A DNA stretch of 64,000 bases from contig CM037861.1 of the NCBI GenBank assembly GCA_021292105.1, forward strand, positions 50,804,920-50,868,919. Reading direction: 5' to 3'. Origin of the DNA: Anadara kagoshimensis. Taxonomy: Eukaryota > Mollusca > Bivalvia > Arcoida > Arcidae. The notes under the pieces are model-generated. The model was not told the origin of the DNA and searched no databases. It worked only from the letters and a program-made list of their open reading frames with translations. This document shows positions 1-64,000 of the stretch, piece after piece. Made by a program: the position numbers and the translations under genes. Each line of letters opens with the position of its first letter. The stretch's first letter is position 1.

Positions 1-1016
1 GGGCTTTAAACTCAATTACTTCACTCCACTTTCAAACTTGGTTTTCTTGATGAATACATAAAGCGAAATGAAGTGTTACATTGTGAAAAATAATAGAGTT
101 AAACACCTTACATAGGTAAAGAGTTTCATAGTCTAAGGAAATATCATATTTGGTTCATATGAATAAATATTTATGCACCAATTTTTTAATCAAGATAGTC
201 ATATGTAAAAAAAAGAAGGAAATACTGGTATAAAATTTTTTAGGCCCTTTTCAGTCTCACTGGACAGATCACCTGCTCAATTATCTATGGTTAGAGGGCA
301 CTCCTGTAGAATACTACATGATACAATGAATCATCACAAAGAATCCATCTACATATTAGATAGGGTAGTCGAATATGAAAAAAGTTTGTCTGTCCTGGTA
401 TCCTAGCATATAGGTTGTGCCCAGTGGCGTAGCATGCATATAAGCCAATAATCCTGTGCTTGCACATAATTTTTGATAAAAAAAATTTAAAAATTAATTT
501 GGTCTGTCCAAATGAAAATAAAATATACCAGGTACAATATTGTGAAAATAAAACAATTATTCTTGTCAAATCTTAAACAGAAATTTCGTCTCGCTGCTCT
601 TACTCTAGTAGGCATTATGCCCGGTAACAACTTATTAAGGATGAAATTAATGCGCATTTAGTGCCTTTGGCACCAGGCTTGCACATTAATTCCTTTCTGG
701 CTACGCCACTGGTGCCTACTCTTGTTTAGATTGCATAAACAAATTGATGATACAGGACTCTAAATGAATAGTATGCCAGTCCATCTCAAGGTTAAAGTCC
801 AACCCCTATTATTTCTGCAAGTATCAATTTAATTTTCATCTGAACGGACAGAATCAATGTAAAATAAAAGGTTGTGCTCTTGCAAGGACATGTCTCATAG
901 TCTGGGTTCTTTGTCCACAAACCAAAATTTGAGACTCTACAAACCTAACCACTTGGATTAATGTCTCCTTTTTTTGAATTTTCTATAATTATATTATTGT
1001 ATCTTTATTTTTTCAG
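1..1016. other. Sirtuin intron with dispersed repeat unit B (487-682)
   Basis: No coding exon is recognised here. The stretch ends in a pyrimidine-rich acceptor (AG at 1015-1016) that opens the first sirtuin exon in the window, so it is read as an intron. Positions about 487-682 form a repeat unit that recurs almost unchanged at about 1970-2166, inside the duplicated terminal-exon region. Most of the rest is AT-rich sequence with no signal I can name. Confidence 0.6.
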
Positions 1017-1210
1017 CAATGTGGAGGCTACCTGATGAATACTATAATTAATTTTGGTGATTATCTGGAAGAAGATGTATTAGATAAAGCCAGAGAGAAT
1101 GCTGTTAAAGCTGATTTAGTGATTGCTCTTGGTACAACTTTACAAGTTTCCCCAGCTAACAGTCTAGTTGAAATGGGAAAACAACCTGTGAGACTGGTCT
1201 TATGTAACAG
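1017..1210 (+). CDS. Sirtuin exon (zinc site and NAD-binding motif)
   Basis: The acceptor is a T-rich tract ending in CAG at 1014-1016 and the donor is ACAG|GTGTGT at 1211. The exon encodes QCGGYL through RLVLCN plus two bases of the next codon. An internal ATG at 1035 is in frame but is not the gene start, because the reading frame and the family match continue upstream of it. Confidence 0.85.
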
Positions 1211-2519
1211 GTGTGTATTTTCTTAATTATACCCCCTGCAAATAAATTTTAGAGGGTTATATAGCCATGTCTGTCTGTTTGTCTGTCCATACATTGGGTT
1301 GTCAATCCCATTATCATGTCTGCTTCATATCTTCCATATCTATGGATGAATTTTTATCAAACTTTGCACAAATGTAAAATTTACATAAAGCAATTTGTCA
1401 CATAACAAATTTAGATGCATAATTAACAATGTTGAATAGGGGCATCTTTCTCTGTCAGAGTTGAGTTGAGTAATAGTGTTTAACATCCCAGTCAAGAATA
1501 TGAGAATATTTCACTTATATGCCAAGACATCTCCAGCTATAAACAAAGGTAAAGAAATTTTGCCTGTGTGTTGCGCATATAGCATTATACAGCAGGGTTC
1601 TTTATCATGCCAAGCCCACGTGACACAGGACCTCGTTTATCTTATGTTCCCATCCAAAAGAAATGTGACTTTCTTTTCGTAATGCTGAGTGCTTGGCAAA
1701 AAAACACTCACTACCCACTTTCAAGTCTTGGGTCAGACATGATCGGGGATCAAACCCATGACTTCCCACTTACAGAGCGAGCACTCTACCAACTTAGATA
1801 CCGCAGTGGTTTTCTCTTATCACTTATAACATGACACTAATGATCATCATTACTTTTATTATTATTATAGGCAGGTGACACCATATGATAATGATTGTCA
1901 GCATGGTTCTCGTGTGTTTGGAGACTGTGATAAACTGATGCGGGCAATTATGAATGCTGTTTTAAAAAATTAAAAATTAATTTGGTCTGTCCAAATGAAA
2001 ATAAAATATACCAGGTACAATATTGTGAAAATAAAACAATTATTCTTGTCAAATCTTAAACAGAAAATTTCGTCTCGCTGCTCTTACTCTAGTAGGCATT
2101 ATGCCTCGTAACAACTTATTAAGGATGAAATTAATGCGCATTTAGTGCCTTTGGTACCAGGCTTGCGTCAGACATGAACGGGGGTCAGGGTACCAGTCTT
2201 GGGTCAGACATGATCGGGGATCAAACCCATGACTTCCCACTTACAGAGCGAGCACTCTACCAACTTAGATACCGCAGTGGTTTTCTCTTATCACTTATAA
2301 CATGACACTTACGATCATCATTACTTTTATAATTATTATAGGCAGGTGACACCATATGATAATGATTGTCAGCATGGTTCTCGTGTGTTTGGAGACTGTG
2401 ATAAACTGATGCGGGCAATTATGAATGCTGTTTTGACAAAGGAGGAACAGCAAGCATGGGAGGCTAAAAAAGATGAAAGGATGGCACAATACAACATGCA
2501 AAGAGTCCAAATTAGATAA
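1017..2519 (+). CDS. Sirtuin (SIR2 family, SIRT6/7-like), 3' part of gene
   Basis: This is the C-terminal part of a probable NAD-dependent protein deacylase, in exons 1017-1210 and 2342-2519 (intron 1211-2341). Visible family marks are the second zinc-site cysteine in QCGGYL, the segment DTI/NTI-x-NFGD that follows it in SIRT6/7-type proteins, the NAD-binding motif ALGTTLQVSPA, and RLVLCNRQVTPYD followed by a C-terminal helix (FGDCDKLMRAIM). The frame is open across the junction: split codon AG|G encodes R. The protein ends with a charged tail, EEQQAWEAKKDERMAQ, and a stop at 2517-2519. The N-terminal Rossmann half, with the GAG and catalytic HG motifs, must lie upstream of the window. A possible polyadenylation signal AATAAA sits at 2745-2750. 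The SIRT6/7 placement rests on motif resemblance, not a tree. The gene may be alternatively terminated because an extra copy of the last exon lies at 1871. Confidence 0.85.
1460..1809 (-). mobile_element. tRNA-derived SINE, near full length
   Basis: On the minus strand the right end carries a tRNA-like head with polymerase III box A and box B similarity, preceded by CCACTGCGGT. The body contains the landmarks GACCCAAGACTTGAAAG, CTTGGCA and ATAATGC, and the tail reads GACTGGGATGTTAAACAC before an ACTCAACTCAAC end. The same family occurs at 9492, 24376, 40511, 48156 and 59500/60744. The organisation recalls tRNA-headed mollusc SINEs such as RUDI or MESC, but family assignment was not tested. 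Its head is also copied at 2204-2282. Confidence 0.85.
1731..2435. repeat. Segmental duplication: SINE head + sirtuin exon, with unit B between
   Basis: Bases 1731-1962 (SINE head, short spacer, first part of the terminal exon) are repeated at 2204-2435 with only a few differences. The interval 1970-2166 is a second copy of 487-682, joined to the second SINE head by a short junction (2167-2203) that repeats GTCAGACATGA. The result is A, B, A with exon sequence in both A units. High identity points to a recent event or to an assembly that joined two haplotypes. Confidence 0.85.
1871..1973 (+). pseudogene. Duplicated sirtuin terminal exon, truncated
   Basis: This is a near-identical copy of the first ~92 bases of the terminal exon at 2342, with its own intact acceptor (TATTATAG at 1863-1870). 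It matches through MRAIMNAVL, then runs into repeat unit B, giving only KN and a TAA stop at 1971-1973. It could be a dead duplicate or a working alternative last exon that yields a protein about 20 residues shorter. Confidence 0.75.
2342..2519 (+). CDS. Sirtuin terminal exon (full-length copy)
   Basis: The acceptor is TTATTATAG ending at 2341. The first base completes the split arginine codon, then QVTPYDNDCQHGSRVFGD follows and the frame runs to TAA at 2517-2519. This copy keeps the long charged tail and is taken as the functional last exon. Confidence 0.85.
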
Positions 2520-2842
2520 ATGAATGGATTCAAATACTGTTACACATTTTTGCTATTTTTTCTCTGCTTTTTTCAGTAGAGGTGTTCACAGATTTTTTTT
2601 TACCAGATCTGCAATAGTTGAATTGTTAAAATGAAAACATTTACATTGTATCATTGTATATGTTTTTCAAATACTGAAAATTGGAAATTTTTGCATTCAT
2701 TTTTTTTATTGGTGTGTAAATCAGTGAGAGGTATAGGACACAAGAATAAAACTTTTGCAAATATTTTGTTTTGATATAATTCAGTTGCATTGTTACTGGC
2801 AATTGTTCGACAGTGTGAAAATTAAAGTGCATATGTGAATAT

Positions 2843-3117
2843 GTTGAAATTAGGATTTTCGTAAAAATTAAACAATGTGAAATTTTCAAATTTACAATAT
2901 AATCATTGTAAATTACTTTTTGTTAATTTAATCAGATAAGAAGCTCCTGAATGACATTATTATAACTTCCCAGTGATTTGTTGAAATTAGAATTTTCCAA
3001 AAATTTAAATGAGTGAATTTTTCCGAATTTACAGTATAATAATTTTATATTACTTTGTGTTAATTTACTCAGATAAAAAAAATGCTTCTGGATGACATTA
3101 TTAAAACTTCCTAGTGT
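2843..3117. repeat. Two-copy tandem duplication, period about 138 bp
   Basis: A block starting TTGAAATTAG at 2843 recurs at 2981 with roughly 80-85% similarity by eye. It carries GGATGACATTATTA- and ACTTCCTAGTG-like segments in both copies. It lies just downstream of the sirtuin stop, possibly in the 3' UTR or flank. Confidence 0.65.
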
Positions 3118-3842
3118 TTTCTTGGAAGAACTAATATGAAATTTACCGGTGATTTTATGTTCAACAAAACACTTTCTTGGATTTTCTTTTGTATAAATGT
3201 GAAACATCAATGATACTTTTCTATGTTTTTGTCATCATGGTCATGGGTGTGCACCCTTACAAATTTAAGTGCCTGTAAATAGTCCAGGTGTGGTCGATAA
3301 ATAGTCTAGTTATCTTTTCCAGGAATGGTTTTGAAACCATCTGGGTTAAGTCTGTGTTTTATTCTGTTTTCAGTCTGTGTTAATATATTTATATCATTGA
3401 TGACTGAACCAGTAACAAGCTGATCAAGTTTTTTTTTCATGAGTATGTAAAAATAAAAAATTAAATACAAATAAATAAAATAACTGATACCAGAACAAAC
3501 CGATACAAAGGAAAACAGATCTGCCCGGACTTGAAAACCAGAGTATCATGGATCACCAATAGGAATAACCCAGACCATAAGTGAACTGATAACAGACCAA
3601 TATTTAGGTTAAGTTTTATATGTACATGAACTTTCCTGATTCTGATCATACCACAATGTCAATCAACATTGAGAAAGAGAGACTTTGAATTTCAATTATT
3701 CTTGTTAATTTTAGACATGCCAGAAAAATTATTGACTTTTAAATTATTATCAGTATCTATAATTGCAATTATTTATTTGTTGAAAAAAAACCAAAGTATA
3801 TTGGTGCACATTTATGATTTATCTGTAAACATTCACTTTCAA

Positions 3843-4008
3843 ATACAGCAAAACCTTGTTATAATGACCCTCAACAACTCAATTAGCCTCCCATTGTCTT
3901 TTATTTTTTTTGTAACCTTTCCTCTTATAATTTGTCGCCAAACCACTTTATAAAGCCAAAATCAGACCAAACAAATGGTGACAATAAATTGAGGTTTTAC
4001 TGTATATA
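3843..4008. mobile_element. Short TIR element (MITE-like)
   Basis: The ends read TACAGCAAAACCTTGTTATA on the left and, on the right, TTGAGGTTTTACTGTA, which is roughly the inverse of the left end. A related copy lies at about 31100-31300 in a CCAR1 intron. The terminal TA suggests a Tc1/mariner-type origin. There is no coding capacity. Confidence 0.55.
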
Positions 4009-4654
4009 CATGTATACACTATGATCAACAATGTATAGTGTTCATATAACACACCAAAAATGAATGTTATTAAATATATGTATTTGAATATAATGAATAA
4101 TAATTATAATAAGGCATTAAGGCATCCCTCACTGCCTAAGTTTAAAAGACCTATTAATCATACTAGTATCAATTTTATTTGTATATTGGTGATAGTCAAA
4201 AACTAATTTTATGGTTCGAAGACATATTTGGCCTGTACATTTCATTTTTTTAAATTTTTAATCAATTTCTCCACTAATCACAATTTTTACTATTATTTCA
4301 TCATATTGGTGCTTATTTTCAAGACATTATAAATCTACTGTAAATTTTCTTTAAGGCTTTTATTCGCAAGTGAAGTTTTTTCATTGAAAAATGCCATAAT
4401 AGGAAAAAGACAAAATTATATGGTCATATTTATTTGTCTTATGATATAAGGGTTCTTTTTTATATCGGAAATTAATGCTATATATATTTTGTATATTATT
4501 TTTTATGCCACAACTTATTTAAATACAGTGTTAATCACCTTTTACAAAGAATTCTGATATTAATAATGTTAAACTGCTGAAAAGTTCATTTTATACTCAT
4601 ATTATGATTTATGATAGTTTGTTCTTTTTTCATGTTATTGTTTGAGGACCTTGG

Positions 4655-4895
4655 TAGCAGAATGATCTATTAAAGCATGCACTAATAGCACATCTCTCAC
4701 TGCCTAAGTTTGAATCACACTTTGGACAGATCCTAGTGCAAGAGAGTTTCTCAATTTTTTTCTAATGGTCAATTGTTTTCTGTGGACACTCAGGTTTTCC
4801 CCACCATCCATGAACTGACTGGCTTAATATACTGTAAGTGTAAGAATCTTGACTGGGATGTAAAACTCTATTACTCCACTCTTTGTAGTTTGAAA
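4655..4895 (+). repeat. Dispersed repeat family R2 (SINE-like)
   Basis: The landmarks are CTAGTGCAAGAGAGTTTCTC, an ACACTCAGGTTTTCC block, ATCCATGAACTGACTGGC, and a tail CTTGACTGGGATGTAAAACT. Similar sequences occur at about 22165-22300, 23397-23590, 35795-36020 (+), 47505-47700 and 53585-53830 (-). Its tail resembles the tail of the tRNA-headed SINE. Confidence 0.55.
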
Positions 4896-7320
4896 TCTTG
4901 CCATTACTTAGTAAGCTTATGTCACTTGCCCACATACACTATTAAAAATCACTATATTTGTTTTCATTGTTTGCAATTTGCCATTTTATTTTTTAAGTGC
5001 TTAGGAGAATTCCTTAATATATAATGTTGATGGGTGTTTCTGAACAGAAAAAACACTCTTTGTTTTATATAAATTTGTTATTATTTTAATTGTTTACTTT
5101 CACATGGTTATGTTTAATAACTATATATTGGCTGTGATATATATACTGCACAGAGAAATCCATTAAGGAAGGAATGTTTATTTCCTTATTTATTTTTTTT
5201 ATTTTGTTTCTAATTCAAGTCATGTTGCTTTACTAGAAAGATTAATCATATATCGAACCTAAATGTGTATAAAAGATTTTTCTCAAAATTCCTACAGCAA
5301 GTCCTGGTATGTCAGGTAATCTTCATTTATCTAAACTATTTATAAATTTAGCAATTTAAAATATATTTTAATGGTAGGATTACCAGGGTAAATTTACATG
5401 AAAATAAATACATGTGCATATAATTATATTTTTTTTTTAATAAATGTAAATGATTATTGCTTGCTATCTCAGTCTTATTTACATTGCTCTTGTTACTTAC
5501 AGTAAATGGATCTCCATGCACAGTGTATCTTAACACACCATGTCAATTTTCTAAAAACAGTGAGGGAAATTTTAATTATTTTAATTTTTTACCTGTTTTA
5601 TTGTATTGTTATAATTGTTCCTCGCCATGAAGCAATGGAGGGAAATGACAAAAGTACCAAGCAATCCATCTGTCTGTCTGTCTTTTGTGTTTGCAACTCC
5701 TCTGAAACTACTTGGCTGATTGCTTTGATATTCGGTAGGATCTATAACTATGATGTGTAGATGTTCATAATTTATTGCTGTTTTGATTTATCAATTCTTA
5801 TAGAAGTAATTGTTCTTAGATCATATTCGATTCCATAACATATTAGTTTGCATTGATCTTGTGTATATCCAATTCCTCTAAAAACGGCTTGATGGATTGC
5901 TTTGGATTAACTTTCCACACTTTAACAGTAAACAGCTTCTCTAGTTATACTTCATTCACTTATTTGCCATGACGAGGGACATATGGCTAAACATATCATT
6001 ATTATTTTTATTTATCTCCTAAAATGGTTATATATTTTACTTTATATACAAATACATGTATTAATGATTTATTGATTGTGCTTTGTGATATTTTTATCTA
6101 TTGCAATATTTTTTACACATTTTATCACATAATACAATTAAAATATTATATATTGAATTGTACATTGTTTTTGTTTTGTATTCTGTTGTACAGAATAAGT
6201 CATTTTACAACCTTTCTTATAACCACTGATTGTTGGATTTTATCAGGCATCAGACCTGTTCAGGATAAAATATAATGTTCTTAATTTTGTATGAATTCAA
6301 TAACATGCTTAATCTGCACAGTACTTATTTAACTATGGATTCAACAAATAAATTTAGTGAATTAGGATCCCCAGACAGCAGATTTTTTTGTGATTAACAC
6401 TTATGTTCCCAGAGCAATAACTTCCAAGAAAATGAGCAAACCAAACCGTGTTAACAATATGTGCATCTCCTATCAATGTTGATGCTTTGCACCAAGTTTC
6501 ATGAAATAGTGATTCATAATTTTGGAGAATTGGTGCAGACAAGAATTTTGGATGGACAGAAACTCAAACTTAATATCGCCCTTTCTTCGAAAGGTGGGGT
6601 ATAATACACACAATAGTAATAAGTAAAATAAAACTCTTTATGGCAGACTCATATAACCTTTTTTCACCAAACATTCTCAAACTCTTAGGAACATCCATAT
6701 AAGCTTGCATATAGAAATTTCAGGTTAAACTTACCTTAAAATTATAGACTTGTTATCAGATAATTTCAATTCAAATTTTACACAAAACATTTATATACTT
6801 TTAGATTTAAGATGACATGTGAAGTCTCCCTAAAAATGCTTATTCTTGGTGAATATTTATGGATTTATTTATTTAGGATTTCCCTAATGAACACTCTGGT
6901 TTCCTCCATGATCCTTGAAGAAACTGCCTAGATATAAGTAAAAGAATCTTTACTGGTTCATAAAACTCTTCTCCACTCCACTCCACTTTACAGTATGTGC
7001 CTTCTAGTGATATCATGGCCTGATGGAAAATTTCCCAAAAAGCAATCATAGACTTCATGTGGGATAATATCCATGGGAAATTCCTTTAAACTTTCATTAT
7101 GGACCTTCGATACTTACTAATACTAACTTCATGTCTACATATACTACATGTAGTTGAAAATTTGAAGATATTTCAATAGTTGGTTTGTCAAATGAATGTT
7201 TCCAATAAAGTTGAAGATTTTATCATGGATTACAAATTAACTTAAAAGTGAAGACTTCGCCTTAGGTAACCATGTATACATTTTCATTAAAAATAATAGG
7301 ATATTTCAGTTGTTGATCTT
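4896..7320. other. Intergenic, AT-rich, diffuse repeats only
   Basis: No gene is supported. About 5660-5960 holds two blocks with CTCTGAAACTACTTGGCTGA-like sequence next to GTCTGTCTGTC. About 6350-6605 ends in GATGGACAGAAACTC and a TTCTTCGAAAGGTGGGG-like end that recurs near 61735-61800, so it is another dispersed repeat on the same strand. The rest shows nothing I can identify. Confidence 0.5.
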
Positions 7321-7559
7321 GACCCAGTTGTTCCTTATTTTAATCAGCAAATAGCACAAATTTAAAACACCAATAAACATTAACATATCATTATTGAATT
7401 AATAGTTCTAAAACATTGTGCTTCGATTTGATTAAATTCTATTTACTTTCGTGTTTTCAACAAAAATTTCAAAAAATATTTGATATACATTTGGTAATGT
7501 AAAAAACAAATTTTGACAAATCAATTGATTAAACTAATCAAGCTTCGAATAACTGGGTC
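7321..7559. mobile_element. MITE with GACCCAGTTGTT ends, copy 1
   Basis: It starts GACCCAGTTGTTCC and ends with AAGCTTCGAATAACTGGGTC, an inverted match to the start. A second copy of nearly the same length is at 19301-19538, where the inverted ends are longer (TTGAAGCTTGATTAG). The interior is AT-rich and non-coding. Confidence 0.7.
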
Positions 7560-7899
7560 CTGGATCTGGTTGTTCAAAGCTCCACAAGATTAACAAAATT
7601 GTCAATTAATGATCAGAATGTTATAAATGATAACACATTTTATTTAACAGACATACATTGTAAATTTAAATAGTTTCTATTTGATTTTATACTGGTAAGT
7701 AATGAAATGCATTAGTTAATTTTTAAACAAAATTAAAAAAAAATACTTCATAATGCACAATACATTTATTCAAATTTACTGCAACCAACTGATCTAGTTA
7801 AAAGATAACCACAGCAGGTTGTTTACCGGTAATAGAGGCGTTGGCAGGTTTGACTATAGGTCCAGATAAATATTCCCAATAAAGATAATAAAAAAATTG

Positions 7900-8816
7900 A
7901 AGACAACTTTGCCATGGGTGACAAATATAATTTTACCATGGATGACAATAGAAATTGAAGACTTGGCTATGGGTTAGATCTACAAATAAAATGAATGCAA
8001 ATACTAGTAAGCAAAGAGTTTGCCATTAAAATGGACAAATAAAATCAAATACTTTGCCATGGATGAAACAAATAAATAAAATACTTTGCCAGGTATGAAA
8101 AAATGGAGACTTTGCCATGGATGTAACAAATAAAATTGGAAACTTTGCCACAAATGAGACAATTAAAACTGAAGGCTTTGCCTTGGGTTACAAAAAATTG
8201 AAAGCAAATTATTGAAGACTTTGTCATGAATGAGACAAAGAAAACTGAAGACTTTGCCATTGATGACAAATAAATTGAAGACTTTGTCATATGAGACAAA
8301 TAAAATTGAAGAATTTGCCATTGGATGACAAATAAAATTGAAGACCTTACCATGGATGAGACAAATAAAATTGAAGACCTTACCATGGATGAGACAAATA
8401 AAATTGAAGACCTTACCATGGATGAGACAAATAAAATTGAAAACGTTGCCAAAAATGAGACAAAAAATTGAAGACTTTGCCATAAAGGATAAATGAAATT
8501 GAGGAATTTGCCATGGATGAGACAAATAAAATCAAATACTTAAATGCCATGAATTAGACAAATAAAATTGAAGACTTTGTCATGGATGAGACAAATAAAA
8601 TTGAAGACTTTGCCATAAGAGACAATAAAAACAAATACTTTGCCATGAATGAAACTGATAAAATCAAAATTTGCCATTAAAATGGACAAATAAAATTCTA
8701 TACTTTGCCATGGATGAAACAAATAAAATTGAAGACTTTGCCATAGATGAGACAAATAAAATTGAAAATTTTGCCGTGGATGAGACAAACTTAAATTTGA
8801 AGACTTTGTCATAGGA
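7900..8816. repeat. 33-bp minisatellite, about 25 degenerate copies
   Basis: The unit is roughly GAAGACTTTGCCATGGATGA followed by GACAAATAAAATT, 33 bp in total. Copies are best preserved at 8320-8460, where three are almost identical. Because 33 is a multiple of three, the minus strand stays open over long runs and reads as an 11-residue repeat (FNFICLIHGKV). I regard this as a by-product of periodicity, not a gene. Confidence 0.9.
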
Positions 8817-9174
8817 GAATTTATTGGCCGACGGCCTATGTTTCGTTTCGTTAATTATTTGTTACTTGGTTGCGTTTCGGCTAGATAAGTTTGTTCATTC
8901 TGTAATATTAACAATGTGTTGACCTTAGACTGCATCCGCTCATCACATCACTTTATGAAAAAAATATCTGTGTTTACTTGGCTAATTTTCTAGAAATTTG
9001 TTTTATGCCTTTGACGACAGATTACAGGTATGGACAAAGAACACAAAAAGAAAATATTTTTGCAAAATGTTATCCTGCATATGAGTGGCCAACGTGTGTA
9101 ATACGAGGTGCCCGGGGGAATAATTTATGAGATATAAAGAATATAGCGTATCACATACCTATATGTGTGTGTGT

Positions 9175-9278
9175 CACAGGCATTTGTTTCTATGAATGAA
9201 AAAAAAATCGAGAAATTACTATGTTATTATATAGTAATTTCTCGATTTTTTTTTCATTCATAGAAACAAATGCCTGTG
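9175..9278. repeat. Perfect inverted repeat, 48-bp arms, 8-nt loop
   Basis: The left arm 9175-9222 and right arm 9231-9278 are exact reverse complements, including nine As facing nine Ts and the core ATCGAGAAATTACTA. GT-rich microsatellite sequence flanks both sides (9164-9174 and 9276-9292). Such a perfect hairpin could be a snap-back MITE or a template-switch product. Confidence 0.9.
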
Positions 9279-9491
9279 GTGTGTGTGTGTGTTAAATAAA
9301 ATGTTTAAAATCCAATCCCCCGGACACCTGTTATGGACGTCAGCAGGTCATAGAATTTGCAATAATGCATACAGTTTATCTGTTTATTCGGTCATACTAA
9401 TCAAAAACTAACAGTAATTTGCTCCTTTTAATTAAGCTTCTGTATGAAGTTGAATGACTCTAACAGGTCAAGAACCACTTTTACAAATTAA

Positions 9492-9814
9492 CCACTGTGG
9501 TAGCTCAGATGGTAGAGTACTCTCTCGATAAGTGGGAGGTTATGGGTTCGATCCCAGGCTGGGTCTGACCCAAGACTTGTAGTGACTGTTCTTTTGCCAA
9601 GCTCTCGACATTACGTAATAAAAGTAATGTTTTTTCGGATGGGAATCTGGTCATGGTTGGCTTGGCACGATAAAGAATCCTGCTGTATAATGCCATCAGT
9701 ACAATGTAAAGGCCAAATTTCTGCACCTTCACCTATAGCTCATTAGCTGGTGACATCTCGATATAAGTGAAATATTTTCGAGTGGGACGTTAAACACCAT
9801 TACTCAACTCAACA
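9492..9814 (+). mobile_element. tRNA-derived SINE, near full length
   Basis: The head reads CCACTGTGGTAGCTCAGATG with box A, then GGTTCGATCCC for box B, then GGGTCTGACCCAAGACTTG. The tail ends GGGACGTTAAACACC and ACTCAACTCAAC. Same family as the copy at 1460-1809, opposite orientation. It resembles a tRNA gene over its first 70 bases but continues as a SINE. Confidence 0.9.
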
Positions 9815-11032
9815 TATGCAAATGTCCAATCCTTTCATTTTTCCATAACAAAAAGAAGATAATCAATGTGTCCAAATCACAATCTTGAAGCAATGTAAAA
9901 ACTTTGAAAACTGACAAATTAGGTTAAATTAGGTGAACCTGTACTGTGGAAGCGAGAACAGGTGTTCGGGAAGGGTAAGCACCTCCTGTTAAGCTAGCTA
10001 GGTTAATTACAATTGTGAGTGTAATGAACTTGAAACTATTGCACATCAAATATATCAAGGACAATCCTGAACACTTATCAACAAGGGTTATAGACAAAAC
10101 GTACCCATGCCAAAACGTACCCTACAATAACGTACCCATTTTTGGACGAAACGTACCCACATTTTTACCAAAACGTACCCATACCAGAACGTACCCGCCA
10201 AAACGTACCCATCATAACATCAGTAAATATCTTATATTTGTATGATAAAGCTTCGATTTTTTATGACAAAATGTTTCCTTTACATCTTCCTTTATTTCTA
10301 AAAAGATGTATTTTTGTAATAGATAAAAAATAACAACGGAGAGAAGAATTAAAACCAGCACTCAGAGTAATAGCTTTTATGTGGCATATATTTACCAAAA
10401 CGTACCCACACACATTTCCATGTTTATCTACCTAGATATATGTTCTTATAGCGTCTATGTACAAATGTATATCATTTATTTTAAAATATAAAAATTGAAA
10501 ACGACTGATTATAACTTAGATCCTTTCATATCAAGGAATAATAATGCAATGGTGTAAAAATCAGGTGGAATTTGCTAAGAGAATTGGTGGTTAAATATTA
10601 GATATTAAAAGAAAAACTTTAATTTTAATGTTTAAAATTAGGTTCTAATTAGCTATAGTTTAAATGAAAATTTTAAAAAAATGTGATATAAAGAAAGTTG
10701 TCTTAAAATCATATAATTTATATTGTGTTTCTTTTAACTCCGAAATAAGGTATAAATTGTAATATTATTTTAACTATTAGAATATATCACTTGTCAAAAC
10801 TGACCCTTTGTGTTCGATACAACAGACGTTCTGTCGTGTAAATTATCCTTTTAATCATCGATAATATGTTTTGAAACACAGAGGTTAAAAGATACAAATC
10901 TTCCGTGTCTTAATAAATAATATTAAATGTTGAAATTTGGAAAAGTTAAAGAGTAAATTATAAATATTTATTGTCTTGATAAGTAAAATCAACGGGAAAT
11001 AAAATCAAAATTGTCCGGCCAACTCAAACAGC

Positions 11033-11062
11033 AGAATCATTCATTCATTCATTCATTCATAC
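11033..11062. repeat. ATTC/TTCA tetranucleotide microsatellite
   Basis: A pure run of about seven CATT repeats inside the 2.6-kb TIR element. Confidence 0.85.
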
Positions 11063-11219
11063 TTTATTTCCTCTTAAATAGAGATTTTTTTTAACATATA
11101 GAATGTCATATAATAACTACATGTGCTTAATTAAACAATAAACGGAACATGGTGCATCATTAAACATATTTACAACGATTATGACCTGTTTAATTACATG
11201 TAATATGATTTGAGCAAAC

Positions 11220-11570
11220 TTACTCGACAACTTGAACAAGGTGTCTGTAGTATGTCGCGGAAGCGGCACGTAAATAATGGAAACAAAGTGTGGTAAATCC
11301 ATGAATATCTTCTGGTGGTACGTGAACAATTCGGCTAGACATCCCTAGTAAGATACAGTACAGCTGTTCGTCTGATGCACTTGACCGTTCAACGTTTAGA
11401 TGAACACCAAATCTATCCGTAAGTGACTCCCCAAATTGCTGTCGCAGGTCATCTGTACAGGGACAAGCACACGTTAAAATAACATACATATCCACATATC
11501 TATTGTTACACACTGTACATGTCTGCGCGACAGTTTCCTGTGGAGTTATCCATAATTTTGCAGTATGGTG
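11220..11570 (-). pseudogene. Possible C-terminal remnant of a LINE reverse transcriptase protein
   Basis: On the minus strand a frame reads ITPQETVAQTCTVCNNRYVD, then a further C-x-C, DDLRQQFGESL, and YCILLG, ending at a stop near 11220. A C-x2-C pair followed by a spaced cysteine and LR..F is the pattern of the zinc-like tail of some non-LTR retrotransposon proteins. It has no start or RT domain and sits inside the TIR element. The assignment is tentative. Confidence 0.3.
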
Positions 11571-12721
11571 TGCAGTATTTGGCAGTCATATTTTCATTAA
11601 ACGGAAAAAGTCACGATGTAAACATACTTAGCCTAAATTAGTACATATATATTAAATACAATACATTGTTTCTGAAATTCAATAAAGGACCATTATACAT
11701 ACAAAAGGATACTTTGGCTTTAACTCCCGATTGCAAGTTATAGTCTAATTTTACAAGATATTTTCTAATTCCAAAATTTATCAGGTTTAAAACTTAATCA
11801 GTTGAATGGAATATTAATGCGGTAATGAAAAACCAACACACGACAGAATAAAAATCCTGTTAGTGAAAAACTGACAAGACAAACCCAAGGGAAGCACAAA
11901 AGATTTTTGACATTTTTTATAAAATAAAATAAAATAGATAAATAAGTAAATAAATAAATATGTTTCATTTAAAAGAAAACTAATTAATTGTATTTCACTG
12001 TTACATTTCATGTTCAATTTTCATAATTTCTATTTTTATCCTAATATTAAACATTGATTGTCCTTTTTTGCTAAAGTTGAAGCCATAGTGGCCTTTGGTA
12101 CGTAAATAATCACACAGGTATCAAAATGCCTTGATATCGTTATAAAATGAAAACAATGAACGACTTCATACAAGAAAAGAATGGTAATGTGTTTGAAGAA
12201 GAACAAAAAACACAACAAAGGAATGATGTGATTAATGACTATCCGACTTAATATGCCTATTGTTTGTTTGTTTGGGGTTTTTTTTTCAATTTTCCTTTAA
12301 ATGTCATTAGTTAGTTGTGTAATACTACATGTTACTATTCTGCAGCCGTTTATTATCTTTATTGGTTTTTTTTCTTAAAAAATACAGAAATATGTATTGG
12401 TATAAAAGAAAAAATATAAGATAAGCATGTCTAAGAATTAAAACAACGATGAATGGCATATGCCTAGTAGATGGTGGTAGTAAATAACATACTACTACTT
12501 GCTGTTTGGTAATCCTGGTATGGGTACGTTTTGGCATAATTTTGGTTTAAAATCAACAAACAATATAAGTTATACAAATTTTTTGGTGGGTACGTTTTGG
12601 CGGGTACGTTCTGGTATGGGTACGTTTTGGTAAAAATGTGGGTACGTTTCGTCCAAAAATGGGTACGTTCTGGTAGGGTACGTTATGGCAAGGGTACGTT
12701 TTGTCCTGCACCCATCAACAA

Positions 12722-14360
12722 TACTGTGATGATGGCCATAAAACTTTTTGAGGACCCTGATAAGCCTAGGCTTGCAAAATCCCTGGGTCAACAATTTATT
12801 TGTAAGCAGCTTGCTTCGTTGTATAAAGTTCCTGTAGTGGGAACAAGCTCTACCATAGGAAACAAATACATCATAAGCAGGTTTATTAATACATAGAACA
12901 GGAAATTTGACAGTAGAAAAATTGATGTCGCCATGTTTGTTATAGAGTTTCAAACATGTCAAATGTTGCCTTTTGTGGCCATCATAATTGAGGTATACCG
13001 GTTAGTCTAAATACAAAGCAAACTTGGGTAATCAGTTGTATGATTTATTTCAAAATCACTAGGAGTAGGATAGATGTGACACAGATGCCAAACCTTTTCC
13101 TCTGCACCACACTAGCCTGTTTAATATTTGTACAAAATTTTCCCACATATTTAGTATTACCTTTGTTGATGAGGGGATTACTGTAGGTTATTTACACACA
13201 TTCTATTCTTTGTGCCCCCTCCCCCTTTGTAAATTAGAATGGACTAGTCTGAGATTGAGTTGCTCTATGATAGAATTTTACAAATTTTTTGTTGAAAATC
13301 CAATAAACCGTAAACGTACAGTAGATAATATTTGATGTTGTTCATTTAATTCAACCTACTCATAACAGGAAATTGTTATTCAATTATTTAATCATAGTTA
13401 TGTAGACAGGAAAATGTTCCTATGGGGATTTTACATGTTGAAAATGGTGATGTTAATAATGTAAAAGGAAGGAGAAAAATGTGTGTTGAGGTTAACTTGA
13501 GCTAGTCATGGTGTTTTAGTGGTTTTTTTTATATATGACAGATACAATAGAATGATTTACTGTCAGACTTTATCAAGATTTCGGTCTGGATCTGTTAGCC
13601 TTGTGATCCTCAGTCAGGGCACACCTTTAGGAAGTGGGGTTTTTTGCATTCATTTCCTCTCCTGTTACAAATGCAAGGTTGGACTGGGGATCAAACCCTT
13701 GACCTCCAGCAATATTGGCAAGTGTTCTACCAACTGAGCTACACAGACTGCTACATTACTTTCCTGTTATGTTTGAACTTTCTGTGATTCAATAGGAGAT
13801 CTGGGATGGATTTTGTATGGCTCACAATTGTCTGTCGACCACTTCTGAGGGCTACATCGGCTACCAAACTGCGACAGGAAGGAGAAAAATGCAGGTTCTA
13901 ACAAGTGCTTAAATGCAGGACCTCCCCCATGATAGGCTAGTGCTTTACAAACTGAGATACTTAAACCACTACAATGCTGCAATTGATGACCTTAGTGATG
14001 TATAATGTTATATGTCCAAAAGGATCTGTCAGTCGTCTTGTTTATCAACATGTTGTATCACCATAGCTGTGATGTTTTATTCTGTGCAAAGATATTCTAC
14101 AGTAATCATGGATGCATGTTATCATGACTGAGTTCAAGTGAAATAACAGACTTTATTCAGGTATATTGAAATTTTATGAAAATAATGCATAATTTATTTA
14201 CTGTCAGAAACAGTGACTCAATATGATAGTACCGGTAAGTAGTAAAATATTAATTGCAGTTGAATTCATTGTTTAAACAACACCTAATAATACTTATATG
14301 AAATTTCAATTAGAAAGTACTTATCATCATTTTGGTTTACAATTTCATTCTGTATTTTAG
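12722..14360. other. CCAR1 upstream region or 5' intron; SINE-like repeats
   Basis: No coding exon is supported. About 13549-13751 ends on the plus strand in TCTACCAACTGAGCTACACA, the complement of a tRNA-like box A, with ATCAAACCCTTGACC as a box B complement, so it looks like a minus-strand SINE of another family. About 13795-13985 is a more degraded relative. A 5' non-coding exon and the promoter of CCAR1 should lie here or upstream but cannot be located by eye. A T-rich acceptor at 14351-14360 precedes the first coding exon. Confidence 0.5.
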
Positions 14361-14374
14361 GATAATCATTAAAG

Positions 14375-14429
14375 ATGTCACAGTTTACTGGAACAAAAAA
14401 TCCTCCATGGGCTCGACCACAACAGTCAG
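14375..14429 (+). CDS. CCAR1: CCAR1 coding exon 1 (start)
   Basis: The exon itself begins at 14361 after acceptor TATTTTAG, with 14 bases of 5' UTR. It encodes MSQFTGTKNPPWARPQQS plus one base; the donor is CAG|GTAAAA. The NPPWA motif matches the CCAR1 N-terminus. A 5' UTR exon must exist upstream because an acceptor precedes this exon. Confidence 0.9.
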
Positions 14430-17400
14430 GTAAAATATAAAAAATTATTCATATTTTGTGTAGACACATGTTGTATGTACATTTTAAGAATACATTTGCA
14501 GCTTTGAGCAAATTTTTTGGTATCGAGTACGTGTTCTGTAAAGCATCTAAGCTTCTAAAAGGCCTTGATTTATATAGTAATCACTGGTCATAATGGGATC
14601 TGTTGGTTCATTACCATGTAATCAATACTTTATAACATTTTTGCAGGAGATTTTGGAAAACTTTTAAAATCTTAAACAGTATGATCCCTATTTTATTTGT
14701 ACAGTAAAAAGGTCAGTAGATATGAGAAGTTACTGGAATATTATAGTGGTAGTTAAAAAGTGAAATGGCTGTTTATTGATAAACTTTCCAAGTAAAAGAA
14801 TGTTTTTTTAAACTTTATTAAATCATTTATAGTTGCCACCTTCATAATGCTTCACACACATATTGTTATCAGTTATTATTTACCTATTTAGAGTATATGG
14901 GTGCACCAGCAGCCACAAACACCATGAATCCTAATACACTAAATCAAGGACAAGTAGGACAGGTGGGACAAGTTGGCCAGGTTGGACAAGTTACTCAGAT
15001 GGGACAAGTTACTCAGGTGGGACAAGTTACTCAAGTGGGACAAGTTGGTGGTGGTATGCTACAAAACGTACCTCAGTCTGTGGTACAGAATGTAGCTAAT
15101 CCCACTGTTTACAGTCTAGGAACCACTACCCCACCTGTAGCCACACCCCCACAATACACAGTACAACAGTTAGCAGCAGTAGGACTACAACAAGCTCAGG
15201 TATACATATACATGTACTATTATGTATTGTCTGTAAAAAAAACGCCTAAAGTTGTAATATTGGAATGTGGTGTTCTGTTTAGTTTTAATGACATTTAGTA
15301 AACTATTGACAGTTGAGCCTGTCTATGAAGACCCTATAATGGTTTTAAAAACCAGTCTTAACATTGATATACAATGTACTTGTAATGGATAGTAAGAGTA
15401 CAATGTCTAGCAACAAGCACAAGCAGCCCTACAATCACCAGCTCCACTAGTTGCCGTTATGCCACAGCCAAGCATAGCAATGCCAATGGCACTATCCATG
15501 ACTCTGAGTTGTACTAAATTTTATCTGTCTTTTGTAGCAACAAGCACAAGCAGCTCTACAGTCATCAGCTCCACCAGCTGCCGTTATACCACAGCCAGGC
15601 ATAGCAATGCCCACAACACTAGCCACAACTCAAGTTGCCACAGTTAGTTATCCATCTCCAAGAGTAGCCACACCAGGACCTCAAAAACAGCGAGTGTTCA
15701 CTGGACACATCACAAAACTTCATGATAATTTTGGTTTTGTTGATGAGGATGTGTTTTTCCAAACAAGGTATGGTAATTTGCAATATTGATAGTTGATTTG
15801 TAATATGTAATAAAACAAGAATGATCTTAACCCTAAAACTTTTAAAACTATAAAAATACCCCCCGCTCCCAAAATTCATCGGATTAAATTTTTAAATAGG
15901 AGGTGCACATCTACATTATATCACAAAGATTGTGTGAAAGTTTCATGAAAATCCATTGAAGGGTTTAGGAGGAGTTGCGGATAAGAGATAGGTACCCTAA
16001 GGTGTAATGGAAGGCGGACGGACACACAGACGGACACCCCTATCACTATATACCCCCACTTTTTAAGCGGGGGTATAATAATATACTTCAGTTAAACAAT
16101 TTTTACCTAGTGTAAACCCTGAATCTGATATTCATTGGAATGATTTTGATTTTTTTATTAGATATTTGTAGCTAAAATTCTGTGAATTGTTAAAGCAGAC
16201 TCATATGTGTATTTACATGTATTGAATTTTTCTTCTTCTAGCTACTTACAATTACATTATAACTTTTCTATTGACAACAAACATTATAACTTTTCCATTG
16301 ACATCAAACTTGTTCATTATAACTTTTCCATTGATATCAAACTTGTTCTAATCTTACATCGCTTGAATCTAGGTTTCCATAAATTTAAAATAATTAGTAG
16401 CCAAATTTCCAAAATTTGTGAAAATATAGTCCTTTTTAAAGTATTTTTCAACAAATTTGCTAAAATAGGCTACTTTTTGAAAGAATTCCTCAGAAATTAG
16501 TAGCCAATGGCGATTTTGGCTACCAGGAATGGAAACATGTAGTTGAATGATTATACTAGTTAGTGCTTTCATAATTAAAATTAAAACAGTTAAATCTAGA
16601 AATAGCACCCTAAAATTGGCATAATTTTTTTAACACATGTCAGTTAGATTTCTGAAATTATTGTACCTATGCAAGCCCAATATGAATAGGTGGATGAGTT
16701 GAAACTTACACTATAACGTTTTGTGATGTTTGTATTTTCAGTTGTGTGAAGGGCTCTATACCTAAAGCAGGTGACAGAGTTTTAGTAGAAGCATCATTTA
16801 ATCCCACTATGCCATTTAAATGGAATGCCACTAGAATTCAAGTTTTGCCAAATCAGGTAACTAAATGTCTGTATGTCTTATTTTATATTATGCCAGAAGA
16901 ATGGAGATATATAGTATTAGTTGTCCCATAACATTGAATCTGTTACTCATCTCAGGTTACTGAAGGATTGACTTCATACTGTGTGAACCTGTTTATTTGC
17001 TGATCATTAAAAAATTTTTGGAATTATTCCATAAAAATTGATCTCATTTTGTATCTTCTTTAAAACTTTATAGAAGTTAGCTGCTTATAAAATCTCTTTT
17101 ACTTGTTTACATTGACCATTGGTTTAACTTTATTTCATTAATTGCCCTGAATAAATTTGTAATATTATAGTAACTTCATGTTAATGTGGACATTTATTTA
17201 CTGATAATGACTTAATAGATGTATTTTATTTACAGCCAGGTAGTCAGGGACAGGGTATTGGAAAGCCAGGAGCTCCAGGTTCAGGCATTCAGTCTAATGT
17301 TGCTCAACAGATGAATGTACCAGCCCTGTTGCCAGGACACCGTGGACCTCAGCCATTAATGCGTATGCCATCATCACAAGGCCCAGGTAATTATTGACAC

Positions 17401-20400
17401 CACACTGTTTTCGTCATTGTGTTCCATGCCTGTTTTAAATCATTAGTTCTATGATCAGTGATCTCAATATATATTTATTACTCTGCATTTGTGTTTCTTA
17501 TTTAATTTTGTGTCTTTTGTTGTGACTTTATTGAAAGTTTCTTCTTTTTTTCCATAAATATAGAGTATGTTTCCTGGTCATTGTAAAATTGCATGCTAAA
17601 ATACTACTTTTCATTGTAATTGTTTACCGGTAATTAAAAACCTTAAGCCCTTAAGCTGTAGTTATACATTTACAGATATACTGCATGTGTTTGAAAATTA
17701 TCCTGGTCACAAATATTGAACTAGTATTTGGTATGTGAATCTACCCTCATGAGTTACAGAATAAGTTGAAGTTAAATTCTGGCTCACTGATTTTTGACAA
17801 AATAATGTTTTGGACTGGTAGAAGACTAATATTGTTTGAGCAATAATTTCCGAATGCTTGTTTTTCATATAATAAAGGTGGACGAGGTGGTCAAGGGAAG
17901 AGATCGGAAGGATCTCGATTTGATAGAGATAGAGAGAAGAAGCGTGACCAAGCAAGGGATAGGCGAGAAAGGATGGACAGAATGGAAAGAGCTCCAGTTC
18001 CAAAGAAAAGATCAAGGTCAAAATCCCCACCAAAGAAATCTGTAGAACCCGCCCACCAAAGAAGTCCTGTTAGACGACGTCCAAGGATTCTTCCAAGATA
18101 TGTTGTACAAGTTCCAAAACTGTCATTTGATATGTAAGTTATACATTATGTTATAAGGCTTGAAAAATAAGTTGTTACAGTTTCAATTCTGTCAAGTCTG
18201 AAATAATCAATGTGGTTTTAAATTTCTTTGATTTTTGCCATGGTATTTTGAAAAATTGGAAAAGTAGTCTGCCTTTTGCAAGACTGCTCTTTTTAATGTG
18301 CTGTTCTTTTCATAATAACTATTTTCATAAATAAGATTTTTCAGGAAAATATGATTGTAATCTTTGAGTTAAACTAAACCATTAAAAAATGAAGTTTTCA
18401 GGACTTAACAAATTTATATTGAAGTAAAGCTTAGCAAAATTTGATATTTTTTTAATCATTAAAACATAACTTTTTTTAATAAAAATGTGTTTGTTAGATT
18501 CTATATTGATGACATTGTATACATACATGTATTTATTTGAGTGAAACTATTTTTGTTGCTTTGCTTTTTCATTATAGGAAAGACACCAATGTTATCTCAC
18601 TCAAATCAAGATACACCAATCTGTACATTCCAAGTGACTTTTTTAATGCTAACTTTTCCTGGACAGAAGCATTCCCATTGGTCCGACCTTTCCAGTTAGG
18701 ACATCACTGTAATTTTCATGTATTGCACAAAGATGTAGAGACAGTTTCACCATCGACAGCAGTGCTAGATCCTCCAGATGCCGATCATTTATACAGTGCC
18801 AAAGTAAATATCTTATATTTAGATATCTTAATTTATAGGTGGTTGGCGTGTACAAATTACTGAAGATCTTGTTCCCACCTAGGGAACTTTATACAATGAA
18901 GCGTACTGCTTATAAACAAATTGTTGACGTAGGGACATTACCAGCCTAGGCTTATCAAAGCCACCAAAAAGGTTCCATGTTCCTCTCACACTAAATGTCC
19001 TTTCTCACATGGTGGGTGTAGCTAGCTATACAGGAGGTGTTTTCCTTCTGGAGTGCCTTGTCTCACTTCTCATTGGAAGTTCACATTTATAATTAAATTT
19101 GTCAGATTTCAAAGTTTTACTCTAGCTTTTGTGATTGTGATTTGTCATGTGCCTGGCTTTAGACATATATTTCAAAACTTTTTTTGTTTTTCATGCTGAA
19201 AATGGATGTTTAGTAAATGCCGCATAATTATAATTAATATAAAATACAAACAAGCTATAAATAACACTTGATTAAATAAATGTGTGAGGCAAAACACCAA
19301 GACCCAGTTGTTTGAAGCTTGATTAGTTTTATCAATGATTAACAAAATTGAAAATATCAATAAAAATCAACATCTCATTTTGAAATTTATAGTTCTAAAA
19401 CAATGTGTTTTAGTTGATAAAACTTTATTCCTTTTCAGAAATTAAAAATAATTTCACAATGTATCTAAAATTTTACAAAATTTAAATTTTGACTAATCAA
19501 TTGATTTATAAACTAATCAAGCTTCAAAAAACTGGTCTCAGCATATTTTACTTGATATATGACTTAAACAATGTATTTATTACTATTGTAGGTTATTTTG
19601 CTGTCATGCCCAGTATTAGAAGAGTTATATCATAAATCATGTGCAATGGCTCAGGATCCTATAGAGTTACAAGAGACTTTTGTACATCCTACACGGCTGA
19701 TACACTTCTTAGTGGGACAGAAAGGAAAGAATGAAACCATGGCAATAGGTGGACCATGGTCACCGGCACTGGACGGAGTGAATCCAGAGGAAGATCCCAA
19801 AGTTCTGATTAAAACAGCTATCAGAACCACACAGGCTCTGACGGGGATTGACCTTAGTGCATGTACACAGTGGTAGGTCTATAGAATCTTTAATTTGTTT
19901 TCTTTTGGGAATTCCTGTTTTCTGTAACATAGTCTACTCCTCCCCTGATAAGTTGGTATGGTTATAACATTAGATTACTAGGTGAATTTATCAGTTTGTT
20001 TAAACACCCTATTTTTACATGTAGTTGAATGGTAAGCCTTTAACTTACATTTTTCCCTAGACTTATTCCTTCTCATAATTCTGGTTTTGAAATCTACATG
20101 CCAAGAGGAAAAGTTTACCAGAATTCCATCAGCAAAACTTTCTAGCAAAACAAATACATTTAAATGTAGTTTAAAGAATATCATACAAATCTTTTAACTA
20201 GTATGGCTAGGTGTCCAAGTAGGGGAATATCTTGCGTTTGATCAGCTTCAATTCTTTTAACTTTTCATCTCCATAAAACCATCAGTTTACCACATTGATC
20301 TACATGTACTTGGTTCCCGGTTAAATGCTGGAAAATTGTCATTTCCATTGCTACTTGTCACTACGTATCCAACCATATTTGAGAAAAAGCAACTTAAGTG

Positions 20401-23400
20401 AAACTTAAGTATGTTTCCTTTTCAAAGCATCCCAAGTATTTCAATTAATATTTTTCCATATTTCTTGATCAGTATTTCCAAAATCTGGACAAGAAATTCC
20501 TTTGTCTTTGTGTATTAACATCAAGTTGTAATTTTGCCATTTAAATCGATGAAATTATGTTAAATATGACAAAAAAGTTTACAATTTTAAAAGATGCATG
20601 TATTATGAAGATGATATGTCATATACAATAGGTTGTATGACAAAAATTCATATGCATGAGAATTTCAGGAAGTATTTTTTGCAAAAATACACTTTAGAAT
20701 AAAATGTCTAATTAAATGGAAGTTTGTGGATGTGGGGTAGTGCTTGTGTGTGGGAGTGTGTGTGTGTGTTTTGGTGGTGTTTGTTTATGCCAAGGTAAGT
20801 CTGAGCAGATGTGTCATTCTAATAGTGAAAATAGTATTTGTGCACGATCAAGAAAGTCTTATAAAGAAAGAAAGTTGTGTGTAACTATGTTTAATAATGG
20901 TGACTGATGACAGATTAAAATATTTTAATTACATATATACATGAACATAGAATATTTAAGTTATTAAATCCTTTTTGGATGCTATTCAAATGCATAAACC
21001 CCTTTACACAGGTATCGCTTTGCTGAAGTGAGGTATCTACGACCAGAGGAGATGCACAAGGGCAGGCTTGTACAGGCCCGTGTTGAAACAACAGTCATTT
21101 TCTTACCAGACGTTTGGAGCTGTACCCCTACCCGTATAGAGTGGGGAACTATGCAGACATCATACAAAAAACAACTGCAGAAAAAGCTGGCAGCAGTATC
21201 CAAGGATGAGAATTCACAGGCACTTAAATCCACATTAATTTATTTCTTAATTGGTTATAGGTTGTTTTTATTGTATTCAGGACTTGGAAAGTTCCATATC
21301 CCAGAGGAACTTTCATCAGGAGGGTTCTGTCAAGTTTATCTTGACAAATAACAACTATGGAAAGAAAACAAAAAATTATTTCAGCTTATAGGTTTAAAAT
21401 TTTAAGAAAAAACTTGCTAACTATGAAGTTGAGCAAGTAAACACACTGTAGTCCAATCGCAGTATGATTTAGCTTTTGAATGTTGGTGGGTTATACATGT
21501 ACTCATATATTAGATGTATTTAGGTCGTCCAATTTTGATACAAATATGACATACTCACTGGTTTGTTCTTACTTGTCCAGCTTGTTTTCAAAAGAATTAA
21601 AATTTACATGCTTGAGGTTCATATATAAAAATCATGTACCAGAATGTTTGTACAGGATGTGGCATCTCTTTGGTTTTAATAACATTCAAAATTGATTTGA
21701 GTCAGTTAGTTTGAGAAAACCAAATAGCACACAGCTATAGAATTGTTTTGAAAAAAGAAGCAGAAAAAAGAAAATACCAAAGTTTGAAATTACAAATGTA
21801 ACATTATTTGCCTGTGTTATAAAGAGTTACAGATGAAACTATTAAAATTTATATTACCAGTGAGATGGCATTTTTGTTCATTGAATATCGGAAGAAGACA
21901 TTGCTAGGAATGGCCTCTTTTAATCTTGATAGGCAAATCATTCTATGGTTATAGATTTAATCAAACCAACTGCACATATTTTACAAATTTTCTAAAATCT
22001 AAAATCTGTATACAAATTTATGCAAAAATCCATTTTGCATTATACAATGTTATAAGAATGATGCTTTTCAATATCTGTGGTATGACTAAAAACTGTTAAG
22101 TAGTGCTAAGTTATTACAAGCAAAATTTATGCTGTTGCACTGGTATATACCAAACTAAATTCAGGGGGTTTTGGTGTGGATCATAGCACATTTCATCACT
22201 TTGGTTTGAATCCACTTGGGACAGATCATAATAGTGAGAAAGTCTGTTAGTTCACTTACTAAAGGTCGGTTGTTTTCTACAAGCACCCTGCTTAGTACAT
22301 TTGTGTATATAAACAGTATAACAAGTTGCAGTAAAGTAAAAATAAATTTAAATTATGTAGAGTTGGAAAGTAAAATTGATGGAAGTTATACACATATCCA
22401 AAAAAACTACAAAGACTTCTTAAAACCAATTTAATGGTAGTATTTAAATTTTATGATAAATTAAATATTTATTTTGCAGTTTGTCTGTTCACAGATTTTT
22501 ATTGAAAATTGCAGAGAAATTATTTAGCATTTCTGATTTCTTAATACAAAGTGTAATAGTGTATTTTCAGATTTGATGTTTAAATGGAAAGAAATAAATT
22601 TTCCTTTTCATGTGAAATTATTCAGTGCAGTTGGTTCAGATTTTGTTTCTATCAGAAGTCGGCTCATTTTAAAAAAATATTAGTGTAAAAAATATGGCGA
22701 CATTCTTATCAAGTAAATAGCTACTTATTACAAATACATTTTCATTTATTAATACCTTTTAATGTTTCAAAATGGATGCATTTCTGTCATCTTCTAAAGT
22801 ACAGTTATCAAAAAACCCAAATTTTTATTAATAATATTATTGAAAAATTATTTTTTTTAAATTCTTTACAAATTCTATATTTTCTTAATTTAGATCAGGA
22901 AAAATTTATGTAAATTTGTAAAAATTTGACAGAAGTGCTATCATAAAAATAAGACCCTTCCATCTCTTGGATTATTTAATGGGTGCTTCCATTTATTGGC
23001 TAATGGGCCTGTACCATGATAATTTCAAGAGTTTGAATGGTCCTATCACACTACAATATTGGCATACTGAGTTTATGGAAGTAATGTTAGGAACAGTTAC
23101 ACACTATGACGACTGTATTACAACAACACAGCAGGCGTGTGTTATGAGTTCATATCAGTTTTATCTGAGTTCATCACAAAGAATTCAATGTAATTTTTGT
23201 GTTTTTATTGTTCTTATCTAGGAGGAGGATGAAGGCGGAGAAATTGAAGGGAAGTTAGACCCAACTCATTACTCTGAACTTGATCCAAAAGTTATGAAAG
23301 TAAGAAAATAATTTGTAGTAGCTGTATGTCTGATTATTTACAGAGGACATTGTTTGTCGGTATTTAGTTGCATGTTCTTTTTTTAGTAGCTCTTGGAGCC

Positions 23401-26400
23401 TTGGTGGCTTAAAGCATGTGCTTATAGGACTGGTAATAATGCCTCTTGTAGTATGAGAAAGTCAGTTTGTTTGCTGAAGGTGGGTGATGTCACTGAGCAC
23501 CCTGGTTATCTCTATCATCCATCAATTGACTGCCTCAAAATAAGTTAAAAAATCTTGACTGGAGTGTAAAACTCCAATACTCCACTTAACTTCACTCTTA
23601 GAAGCTGTAGCTCTGAGTACATTGTTGCGATTTGGTTGCCTGTTCTTTTCCTAATAGTGCTTTTAAATCTTGTCATGTGGTCTGAATTAATTCATATTTT
23701 TCCCGGATAATTTTGTATTGGTAAACAAATGTACATGCATTTTACCGTTTTCTGGTTTTGAATTTTAAGTAACATCCCATTAACATTTTGTTCGGGAAAA
23801 GCCTATATGAAGACTATGTATTGATCATTTTGAGTATTGTCCAAACATGGGGTTCATCGTTACCCATCAGATTTATAGCTTCTCTTCTGTATGTTCTTGT
23901 ATATTATGTGCTTATGCAGTTGTTTGAACAAAAGTTTTAAAGACCTTTCATTGCCCCCCTCCTTTTGCAAGGGTTAAAACACTACATTTTTTGTCAAGTC
24001 AAGATATTTTGATAGAATTGTTTTGGTTGAGCTTTTTGATGGACTAGATGACTGCAGACAGGCATAGCTGTTTTACTGACAGTTCTTGGTAACTTACTAC
24101 AATTTATAAAAATAAAATAAAATTTTTTGCCTTAAAAATTACACATATATTAACAATTGTTCTTTAACCATTTCTTCTTTCTGTAGATCATAGACCTCAG
24201 GAAGGAATTGGAATCAAGGACATTAAGTTCCAAAGGTTTAAAATCACAGTTGATTGCAAGATTAACAAAAGCAATGAAGACAGAACAGGAAAAAGAAGAA
24301 GCTCAGGAAGCCATGGATGTAGTAAGTATTTATATACATGTACATATTGGTCACTCTGTTTCTTTTTGTAAGCAACCAATATGGTAGGTCATTTGGTAGA
24401 TTGCTGGCTCCATAAGTGGAAGGTCATGGGCTCGAACCCCAACTGGGTCTGACCTTAGACTTGAAAATGGATAGTGACTGTTCTTTTGCCAAGCACTCAG
24501 CATTGTGAAAGTCACAGTTGTTTTGAATGGGAACTTAAAATAAACGAGGTCCAATGTCACGGTAGGCATGGCACAATAAAGAACCCTACTGTATAATGCC
24601 ATCAGCGCAATGCACATGCAAAATTTCTGCACCTTTGCCTATAGCTGGCAACGTCTCCGTATAAGTGAAATTTTCTTGACTGGGACGTTAAACACCATTT
24701 CTCAACATAACTCTCTTTGTATCTATAGCAGAACCTGCCTTAAAGGTCGTCTCTATATACAGGTCCACCTGTTTTTAAAGGCCAGTAAAATTCTATCCCA
24801 ATTGCCCTTCAGGTTATTTGAACCTGTATATAAGGAAAGGATCACCTACCTTTAAAGGCCACTTTTGCAGGTTCCCTTGGGTGGAATTTATAGACAGGTT
24901 TGATGTATACATAATTGGATTTGTTAACACTGACTTCGGTTCTATTTATACCTTGATGGTGTACACATGATGTGATTTTCTTTACATGCATTTTTGTTAT
25001 GATTTATGTTAAGTTATCGAGTAAACTGGATAAGTAGGCTACTTCTGGATTTTGTTTTGTAAAATGATAAGTTGCTTGTCCAATCTGTCAATCCTGCTTT
25101 AAATGGACCACCTTTTTATAAAACCAATGGATTTTGATTCAATTTCTATGATAATTCCGTAGTGTTGGAGTCTGTATTACATGTATGTGTGGTCATCTAT
25201 TTATATAGGCTAATATTACAGCTTTCCTTGGGTGAACTTGATAAAAATTTACAAGCATTAAAAAATATCATGTAAACTTAAATGTATGTAGACATGGCAG
25301 AGTGGTACTTCACTCTGGACTTGGAATTTTTCTGAGATGATTTTCATCTCCTGCCCATACCAGAGCTATATAAAACTCATTACTAGAATAGTCTTACGGA
25401 TGAGACTTGAAACAGAAGTCCAGTATCTCAGTGCATGCTTAAGACACCTCTGTAGAGTTTGAAAAAGAGTAAGTCACCTGTGGTTGCTACAGAGTACGCT
25501 TACAACTAAAAAGCAATTGAAACAGAAACAGACTAAAGGAAATATTGAAGATGTAAAGGTAGTAGGACCCAGTTATTTTCTAGGAACATCCTGAAATCAT
25601 TAATAGACTCCTTAATCTAAGAAAAAGTAGTGTCAGAGGATCCTTGTGGGGCACATGGTAAGTCTGCATGTATACTGTAAACTAACATGTTGATATATAT
25701 TCTGTTTTTAGTCGGAGCAGGCTGCACAGAGTGAGGAAGTGAAAAAGAACTTAGCTGAAGCGGAAGAGAAAAGTGAAGATAAAAAGAAAGAGGTAATAAA
25801 TAATGATGCAAAAAGTTGTACTGGGTATTCTTATACATAGTTATGTCCCCAAAAGGAAGTAGGGTATATGTAAAGCATTTACTCCATTAATTTTGGTCAA
25901 CATTTTGTCCACTGGTCAGTGTTTTCCTTAAGAGCCGACAACAGGCAGATTTTACCATCTAAAACTCCAAATTGACCGGTTAGAATTCATAAAATTACCT
26001 ACAAAAGTCCTGAAAATTGTTTTCAGCCTAGGCACCCCTTTGACTCCTGGCCTGTTGTTGGATTTGTCAATCTACCTCCTGCTACAAATTTTAGGGAAAT
26101 CACTGCCAGTTTTCGAGCACATGTTTTCTGAAATCTTTATGAAACTTCACAGGTTAATGTCATCCCATTTCAGTTATAACTTGTTATATATTTCATGTTT
26201 GACATATTCTTTGTTCATGCTATCTATATACATGTATATACATCTATTTTACATGTATATAGACCAAACAACTGGTAAACTAAAAAAAGATATATTAAAT
26301 ACATGTAAATATGTCCTTTGGGAATTCCTATACTGATTAAATTTAAAAATACAGAAATGTTTTATATTTTAATTCAGAGAAAGAATTATGTGATTTTTAT

Positions 26401-29400
26401 AACAGGAAGAAGAAAAGAGAAAGAAAGAAGAAAGAGAAAAGGCTTCACTAGAAAGGAAATATGTTCTACCTGATAACCCTGCCATACTTGTACATCCAAA
26501 CGCCGTAGCTAAGAGTGGAAAGTTTGATTGTACTGTTACCTCACTCAGTGTACTACTGGATTATAGACCAGAGGACAATAAAGAACACTCATTTGAGGTA
26601 CAGACCTGCCAACCCTTATGATTTTTCCGTAGTTCTTACTGAAAATTACCAAAAAATTTTAATTCTTACGATTGTACGGATACGGCATGTTTTCTTCCGA
26701 TTTTTATCTTTTCCGGATATTCTCTTTACATTTCCAAACCATGTTTTAGAAAACTGTCCTGGAAACGCTTTTAAGGCATGCAGATTGCAATAAAGCATTA
26801 AAAAGATAGCCATCGATCACTGTCGTTACGCAAAGTCGGAAGAGCGTTTGATAGTAAAGCATTTCAAAGACATTCTGAAGTGTAATAATCAAGCATCTGT
26901 GTGATTTTAAAGTTTCTCGCGGTAACTGTCACATCTCAAAAATGAGCAAACGCAAAGCAGATATGGCGGCAGGGCTCAAAATAAGGGTGAAGTTGGGCGA
27001 TATCTTCGCCCTGTTTCCAAAAACTTCGCCCTAAACTGTCCCAAAAGCGAAGTTCTAGTCGCCCTAAGTTTTGACAAGTGTATATTTAACCCCTAAGGCG
27101 CCTCTTATGTATTACACACACAGGTAACTCCCTATATATCCAGGTGTTTTAATCCGATAATTAGCTTAAACTGAGATCACCATGCATGTCATGGATTCAT
27201 CAACATCAACCTGTTGACTGGATATTTGCCATAAAAAACGTGTGTACCCCAATAAACGGGGGGGGGGGGGGGGGGATGTATTGAACAAAATGGTAGATCG
27301 TTTTTTTGTATGAAAATTTAATAAAACAACAGACCCTCACAGAATGTTGCCTTTTAACAAAGGAATCCATAAATAAAAGCATTTTCTGATAGAATGATTG
27401 CAAATAAGTAGTATCATCTCTAGAAATTGGGAGTCGGACACAGCAGCCATGTTTGTTGCCATCAACACATGGTTGACAAGGGGGATAACTCAAAAATAAT
27501 GGTGTATATATTGATTCATTTATTGATTTTTATTTTTTTTTTTTCATTTATTAATTTTACTTCTTAATATGTTGTTAATCTTTACATTATTTAAAAAAAT
27601 GTTTTAAAGAAAATTGTACATGTATTTCACATTTACATTGAAATCTTAAGACATTTAGTGATGTGATATGATCAATGCATTAATTTTGCTTCAATGAAAA
27701 GAAAAATTAAGTACAATAATTTTCTAAAATTATTTTCAGTATTGCTACACCAAGCTTATACATATAATAACTCTGCACATAGCAAAAAAAGAAGATAATT
27801 ATGAAGAAATTTACATTATGATTTATTTGGATTCAATAAGTAATATTACAATTTAGGTAATATGCAAGTCTTCTGTAGGGATACTCCCATTTAAAGTCAA
27901 ACATATTGGGAACATGCATCGCCACGTAAATTTCACTCGCGATGGAAAAACTTCTCCCTGTTTTGAAAAACTTCTCCCTAATCTTGGCTGAGGGAGAAGT
28001 CACTTCTCCCTGTTCCAAAATCTAATTTTAGCCCTGGGCGGATTATGGAGAGTCGGCTCCGAAAAAAAGGAATCAGTATGCCCAAAAAGCTAAACCGACG
28101 TATTTTTCAACGTGGTCCTTCATAAAACGGAGCAAAAAAGGGAGATTTTTTCGTCAATTGCAGTATATGTCTAGTTGATCTAATTATCGCACATGGCGGT
28201 ATTGACGATATCCGGCGATAAAAAAAGACTTGTAAAATCTTACTGAAACTGGTGCAATCTTACTGAAAAATGTCCTTGATCTTACGGTATAGTTGCCCAG
28301 GGGGTTGGCAGGTCTGGAGGTAGATAAGAAACAGATTTTGTTACTGCGGATATGTTGCTTATTTACCAGAATGTAATGTTGTCTTAATTCTCAAATTCAT
28401 CAGTTTGACATGAATACTTATTTATAAATGTAAGCTTAACCAAGTATAAAGCATGATAAAGCAAGTTCTCGGTTTAAAACTGAGACTGAAACACATTATA
28501 TTCCAAGGTTTGTGAATAATCATCTGGTTCACCCAATGTCAGTATAATGTGACTGGAAGAATGGTATGCTTTTCTTTGACATACTGTATTTATGAGCTAG
28601 CACATTGAAGTCGCTCTAAGTGTGTGCTAGTACAAACTAGATCATAAAAACATACTTGGACATCTTACATGCACACAGACCTGTTCTTAGATTAATCCCT
28701 AGATATCAATAATTTCCAATAGCAGAAAAATTGCTGATGTGGCATTAGACAACATTGCATTACTTGTTGAAGTTCCCAGTTTAAAGATGATTTACATTTT
28801 GTATTTTAGGTTTCCTTGTTTGCTGAATTGTTTAATGAAATGTTAATGAGAGATTATGGCTTTGAGATATACAAATCACTTGTTAAAGCTCCAGAAAAGA
28901 AGGAAGAAGAAAAGAAAGATAAGGATAAAGACAAAAAATCAGAGGATAAAAATTCAAAGGTATGAGGACTTAAAATATTGTCATGGTAACCATGGTCTGT
29001 ATGTTGTCATAGTGACCATAGTCTGTATGAGGACTTATAATGTTGTCATGGTGACCATAGTCTGTATGTTGCCATGGTGACCATAGTCTGTATGAAGACT
29101 TATAATATTGTCATGGTGACCATAGTCTGTATAAAGACCTATAATGTTGTCATGGTGACCATAGTCTGTATAAAGACTTAAAATGTTGTCATGGTGACTG
29201 TAGTCTGTATGAAGATTTATAATGTTGTCATGGTGACCATAGTCTATATAAAGACTTATAATGATGTCATGGTGACCATAGTCTTTATACCCGGTATCTG
29301 TTGATGGATGTAAGCCTACTTTTCTTCAACCAAAATACTGACTGAATGATTTTCAGAATTTAATTTCCTATGATCAATTTATTCTATGAATTGGGTGATT

Positions 29401-32400
29401 AATAGGAGTCAATAGTTCCGAAGGCCTCAATCTCTCAATACATATTACAGTAAAACATGCTTATTTTGTCCCTTGTTTACTCTACTGCCATACTTTTTGT
29501 CATGGTTTGTCAAGTCCCAAATTAAATCTCTTGTACATATTTTCTTTTGATCAAAGCTTCAATGATGAATTTTAATGTTCCTTTTATAATGTCCAAATTT
29601 AGCTTAACAAATGGTGGTGATATACATGTATTGGCATTTTATTGTGTATGTAGGTGAAAGCATTGCAGCCTTCATATGAATCAGAGTTATTTGTTGAGTG
29701 GAAGATACCACCGGGTTTGGTATGACATATTTGGAATGCCTATTTAATAGTTGTTTGTTGTTAAATTTTGTTTTCTAAGAAAGTTTTGGATTTAGATTAA
29801 TTTCACATACCTTGTTGAATGTTGATATACTGAAAAAAAGAAACTGTACAAATGAAAGCCATGGCTTATCATTGGATATCACTGAAATGTATACCCTGAT
29901 TTTAAGAATTCCATTATTATTTTGATTTTGACATGTCTTTAACCTGAAAGAGCAATTATTCATGTACTATAATTACCTATGTCGTATATATATTGAGGAA
30001 GAATTTCCAATTATGTCCTCCTATTGGCTGATCTAAATGACCAAATAGAATAATTTTGAACACTTTTGTTAAAAATATTTTTCAAAAATTATACAAAGAA
30101 TTTAATGGGTATAGATACAAAAGGAAGTCTTTTCCATATTTATACATACAGTTAAACCAACAGTAATAGATATCTCTATATAAAGATCACCTGTGAATAG
30201 AGTACAGACAAATTTCACCACCTTTGTCTTTTACTATTTATATTATTTGAAACCAAGTAAAACAACCAGCTTTTAAAGGTAACTTTTTCTGGTCCCCATT
30301 GAGTGGCCTTTATAAATAGATTTCACCGTAAAATTATAAGTTATTATAAAATCTTTTTGAAGGAATTATAGTGTATTTTTGAGTTTCTTTTGTAGTTAAG
30401 TATATCATCATTCACACGGAATCACTAATCTGTTTATTGTTACATTTTGTATTACTGTATAAGAAAAAATTATTTCATTGTAAGGAATTTTCACGGTTCA
30501 AACTGTAGGGAAAGTGAACTAAGGGAAATAATTTTTGCTGAAAAGATATATTTGCGGTACAAGTGTCACAGTGAAAATCATGAATATTTTTTCCTCATGA
30601 ATGTTTCTTCTAATACAGTAATATAAATTTCTGGGAAATTCTTCACTCTTACAGTTAAACATCATTTTATCTCAACACCATTGGTTAAGTTTAAGTTTGG
30701 GCATTACCGGCTGTTTGGACCAAAAATTGAGGATGTCTTTACATATATATAAAGGAAAAACGTAGAAGATTTGGATTTTGGGACTTTGAAAAACATTTAT
30801 CCATAAATGAAGCATTAAAAATAGGCAATAAACATTACAATGAGGTTTAACAATATGTTAATGAGTCCTTTATTATTTTATTAGGAACCTGTAGTAAAAA
30901 AGAAGAAACTAGATGAAAAAGATAAAAAAGAAGGAGACAAAAAGGTAATGAAGATGTCCAAAGACTATAAAGTACATGTATTAGAAGGTGTAGAAGTGAA
31001 TGTTTGCAGTTTGTAATTGTTTGCATTTAGAATTTTTTTGCCACAGAATGATTAAATTAAAGAATTACTTTCATGAACAAATCTTGAGCTAACTTTACAC
31101 GTACATCAAAACCTTGTTATAATGTCCTTCAGTAACTTTGCCACCTCACTTATCATCACAGTGTTTTGAAGTAACAAAATCCATTTCTTATATGTCTTTC
31201 TTCATAAATCTCCCTCAGTTTATCACCAAACCTGTTTATGATGCTAAAATTTGATTGGACAAATGGTGATGATGAATCGAGGTTCTGGTGTATTTGGTTA
31301 TATATACATAATTTGTTCAGCAAAGTTGTTGCTTTGTTTAAATCTACTGCTAAAAATAAAGTTAATAATGTGTGTTTCATCTAACTTTCATCATGGCTTA
31401 ATTGCCAAAAATACCTGAATTTTAAATTCTTACAGTGCAGTCCAACCCGCCTTAAAGGTCACCTCTATATAACAGCCACCTGCTTTTAAAGGCCAATAGA
31501 ATTTTATCCCAATTGTTCTGTTTAGCTCATCTGAGCACAAGTGAGCTATTGTGACCAGTCTTTGTCCATCGTGGGTCGTCCAATGTGCGTCAACTTTTGC
31601 TTGTTAACACTCTAGAGGCCACAATTTTTGTTATATCTTCATCAAACTTGTCCAGGATAATGTTCAGGTCAAAAGCTAAGTCAAGACCGTATATGGGTAA
31701 TGTTGGGTCAATAAGTAGGTCACTAGGTCAAATCATAGAAAAACCTTGTTAACACTCTATAGAGTCCATGGTTTTTGTCTAATCTTCATATAATTTGTCC
31801 AGAATGATGTTCATGACCAAAGCAAGGTCAAGTTCGTATATGGGTCATGTTGGGTTAATAAGTAGGTCACTAGATCAAGTCATAGAAAAACCTTGTTAAC
31901 ACTAGAGTCCATAGTTTTTGTCCAATCTTCATATAATTTGTCCAGAACAATGTTCATGACCAAAGCAAGGTCAATTTCGTATATGGGTCATGTTGGGTCA
32001 ATAAGTAGATCACTAGACAAAATCAAAGAAAAACTTTGTTAATACTCTAGAGTCCATAGTTTTTGTCCAATCTTCATATAATTTGTCCAGAACAATGTTC
32101 ATTACCAAAGCAAGGTCAAGTTCGCATATGGGTCATGTTGGGTCAATAAGTAGATCACTAGACCAAATCAAAGAAAAACTTTGTTAACACTCTAGAGTCC
32201 ATATTTTTTGTCCAATCTTCATATAATTTGTCCAGAACAATGTTCATGACGAAAGCAAGGTCAGGATCATATATGGGTCATGTTGGTTTAATAAGCAAGT
32301 CACTAAATCAAATCAAAGAAAAACCTTGTTAATACTCTAGAGTCCATAGTTTTTGTTCAATCTTCATATATTTTGTCCAGAACGATGTTCATGACCAAAG

Positions 32401-35400
32401 CAAGGTCAAGTTTGTATATGGGTCATGTTGGGTCAATAAGTAGGTCACTAGGTCAAATCATAGAAAAACCTTGTTAACACTCTAGAGTCCATATTTTTTG
32501 TCCATCTTCATATAATTTGTCCAGAACGATGTTCATGTCTAAAGCAAGGTCAAGTTCATATATGGGTCATGCTGGATCAATAAGTAGGACACTAGGTCAA
32601 ATCATAGAAAACCTTGCTAACACTTTAGAGTCCACATTTTCTGTCCATTCTTCATATAATTTGTCAAAAACAATGTTCAGGACAAAAGCTAGGTCAAGTT
32701 CATGTGTTCTTATAATGAACACTGTTAACCCTCTATTCATGACATTATTGGAAAATGTGTAGAATTGAATTTATTCTCATGTAAGCGCCCAGAGCCTCAT
32801 GGCCCTCTTGGTTCATATTATTTGAACCTGTATATAAAGGACACCTGTCCATAAAGGCCACTTTTACTGGTTCCCTTGGTGGACTTTATAGACAGGTTTG
32901 ACTGTATTTTATGGTAACAGATTTTAAAAATTGAATAAGACTTGCATGACATTTACATCTGATATTGATTGTAATGTAAATTGTTTGTTTTAAGGACACA
33001 AAAATTAAGAAAGAAAAGGATGATGAAAAGAAAACTGAAGGAGAGAAAAAAGAAGAAATAAAAGAAGAGGAAGAAGAAGCTGAAGATGATGATGAAAAAG
33101 GTAAAATATTGATAAGATATGCCATTTTTTCTAGTAAATAACTGTATGCTATAGCTGGCCAATACAAAAGTGCACACCAGCTTATGTCATTCCCTCAGCA
33201 TGATTATTAAATGTTATATGTTGTGTGATAGGTTAAGGTTTGTTTTATAAGAGATGAACAGGTATGAGCTATGGTGTCAGTTTTGCACAGTAGATGTAAA
33301 TTGTATGATTTAGAGGCATATTGCTTTGACTATTTTTGCCATGAGTTTTATTTACATTAGCTTGAAGATTCATATTTGGCACCCTTTCATATTTGGTTTG
33401 ATAACCTTGACCCTGAATAACTTTATATTTAAATTCCTGTCTTGCTGATATAGAGAGGTGTAAAAACACCCAAATGTAAAAAAAAACAAAAAAAAACAGT
33501 TATGGATGGCATTTATGTAGGTCTTACCTCATATGCTATATAGAAATTATAAAAGTATATGTGATTAGCATTATGATCAGTATAACCATATGACTACATG
33601 TATGTATGTATAAACTCAATATAATAATTATTTTAGCTAAAAAAGATAAAGACAAGAAAAAAGAAAAGAAGAAATACACAACAATAGAACCAGCATTGTT
33701 GATGGCTTTTACATACTTTGATCAGAATCATACTGGATATATGTTAGACAAAGATGTAGAGGAAATCATACATACTATAGGTCTACAGCTGTCTCGAGCA
33801 CAGGTGAGTAAAATCTATATGTCTACAGCTGTCCAGAGCACAGGTTAGTAAAATCTATAGGTCTACAGCTGTCCAGAGCACAGGTGAGTAAAATCTATAG
33901 GTCTACAGCTGTCCAGAGCACAGGTGAGTAAAATCTATATGTCTACAGCTGTCCAGAGCACAGGTTAGTAAAATCTATAGGTCTACAGCTGTCCAGAGCA
34001 CAGGTTAGTCAAATCTATAGGTCTACAGCTGTCCAGAGCACAGGTGAGTAAAATCTATAGGTCTACAGCTGTCCAGAGCACAGTTGAGTAAAATCTATAG
34101 GTCTACAGCTGTCCAGAGCACAGGTGAGTAAAATCTATAGGTCTACAGCTGTCTTGAGCACAGGTTAGTAAAATCTATAGGTCAACAGCTGTCCAGAGCA
34201 CAGGTGAGTAAAATCTATAGGTCTACAGCTGTCCAGATCACAGGTGAGTAAAATCTATAGTTCTACAGCTGTCTCGAGCACAGGTGAGTAGAATCTATAT
34301 GTCTACAGCTGTCCAGAGCACAGGTTAGTAAAATCGATTGGTCTACAGCTGTCCAGAGCACAGGTGAGTAAAATCTATATGTTTACAGCTGTCCAGAGCA
34401 CAGGTAAGCACTGTCTATGGGTCTACAGCTGTCCAGAGCACAGGTATTTACTGTCTATAGATCTACAGCTGTCCAGAGCACAGGTATTTACTGTCTATGG
34501 GTCTACAGCTGTCCAGAGCACAGGTATTTACTGTCTATGGGTCTACAGCTGTCCAGAGCACAGGTATTTACTGTCTATAGATCTGCAGCTGTCCAGAGCA
34601 CAGGTATTTACTGTCTATAGATCTACAGCTGTCCAGAGCACAGGTATTTACTGTCTATAGATCTACAGCTGTCCAGAGTACAGGTATTTACTGTCTATGG
34701 GTCTACAGCTGTCCAGAGCACAGGTATTTACTGTCTATGGGTCTACAGCTGTCCAGAGCACAGGTATTTACTGTCTATGGGTCTACAGCTGTCCAGAGCA
34801 CAGGTATTTACTGTCTATGGGTCTACAGCTGTCCAGAGCACAGGTATTTACTGTCTATAGATCTACAGCTGTCCAGAGCACAGGTATTTACTGTCTATAG
34901 ATCTGCAGCTGTCCAGAGTACAGGTATGTAAAATCCATATGTCTACAGCTGTCCAGAGCACAGGATAGCACGGTCTATAGGTCTACAGCTGTCCAGAGTA
35001 CAGGTATGTAAAATCCATATGTCTACAGCTGTCCAGAGCACAGGATAGCACGGTCTATAGGTCTACAGCTGTCCAGAGCACAGGTAAGCACTGTCTATAG
35101 GTCTACAGCTGTCAGAGTACAGGTATGAAATCCATATGTCTACAGCTGTCCAGAGCACAGGATAGCACGGTCTATAGGTCTACAGCTGTCCAGAGCACAG
35201 GTAAGCACTGTCTATAGGTCTGCAGCTGTCCAGAGTACAGGTATGTAAAATCCATAGGTCTACAGCTGTCCAGAGCACAGGTATTTACTGTCTATAGGTC
35301 TGCAGCTGTCCAGAGTACAGGTATGTAAAATCCATATGTCTACAGCTGTCCAGAGCACAGGATAGCACGGTCTATAGGTCTACAGCTGTCCAGAGTACAG

Positions 35401-38264
35401 GTATGTAAAATCCATATGTCTACAGCTGTCCAGAGCACAGGATAGCACGGTCTATAGGTCTACAGCTGTCCAGAGCACAGGTAAGCACTGTCTATGGGTC
35501 TACAGCTGTCCAGAGCACAGGTATTTACTGTCTATAGATCTACAGCTGTCCAGAGCACAGGTAAGCACTGTCTATAGGTCTACAGCTGTCCAGAGTACAG
35601 GTATGTAAAATCCATAGGTCTACAGCTGTCCAGAGCACAGGTAAGCACTGTCTATAGGTCTACAGCTGTCCAGAGTACAGGTATGTAAAATCCATAGGTC
35701 TACAGCTGTCCAGAGCACAGGATAGCACGGTCTATAGGTCTACAGCTGTCCAGAGTACAGGTAAGTTCAACCTACAATCAACAGCTGAAATCAACAGTAT
35801 GATTTGTAGCACAATGGATAGCTTCTTGATTCGTTGTGTCTTTGATTGGTCGTATGTGACGGCTCACTTTGCTATGTTATGCACCACCTTCCAACTCCCA
35901 CCAGGGACACATTCTAGTATGAGAAAGTCTTAGTTCATTTGTGGCAGCTTGGTGGTTTTCTTCACCATTCCAAAAGTGGATGCCTCCATAAAACATTTTT
36001 ATCTGGGATGAAAAACAACAATTCCAACTACATGTAATTCATTATACAATGTGTATATTGCATTTTTCATTTCAATGTACAAATGTGTGATATTTTAGTT
36101 GTATAGTTCCCAGCTATTAGTGTTGATGTCCAATGTAAAGGTTTTGATCTACATAATGTACTTCTTTATATAATGGTGGGTTGCTCTGTTTAGTTTTTCT
36201 AACACCTCTTGTGTAATTGTAGGTCAGAAAATTGGTTCAAAAGGTGGTGTCACGTGACGCTGTAAGTTACCGCAAGTTAACGGACAAACCTCTACCAGGA
36301 CAAGGGGATATGAAAGAAGAACCAGTTAAAGATGTTAAAGAATTTGATATAGAAACTTTAGCACAAGGTAATTTTATTCTGCAAATACTTACATACTATA
36401 TACATATGACTGTATATTTGTAGCTAGTCTTTATAAAGTGTTGAAGAGTTTATTTAACAATGCAGGTCTCAGATAAAACACTTGGCTGCACACCGTGACC
36501 ATGATAAAACAGCCCAGCGATGAGTGGAAGTCTATTCACACTTGGCCCAGTGCAAAGTAGATTATTTGCTGGATGTTGTACCTGATTCTAATTAAAGTGT
36601 CAAAATATTCTAAGATAAAAAAAAATACATAAAGCAAAATTAGTTTTGCTCGTGTTAAGTAACAAATACTTGGTGCCAAGTAAATAACACCTGATTACTT
36701 GTCACACTGCCAAGCAGTTTCAATAATGTTATATGAGGCCTGCAATTGGTCAAAAAGTGTGAGATGTGGCAAACCATTTTTTGCTTCAGGAAAGTTGAAA
36801 CTCTTTTTGTACCTCAGGAAGGTGTGGATATTGAACACCTGAGGCACAGACCCCCAGTTTATTCATGTTTTTGAAGTATAAAAAGTGGATTATTTATTGA
36901 GAGTGCACAGGAGACATTATTGGTTAACATGCATGTAACTTATATTTGTAACTATGGCATTTGTGTAGTGGAATAAAATGAGGGAGGGGGTACTTTTCTA
37001 TCTGGCTACAAAAAAAATTCAGATTTGAAACAATGTTTGAGTGATTAATTTTATGTTTTAAAGATTTTATCTTTGGTACATGTTATATTTTTATTATTTT
37101 ATTTGTTCAGGTAATTTAGAGCTAACACAAAAAAGAGTCTCCACACCTGATAAAGGTGTTACTAAAGGTAAATCGACACAGAAAAAGTCTGTAGGTGATC
37201 AGGGAGATGATGGTACTCCATCTGATTTTGTTAACTACAAAGGATCCATGCTAGATATAGAGAGTGTGATGCAGAGAATGGAAAAAATAGAAAAAACAAG
37301 AGAAGAAATGGAAAAACAAATGCAAAATCTAACTAAAGAGAAAGGTATAAATTGTTAAAATATGAGAATTTAAACAAACTGCGAAATCATTAATTTTCAT
37401 GGTGTCCAATTTTCATGGTTCTAAGAAAAAATGCCATTATATGAGGTGGTAAATTTATTGTTTGTAGTTACTGTATATAATAATAGGTTTGTATTTTACA
37501 CTATTTCATTGACATGGGAGTCTGTTGGTCAATGCATATTTAAAACAACAAAAATTGGGACAAAATTTCATTTAATGATTTCACAGTATTTAAGTTTTGT
37601 CATGAAATCCTGGTTTCTATTTACATTGTTTCATCTTTCAGTGTTTTAATATCTGTAGCCCCTATTTCCAATTGCAGGCTAGATTGTGTCAGCCTTTCCA
37701 GGTGAAAATTTACTTCACCATTAATTGTTGGAACTTGATTGCATTTGTTATATCCAGCAGCAATATGACAGGAGCATTATCTTTTCATATCTGCTACTCA
37801 TTTTTTTTTGACTGTCCATTTCTTGTACATAATGCTAGAATTATCTTATGTGTTTGTTATCAATGTTAATGATTTTGAAAACCATGTTTACTTAAGATCA
37901 AGTATGAATTTGAGTGTTTTTGTTCTGCAGTTCTCGAGTTAATAACAAAAATATGTTTTAGAAAAAAACCGAAATGGACCTTTTCCAAACTCAGAAATGT
38001 TGTTACCTATCCCAATAAATTTACAATTATAGAAGCAAGTTTTAGTTGAAGCTTGCTAATCATCTGGTATCATTAAAGTTCTGTGTTGTTTTATATGAGT
38101 TTTAATTTCACTTCACAGAATCCTTGAAGAAAACGTCTGAGACTAAAGAAGAGGCGTGTCAGAAGATGACAGCAGAAATTAAACAACTTAAACAGAAACT
38201 TCTAGTCCAAGAAAAAGTCACAAATAACTCTGAATCTACAAGAAAAAATACTTATCTGCTTTAA
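14375..38264 (+). CDS. CCAR1: CCAR1 orthologue (cell division cycle and apoptosis regulator 1), 21 coding exons
   Basis: CCAR1 proteins are nuclear co-regulators that bind Mediator and p53/nuclear-receptor transcription complexes and associate with the spliceosome. The conceptual protein is 1,129 residues as read, and about 1,156 if a one-base slip near its end is discounted. Human CCAR1 is about 1,150. In order it has the N-terminal start MSQFTGTKNPPWA, a Q/V/T/P-rich region (to about 165), an S1-like RNA-binding domain (QKQRVFTGHITKLHDNFGFV to VLPNQ, about 170-236), an R/S-rich stretch (about 290-350), a DBC1/Nudix-like domain (YTNLYIPSDFF to FAEVRY, about 372-550), a SAP motif (about 635-670), a LAIKA-like segment (YVLPDNPAILVHP to EIYKSL, about 730-795), a K/E-rich linker, an EF-hand-like domain (LMAFTYFDQNHTGYM, about 915-975) and a C-terminal coiled coil. 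All exon phases agree when exon 9 uses a GC donor. Start: ATG at 14375, in a short exon matching the family N-terminus. Confidence 0.95.
14892..15199 (+). CDS. CCAR1: CCAR1 coding exon 2 (GQV repeat region)
   Basis: It encodes EYMGAPAATNTMNPNTLNQG, then an imperfect run of GQV and TQV triplets (14945-15050), then a Q/T/P-rich segment ending LQQAQ. The donor CAG|GTATAC gives phase 0. The run comes from reiterated GGACAAGT/GGACAGGT-type units and looks like a coding minisatellite. Confidence 0.9.
15411..15511 (+). pseudogene. Duplicated 5' half of CCAR1 exon 3
   Basis: After an acceptor-like GTCTAG at 15405-15410, the sequence QQAQAALQSPAP through PQPSIAMP closely copies the start of the exon at 15538, but no donor is visible before the copies diverge near 15511. 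The offset between copies is 127 bp, so reading through would shift the frame. It is probably a non-functional partial exon copy. Confidence 0.7.
15538..15767 (+). CDS. CCAR1: CCAR1 coding exon 3 (S1-like domain, first half)
   Basis: The acceptor is TTTTGTAG. The exon encodes QQAQAALQSSAPPAAVIPQP, then VATVSYPSPR and QKQRVFTGHITKLHDNFGFV, ending DEDVFFQT. The donor is AAG|GTATGG, phase 2. It begins the S1-like domain. Confidence 0.93.
15880..16080 (+). repeat. Intronic dispersed repeat with GGCGGACGGACACAC
   Basis: CTCCCAAAATTCATCGGATT is followed by GTGTGAAAGTTTCATGAAAA, then GGCGGACGGACACAC and a terminal TACCCCCACTTTTTAAGCGG hairpin-like end. It belongs to a common type of mollusc intronic repeat; the family name is not known to me. 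Confidence 0.5.
16250..16350. repeat. Short tandem repeat, about 33 bp x 3
   Basis: Three copies of CATTATAACTTTTCCATTGA followed by ATCAAACTTGTT, in the intron before exon 4. Confidence 0.8.
16742..16856 (+). CDS. CCAR1: CCAR1 coding exon 4 (S1-like domain, second half)
   Basis: The acceptor is TATTTTCAG; the first base completes a serine codon. It encodes CVKGSIPKAGDRVLVEASFN and then PTMPFKWNATRIQVLPNQ, the highly conserved end of the S1-like domain. The donor is CAG|GTAACT, phase 0. Confidence 0.95.
17236..17386 (+). CDS. CCAR1: CCAR1 coding exon 5 (G/P/Q-rich linker)
   Basis: The acceptor is TTTACAG and the donor CCAG|GTAATT (phase 1). It encodes PGSQGQGIGKPGAPG through MPSSQGP, a low-complexity linker. 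Support comes from splice sites and phase; the sequence itself is poorly conserved. Confidence 0.8.
17878..18133 (+). CDS. CCAR1: CCAR1 coding exon 6 (R/S/K-rich)
   Basis: It encodes a G/R-rich start, FDRDREKKRDQARDRRERMD, then RSRSKSPPKK and PRYVVQVPKLSFDM. The arginine/serine-rich stretch and the PRY-V-Q-PKLSFD segment have counterparts just before the DBC1 domain in the family. The donor is AT|GTAAGT, phase 2. Confidence 0.9.
18578..18803 (+). CDS. CCAR1: CCAR1 coding exon 7 (DBC1/Nudix-like domain start)
   Basis: It encodes RYTNLYIPSDFFNANFSW, FPLVRPFQLGHHCNFHVLH and VLDPPDADHLYSAK, the diagnostic start of the catalytically dead Nudix-like DBC1 domain. The donor is AAA|GTAAAT, phase 0. 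Confidence 0.95.
18880..19110. repeat. Dispersed repeat R3 in intron
   Basis: GTGGGTGTAGCTAGCTATAC and CTCATTGGAAGTTCACATTT have relatives at 46978-47130 and 56330-56500, including the following AAAGTTTTACT/TTGTGATTGTGATTTG block. No coding content. Confidence 0.5.
19301..19538. mobile_element. MITE with GACCCAGTTGTT ends, copy 2
   Basis: It is the second copy of the element at 7321. The left end GACCCAGTTGTTTGAAGCTT matches the inverse of the right end ending AACTGGTC. It lies about 50 bp before the acceptor of CCAR1 exon 8. Confidence 0.7.
19592..19872 (+). CDS. CCAR1: CCAR1 coding exon 8 (DBC1/Nudix-like domain core)
   Basis: It encodes LEELYHKSCAMAQDP, HPTRLIHFLVGQKG, MAIGGPWSPALDG and LIKTAIRTTQALTGIDLSAC, ending TQ plus two bases of a tryptophan codon. 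The donor is TG|GTAGGT, phase 2. Confidence 0.95.
21012..21219 (+). CDS. CCAR1: CCAR1 coding exon 9 (end of DBC1 domain); 3' boundary uncertain
   Basis: The acceptor is TTACACAG. The exon encodes YRFAEVRYLRPEEMHKGR, VETTVIFLPDVWSC and TPTRIEWGTM, then YKKQLQKKLAAVSKDENSQ. The next exon requires phase 0. No good phase-0 GT donor is present: GCA|GTATCC at 21196 and CAA|GTTTAT near 21333 are weak. CAG|GCACTT at 21220 would be a GC-AG donor and gives the best family alignment. Without splicing the frame runs to a stop at 21349. Confidence 0.8.
21352..22960. other. CCAR1 intron 9, AT-rich
   Basis: No exon is recognised. About 22165-22300 holds a copy of dispersed repeat R2 (GGGACAGATCATAATAGTGA then GAGAAAGTCTGTTAGTT). 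The remainder is AT-rich without a signal I can name. Confidence 0.5.
23222..23299 (+). CDS. CCAR1: CCAR1 coding exon 10 (acidic linker)
   Basis: The acceptor is TTATCTAG. It encodes EEDEGGEIEGKLDPTHYSEL and DPKVMK, matching the acidic linker plus the LDPK-MK motif just before the SAP domain. The donor is AAA|GTAAGA, phase 0. Confidence 0.93.
23397..23590 (+). repeat. Dispersed repeat R2 in intron 10
   Basis: GTAGTATGAGAAAGTCAGTT, TGCTGAAGGTGGGTGATGTC and a tail CTTGACTGGAGTGTAAAACT match the R2 copies elsewhere in the window. Confidence 0.6.
24187..24321 (+). CDS. CCAR1: CCAR1 coding exon 11 (SAP domain)
   Basis: It encodes IIDLRKELESRTLSSKGLKS and QLIARLTKAMKTEQ, a clear SAP DNA-binding motif with the L-x-x-x-L-x-x-R-L-x-x-x-G-x-K-x-x-L-x-x-R-L spacing. 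The donor GTA|GTAAGT is strong, phase 0. Confidence 0.95.
24376..24710 (+). mobile_element. tRNA-derived SINE in CCAR1 intron 11
   Basis: It starts only about 55 bp after the exon 11 donor. The head reads GGTAGGTCATTTGGTAGATT and GGCTCGAACCCC, the body TGTATAATGCCATCAGCGCA, and the tail GACTGGGACGTTAAACACCA. The head has lost part of box A, so this copy is old. Confidence 0.88.
24725..24908 (+). repeat. Dispersed repeat R4 (AACCTGTCTATAAAGG family)
   Basis: AGAACCTGCCTTAAAGGTCG, then TTTAAAGGCC, TATTTGAACCTGTATATAAG and a terminal TTTATAGACAGGTTTGA. Relatives lie at 30150-30332, 31435-32910 (split), 62216-62400 and 62398-62587. Confidence 0.65.
25712..25792 (+). CDS. CCAR1: CCAR1 coding exon 12 (E/K-rich)
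   Basis: The acceptor is TGTTTTTAG and the donor GAG|GTAATA. It encodes SEQAAQSEEVKKNLAEAEEK then SEDKKKE, a charged linker downstream of SAP. Phase 0 at both ends. Confidence 0.85.
26406..26597 (+). CDS. CCAR1: CCAR1 coding exon 13 (LAIKA-like segment start)
   Basis: After an E/K/R-rich start it encodes YVLPDNPAILVHPNAVAKSG, KFDCTVTSLSVLLDYRPEDN and KEHSFE, a strongly conserved block. The donor is GAG|GTACAG, phase 0. Confidence 0.95.
26598..28809. other. CCAR1 intron 13 with G-tract and diffuse repeats
   Basis: No exon is recognised. Two blocks on opposite strands share a theme: 26985-27060 (TCGCCCTAAACTGTCCCAAA) and 27895-28030 (ACTTCTCCCTGTTTTGAAAA), perhaps one nested element. A run of about 19 Gs at about 27259-27277 is followed by GATGTATTG. 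The stretch 26610-28310 begins and ends with AGACCTGCCAACCC and its inverse GGGGGTTGGCAGGTCT, which suggests a 1.7-kb element with inverted ends. Confidence 0.5.
28810..28959 (+). CDS. CCAR1: CCAR1 coding exon 14
   Basis: It encodes VSLFAELFNEMLMRDYGFEI, YKSLVKAPEK and then a K/E/D-rich run ending NSK. The first half is highly conserved. The donor AAG|GTATGA (phase 0) is the start of a minisatellite. Confidence 0.95.
28960..29292. repeat. 39-bp minisatellite beginning at the exon 14 splice donor
   Basis: The intron opens GTATGAGGACTTAAAATATT. Units of about 39 bp follow, built from TGTCATGGTGACCATAGTCT and GTATGAAGACTTATAAT, roughly seven to eight copies, some shortened. Each unit repeats a GTATGA/GTATAAA donor-like segment. 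Confidence 0.85.
29654..29719 (+). CDS. CCAR1: CCAR1 coding exon 15 (small, less conserved)
   Basis: The acceptor is GTATGTAG and the donor TTG|GTATGA. It encodes 22 residues, VKALQPSYESELFVEWKIPP plus GL. Phase 0 at both ends means it could be skipped without a frameshift. It has no counterpart that I recall in human CCAR1, so it may be lineage-specific. Confidence 0.6.
30150..30332 (+). repeat. Dispersed repeat R4, degraded copy
   Basis: ATATCTCTATATAAAGATCA, TATTATTTGAAACC and GGCCTTTATAAATAGATTTC follow the R4 order. Confidence 0.5.
30885..30944 (+). CDS. CCAR1: CCAR1 coding exon 16 (K-rich)
   Basis: The acceptor is TTTATTAG and the donor AAG|GTAATG. It encodes EPVVKKKKLDEKDKKEGDKK, resembling the nuclear-localisation-like KxKRRK/DDKDKKE linker in CCAR1. 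Phase 0. Confidence 0.8.
31100..31300. mobile_element. Short TIR element related to 3843-4008
   Basis: The left end is ATCAAAACCTTGTTATAATG and the right part is ACAAATGGTGATGATGAATC then GAGGTTCTGG, parallel to the copy at 3843. Confidence 0.5.
31435..32910 (+). repeat. Dispersed repeat R4 split by an insertion
   Basis: The left half at 31435-31520 (AACCCGCCTTAAAGGTCACC to CCCAATTGTTCTGTT) and the right half at about 32815-32910 (TTATTTGAACCTGTATATAA to TTTATAGACAGGTTTGACTG) are the two halves of one R4 copy. They are separated by the tandem element at 31521-32813. Confidence 0.75.
31521..32813. mobile_element. Inserted element containing about 8 tandem units of ~146 bp
   Basis: It starts AGCTCATCTGAGCACAAGTG and ends near CCTCATGGCCCTCTTGGTTC. 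Inside, a unit of about 146 bp (GTTAACACTCTAGAGTCCAT, ATCTTCATATAATTTGTCCA, AAAGCAAGGTCAAGTTCGTA) repeats about eight times from 31600 to 32720. Elements of this look are widespread in bivalve introns. Its class is not clear. Confidence 0.75.
32995..33100 (+). CDS. CCAR1: CCAR1 coding exon 17 (K/E/D-rich)
   Basis: The acceptor is TTTTAAG and the donor AAAG|GTAAAA (phase 1). It encodes DTKIKKEKDDEKKTEGEKKE then a run of E and D residues. Accepted on splice sites, phase and composition. Confidence 0.82.
33637..33803 (+). CDS. CCAR1: CCAR1 coding exon 18 (EF-hand-like domain, first half)
   Basis: It encodes AKKDKDKKKEKKKYTTIEPA, LLMAFTYFDQNHTGYMLDKD and VEEIIHTIGLQLSRAQ, the conserved EF-hand-like domain. 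The donor is CAG|GTGAGT at 33804, phase 0. The last 23 bases of this exon are the first part of the 40-bp repeat that fills the following intron. Confidence 0.95.
33781..35763. repeat. 40-bp minisatellite spanning an exon end and its splice donor, about 50 copies
   Basis: Each unit reads GTCTACAGCTGTCCAGAGCA then CAGG and about 16 bases of intron-like sequence. The first unit is the genuine end of exon 18 and its donor. Thirty-three units follow in exact 40-bp register to 35100, then one unit of 37 bp, fifteen more of 40 bp, and a final partial unit ending CAG|GTAAGTTC at 35758-35766. Most units keep CAG|GT with GTGAGT, GTTAGT, GTATTT, GTAAGC or GTATGT; about six have CAGGATAGC and lack GT. 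Subtypes cluster in blocks (GTGAGT/GTTAGT first, GTATTT in 34440-34900, mixed afterwards), as expected from local duplication. Confidence 0.97.
35795..36020 (+). repeat. Dispersed repeat R2 after the splice-donor array
   Basis: TAGCACAATGGATAGCTTCT, TAGTATGAGAAAGTCTTAGT and a tail near ATCTGGGATGAAAAACAACA match the R2 family. Confidence 0.55.
36223..36367 (+). CDS. CCAR1: CCAR1 coding exon 19 (EF-hand-like domain, second half)
   Basis: It encodes VRKLVQKVVSRDAVSYRKLT then DKPLPGQGDMKEEPVKDVKE, continuing directly from LSRAQ of exon 18. The donor is CAAG|GTAATT, phase 1. Confidence 0.93.
37111..37344 (+). CDS. CCAR1: CCAR1 coding exon 20 (start of coiled coil)
   Basis: The acceptor is TTGTTCAG. 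It encodes a K/T/S-rich stretch, then VNYKGSMLDIESVMQRMEKI and EKTREEMEKQMQNLTKEK, matching the family's coiled-coil entry. The donor is AAAG|GTATAA, phase 1. Confidence 0.92.
38119..38264 (+). CDS. CCAR1: CCAR1 coding exon 21 (terminal), apparent frameshift near the end
   Basis: The acceptor is CTTCACAG. It encodes ESLKKTSETKEEACQKMTAE, IKQLKQKLLVQEKV and ESTRKNTYLL, stopping at TAA 38262-38264. At the six-A run 38243-38248 a shift of frame would continue with LSALMESKEHLNAMLASVTD and stop at 38342-38344, a helix-rich end like that of other CCAR1 proteins. A one-base deletion, real or from sequencing, is likely. Confidence 0.85.
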
Positions 38265-38457
38265 TGGAATCAAAAGAACATTTAAATGCCATGTTAGCAT
38301 CTGTCACTGATGCTCTCGGAGACAAGGAGAGGAGGAGGAGTTGAAGTTAAAAAAGAAATGATATAAAAACAAATGGTGCTAGTTAAGAAAATGTGTCATG
38401 AAATTTGTAAATTGTTGTAGTGTAATGCTTGAAATTTTAGAATGTACTTGTAGAAAA

Positions 38458-38467
38458 AATAAATAAA
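38458..38467 (+). terminator. CCAR1 polyadenylation signals (overlapping AATAAA)
   Basis: Two overlapping AATAAA hexamers lie at 38458-38463 and 38462-38467, about 115-200 bases after the two candidate stops, in AT-rich sequence. Confidence 0.75.
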
Positions 38468-38469
38468 AA

Positions 38470-40510
38470 TTTAAAAATGATTGAATATTTTATTTATTTT
38501 TGCAGTAAACCGCATTAGAATATGGGTTTATTTGGTTTATATTGTACAGCCAAATGCTTAGATGAGCTTTTACTACAATTCCCCAGCCATCTAGTGGCAC
38601 ATATTTCACATCATCCATTGTAGCAGGGATTTGTAAACATAATACATTTTAATTGCCTTCACTAAACTACTACTTGATAATAATGCATTTGTATATTACA
38701 GTAGTTTATTTAAATGAAGGGTGTTTAGTTTTGCACTAATTATGAGACTATATACCCATGGAGCCCCGTAAATTAGAAAATGATAAAAGTCTTCAAAATT
38801 AAAAAAGTACAAGACCTTTGAATTTTGATATCTTGATTTTGGTTTCTTCATTTGGGACCCCTATACCCAAGATTTTTACCAATAAGAAACATCCTACCCC
38901 AATCATTATTTTCACTTGCATTGAGTTAGTTCTGGGATATTGAAGTGAAGTAATGCCCAAGTCAAGATTGATTCACTTTATCAAGATGGTCAGTTCTTTG
39001 GATATATATACCTTTAGCAGCATCCTTAGGACAATTGACGTTTCGCTGACCATGCCCGCAATGTTCCGACACTGGCCGCCATCACGGTACTAAAGCAGCG
39101 TCAATGCAACTAATGACGTACTAGTGTCAGTGACGTCATTAAACAACACAATTCAGGTGGAGTTTTCATTCTTTTTGCATCTGATTTAAGCATGTCGGAA
39201 CATTGTGGGCGATACATCTTGTAGTGGGGCTCCAAACTGGAAAACTGTAGAATATGTTATCATCTTCAATAAGCATACAATAACCAAGGTACATACATGA
39301 AGTTTAGTATGGGTGTATGTTCATGCAGTTTAAAAAAAATCATTCGATTACTGTAATCATATTTCATTTCAGGTGTATTTATTTTTGAGGTATATGAAAT
39401 ATAGACATATCCATGTAGTTTAATTTTTGCGTTTTTATTTGATCAGCATAATATATTTTTCGATATTTATTTTCACTTAAAACAAATGATTGCAATATAA
39501 GCGAAAAATAAGTACTCTGGAGAAGAAAATATGTTTACATTAATTGTGTACATGTAATCCAAAAACTTTCAAACAACTAATTATTCCCTTAACTTGTCCC
39601 CATGTGTCCTCTGTCAGATCAGGTTAGGCAATCACTATCACATATCCAGTTAGGACAATGAGAACCGAGGGACAAACATTTAAGTAATTTCAGGGCTGTG
39701 ATCAATAGTCAAAAGTAATTACTCTCTTTTATTGCTGCTGTAATTGTCAAATCGTCATTAATAGCCATGTGAATTGTTTTTTGATATCAATCAAATGAAC
39801 TCATTATGTACCCTTGTTGGGTGATTAAACTGTTTAACTGAATGTTGAAGGAGAAAAAAATGTTTTTATAAGCCACTCTGTTCCTTTTAATAGGAATCAG
39901 TTCAGCACAAATGACCTACTTGACTTAATCTCATCTCTCCTGGTGGCACAAAATACATGGTGTTAAAGAAATAATTTTCTTTTCAAAGGATGGGACATTC
40001 TTACAAATTAAAAAACTCTTGTTACAAATGCTAAAGAAGTTCAAAATGTCATAAAAATTGAAATTTATTACAAACATACCATGCAAACTTAATTACTTTC
40101 CACTTGATTAAATGCATTCACTTTTAACCATAAATTTAAGAATATTGCTTAATACACCTGACACAATTTTAATTTCTACAAACCAACTGGTTAAGCTTCT
40201 AGAGCTTTGGGCGACCTTACTCAGATGACCAAACAAAACTAAATCCAAAATGCAGGCAGCGATTTGTTTATTTTTATTCAGTATTTATTTAGTATATGTC
40301 GTTAATTACTGAAATAGTTGTGGAGTTTTGAAATTGTACAATACATATACTTATATAGTACTAAATTATTAGTTTTGATAAGGATTTAAAGCCTATATAT
40401 TGAAGCAAAACCGACAGTTTGTCTTGTGTTCCCAATATCAACACAAGTAAACAACAAGTTTGAGACAATGCCCTTCAAGAAAGGCAAACCACACATACAA
40501 ATTAGAGTTG
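38470..40510. other. Intergenic region downstream of CCAR1
   Basis: No gene is supported. It contains a small element with inverted ends (39053-39210) and a palindrome-like block at 39358-39540 (TGTATTTATTTTTGAGGTAT to GCGAAAAATAAGTACTCTGG) related to the one at 56655-56870. The rest is AT-rich without recognisable content. Confidence 0.5.
39053..39210. mobile_element. Short element with 18-bp inverted ends
   Basis: GCCCGCAATGTTCCGACA at the left and TGTCGGAACATTGTGGGC at the right are inverse complements apart from one base. The interior is GC-richer than its surroundings and contains TGACGTCA-like sites. Confidence 0.55.
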
Positions 40511-40834
40511 TGTTTAGTAATGGTGTTTAACGTCCCGGACAGTCGAGAATATTTCATTTATATCGAGACTCGCCAGCTATAGACGAAGGTGCAGAAATTT
40601 TGCCTGTGGGTTGCGCTGATGGCATTATACATCAGGGTTCATTATTGTGACACGGGACCTCATCTTTTTTAAGTTCCCATCCGAAAGAACCGCGACTTTC
40701 ATTTCATAATGCCGAGTGCTTGGCGAATGAACAGTCACTACCCACTTTTAAGTCTCGAGTCGGACCCGGTCGGGGTTTGAACTCACGACCTCCCACTTAC
40801 GGGGCGAGCACTACCAACTGAGCTACCGCAGTGG
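40511..40834 (-). mobile_element. tRNA-derived SINE, near full length
   Basis: On the minus strand the head is ACCACTGCGGTAGCTCAGTT at the right end, with box B as TCGTGAGTTCAAACCCC. The tail (TTAAACACCATTACTAAAC) is at the left. Well preserved. Confidence 0.9.
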
Positions 40835-41680
40835 TACAACAAAATAGAAATATACTAGTATTGCCGACATGTATTAGCACAATTTATAGCAATATCATTA
40901 GTACTATGTCCATGTAATCTTTACTGACACTATTATGGTGTAGAAAAAATCTCAATAAAAAAACCAAGGAGATAACCCAACAACATGCAACAAAAGAGGT
41001 TGGCCTGGCATTATATTACTTGATTTTTGTCAAAGCCTTTGACAGATATGCCAGCCTACTCAAACTGAACTTTTACTGAATAAACGCGTATCGTCTCGTG
41101 GGTTAAAAACTGGTAATAAATGGAGCTAAATTGCCACCAACAGAAGTGATTTTTCGGTGTCCCTCCATCATCTTTACTGAGAACATTGTTACCCCTACGA
41201 AACACACCAATGACATGCCAGAACCCACGGGTGACAATCACGTTTCACGTGAGTTATGTTGATCACGCAATTCACACGCTTCGAAGGGTTGACGTTAGTA
41301 TAATAATATAATGATATCGACTGTCACATTTATGGTATTTACAGACTTAAGACCAATGTGTTGTGTATACCAAAATGTACCTCAGACAGGTGTAAATCAC
41401 ACATGATTGAGCTGCATACTCATTATTATCACACGGGTAAAACAAACGAGGTTGACTTTAGGGGTGAACGGTTCGGATTTTACTCATACAAAATGTATAA
41501 TGTATCATGATTACCATTCATGCAATGTTCAGACCGTTTTAATTTGTACACGAGGCACAGATAATAGAGGCTATATATCAAAACCAATTACACGCATTTT
41601 TTGCGGCATGTAGACCAAAACAAGAAGTATACAAAATTGTTTTTACATTTGATTAGGCTTTTATATTAAAACTCAATATT

Positions 41681-41960
41681 CAGTGGCGGATTTAGGGGAG
41701 GGGTTGCGGGGGTTGCAACCCCCCCCCCCCTTTGAAAAATTTAGAGAGAGAGAGAGAGTGAGATATTGACTGATTAAAATTATTTTCTTGGACCCATGGT
41801 CTCTGGAAGCTCGCGCCTTCGGCGCTCGCATCAAGCATTGATATAATTCTCACCCCCTTTAAAAAAATCATGTATAGTTCTCAACCCCCCCCCCCTTTCA
41901 AAAATCCTGGATAGTTCTCAAACCCCCCCCCCTTTCAAAAAATCCTGGATCCGCCCCTGA
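41681..41960. mobile_element. hAT-like short element with CAGTGGCGGAT ends and C tracts
   Basis: The left end CAGTGGCGGATTTAGG and the inverse of the right end, CAGGGGCGGATCCAGG, form the inverted termini. ATATT flanks it on both sides (41676-41680 and 41961-41965). Inside are two or three reiterated blocks with runs of 9-13 Cs. Similar CAG-GGGCGGATCCAGG elements are common in invertebrate genomes. Confidence 0.65.
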
Positions 41961-41965
41961 TATTA

Positions 41966-43790
41966 AAACATTTCTTGCAAAATATTAAAGTTAGAAGCCA
42001 ACGATTATATAAGCTTTCTGGAATCATAGTAAGTTCCTTGCCAAAGGACATTCAACCACCCATAATTTTCTGCAAACAGTTCAACAATGTTCGATCATGT
42101 TGCGATCAACACGAATATATATCTAACTTTTCGATGTACGGTGGTTCTTTGTCGGTCGTATTTTCGTCTTCGTGGTGAGTTATCAGTAAATATAATTACA
42201 TAATTAGTTTTGCATTTTAGAGTAATTACTGGAAACTGTGTGTAGCAGTGTCTACTGCAATGTACTAAAATGATACTTTATTAATCATTTATTTAGATCG
42301 CAACTTGGCGCCTGTTTTTTTCGATTTATGTCCAATCATTCAGTGATTCTCCAATACCATAACAAAATGATCTGCATGAGTGCATGAACTATAATGTTAT
42401 ATATATACCAATAAAGCCATATCAGAAATGCATAAATAAGTATAAATGAACTTCTGGCAGCCACATTTAAGCCCAAAAAATCAATGTATAGGTCCACTTG
42501 CAGACTAATAATCCAGTTGCATGTGCAAAATTATTAGTATGCGAAGTTTCGTTCTTTTACCGTGCTCTCGCATGGCTGTTGCTAAATGTGATTCCATTCT
42601 TCTTTTACTAACCACGAATGGAGAAGTGTGCAAATTACATGGTTTTAACATGGTTTGCCTTGCTTAACCAGAGTCTTACTTGTTCCGGTGACCCACTAAC
42701 TGCCAGTTATACAGCCTGTAACTGCATACCGATTCTCCTTCCATAGTGTCTGCCTTGTTAGCAGTTTATTATAAAGTGGTGTTGAGAAAACGGAAAACCT
42801 TTAAACGGTTGTCTACTGGTCACATAGTGTATTTACGATGGTGTTCAGAAAACAAGACCTTTAATCAATATATTGTTTATAATACCGTTAAAACCTGGGT
42901 ACTAGGGGCGTCAAGTGACTTGTGGTAAATGGCAAATGGTGCAATATTGAAGACTTCATACGAATGATGGTAAATGTTTTCGTCGATATTTTTCCGACAC
43001 ATTTTGCTTTGTTCATTTCTTCGGAACCCTTTCTCTTTTATTTTTAACCCATTTCATGGTCCAAGTGAAACACAACCTTATTACTTTGTGTACCACAAAA
43101 CTTATGGACATCTGAATAATAAATATGCTACAGGCAGCTCAATATAATGCTGTTCATAAACGCTAATATTGTATTTGGCTACATTGAATGCCAGTGTAAC
43201 CGCAATCTTTAGATCTCTGTAAGCTTGCATTTAACACAAAACAGACCAGAAACATTTATGAAATTCAGATTAATGTTGGTCTCCTGTTACATTAATTTAT
43301 CCTGTTGCAAAAACCAAAAATAAATCCAATGTAAACAATATGATATATGCAACTATTCATCCCCTTCATACAGTCTAAATAAAGAACATAAACTATACAC
43401 GCCATTTATATTTTGGGACGATTTATTGATATGAATATGAAATAATATACTTGTATAATAGCGTTTTAATATCACAGACATACATACAGATCTGGCATAC
43501 AATACATTTTATCAGACATTTACTATAAACCACACATGAATGAGATAGTTTGATATGATATTGAAATGAGATGCCAAAGCAAACCTTGACCAATCGCACT
43601 TTATACTCTATATATAATATACAGTGACACACTTTATGATTCAAGTACTATAAACAAATATCAGTGTAACAGATAAACACACACTAATTAAACAGATAAT
43701 ACTAGTATTTTTTACTGAAAATTACGTATTCTGGAAAGTCCGGTGCCAATGTTAAACAAAGCTTGGTCTTATCCGGGTCAGAGTGGCTTG
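41966..43790. other. Intergenic, nothing recognised
   Basis: No exon, RNA gene or repeat structure stands out on either strand. Short open frames here show no family resemblance. Confidence 0.5.
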
Positions 43791-44190
43791 AAGCATGGAC
43801 TCGCATACAAGACAAGTCTAAGGGCGCCTCAACGAAGCATGGTCTGGCGTACAAGTCTAGGGGCGCCACTTATTCATGAGGTCAACAAAGCATGGTCTCG
43901 CGTACAAGTCTAGGGGTGCCACTACTTCATGAGCAACGAAGCATGGTCTAGTTTACAAGTCTAGGAACGAAGGAGTCAACGAAGCATGGTCTCGCATACA
44001 CGTCTAGGGACGCCACTACTTCATGCGGTCAACGAAGCATGGTCTTACGTACAAGTCTAGGGATGCCACTACTTCATGAGGACAACGAAGCAAGGTCTCG
44101 CGTACAAGTCTAGGGATACTACTATTTCATGAGGACAACGAAGCATGGACTCGCGTACAAGTCTAGGGACGCCACTACTTCACGAGGCCA
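43791..44190. repeat. Tandem repeat of about 53 bp, about 8 copies
   Basis: The unit is roughly GAAGCATGGTCTCGCGTACA, AGTCTAGGGACGCCACTACT, TCATGAGGTCAAC. Some copies are internally shortened. GC-richer than the surroundings. Confidence 0.9.
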
Positions 44191-45089
44191 ACCCCATCAC
44201 TTCTGTCCGTGTATTTACATTTAACAAATGAATGAACTAGATCAAAATTGAAATTGAATGCCCAAAGACATACCAAACTGGGCTACGTAACTCACACCTC
44301 TACAAATACTTAATGCCTACACATGATAAAGGAGTTAAGTATCCATAACTGTAAAGATAACTTCGAGCAACCCATCTCTGGAGTGGATATTGCCTTGAAA
44401 GAATATTAAATGTCCTTTATTAAGTTGATCATCTTGACCTTTGGTGACTAGAAGGAAAAACCAGTATTACATTTTGCATTGAATTGAACATTATTGCTCT
44501 ATTGCATGACTAAAGCATGGTTCTGGCATAATGCTCAGTTGAGACACAATGTAGCAATAGCATATTAACATACACAATGTGGAACCACACAAAACACATG
44601 TAAATATTATATAATATATACAAGATATGTATATAACACAATTATATGACTCAAATTAAAATAATACACTCTTTCCAATAACCATACATAATAATGCATA
44701 ATTATAAATTTATGATTTAGGTACTATTCATTCAAAAGTAGCATATGTCAATCAAAGACTCAAAGACGAATATCATAAAAGGAAGGCGCATACATTATTG
44801 TACTGAGAGATTCAACTCGAACTAGAGGTCTTCTAGATCATATTTTGGTTCTCAAACCCAACTGAAACTAGCTCTCCATTTAGACTTTGTCTTTTTGGAC
44901 AATATATTATGTTCGCCCAATGTATCAAGGAAAGCACTTAGATTACTATGAATGCATGAACATAAAAGATACCACACTAGCAAATGCTGAAAATGTTACA
45001 CCGGTTTATTTCAAAAGGATCTCTGAATAAAAAACGTTGTGTCATTTTGTGGTATAAAAAGTTAAGTATATTTCAATTCAACAATAAAC

Positions 45090-45420
45090 ATATTAATATG
45101 TATTGTTCGAATTGTTTGTTTTGATTTAAGTACATATGATGGTTATTTTTTCAAATCTAATGAATGATGGTACGTTTTGTTCAGATATGGTCAGTTTTGA
45201 CCTTAGTTCATATAATGGTCATGTTTTAAAACCTAATAAATAATGGTATGAATTGTTCGGATCTGGTCAGTTTTGAGTGGAGTACATAAAATGGTCATTT
45301 TTTTCAGATCTAATGAATGGTGGTACGTTTTGTTCGGATATGGTCATTTTTGGATGAGTACAGTTTTGGCCAGTTTTGAGTTGCATACATAATTACAAAT
45401 GGTCATTTTTTCCAGATCTT
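45090..45420. repeat. Tandem repeat of roughly 80-90 bp, 3-4 copies
   Basis: Repeating blocks TAATGAATGATGGTACGTTT, TGTTCGGATATGGTCA, GTTTTGAGTGGAGTACATAA and AATGGTCATTTTTTCAGATC. It lies just downstream of the claudin-like gene's stop. Confidence 0.7.
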
Positions 45421-45708
45421 CTGGTTGATTAACATGCTCCTATGTATTGTTCAGATCTCAAAACTTTTAGGCAACTTATAAAAACGATATTAAAAACATA
45501 GTTTCAATAAGAAACATTGAAAAAGTATTCATAATAAAGGTATAGGTAACCTTATTTGTAAGTTAGGTGAGTGGGGTGCCACTGTAGCCCCATCCCTCAG
45601 ATCTAACTTCCATAACAGTTCATTGGTAGTGTTTATATTGCTTTGGTAGTGTAGTTAAACATTTTATAATTATTTGTTGGAACTAAACCTAGGATAGCGA
45701 CATTTTCT

Positions 45709-45935
45709 CTACATAAATGTGTTGTATTTTCCTGATTCATTGATGTCATTATAGTCCATTTTCAATAGACATAAAAAGAAGAATCCCTGTATTACACACA
45801 GTCCTGTGCCTATCCAGGATAGCATAAAGCTCCATCCATATTCGTGGGTGGTGTCAGCTGGGTAGATATTCCTAGATTTACCATCCATGTCCCTCATAGC
45901 AATGAAGACAATTCCACTGGTGATGCCACACATAG
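45709..45935 (-). CDS. Claudin-like exon 3 (end of TM3, TM4, stop)
   Basis: The acceptor is TTTTTGTAG. It encodes AMCGITSGIVFIAMRDMDGK, HEYGWSFMLSWIGTGLCVIQ and GFFFLCLLKMDYND, with stop TAG at 45711-45709. The frame stays open further into the intron on the 5' side, but that part lacks resemblance to the family. Confidence 0.88.
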
Positions 45936-48900
45936 CTACAAAAATACAAATTAATAATGCTAAGCATATACACGAAAAATAGTATAAATCATATAATTTC
46001 ATTATAGCTAAGAGGTTACAATGATTAAACATAACGTTTCCACACATATAGCTAGAGAAATATTTTTTGTAAATACTCTCACCAAATAAATGTATCATAG
46101 AAAACAGACTATAGTGACTCAATACAGCTTTCCAGTTGAATTAAATAACTTTATATTTAAACATCTTTGTTTGATTGTGGGACAACTACTTTGTCAATAT
46201 CATCCCGAGTGATGGTTCAAAATTGAAAGAAGTACATGTGCCAATTTCTCAGATATTTTAAGGGCAACTTATAATGTTATTTCAGTATTCCAGTACTGGC
46301 AACTGCCAGGTCCAGGTACATTCTTTAAGCTACAATGTTTTATTTTTTCAGATTTCCATTGACCAATAACACCTGAATAGGATATGATTACAAGATAACA
46401 GTTATCCTATAATAAAACCAACCCCCAACCAAATATGAAATTTATACAGAAAAGGCTTTACCCTAAATAACAGATCCATTTCCAGTTCTCATACATAACA
46501 ATTCAGAGAGAATAGAAGACTATGTGCACTTTACAAATGCACGAACACTAACAAACTAGAGATAAGTGTGTTTGCATATCAACTATTCAACAACCCAAAT
46601 GGATAAAATTATCTTTGGAAAACTTTCTAGTAATTTCATTATATAACAGCATAAGTATATCACATTTCAACCTCACCTGCAAGTAGACAGAGTACCGATG
46701 CTGTCAGGTAGAGACTGGACCGTTTAAGTGATTTGCATTCAGCTGGCCAAAGACCACATATAAGTGTCAATATTGCAAATATCTGGACTGCAGCACCTGC
46801 TATTAAACAACCTACCCATGACCGCTCCAAATCTAAAGTGGCAAAATAAACATTGATATAATGTACAATTCAATTTTTTTTAAATTACAATTTCATATTT
46901 CCATTGGCTAGAATTCCTTTGCCAAAAGGATAAATAAACCGCATTTTATTTTGTATTCAAACAATAATAATTTTCACACCTGGCAGGTGTCGCTACCTAG
47001 ACATGAGGTGGTACCCTTCCAGAGCACCTGGCCTCACTTTTCTGGTGGAAGTTCGCGTGTTTTAACTTTATTTTCTAGTTTTTAAATTTAATACTTTGCT
47101 TTTATAATTGTGATTTGAACATGGATGATATGTCTGGGCTTGATGTTGTATGTATTTGAACTATAAATATTGATTTTGAGGGGGCTTGTATTGTGCATAA
47201 AACCACCAATGACCGCTAGAAAATAAACAGGAAGCCCAATGGAATTAAAAAAAGGTCACCGCCACATGGTTAAAGATATTAAAGTATTTCCAAACGCGTT
47301 AGACTTGATGCATTCAACAGACAAAATTTTGGCTCCCGTGACCAAAAATGTCAAATAATGCGTTGTTATCAAAACTGAAGAAATCAGTATGTTATAAAGC
47401 ATAATGATCATTATCAACATGAGGTACCACTTTAATATTGTCTGGATATTGGATCTTACCATGGAAGTTTTGATTATTGCACAAAACCATTAATTTTGTT
47501 GTTTGAAAGTGAAGTAGTGGAGTGGGGTAATTGTATTTTACGTCCCAGTCCAGAGTCATTTATTTCTTTCGAGAAGGTCAGTTCTGGGATGGTTGAGGAA
47601 ATCGGAGTGCCTGGAATAAACCACCTACCTTCGGCAAGCTAACTGACAAACTTTCTCACACTAGGGTTAGTTCCAAGTAGAATTGTAACAAAGTAGGCTA
47701 GAGGCACTGTGATCCTTGAGTACACGATTTAGACTCTAATTTATCGTTTGAATTCAAGACAGACATATGTATACATGTATTTGTTATATAACCTGTCGTC
47801 ACGTTTACATTTAAATAAAGTGTGTGGTTTTTAAGTGAAGTATAACAAAATTCTTAATGTGTATTTACTCAGTAGATAAACTTGTTATGCTGTAAGACTT
47901 TTTATAGTTATATTTTATGATTACAGTGTTAATTTGGGACGGTATGTTATCTCTCTATACTAAACTAAAACTAAAACTTACGAAGATACCGTATATCACT
48001 AGATGATTTAGTCGCCAATGTTCTGGGTATTAAGTCCTGATACGTGTATGCACATTTTCCCGCTCGTCTGTCTAAAGGGATCTCTGAAGAAGAAAAAACA
48101 AAATCAATCTATGATCGGTGTTCTTGGACAGGGGTCAGTACATAGTCTTGTATATCACTGCGGTAGCTCAGTTGGTAGAGTGCTCGCTCTGTTAAGTGGA
48201 AGGTCGTTGGTTCAATCCCCGGCTGGGTCTAATCCAAGACTTGAAAGTGGGTAGTGTCTGTTCTTTCGCCAAGCATTTTGGCATTACGAAATGAAAGTCA
48301 CAGTTCTTTCGGATAGGAACTTAAAATAAACGAGGTCCTGTGTGACGGTGGGCTTGGCACGATAATGATTCCTGCTGTATAATGCCAAAAGCGCATCGCA
48401 CAGGGAAAAATTCTGCACCTTCGCCTAGAGCTGACCACATCTCGATTTAAGTGAAATATTCAGCTTGACTGGGACGTTAAACACCATTACTCGACTCAAC
48501 TCAACATAGTCTTGTAATTGCAATGCTTAACGTCGTGAAACTCCAACAAAACATTTTTACAACCTGTAACATGTATCAATGTCTTAAAGTCGTACACTGC
48601 TTTTTAACCACAAATTAGAAAAACGTGATTTGTTGTAGGTTAATAAATTTATGGAATGGCATTTGAAATATGTATAATAATAGCCACAAATGGCTGCAAT
48701 ATACCGATACAGCTTTAACAAATAATTAACGCGCTGAAAATTGTGGAAATACACAATTTTCTGGACAGGGTGTCATCTCAGTCTAAAATTGTCTGGAACA
48801 TCGATGACACAATGATACATCTGTATCCCAGACATTCTACAGATCTGGCAATTTTCTAAACCATATGTACCCTTAAAATGTCGTCCACCTTTCTTAAACA

Positions 48901-51330
48901 TACGCTTCTATAACACAGAAGTTCTATAGATCGAACACCTCTCTAACCCAGCAGACACTTCTCTATCCCAGCCTTTTTATATAGCGAACACCTCTGACCC
49001 AAACGTTTTATAAATCGGACACCTCTTTAACATAGACATTCCTTAACCAAGACGGCCTATAGACCGAACACCTATCTTACCCAGACGTTCTATAGATGGG
49101 GTCAACTCTCTAAAACAGACATTCAATAGATCAGACACCTCTAACCCAGACGTTTTATAGATCGGACACCTATCTTATCCAGACGTTTTATAGATCGGAC
49201 ACCTCTAACCCAGACGTTCCAAAGATCGGACACCTCTCTAACCCAAAAGTTCCACAGATCGGACACCTCTCTAACACAGACATTCCATAGATCGGACACC
49301 TCCTGTCCAGACGTTCTATAGATCGCAAACCTCTATAACCCAGATGTCCTATAGATCGAACAAATATCAACCCAGACGTTACATATACCGGGTACTTCTA
49401 ACACAGATGTTCTATAGATCGAACAACCCCGACTTACTATAGATCAGGTGCCTCTCTTAACCCAGAAGTTCTAAAAGTCGGCCACCTCTCTAACCCAGAC
49501 GTTTTATGGATTTTTCACCTCTCTAACCCAGACATTCCATATATCGGAGACGTCTAACCCATAGATCATTCGCCTCTTACGTAGATATGCCATAGATCAG
49601 ATACCTCTCGAACTCGAATGTTTAATAGATCTGTTACCTCTCTAACCTGGTCGTTCTATAGATCGGACACCTCCTACCCAGACGTTACATCTCTAACCCA
49701 AGTGTTCTATAGATCAGACATCTCTTGAACCCAGACGTTCCATAGATCGGTCGTCTTTCTATCCCACACATAAAATAAAACGGTCAACTCTCGAACTCAG
49801 ACGTTCCATAAATCGGTCACTTCTCGACTCAAGACGTTCCGTAGATCGGACATTTCGATCTCAGACGTTCCATGGATCTGTCACCTCTCGATCCCCAGGC
49901 GATCAATAGTACGGTCAACTCTTGAACCCAGACGTTCCATAGATCGGACACCTCCCTAACCCTAACGTTTAATCTCTTATCCATGCATTCCGTAGACCGG
50001 ACACCAATTTAACCATGTCTAATGTGATGTGCCACAGTATTATAATATTATTAAACTTATAATCAAGTTTAGAAAATACCTAAAAACTATCCCCTCTCAA
50101 TGATAGAAATTTTAATACATAGATATATATACGCTTCAATGGTCGGGTTTGTGTACTACTTCCTTTTGTGCCCCTGGCTATTAATTTCAATGTAAAAAAA
50201 ATAAAAACTGATTTTCCACAAAAATGTTCAAAATGGCTAAATCCCATTTTAAGTTTTTTTTCAGACAAAATTAAAATTTTAGTGAAAGGTGTATAAATGG
50301 AATTTAAAAAACACTAGACACGCCTACTGCCAAGATTAAAATGACACACCCATACAGGAGCAGCCGAATAACTGGCCACCCCTTTACTCAACTAGATGTC
50401 TTTAAAATTTAATAAGTTGGTCAATACATACAGGGATCATTCATATGAATAGACAATAACTACCGTAATATTAGTCATATTTATGAATGACGAATTAGCT
50501 ATTTTGGTTGTGTCATATACCATTTTTTGAATTTAATCATAAAATACATTCAAAAAATGGTATATGACAGTTGTATTATCCAGAAAATAATCCACCGACA
50601 TATTAATCGTAGTTACAGCTACACCATCTGTAAATTCATGATGTGTTATAACTGTATATGTCCTTATTTAAATATGTATGTAGGTAAGGGATTTACACAT
50701 GTATTGTATACATGCGATCTATGAAACATGTTCAACTGCATTTCATAATAAACATAGTGTCCAACACAGGGGTCAGTTTCTTTATATCGATAATCTTTAA
50801 ATAAAAATACACACGGCATATAAAAAGAGGGCAATGAAGCTGACTCTGTAGCCCCCATCATCTACTTGCATGGCTATGTAAACTGTTTCTTTGTGGGCAC
50901 TGCTTTTGTGGTGTCACCAGAGACGTCTATAACTATGCGACTACACGTCTCTTGAATCCGGTGACATAAGTTGTTTTAGTATACAAAGAAAATAGTAAAC
51001 ATTTGATCGATCTACGGACACATGTACAGCTGGAGTTACAAGGTTATTTACACGTATAAGTAATGATGTTTCGTCACGTATCAGGTAATCATGTTACCTG
51101 AACCATGTTGACATGTCTAACTAACACTTACCTGGGGGGATACTATATGTATAACATTTTCTCCACATTCCAAAATTATAGGTATATCGTTCTTTTATCG
51201 TCGTATTACTGTTACCACTAGCGTCCACTTTATACCAATAATCCGTTACTATCCCTGTCAACATTAACGCTAAAGACGCTAAAATCAAAAATAAAACTAA
51301 AAATAACAAACATAACTGTCCTTTCCCCAT
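45709..51330 (-). CDS. Claudin/PMP22/EMP-like four-transmembrane protein, 3 exons
   Basis: The 193-residue protein is encoded on the minus strand by exons 51132-51330, 46677-46832 and 45709-45935. It starts MGKGQLCLLF at ATG 51330-51328. Four hydrophobic segments lie at about residues 7-27, 72-92, 107-131 and 152-176. The first extracellular loop is about residues 28-70, with YW at 31-32, an N-glycosylation sequon at N42, GMW at 54-56 and C59. The short C-terminal tail is DYNDINESGKYNTFM. Length, topology and W/C placement fit the PMP22/claudin superfamily, whose members form cell junctions or regulate membrane complexes. It lacks the full claudin GLW-C-C signature, so a Clc-like, EMP or TMEM47-type relative is equally possible. 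All splice sites are GT-AG and phases agree (1, 1). Intron 1 of 4.3 kb holds a SINE and a 33-bp minisatellite. Confidence 0.85.
46677..46832 (-). CDS. Claudin-like exon 2 (TM2 and most of TM3)
   Basis: The acceptor is CTTTAG and the donor GCAG|GTGAGG on the minus strand. It encodes LERSWVGCLIAGAAVQIFAI, LTLICGLWPAECKSLKRSSL and YLTASVLCLLA. Confidence 0.88.
46978..47130. repeat. Dispersed repeat R3
   Basis: CACCTGGCAGGTGTCGCTAC, CTTCCAGAGCACCTGGCCTC and GGTGGAAGTTCGCGTGTTTT resemble the copies at 18880 and 56330. Confidence 0.55.
47505..47700 (-). repeat. Dispersed repeat R2, minus orientation
   Basis: The left end AGTGGAGTGGGGTAATTGTA is the tail end; the right part AACTTTCTCACACTAGGG is the inverse of the CTAGTATGAGAAAGTT landmark. 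Confidence 0.6.
48156..48505 (+). mobile_element. tRNA-derived SINE, near full length, well preserved
   Basis: The head CACTGCGGTAGCTCAGTTGG with box A, then GGTTCAATCCCCGGCTGGGT with box B, then TATAATGCCA and tail GACTGGGACGTTAAACACCA, ending ACTCAACTCAAC. It is one of the best-preserved copies in the window. It lies in intron 1 of the claudin-like gene, antisense to it. Confidence 0.92.
48840..50010. repeat. 33-bp minisatellite, about 35 degenerate copies
   Basis: The unit is roughly GACACCTCTCTAACCCAGAC then GTTCTATAGATCG. Copies vary in length from about 25 to 36 bases and are more diverged toward the right end. Located in intron 1 of the claudin-like gene. Confidence 0.9.
50511..50569. 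repeat. Perfect inverted repeat, 22-bp arms, 15-nt loop
   Basis: Arms 50511-50532 and 50548-50569 are exact complements containing ATATACCATTTTTTGAAT. Small snap-back structure. Confidence 0.88.
51132..51330 (-). CDS. Claudin-like exon 1 (TM1 and first loop)
   Basis: It encodes MGKGQLCLLFLVLFLILASL through the first loop to SIPP plus one base. The donor on the minus strand is CCAG|GTAAGT. The first hydrophobic segment could also be cleaved as a signal peptide in isolation, but the family keeps it as TM1. Confidence 0.85.
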
Positions 51331-51339
51331 TTTGATTAT

Positions 51340-52126
51340 TTTACGAAATGTCCGATCCGTGTCAAAATGGACGGGATTAACGAATTTGTCACAAGTTTTT
51401 ACTTGCTGTGGGAGCGGCCATTTACATTGTGCAACTAATGAATGAACGATTTAACCAATGGAGTTATTATAACCGGTTTCTGCTTTTATAAATACCTGGA
51501 CAAGATGGCGTAAATTAAATCCGGGGGAACATTTCAAAATGTTATAACAAACACCTGATTTAAAGATTTAAAATCTATAGATGGTTGACAAAATTGAAAC
51601 GCACTATAGTTTTACACGACATTGTTTTTTTCCTTAATTCATTACAGCTATTATCCGACACCTAGGTGTCCCCAGCGTGACAGGTGTGAAAATGTAAACC
51701 CCCTGGAATTATCCTTACTTTTACAAACTAAGAAACACACGGCACGCTAAAAAAAGTCACGGAATTGAGCAACTTTTACTGAGCAAAATTTATGGATACT
51801 AGTTTCTGTTAACGGAAAGGTCAACAGACAACATAAATAAAAATAAAATTTATGATGACAAGTTTAATTTTGACAAGCCACAATTTAAAAAAAGCACACG
51901 ACAACTGAATAATTAATGGAAGAATAAGCAGATTTTTTCTTAATTCGCATTCTTTAAAAACACATGCAGATTCAGGCTGACCAATTCGACAGATTTGTCC
52001 GGTTTTTATTGACGGATTTTTAAAAAGAGATGGGAAAAAACAACAAGAACAACAAAAATCCGAATAAACGGATGGATAAAATGAAAAGGTCCAATTAGAC
52101 GGATTTTTTCCATTTTGACGTTTTTT
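51340..52126. other. Upstream flank of the claudin-like gene
   Basis: The 5' UTR and promoter of the claudin-like gene (minus strand) should lie here. GC is slightly raised near 51350-51520. No TATA-type or other element can be assigned with confidence, and there is no other gene. Confidence 0.4.
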
Positions 52127-52281
52127 ACGGAGCCCGTAAGGTGACATATGTAAACTTATTGCGTATATTCGAAATAGTTATATCGTATTTCGAAATAGTT
52201 ATTTCGTATATTTCGAATACGATGTAACTATTTTGAATATACGAAATAACATTTTTACACATGTCACCTTACGGGTTCCGT
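52127..52281. mobile_element. Snap-back MITE, about 155 bp
   Basis: The left end ACGGAGCCCGTAAGGTGACA and the right end TGTCACCTTACGGGTTCCGT are near-perfect inverses, and the interior (ATTTCGAAATAGTTATTTCG and relatives) is itself palindromic. The whole unit can fold as one hairpin. Confidence 0.8.
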
Positions 52282-53584
52282 TTGTTTTTATTAAAAGTAC
52301 TAAAAATTCGTACTTTTTGTATGGAAATTGTAATATGAAATAAGTCCATTCGACCAACGCGAGTTCCCATTACTTGGTACGCATATTTGATAGCTGGGTG
52401 AACTCGGGAGCAATTTTTGCTCAATCTATCACTAGTTTACAAGTTTCGAACAACTATATGTTCCATAATATTTTGATAAAAAAAATAAAAAAACAATTAC
52501 AACAACTCAAATGTATGTATGAATGTATAACAAATTGTTGTTATGGACTGAAGCAATCCGGGTTGTTTTGTTACTGTTTGGGATAAGGCGTGAAGAAATG
52601 AGTAAGTTTCAGATGATCATCAGTAATGTCGGATGTTGTAGGTTCTCATTATGTAAAAAAAATTTATAATTACATTTTATTTTTGAGATTGGTTTTATTT
52701 AATTCATTTACTTTGTTGTTGCGTGTTTTTTGTTTTTTGTTTTTTGTTTTTTGGTTTTGAGTCTTGTCAATAACATGTTATTCATATGCAACTTTTCATG
52801 ATCCATTACAAACATTGTTTGTCAAACAATAAACGTGTTTCTTTTTCCCCATGCGATGTATCAGATTTTCTCACCTCTGTAACTTTTGTTTTTATACCCC
52901 ATTATTACCTTTTTATTTTTCTTAAATGTCAGTTGGTATGCATACAAATGCCAGAATTATGTCTTTTCACTCGTTTAAAAATTGAACTAACGTTGTGGGA
53001 ACTAGATACAATAGTATAGGAAAACAAAATTGACCTGTCCCCTTGACCTTTCATTAGGGATTTTCATACAAGAGAATCCATCCAATGTATGGGTTATATT
53101 GGGATTCGCGGTTCATACATAAATAATCTTCGTGTTTATTGTTTGTCATTTAATAGACGGATCAAAAACGTGTGTTCCCTATATAAAATTATAATCGTTC
53201 ATAATAAATATTCAAATTAAAGGTCAAGCGGACAGGTCAATGTTGATTGCCGACAGTAGTATTTTGTTTTGAATTTAAGCTCTGCGCGGCGAGAGTTGTC
53301 TTTCTTATTGTATTGCAGAGACGGAAAAATGGTGCATGTGCATATGTGATGTGCATAATTATGCATTAGGCCGAAAGACGCGATATCACATGTAGGGGTA
53401 GAAAAAATTAAAATAAACACACCTTTGTTTAAAAACTTCTTATTTCACAAAGGTGATGGTTTCAATTTTTCTATCAGAAATATACATGCTCTTCCTGCTT
53501 ATGATTTATTTGTTTCATGATTAATACTATATGGAAGACCATGTTCCAACTACGGGAATTTTTAATAATATTACAATAAAGCAA
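52282..53584. other. Intergenic, simple repeats only
   Basis: A TTTTTTG run of four units lies at about 52728-52754. No gene or RNA is recognised on either strand. Confidence 0.5.
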
Positions 53585-53830
53585 ATTGTTTACAAAATAA
53601 GTTGTTAACTCAGGGATGTGGCAAGCTTAGGCTTATCAAGACCCTAAACATTTTATGTATGATATTTCTATCAATTTTGAAGTTAACCATCCATCTTCAG
53701 AAAACAAACTGACAACCTTCCTCATACTAGGATCTATCCGATTAGAATTTGTGGTGGCGATAGACGCAATGATCGGTTAGTCAGAACGCTCGACCACCGA
53801 TGCCACTAGTAGAAGCAAGGCTGGGACGTA
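53585..53830 (-). repeat. Dispersed repeat R2, minus orientation, running into a minisatellite
   Basis: AACTGACAACCTTCCTCATA and CTAGGATCTATCCGATTAGA are inverse R2 landmarks. Next to it, at about 53820, the first GCTGGGACGTAAAAC unit of the large array appears. Confidence 0.55.
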
Positions 53831-55206
53831 AAACATAATGGCAGGGACATAAAACACTGTGTCTGGGATACACCAAGACTGGGACGTAAAACACCGTGTC
53901 TGGGACGTAAAAAGCGTGTCTGGGATACACCATGACTGGGAAGTAAAAAATAAACGTGTTTGGGTATACCATGACTGAGACGTAAAACACCATGACTGAG
54001 ACGTAAAACACCATGTCTGGGACGTAAAACATCATGACTGGGACGTAAAACACCGTGTCTGGGACGTTAAACATCATGACTGGGACGTAAAACACCGTGT
54101 CTGGGATACACCATGACTGGGACGTAAAACACCGTGCCTGGGATACACCATGACTAGGACGTAAAACACTGTGTCTGGGATACACCATGACTGGGAAGTA
54201 AAAAAAAACGTGTTTGGGTATACCATGACTGGGAAGTAAAAAAAAACGTGTTTGGGTATACCATGACTGAGACGTAAAACACCATGACTGAGACGTAAAA
54301 CACCATGTCTGGGACGTAAAACATCATGACTGGGACGTAAAAAATCATGACTGGGACGTAAAACACCGTGTCTGGGACGTTAAACATCATGACTGGGACG
54401 TAAAACACCGTGTCTGGGATACACCATGACTGGGACGTAAAACACCATGTCTGGGACGTTAAACATCATGACTGGGACGTAAAACACCGTGTCTGGGATA
54501 CACCATGACTGGGACGTAAAACACCGTGTCTGGGATACACCATGACTGGGACGTAAAACACTGTGTCTGGGACACACCATGACTGGGACGTAAAACACCG
54601 TGCCTGGGAGACACCATGACTTGAACGTAAAACACCATGTTTGGAACACATCATGACTGGGACGTAAAACACCGTGTCTGGGATACACCATGACTGGGAC
54701 GTAAAACACCGTGTCTGGGATACACCATGGCTGAGACGTAAAACACCGTGCCTGGGAGACACCATGACTTGAACGTAAAACACCATGTTTGGAACACATC
54801 ATGACTGGGACGTAAAACACCGTGTCTGGGATACACCATGGCTGAGACGTAAAACACCATGTCTGGGACGTTAAACATCATGACTGGGACGTAAAACACC
54901 ATGTCTGGGACGTTAAACATCATGACTGGGACGTAAAACACCGTGTCTGGGATACACCATGACTGGGACGTAAAACACTGTGTCTGGGACACACCATGAC
55001 TGGGACGTAAAACACCGTGCCTGGGACACACCATGACTGGGACGTAAAACACCGTGCCTGGGAGACACCATGGCTTGAACGTAAAACACCATGTTTGGAA
55101 CACATCATGACTGGGACGTAAAACACCATGACTGGGACGTAAAACACAATGACTGGGACGTAAAACACAATGACTGGGACACATCATGACTGGGACGTTA
55201 AACACC
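53805..55206. repeat. 1.4-kb minisatellite of 21- and 16-bp units
   Basis: The base unit is CATGACTGGGACGTAAAACA plus C (21 bp), alternating in many places with a 16-bp variant CGTGTCTGGGATACAC to make a 37-bp pair. Larger blocks are also repeated, for example around 54560-54680 and 54730-54850. The unit resembles the GACTGGGACGTTAAACACCA tail of the SINE family and of repeat R2. Long open minus-strand frames (up to about 190 codons) are a by-product of the period. Confidence 0.95.
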
Positions 55207-55209
55207 ATG

Positions 55210-56320
55210 GCTTCACCCTTCTTCATTGTTTAGCATCGGTGTCACTTAGAACGGCAGCGCGAGCTGTATTCAAGTTTTACTTTGAAGGAAAATCGGTATT
55301 ATCCAGATTAAATTTTTAGACTTGGTTATATTGATTGATCAACCGACTTTAATCTCAAACTTCCCTGTCTATTATCTCGCATGAAATCCTTTGAAGAGCC
55401 TCAAACAACAGAATAATTGAAAATTATTTTTTCTGTCGTCTTTGCAGAATCATCAGCGAGCAAGAATCATAATCTAATCACGAAATAGTTTGATTTATCG
55501 ATTTTCACGCTTTCTGCAGTGGTATAACTCGCGACGATGACTCTCCTGATTATAAACTAACACCTCTTGTACGTACTCCGCGCTAAATCTAAGGCATGAT
55601 TTACAGAGGCACGATGGGAGGGTTCAAAATAAAACACATCTCCTTGATTCTGATCATCCATGAAAACCAATATAATTACTGCAAATACAACCCAGCAGTT
55701 ATCTAATGCAACTGCGCTAAGGCATTATTTCTAAATGAAATTTGTATTGAATTTTCATTGGAAAAAACCTGAAATTGCGTTAAATTGCATTGATTTTGAT
55801 TTGAAGTAAGTTTCAGCGATTTACAATTGATCAACTAATCTCCCGTTGGTGTGTTTTGTCAATAATGTTAAATTAAACCAAAGGTTCAAGATCAGGCATA
55901 ACTTCCAGTATTATTATTACAAATCATAAGAATTGTGAGTTATCAGCCTTTAAATTACGTTTTGGTAATAAATCACGCCAGTCAACGCTCTCTTGGTCAA
56001 ATGTCATCAGTAAATATATATGGTTAATACATATCCTCGTATTATGTTCTTCTTGATGATTTGATATATAGAGTAACACAAGACGGGACAACATTGTTAT
56101 AATTAAACATATATATAATCCATAAATTGTACGTAAGAATGATGATTTACGATGCTCTGATATAGATTTATGAAATTCAATTTCCCAATAATGATATAAA
56201 GAAAACACGTGGTTTATTTTTGCAATTTTTTAAAAATAGAATTCCAATACTGAGCATTGTGATTATGTGAGATTACAGGGAGGTGAGTAAATTATTGCTT
56301 AAAGCCGCAGCTACATGTAT
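55210..56320. other. Intergenic, nothing recognised
   Basis: AT-rich sequence after the large minisatellite. No exon, RNA gene or clear repeat is visible. Confidence 0.45.
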
Positions 56321-56329
56321 TAGCGGCTA

Positions 56330-56500
56330 CAACAGGAGCTGATTACTCTTCCGGAGCACCCGAGTTTACTGTCTTGGCACTGCACGTGTTTAACTAACCG
56401 GAGTAGCCGACTTTACCGCCCTGGCGGAACTTCACATGTTTAAGTAAATGCCAGTTTTCAAAGTTTTATACTTTTTTGATTGTTATTTGAACATGAACTG
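56330..56500. repeat. Dispersed repeat R3
   Basis: CTTCCGGAGCACCCGAGTTT, GCGGAACTTCACATGTTTAA and TTTGATTGTTATTTGAACAT follow the order of the copy at 46978. Two partial GGAG-CCGA blocks suggest an internal duplication. Confidence 0.5.
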
Positions 56501-56606
56501 TATATGTATTTGTTTTTAAAAGCAAAGTTCTGTTATTCCTTTCATCAAACATTCATCTTAAGTGAAAAAGTATTGATAAATATTTGATAGATCAGAAAAA
56601 CAAATA

Positions 56607-57030
56607 CAGTACAGACCTGTCGAAAGTTAAACACTAAGCTAACGTATACCTGACAACGCATTTAATTTCGCGTGTATTTATTTTCGCGGTTATAGGAAAT
56701 TGAGACATATTCGCGTAGTTAAATTTTCGCGTTTTAATAAATTTGCAGTATAACACAATGGTCATGATATAATTTTCGCTCTGTATTAATTTTCGCACAA
56801 AACAAAATACCGCGAAATAAACGAAAATTAGTACCCTGCGAAAATAAATACGTTTACAATAAGCGTTGAATCGGCAGTTAGCTACACATCGACAGCTATT
56901 TGATGGCTGCTATCTATCATTGGCGACAGTTTTTAGCCACAATCTATCCATATCCTGGCCAATCGGCAGCTAAGGCGCGAATCCTTTTCGTTAGCTCAGT
57001 TTCGTTAAGCTTTCGATAGGACTGTAAAGA
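56607..57030. mobile_element. TIR element (GACCTGTCGAAAGTT ends) with a nested palindrome
   Basis: The left end is TACAGTACAGACCTGTCGAA and the right end TTTCGATAGGACTGTAAA is its approximate inverse; both include AAGTTAAAC..GCTAACG-type subterminal sequence. Nested at about 56655-56870 is a second palindromic element (TTTATTTTCGCGGTTATAGG to CCTGCGAAAATAAATACG). A shorter relative of the outer element is at 61236-61452. Confidence 0.7.
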
Positions 57031-58208
57031 AGCAGTTATTGCATTGATTAACCAAACAAATATCTGGAGGAGGTTGACGAAAACAATTTTTCAAGAGAAA
57101 CCGTTTTACTTTTTCTACATTGAACAAACTACATGTATAAGAGATGTGATATATAAATATTTAGGTGATAATTAAAACGTCTAAGTATGGAACCGGAATG
57201 GCTAAAACTCATTCAAAATAAATGGTAAAGAAAATAAGAAGAGTTGAACAAGTGTACTTAGAAAGAGAAAATGCAATGCACAAATCCACATATTAAGACC
57301 ACTAATTAAAAGTCCCATTTTGAATGAGTACTTGATCTGATGGTATCCGATTACGTGTTTTAAGTACTTTTAGGAAGACATATAGCCATGTATCAATGAC
57401 ATTTAACAATCATATCAATGTAAATTAATATTGAACAAAAGCACACTAATTCATCACAATCCTAAAAGGAAGGTAAAAACTTTGAAAACTGGCAAATTAA
57501 TAAATACAGTGTTTAGGTACAACCCTCAGTATCAGGTCGAGTCCTTTTTTCGTAGCCGTATCACTACGAGTCGCGCTTGTATTCACATTTCCAATTAGGT
57601 TATTTAAAATAATAAAAAAACAATATTTAATGTGAAAAATTACATTTTACTACAAAAAACCACTGAACTATGTTATGACATTTGTTCTACAGTCTTCCTA
57701 ATGACGTCACAATGAGAACGTGCACGTGCACTTTACCGCCAATGTTGTATCACCACAGTGATTCTGTATTATGCGTGTTTGATAAAACTTGTATTTCGTA
57801 GAAAAACTAGTCTAATGTTAGATAAATTATAATATCATTGATAATCTTTCAGGCCATAGTAGATGTGGTTTATTGTGAGCACGAGAACCTAAGGGGCATG
57901 AAATTTGGCGTGTGCATTGGCGTGTAAAAGGGGTCTATAAGTACCAGAGTGGGTAGGGACACGGAACATAAACAAGCCATGTTAATTCCGCTGGTTTTAA
58001 ACTCTCACACTGTGGGTACCTACTGGCATGACGTAGAAGTGGATATTAATCACAACCCAGGAGCAAAGTAAACACTTTGAAACTGACAAATTAAAATTAA
58101 ACACCCGAACTAAGGCCGGGTGCACTGGAAGGGTAAGTACCGTCTGTTGTGCTAGCTATACCCGCCGCGTGTGTAATCAAAACCATTAAAATCAGTCATG
58201 CAAATATT

Positions 58209-58218
58209 TACAATTATG

Positions 58219-58259
<41 letters not shown>
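58209..58259. repeat. CA dinucleotide microsatellite
   Basis: An uninterrupted run of about 25 CA units. Confidence 0.97.
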
Positions 58260-58260
<1 letters not shown>

Positions 58261-59003
58261 TTTTAAATTTCACCAATACTTTGTGAAAGCAATCTCCTCA
58301 TGTTATGCTCTATGTTGAAATCAAAATGAAATAACCCTTAATCGATACCTCTCACAGCGGATGTGGTAATATATTGTCGCTATCCATTATCACGAAGTAA
58401 TGTTATGATAGAAACTATCAGAAAATCTTAATGCTAGTAATACTTGTTTTTGTGAAGTTCTTCGTGATAAAGTACCTCTTGGGAAATCTAAACATTGTCA
58501 CATCCATTGAAATTTATTTGGAAATTGGAAATGCTGATGGGGATCCTGAGATTCTCTGCGGGATAAAGGCCAAACGGGGCATTTCAAAGGCCGTTTTATA
58601 ATTTGATTTAATACTATCATTGTAATATTGTTTGTTATATATAGAGGATTAACAACTTTTTAACATCTGGCCCCAATTTCACAATTATTCCCTTACTAAG
58701 ATTTTCCCTAACTTAAATTTTGCAATTTTGGCAATCACTGTTGAAACTATGAATGTACATATTTGACAAAATTTAATGCAGATGTTATAAGGTTGAAGTG
58801 ACCTTCAAAATAACACATTAAATTTTTAAATGTCTTAACAATTCTCAAAATTATTTAGATTTCAAATTTGCCAGATTTAAGTTAAGAGAAAATCTTAGTA
58901 AAGGAATGATTATGAAACTGGGACCTGCCCGAAAAATTAACATCACTTCATAACTTAGGAACAACTTTTATATCAAAAATTTTACTATGCTATCCATTAT
59001 CTT

Positions 59004-59007
<4 letters not shown>

Positions 59008-59043
<36 letters not shown>
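59008..59043. repeat. Poly-T tract of about 36 bases
   Basis: A single homopolymer run, possibly the A tail of a minus-strand retroposed element whose body I cannot identify to the right. Confidence 0.95.
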
Positions 59044-59048
<5 letters not shown>

Positions 59049-59624
59049 TTGCGTGTTGATAGGAAGCAACTTTTTTGATTACGTTCCGACATTAAAATAG
59101 AAAGAATTATCAACTTTTGTGGAAAAACAACACAATTAAATGCCGTTAATAATTTAAGAATGTTTTTAAATTATCCGTTGGGTGCTTTAACTAAGAGATC
59201 ATTGGTTGTAAAATTCAGTAGCATTTAATCCCCTGAAAGCTATTGAACCATATCATTGAATTTATTTTGTCATTAGAACCAACGCCTATACAACATCAGT
59301 GACCTCAGTATTGGACATTTTAATGTTTTATCGTCATTATTAATCCCTTTTGACCCACACTAGATATTATGTAGGGAGATACATGTTGTAATCTCTGTGC
59401 TGGCTCTTCCAGCATAATCGACAGCTCTGATTCTCCACCAGTTTGGTTAACAATACCAACCTCTCTTGTATTTTACACAGACTTCCGAGAGCGAATGGAT
59501 AATGGTGTTTAACGTTCCAGTCAAGAATGTTTCACCTACATTGAGACGTCGCAAGCTATAGGCGAAGGTGCAAAAAATTCTCCTGTGCGTTGCGCTGATG
59601 GCATTATGCAGCAGGATTCTTCAC

Positions 59625-60743
59625 TTATGCCAGTAACAGTCGTGGTGTTGCGATATTATTTAAAAATTCGTTTCAGTGCGAGATTTTAAATGAAATAAAA
59701 GACCCGATGGGAAATTTTTTAATACTAGACATTAAAACACAGAATAAAAGAATAACAATTGCTGCAGTTTATGGACCAAACACTGACCAGCCAAATTTTT
59801 TTCAGAACCTCAAAAATAATATTAATATTTTCGAAAATTCTTCTATTATAATAGGTGGGGACTTTAATGTTCCACTCGATTATGAACTCGACACAAAGAA
59901 TTATGTTCATAAAAATAACCCTAAATCACATGAAAAATTACTTGAAATTATTGCTGAACTAGACTTAAAAGATATATGGAGAGATTCGAACCCAGATTTT
60001 TTTAAATACACATGGCGGGGACCAAGAGAAAAAAATCAAAAATTCAGTAGGATAGATTATTTTTTAGTATCTTCAGATTTACAACCCTTTATTTATGATT
60101 CTGACATTGATATATGTTATAGATCAGATCACTCCCCAGTAAGGATAAGTTTTAAATTTTTAGAACATGAAAAAGGAAGGGGCACTTGGAAGTTTAACAA
60201 CGGTCTTCTTTATGACAAAACTTACATTGACTTGGCTAAAGAATGTATACGTAATACTATAGATCAATATGCGACTGATGAATCCGGTGAAAATTTTTCA
60301 ATAAATGACCAACTTCTATGGGAAACAATAAAATTAATGTTAAGGGGTAAAACAATCTCCTATAGTTCTCACAAAAAGAAACGTTCTATGGAAAAAGAAA
60401 AACAATTGGAAAATAAATTAAAACAATATTATGAAAATGAAATTGACGCTTCGGCTACTGATATTGAAAAAGTCCAAGATGATCTTAAAGAGCTTCGAGA
60501 TGAAAGAATTAGGGGTTTAGTTCTGAGAGCAAAAGCAAGATGGTTGGTTGAGGGGGATAAAAGTAGCAAATTTTTTTGTAATTTTATGTATCCCTCTAAA
60601 AAGGCAAATTTAATTAGATCAAAATGGAAAGTAATTGAAAAACTCTTTGTGGAAATGTAATAATGATGTAATATTTTGTATCTGTATGTTATATGTTTTT
60701 TTGTTAATAGTATGGAAGGACAATAAAAATATTATTTCCAAAA
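59625..60743 (+). mobile_element. L1-like LINE fragment, 5'-truncated, lacking its RT domain
   Basis: It sits within the SINE and is bounded by a 12-bp direct repeat AGGATTCTTCAC (59613-59624 and 60744-60755), a target-site duplication typical of target-primed insertion. It carries most of an apurinic-type endonuclease domain and a short linker, then about 85 bases of 3' end with AATAAAAATATTATTTCC and a short A run. The full reverse transcriptase and the 5' end are absent. Orientation is opposite to the host SINE. Confidence 0.85.
59629..60660 (+). pseudogene. LINE endonuclease-domain protein fragment
   Basis: An open frame of 343 codons is continuous from the left edge (ASNSRGVAILFKNSFQCEIL) to TAA at 60658-60660; the first ATG is at 59707. 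Family motifs are SRGVAILF near the N-terminus, VYGPN, GGDFNVP (around 59854), SRIDYFLVSSDL, and RSDHSPVRISF (about 60121-60150), the end of the L1-type endonuclease. The linker has GRGTWKFNN and ARWLVEGDKSSKFFCNF, which in complete elements leads into reverse transcriptase. Here it passes straight to LIRSKWKVIEKL and stops, so the polymerase domain (several hundred residues) is missing although the frame has no stop. The endonuclease lacks its first strands with the initial catalytic N and E residues. Confidence 0.85.
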
Positions 60744-61235
60744 AGGATTCTTCACGTACCAAGCCTACCATGACACAGAGCCTCGTTTATTTTAAGTTCC
60801 AGAAAAAACGCGACTTACATTTCGTAATGCCGAATGCTTTACAAAAGAACAGTCACTACCCACTTTTAAGTCTTGTATTGAGCCAGGTTGGGGTTCAAGC
60901 CCACGACTTGCCAGTTCGTTAATCCCTTTTGACCCACAGAGAGTATTGTGGAAGACACATGTAGACTCTGTACTTGACCATCCAGCATAATTGCCTCAAG
61001 TCTGGCTAACAATACCACACCTATTGTTTTGTATTTTTGCACTGGGTTGCGATTATGATGTTTTCAGAGGTTTGATATCCTTGAAGACTTCATTTTTTCC
61101 ATCTGGTAGTACACATGTTTTGAGCAGTGTATTTTGCTGTTCACATCGAATTCTTTATCACCTTTCCAATTAAGTTGATGTTTGAGCTTATATACACGTG
61201 ATAATATCCTTAATGGTTCATCTTAAAAATGCAAC

Positions 61236-61452
61236 GCTACAGTACAAACCTGTCGAAAGTTTAATACTAGCCTAACCAAAATAATTAATGTAAAATATGC
61301 AGCTCCTCTTGGTCCCTCGTCAGCTACATCTTGGCAGCTGTTATCTATCTCTTGGCTCTTTTTGGTCACTCTTTCCTTATCTCGGTCACTCGGCAGTCGA
61401 GCTTGGACTATTTTTCGTTAGCTCAGTGTTAAACTTTCGACAGGTCTGTAAT
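61236..61452. mobile_element. TIR element (GACCTGTCGAAAGTT ends), short copy
   Basis: The left end is TACAGTACAAACCTGTCGAA and the right end AACTTTCGACAGGTCTGTAA is its near-inverse. TA at both outer edges suggests a Tc1/mariner-type MITE. Related to 56607-57030 but without the nested element. Confidence 0.75.
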
Positions 61453-61459
61453 GTACATT

Positions 61460-62215
61460 TTCCTTTGGTGATGCTAGTTCATGTAGTTCGATATTTCAAT
61501 CCTATGCATGGATTGCTGTTGAAGTATACAATTGTTTAATTAATTGATATAGTCTGGGAAAATTCTGATTTGTAGACAGTCAAATTTTCTCGAATTCCTG
61601 GATTACAATGTAAAGATTAAAAGATTTTCGGGAAAACTAAAATAAGTTTGTAACAAGCAAATTCAGTCAATCAGTATTCCCGCCAGCGCGATTCGTAAAA
61701 AAGTGCTTTATAGTTTTGGTTAATTAGCACAAACAAGAATTTCGGATGGACGGCAACTCGAATTTAATACCCCCCTCCTTCTTCGAAAAGCGGTGGACAA
61801 TTATTGAAGTATTCCTTTTTGGTATGCATTAACCCCTTTACTTATAAATCTCTTAAATGCAGTGAATGTGCACATATATGGGTAGGTAATTTGAAATTTC
61901 TCAAAAACTAAGGTATACTCCCTCATGCAAAGTATTTCCTTAGCTTAATTTGGTAAAATATATTTTGGTCCTTTGGGTAAGTTTTCAACATCTTCAAAAT
62001 AATTTTGGTTTCATAATTTTGGTCCAAGCACTACTGATGAGGAATTTTATTCCGAACACGGCCGTCTAGTGCTGTAAAAATTAAAACTGGTATAATATGT
62101 AATTAAGTAGTTTAAGTAACATGTGATGCACGTGTCTGAATGAAAGTTCTAATTTGCATAGGTAGATTGACAGGTGCATTACACAGTGTAGTAGAAATAA
62201 TAAATTAATAAATAT
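61460..62215. other. Intergenic, one degraded repeat
   Basis: About 61730-61800 contains TTCGGATGGACGGCAACTCG and CCTTCTTCGAAAAGCGG, a relative of the block ending near 6600. Nothing else is recognised. Confidence 0.45.
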
Positions 62216-62587
62216 ACTGTCAAAACTGTCTATAAAGACCACACAAGAGAACCAGCAATTTAAGTGGCGTTTATCGACAGGCGATCTTTACATACAGGTT
62301 CAAATAAAATGAATAAAGAACAATTAGGATACATTTCTACTGGCGTTTATAAGCAGGTGGTCCTTATATAGAGGTGGCCTTTTAGGCAGTTTGGATTGTA
62401 CAGTCAAACCTGTCTATAAAAACCATCCAAGGGAACCAGCAATTTAAGTCGCCTTTATGGACAGGCGACCTTTACATACAGGTTCAAATAAAATGAATAA
62501 AGAACAATTGGGGTAAAATTCTACTGGCGTTTATAAGCAGGTGGTCCTTATACAGAGGTGGCCTTTTAGGCAGGTTGGATTGTATTA
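62216..62587 (-). repeat. Two tandem copies of dispersed repeat R4
   Basis: Copies at about 62216-62400 and 62398-62587 each run from CTGTCTATAAA(G/A)ACCA through GGCG(A)CCTTTACATACAGGTT and GCAGGTGGTCCTTAT to TTTTAGGCAG(G)TTGGATTGTA. They are about 90% identical by eye, in minus orientation relative to the intronic copies. Confidence 0.75.
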
Positions 62588-64000
62588 GCAGATAACATGT
62601 CAATATGTATGGCCAGATACTACTTTTTTTCAAATGTAGCAGATGTGTAATATGGCGGCCTATCTTAATTGAGCATTAGATCCACCATAAGTAAATATTA
62701 GCAATAAGATAAAGGTACTTTACGATAGCCAATGCATGCACACTACATATAGTGCCGCGAGTTTGACCTTGTCATTTGACCTTTAATTTGAATATGCAAC
62801 CAGCCATATCCACTGTGTAATTTAGGGGTTATATAAAGTTTATATATAAGGATAGACGATAGCAATACTGGGTAACGGGTGTTTATGGTAATAAAACATG
62901 CTGTCTTACCTAAATCACACAATTTGTAAGCCTAATGTCATTCAAATTAAAGGTCAAATAACCATGTCAAACTTGACGCATCATACCAAATGTTGTGACT
63001 GAAAAAAACCCTACAGATTTACTTGGCAACAGCCGACACGACCAAGAGCACAACACAATACAAATTAGAGATAATAAACACACAAGGAAGAAAAACACGT
63101 CTTAAGGTTATAAATTCCCCGACTTTGGACGGAATCGGGTGTAAATGTCCAGCAGTGTGGTTATAGAACGTATTATAAGAGGACCTCAACTATACAACGT
63201 CAGATAAAGCCATTATTTTTTTTTTTAAAAAGTTTTATGGTCGTCATCACAGTATTTGTTTATCGCTATGAAATGCTTCATCTTTTAAATTTTTTTAAGT
63301 ACAACGATGTTTTTAAAACAGTTTCGTCTATTATTTTTTAATGGGTAAACTTGTATTATTGATAAGGGCCAATTTGTTAACCCAAACGAAGCTTTCAAAA
63401 ACTTGTTTTAATCTTGCAGAATTTTTTGTTCAAATTTTTAAACATATGCATGTATTTTATGTCTAAAATGTTTGTGGACAGGAAAGGAATTGGTATAGTA
63501 AGGTGCTCAAGAGGCTTGTACGCGTTGTTTGCTTTGCTTTACATGGTAATGGAATCTACAGAATTTTAAACACCATATATAGGCAAACCAATGGTATATT
63601 ATTTCAAAGTTTTATCAAATAAATAATAACTTTAAAATCAGTAGGACTAGTATTTCGTCTGTCCACCTTTGTTCCGAAACATTTCCTTGATGGTTGCAGG
63701 CATGCTTTCATAAATACTTTCTGTCCATACTACCATTCAAATCGTACTGATTTCCAATGTCTTGGCTCGTTTATAGTGCATCAACATATGAACATATACT
63801 TTCCCACCGATATAATCTAGGCGACATATCATAGTTAAGTAGCTTTACCTGTTTGTTTTACCTGTCATAGTTGAAATAGACTTATGACACTGATCATTAT
63901 TTTGTTGAAAACTATACTATTTTCCAAATTTCCCGCTAGATAAAATCAATAACTAAGGTATACTCCCTACTACAAACTATTTCTAAGCTAAATTTGGTTC
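62588..64000. other. Intergenic to window end, nothing recognised
   Basis: About 62760-62960 contains TTTGACCTTTAATTTGAATA and, inverted, CATTCAAATTAAAGGTCAAA, suggesting the two ends of a roughly 200-bp inverted-repeat element. A similar AATTAAAGGTCAA occurs at 53213. No gene, RNA or other structure is seen. Confidence 0.45.

Follow-up and report, generated by a model that had tools for sequence, protein, structure and literature searches.

We analyzed a 64,000-nt stretch of the genome of the bivalve Anadara kagoshimensis (GenBank assembly GCA_021292105.1, contig CM037861.1, positions 50,804,920 to 50,868,919, forward strand), hereafter the window, in which we read 15 coding exons of one gene, the 3' end of one of them being uncertain. 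The gene is most probably CCAR1, judging from Pfam matches in the exons that neighbor the one of interest here: in a scan of 10 peptides, S1-like, DBC1 (in two exons), SAP, and LAIKA domains scored above cut-off, and the SAP domain is presumably the feature that separates CCAR1 from CCAR2. In the same scan, the exon bordering the array described below gave a sub-threshold EF-hand match, and the exon after it gave no Pfam match. The gene is flanked by an exon of a SIR2-family gene (978-1223, plus strand), above the Pfam cut-off, and by a claudin-like exon (51124-51450, minus strand), below it.

A tandem array across a CCAR1 exon end

The intron that follows this exon opens with a long tandem array (Table 1), for which Tandem Repeats Finder (TRF) returned a period of 40, 49.9 copies, 88% matches, and a score of 2521. 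A manual split starting at 33781 gave 50 head-to-tail units, all of 40 bp apart from unit 34, with 37 bp, and the open-ended last one. Unit 1 joins the end of the exon, with the codons for GLQLSRAQ, to CAG/GTGAGT, the slash marking the exon-intron boundary. As judged by where the TRF array starts and by the sequence of the exon, each unit combines 29 exon-derived bases (33775-33803, from CTATAG) with 11 intron-derived ones. The motif CAG/GT is kept in 43 of the 50 units including the first, i.e., in 42 units in register and in unit 34, where it is shifted by a deletion; GT is replaced by GA in six units and by TT in one. The last unit ends in CAG/GTAAGT.

The original prediction, made from the letters of the window, had placed about 50 copies of a 40-bp exon-end/donor unit inside CCAR1, with 40 or more downstream copies keeping CAG/GT and a near-perfect consensus CAG/GTAAGT at the final copy. 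All of this was borne out (42 copies besides the first keep the motif), as were the amplification of an exon-end/donor unit and the ladder of donor sites that it forms. Its description of the first copy was correct for GLQLSRAQ and CAG/GTGAGT but not for the share of exonic sequence, given as 23 bases: the unit divides into 29 + 11 bases, not 23 + 17.

Table 1 Features of the CCAR1 locus in window coordinates.
Feature	Position	Strand	Basis
Tandem duplication of 127 bp (1.8 copies) covering a CCAR1 3' splice site and the start of its exon	15408..15638	+	TRF, sequence
39-bp array whose start coincides with the donor AAG/GTATGAGG of a different CCAR1 exon	28960..29289	+	TRF, exon reading
CCAR1 coding exon, 167 nt, ending ...GLQLSRAQ; its 3' end is the repeat source	33637..33803	+	Open frame, AG before, GT after
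Tandem array, 40-bp period, 50 units	33775..35766	+	TRF and listing of units
First donor GTGAGT, sole open-frame donor	33804..33809	+	All 43 GT donors spliced in silico
Example of the D-type unit (CAG/GATAGC), without donor, six in array	34941..34980	+	Unit listing, donor scores
Last donor GTAAGT, top score (12.6 vs 12.5 for the first)	35761..35766	+	Donor scores
ATCAACAGCTG, 9/11 matches to unit start, 39 bases past the start of the last unit	35777..35787	+	Fixed-offset comparison
Next CCAR1 coding exon (VRKLVQKVVSRDAVSYRKLTDK...)	36223..36367	+	Acceptor TGTAG/GTCAG, open frame

Just 3' of the array, the 11-mer ATCAACAGCTG resembles the unit start, and its counterpart in the second version of the locus described below, at an equal offset, also matches at 9 of 11 bases. 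A 9/11 match occurs at 4 of 61,789 window positions, a background to be read against the four offsets examined and the post hoc choice of the 11-mer. Whole-segment local alignment detected no significant further unit copy past the last unit in either version (p = 0.49 and 0.29). The 11-mer may be read either as a degenerate additional copy or as the sequence from which the first slippage started.

Tandem repeats abound across the window, with further large TRF arrays at 31600-32701, 49044-49969, and 53821-55209 (145-bp, ~33-bp, and ~37-bp units, respectively). Two more repeats lie at splice sites of CCAR1 itself (Table 1). The 39-bp array has a counterpart in the second version, near C5:52610251, that is shorter, with more degenerate repeats. 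If arrays were purged when expanding into exons and free to expand into introns, they would be expected to sit against exon edges.

A second version of the locus

We searched the assembly itself (1.115 Gb, 36 contigs) with a piece of the array, in a non-exhaustive search that skipped very common words and scored only the best candidates: all 21 matches fell in the window array or in C5:52601596-52604139 on the minus strand. A protein query of the assembly gave four matches, located at the same two loci. The second locus is an inverted version of CCAR1, located on the same contig (C5) at a distance of 1.76 Mb, and its array contains 63 units with CAG/GT in all 63. Across the 15 exons, the codon-complete parts of the two versions aligned without gaps or stops and differed at 62 synonymous and 4 nonsynonymous sites (dS 0.105, dN 0.0018, dN/dS 0.017), with 1 synonymous difference in 165 nt for the exon from which the repeat derives.

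The duplication extends in the window from ~915 to 63414, with breaks. Identity between the two copies was 94.8% over 41,059 sites and ranged from 69.7 to 100% in 500-bp windows; for this count gaps were ignored, four tandem arrays were masked, matches of ≤200 bits and windows with <100 usable sites were dropped, and only the 15 CCAR1 exons were removed, so that exons of other genes are still included. One stretch, at 55191-56142, had zero mismatches at aligned sites, as compared to the overall 94.8%. Directly 3' of the array, where stretches of 86% and 76% identity lie, divergence is among the highest of the duplicated region. Identities of 94-100% upstream of the array and of 65-91% just downstream, up to the next exon, prompted us to consider a gene conversion tract ending at the array; this was rejected as a special feature given the range of the 500-bp windows across the whole duplicated region.

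The two arrays have themselves turned over. Distinct 40-mers numbered 27 among 48 window units and 16 among 62 units of the second version, with 4 types common to both, and the order of units differs between the arrays. Most array units depart from the exon by synonymous codons (TCT CGA vs TCC AGA or TCT AGA). Coding constraint on the array copies was nevertheless not supported, as variants were mixed beyond synonymous codons, with GCA changed to GTA in 8 window units and GGT to GAT in 7. Positions variable at ≥5% were less frequent in the exon-derived than in the intron-derived part of the unit, both in the window (8/29 vs 8/11, Fisher 0.014) and in the second version (1/29 vs 5/11, Fisher 0.004). 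These counts leave out window units 34 and 50 as well as the final unit of the second array; units were copied as blocks, so that sites are non-independent.

Eight places in the assembly, the window included, were tested for a long second copy, and four had one: the window and the pairs at 51.50/51.94 Mb (inverted), 50.40/53.04 Mb (inverted, in two pieces), and 49.00/46.90 Mb (direct), all on C5. No long second copy was detected at C5:30.00 and C1:10.00 (only short dispersed matches among the 40 candidates scored), at C5:51.64 Mb (none at E 1e-100 or better), or at C5:51.72 Mb, where the remaining matches came from a dispersed repeat of ~520 bp. Together with the window pair (50.84/52.60 Mb), the inverted pairs outline a large inverted duplication over C5 ~50.4-53.04 Mb, with the place at 51.64 Mb, which gave no long second copy, near its center. 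Around its predicted axis, a stretch of 9.9 kb contained no N and no inverted match.

The second locus thus belongs to a large inverted duplication that may be either a real palindrome, making the two versions paralogs, or a set of retained haplotypes. In the latter case the array would be length-polymorphic (50 and 63 units), and in the former it would have been kept in both paralogs. An assembly artefact, i.e., an inflated repeat length or a second locus composed of retained haplotypes, appears unlikely, although it comes first among the alternatives weighed here. The position of the second locus within an inverted duplication, alongside the other inverted and direct pairs, is what uncollapsed haplotypes might produce, a pattern to be set beside the four tested places lacking a long second copy. 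However, a dS of 0.105 would be high for alleles, and since the two arrays are separately placed and differently ordered, the array itself is likely real even if the two loci are haplotypes.

Donor strength and reading frame

We spliced every GT donor of the array in silico to the next two exons. The frame stayed open from the first donor only (1 of 43 donors in the window and 1 of 63 in the second version, with its last exon taken from the window sequence), while every other donor led to a premature stop (42/42 and 62/62). For 40 window donors and 60 of the second version, the stop preceded the junction with the next exon by 50 nt or more; for the third donor this distance was 35 and 32 nt in the two versions, and for the second donor the stop fell within the next exon. 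This agrees with the original prediction that distal donors would lead to stops, including the first read-through stop at 33846, which is codon 70 counted from 33639. On sequence grounds, the first unit thus appears to cover the authentic exon end and donor: the frame continues from this donor only, and neither version of the exon is disrupted. Donor sequences recur in the downstream units of both arrays (43/50 and 63/63 units, first included).

Donor strength was scored with a matrix for human genes, applied to this animal. The first donor reached 12.5, compared to a median of 7.0 for the 13 other donors of CCAR1. The share of strong donors (score ≥11.3) was 16/50 in the window and 53/63 in the second version; donors above the gene median made up 29/50 and 63/63, respectively. 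For strong units, the computed pairing with the U1 5' end was -11.0 kcal/mol or better. Neither the number and strength of donors nor U1 pairing is therefore preserved between the versions, with 34/50 window units below the strong class as compared to 10/63.

These counts bear on three proposals under which the array would do something for the gene. The first is a regulated ladder of poison donors: distal donors would be used when splicing factors are plentiful, and the resulting stops and decay would limit CCAR1, itself a splicing-linked protein, to an extent tuned by copy number. It draws on the many strong donors, on the presence of the array in both gene versions, and on the premature stops that all alternative donors yield, as poison donors would. 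Yet donor strength and unit make-up differ between versions, a donor-less unit type occurs in six window copies, a literature search on CCAR1 and poison exons brought up papers on SR proteins, and one on CCAR1 with U2AF and FANCA yielded nothing of use among the best-ranked results of partial-term matching. We consider this ladder very unlikely. A more specific form, in which array donors would gauge U1 or SR-protein activity so that copy number sets CCAR1 output, with the two versions (16 and 53 strong donors) at different levels, is less probable still.

The third proposal, and in our view the least probable of all, is a U1 decoy or telescripting aid: array RNA would bind many U1 snRNPs, and thereby compete for U1 or suppress premature intronic polyadenylation. 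The strongly pairing units of both arrays speak for it. Against it, of the 34 window units below the strong class, 21 are also below the donor median of the gene, and U1 binding capacity has therefore not been held equal; in addition, one 2.4-kb intron of one gene would be small relative to the U1 pool. The sponge and rheostat functions suggested by the original prediction are thus both weakened by the difference in donor strength and the six donor-less units, and its third suggestion, a tolerated duplication, fits best.

We also considered RNA structure masking the array donors as the basis for use of the first one, and rejected it. For two window sizes, the predicted openness of the first donor ranked 39 and 40 of 50 in the window and 21 and 52 of 63 in the second version, so that predicted structure does not explain why the first donor would be chosen.

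Known relatives and a probably tolerated minisatellite

With a 40-bp unit in 50 copies (63 in the second version), the array lies within the range of tandem repeats with 10-100-bp units and at least 10 copies, and it is probably a splice-donor minisatellite of a kind already known from human CBS, ABCA7, and IFI6, contrary to the suggestion that amplification of a splice junction at this scale was undescribed. By their titles, a 2001 study by Lievers reportedly associated the CBS repeat with CBS activity, and a 1995 study by Turri is said to concern IFI6 downstream repeat units used as donors. Human CBS carries a polymorphic 31-bp VNTR, c.1444_1467+7(16_21), with 16-21 copies (PMC2630376). It resembles the CCAR1 array as a tandem unit across an exon end and its donor, with 24 exonic and 7 intronic bases as read from the variant name, and differs from it in its host, a human gene, in its 31-bp unit, and in its fewer copies (PMC2630376).

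In intron 18 of human ABCA7, a VNTR with a 25-bp unit abuts exon 18 and starts with its donor, ranging from 12 to ~427 copies (PMC5954066). Both genes thus have a donor-containing tandem unit at an exon edge, although the ABCA7 unit is on the intron side only whereas the CCAR1 unit spans exon end and intron (PMC5954066). The ABCA7 layout is nearer to the 39-bp array at 28960. Retention of one ABCA7 unit causes a frameshift and accounts for 2 ± 1% of isoforms independent of array length, while skipping of the following exon increases and expression decreases with allele length (PMC5954066). By analogy, the low one-unit retention may serve as a human parallel for a tolerated array, and the length effects would count against one. 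In human IFI6 (6-16), a minisatellite supplies multiple splice donors and isoforms are spoken of (PMC4526556); distal CCAR1 donors differ in giving only premature stops. A partial-term literature search for VNTR splice donors in molluscs or bivalves returned nothing relevant among its best-ranked results.

Tandem duplication of AGGT-containing sequence makes a new intron inside an exon. The CCAR1 copies differ in lying within an intron, after which the frame carries on in the following exon. Shared with this type of intron gain is a tandem genomic duplication that carries splice-site sequence (PMC4974935).

Overall, donor complements that differ widely between versions, together with the six donor-less units, lead us to read the array as a tolerated splice-donor minisatellite, in which the first donor is used, leakage goes to decay, and there is little or no selection on the repeat (probability about 0.8). 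Specifically, a 40-bp stretch across the CCAR1 exon-intron boundary would have been tandemly duplicated, after which slippage or unequal exchange would have multiplied the copies within the intron. The exon would still work through the choice of its own donor, strong for this gene and perhaps preferred for defining the 167-nt exon, to which each later donor would add another ~40 nt. Occasional use of later donors would add stops and lead to transcript decay, and copy number and donor strength would drift. Since both versions are coding-intact over 15 exons under strong constraint, both must splice productively if both are expressed, for which the first donor alone is suited.

Several points run counter to a tolerated array. 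GT is kept by each of the 62 extra units of the second version, 52 of these units are strong, and all 63 units there exceed the donor median of the gene (29/50 in the window), as a functional reading would predict. Predicted RNA structure does not favor the first donor either. Moreover, among equal donors that U1 occupies throughout, splicing reportedly tends toward the intron-proximal one (a rule ascribed to Eperon and others), which would predict the wrong donor in the CCAR1 array.

Taken together, the locus offers a natural test of donor choice, with 43 and 63 donors set in near-identical exonic sequence, of which only the first is productive, in two constrained versions of one gene. It also provides a case of such a minisatellite outside human CBS, ABCA7, and IFI6.
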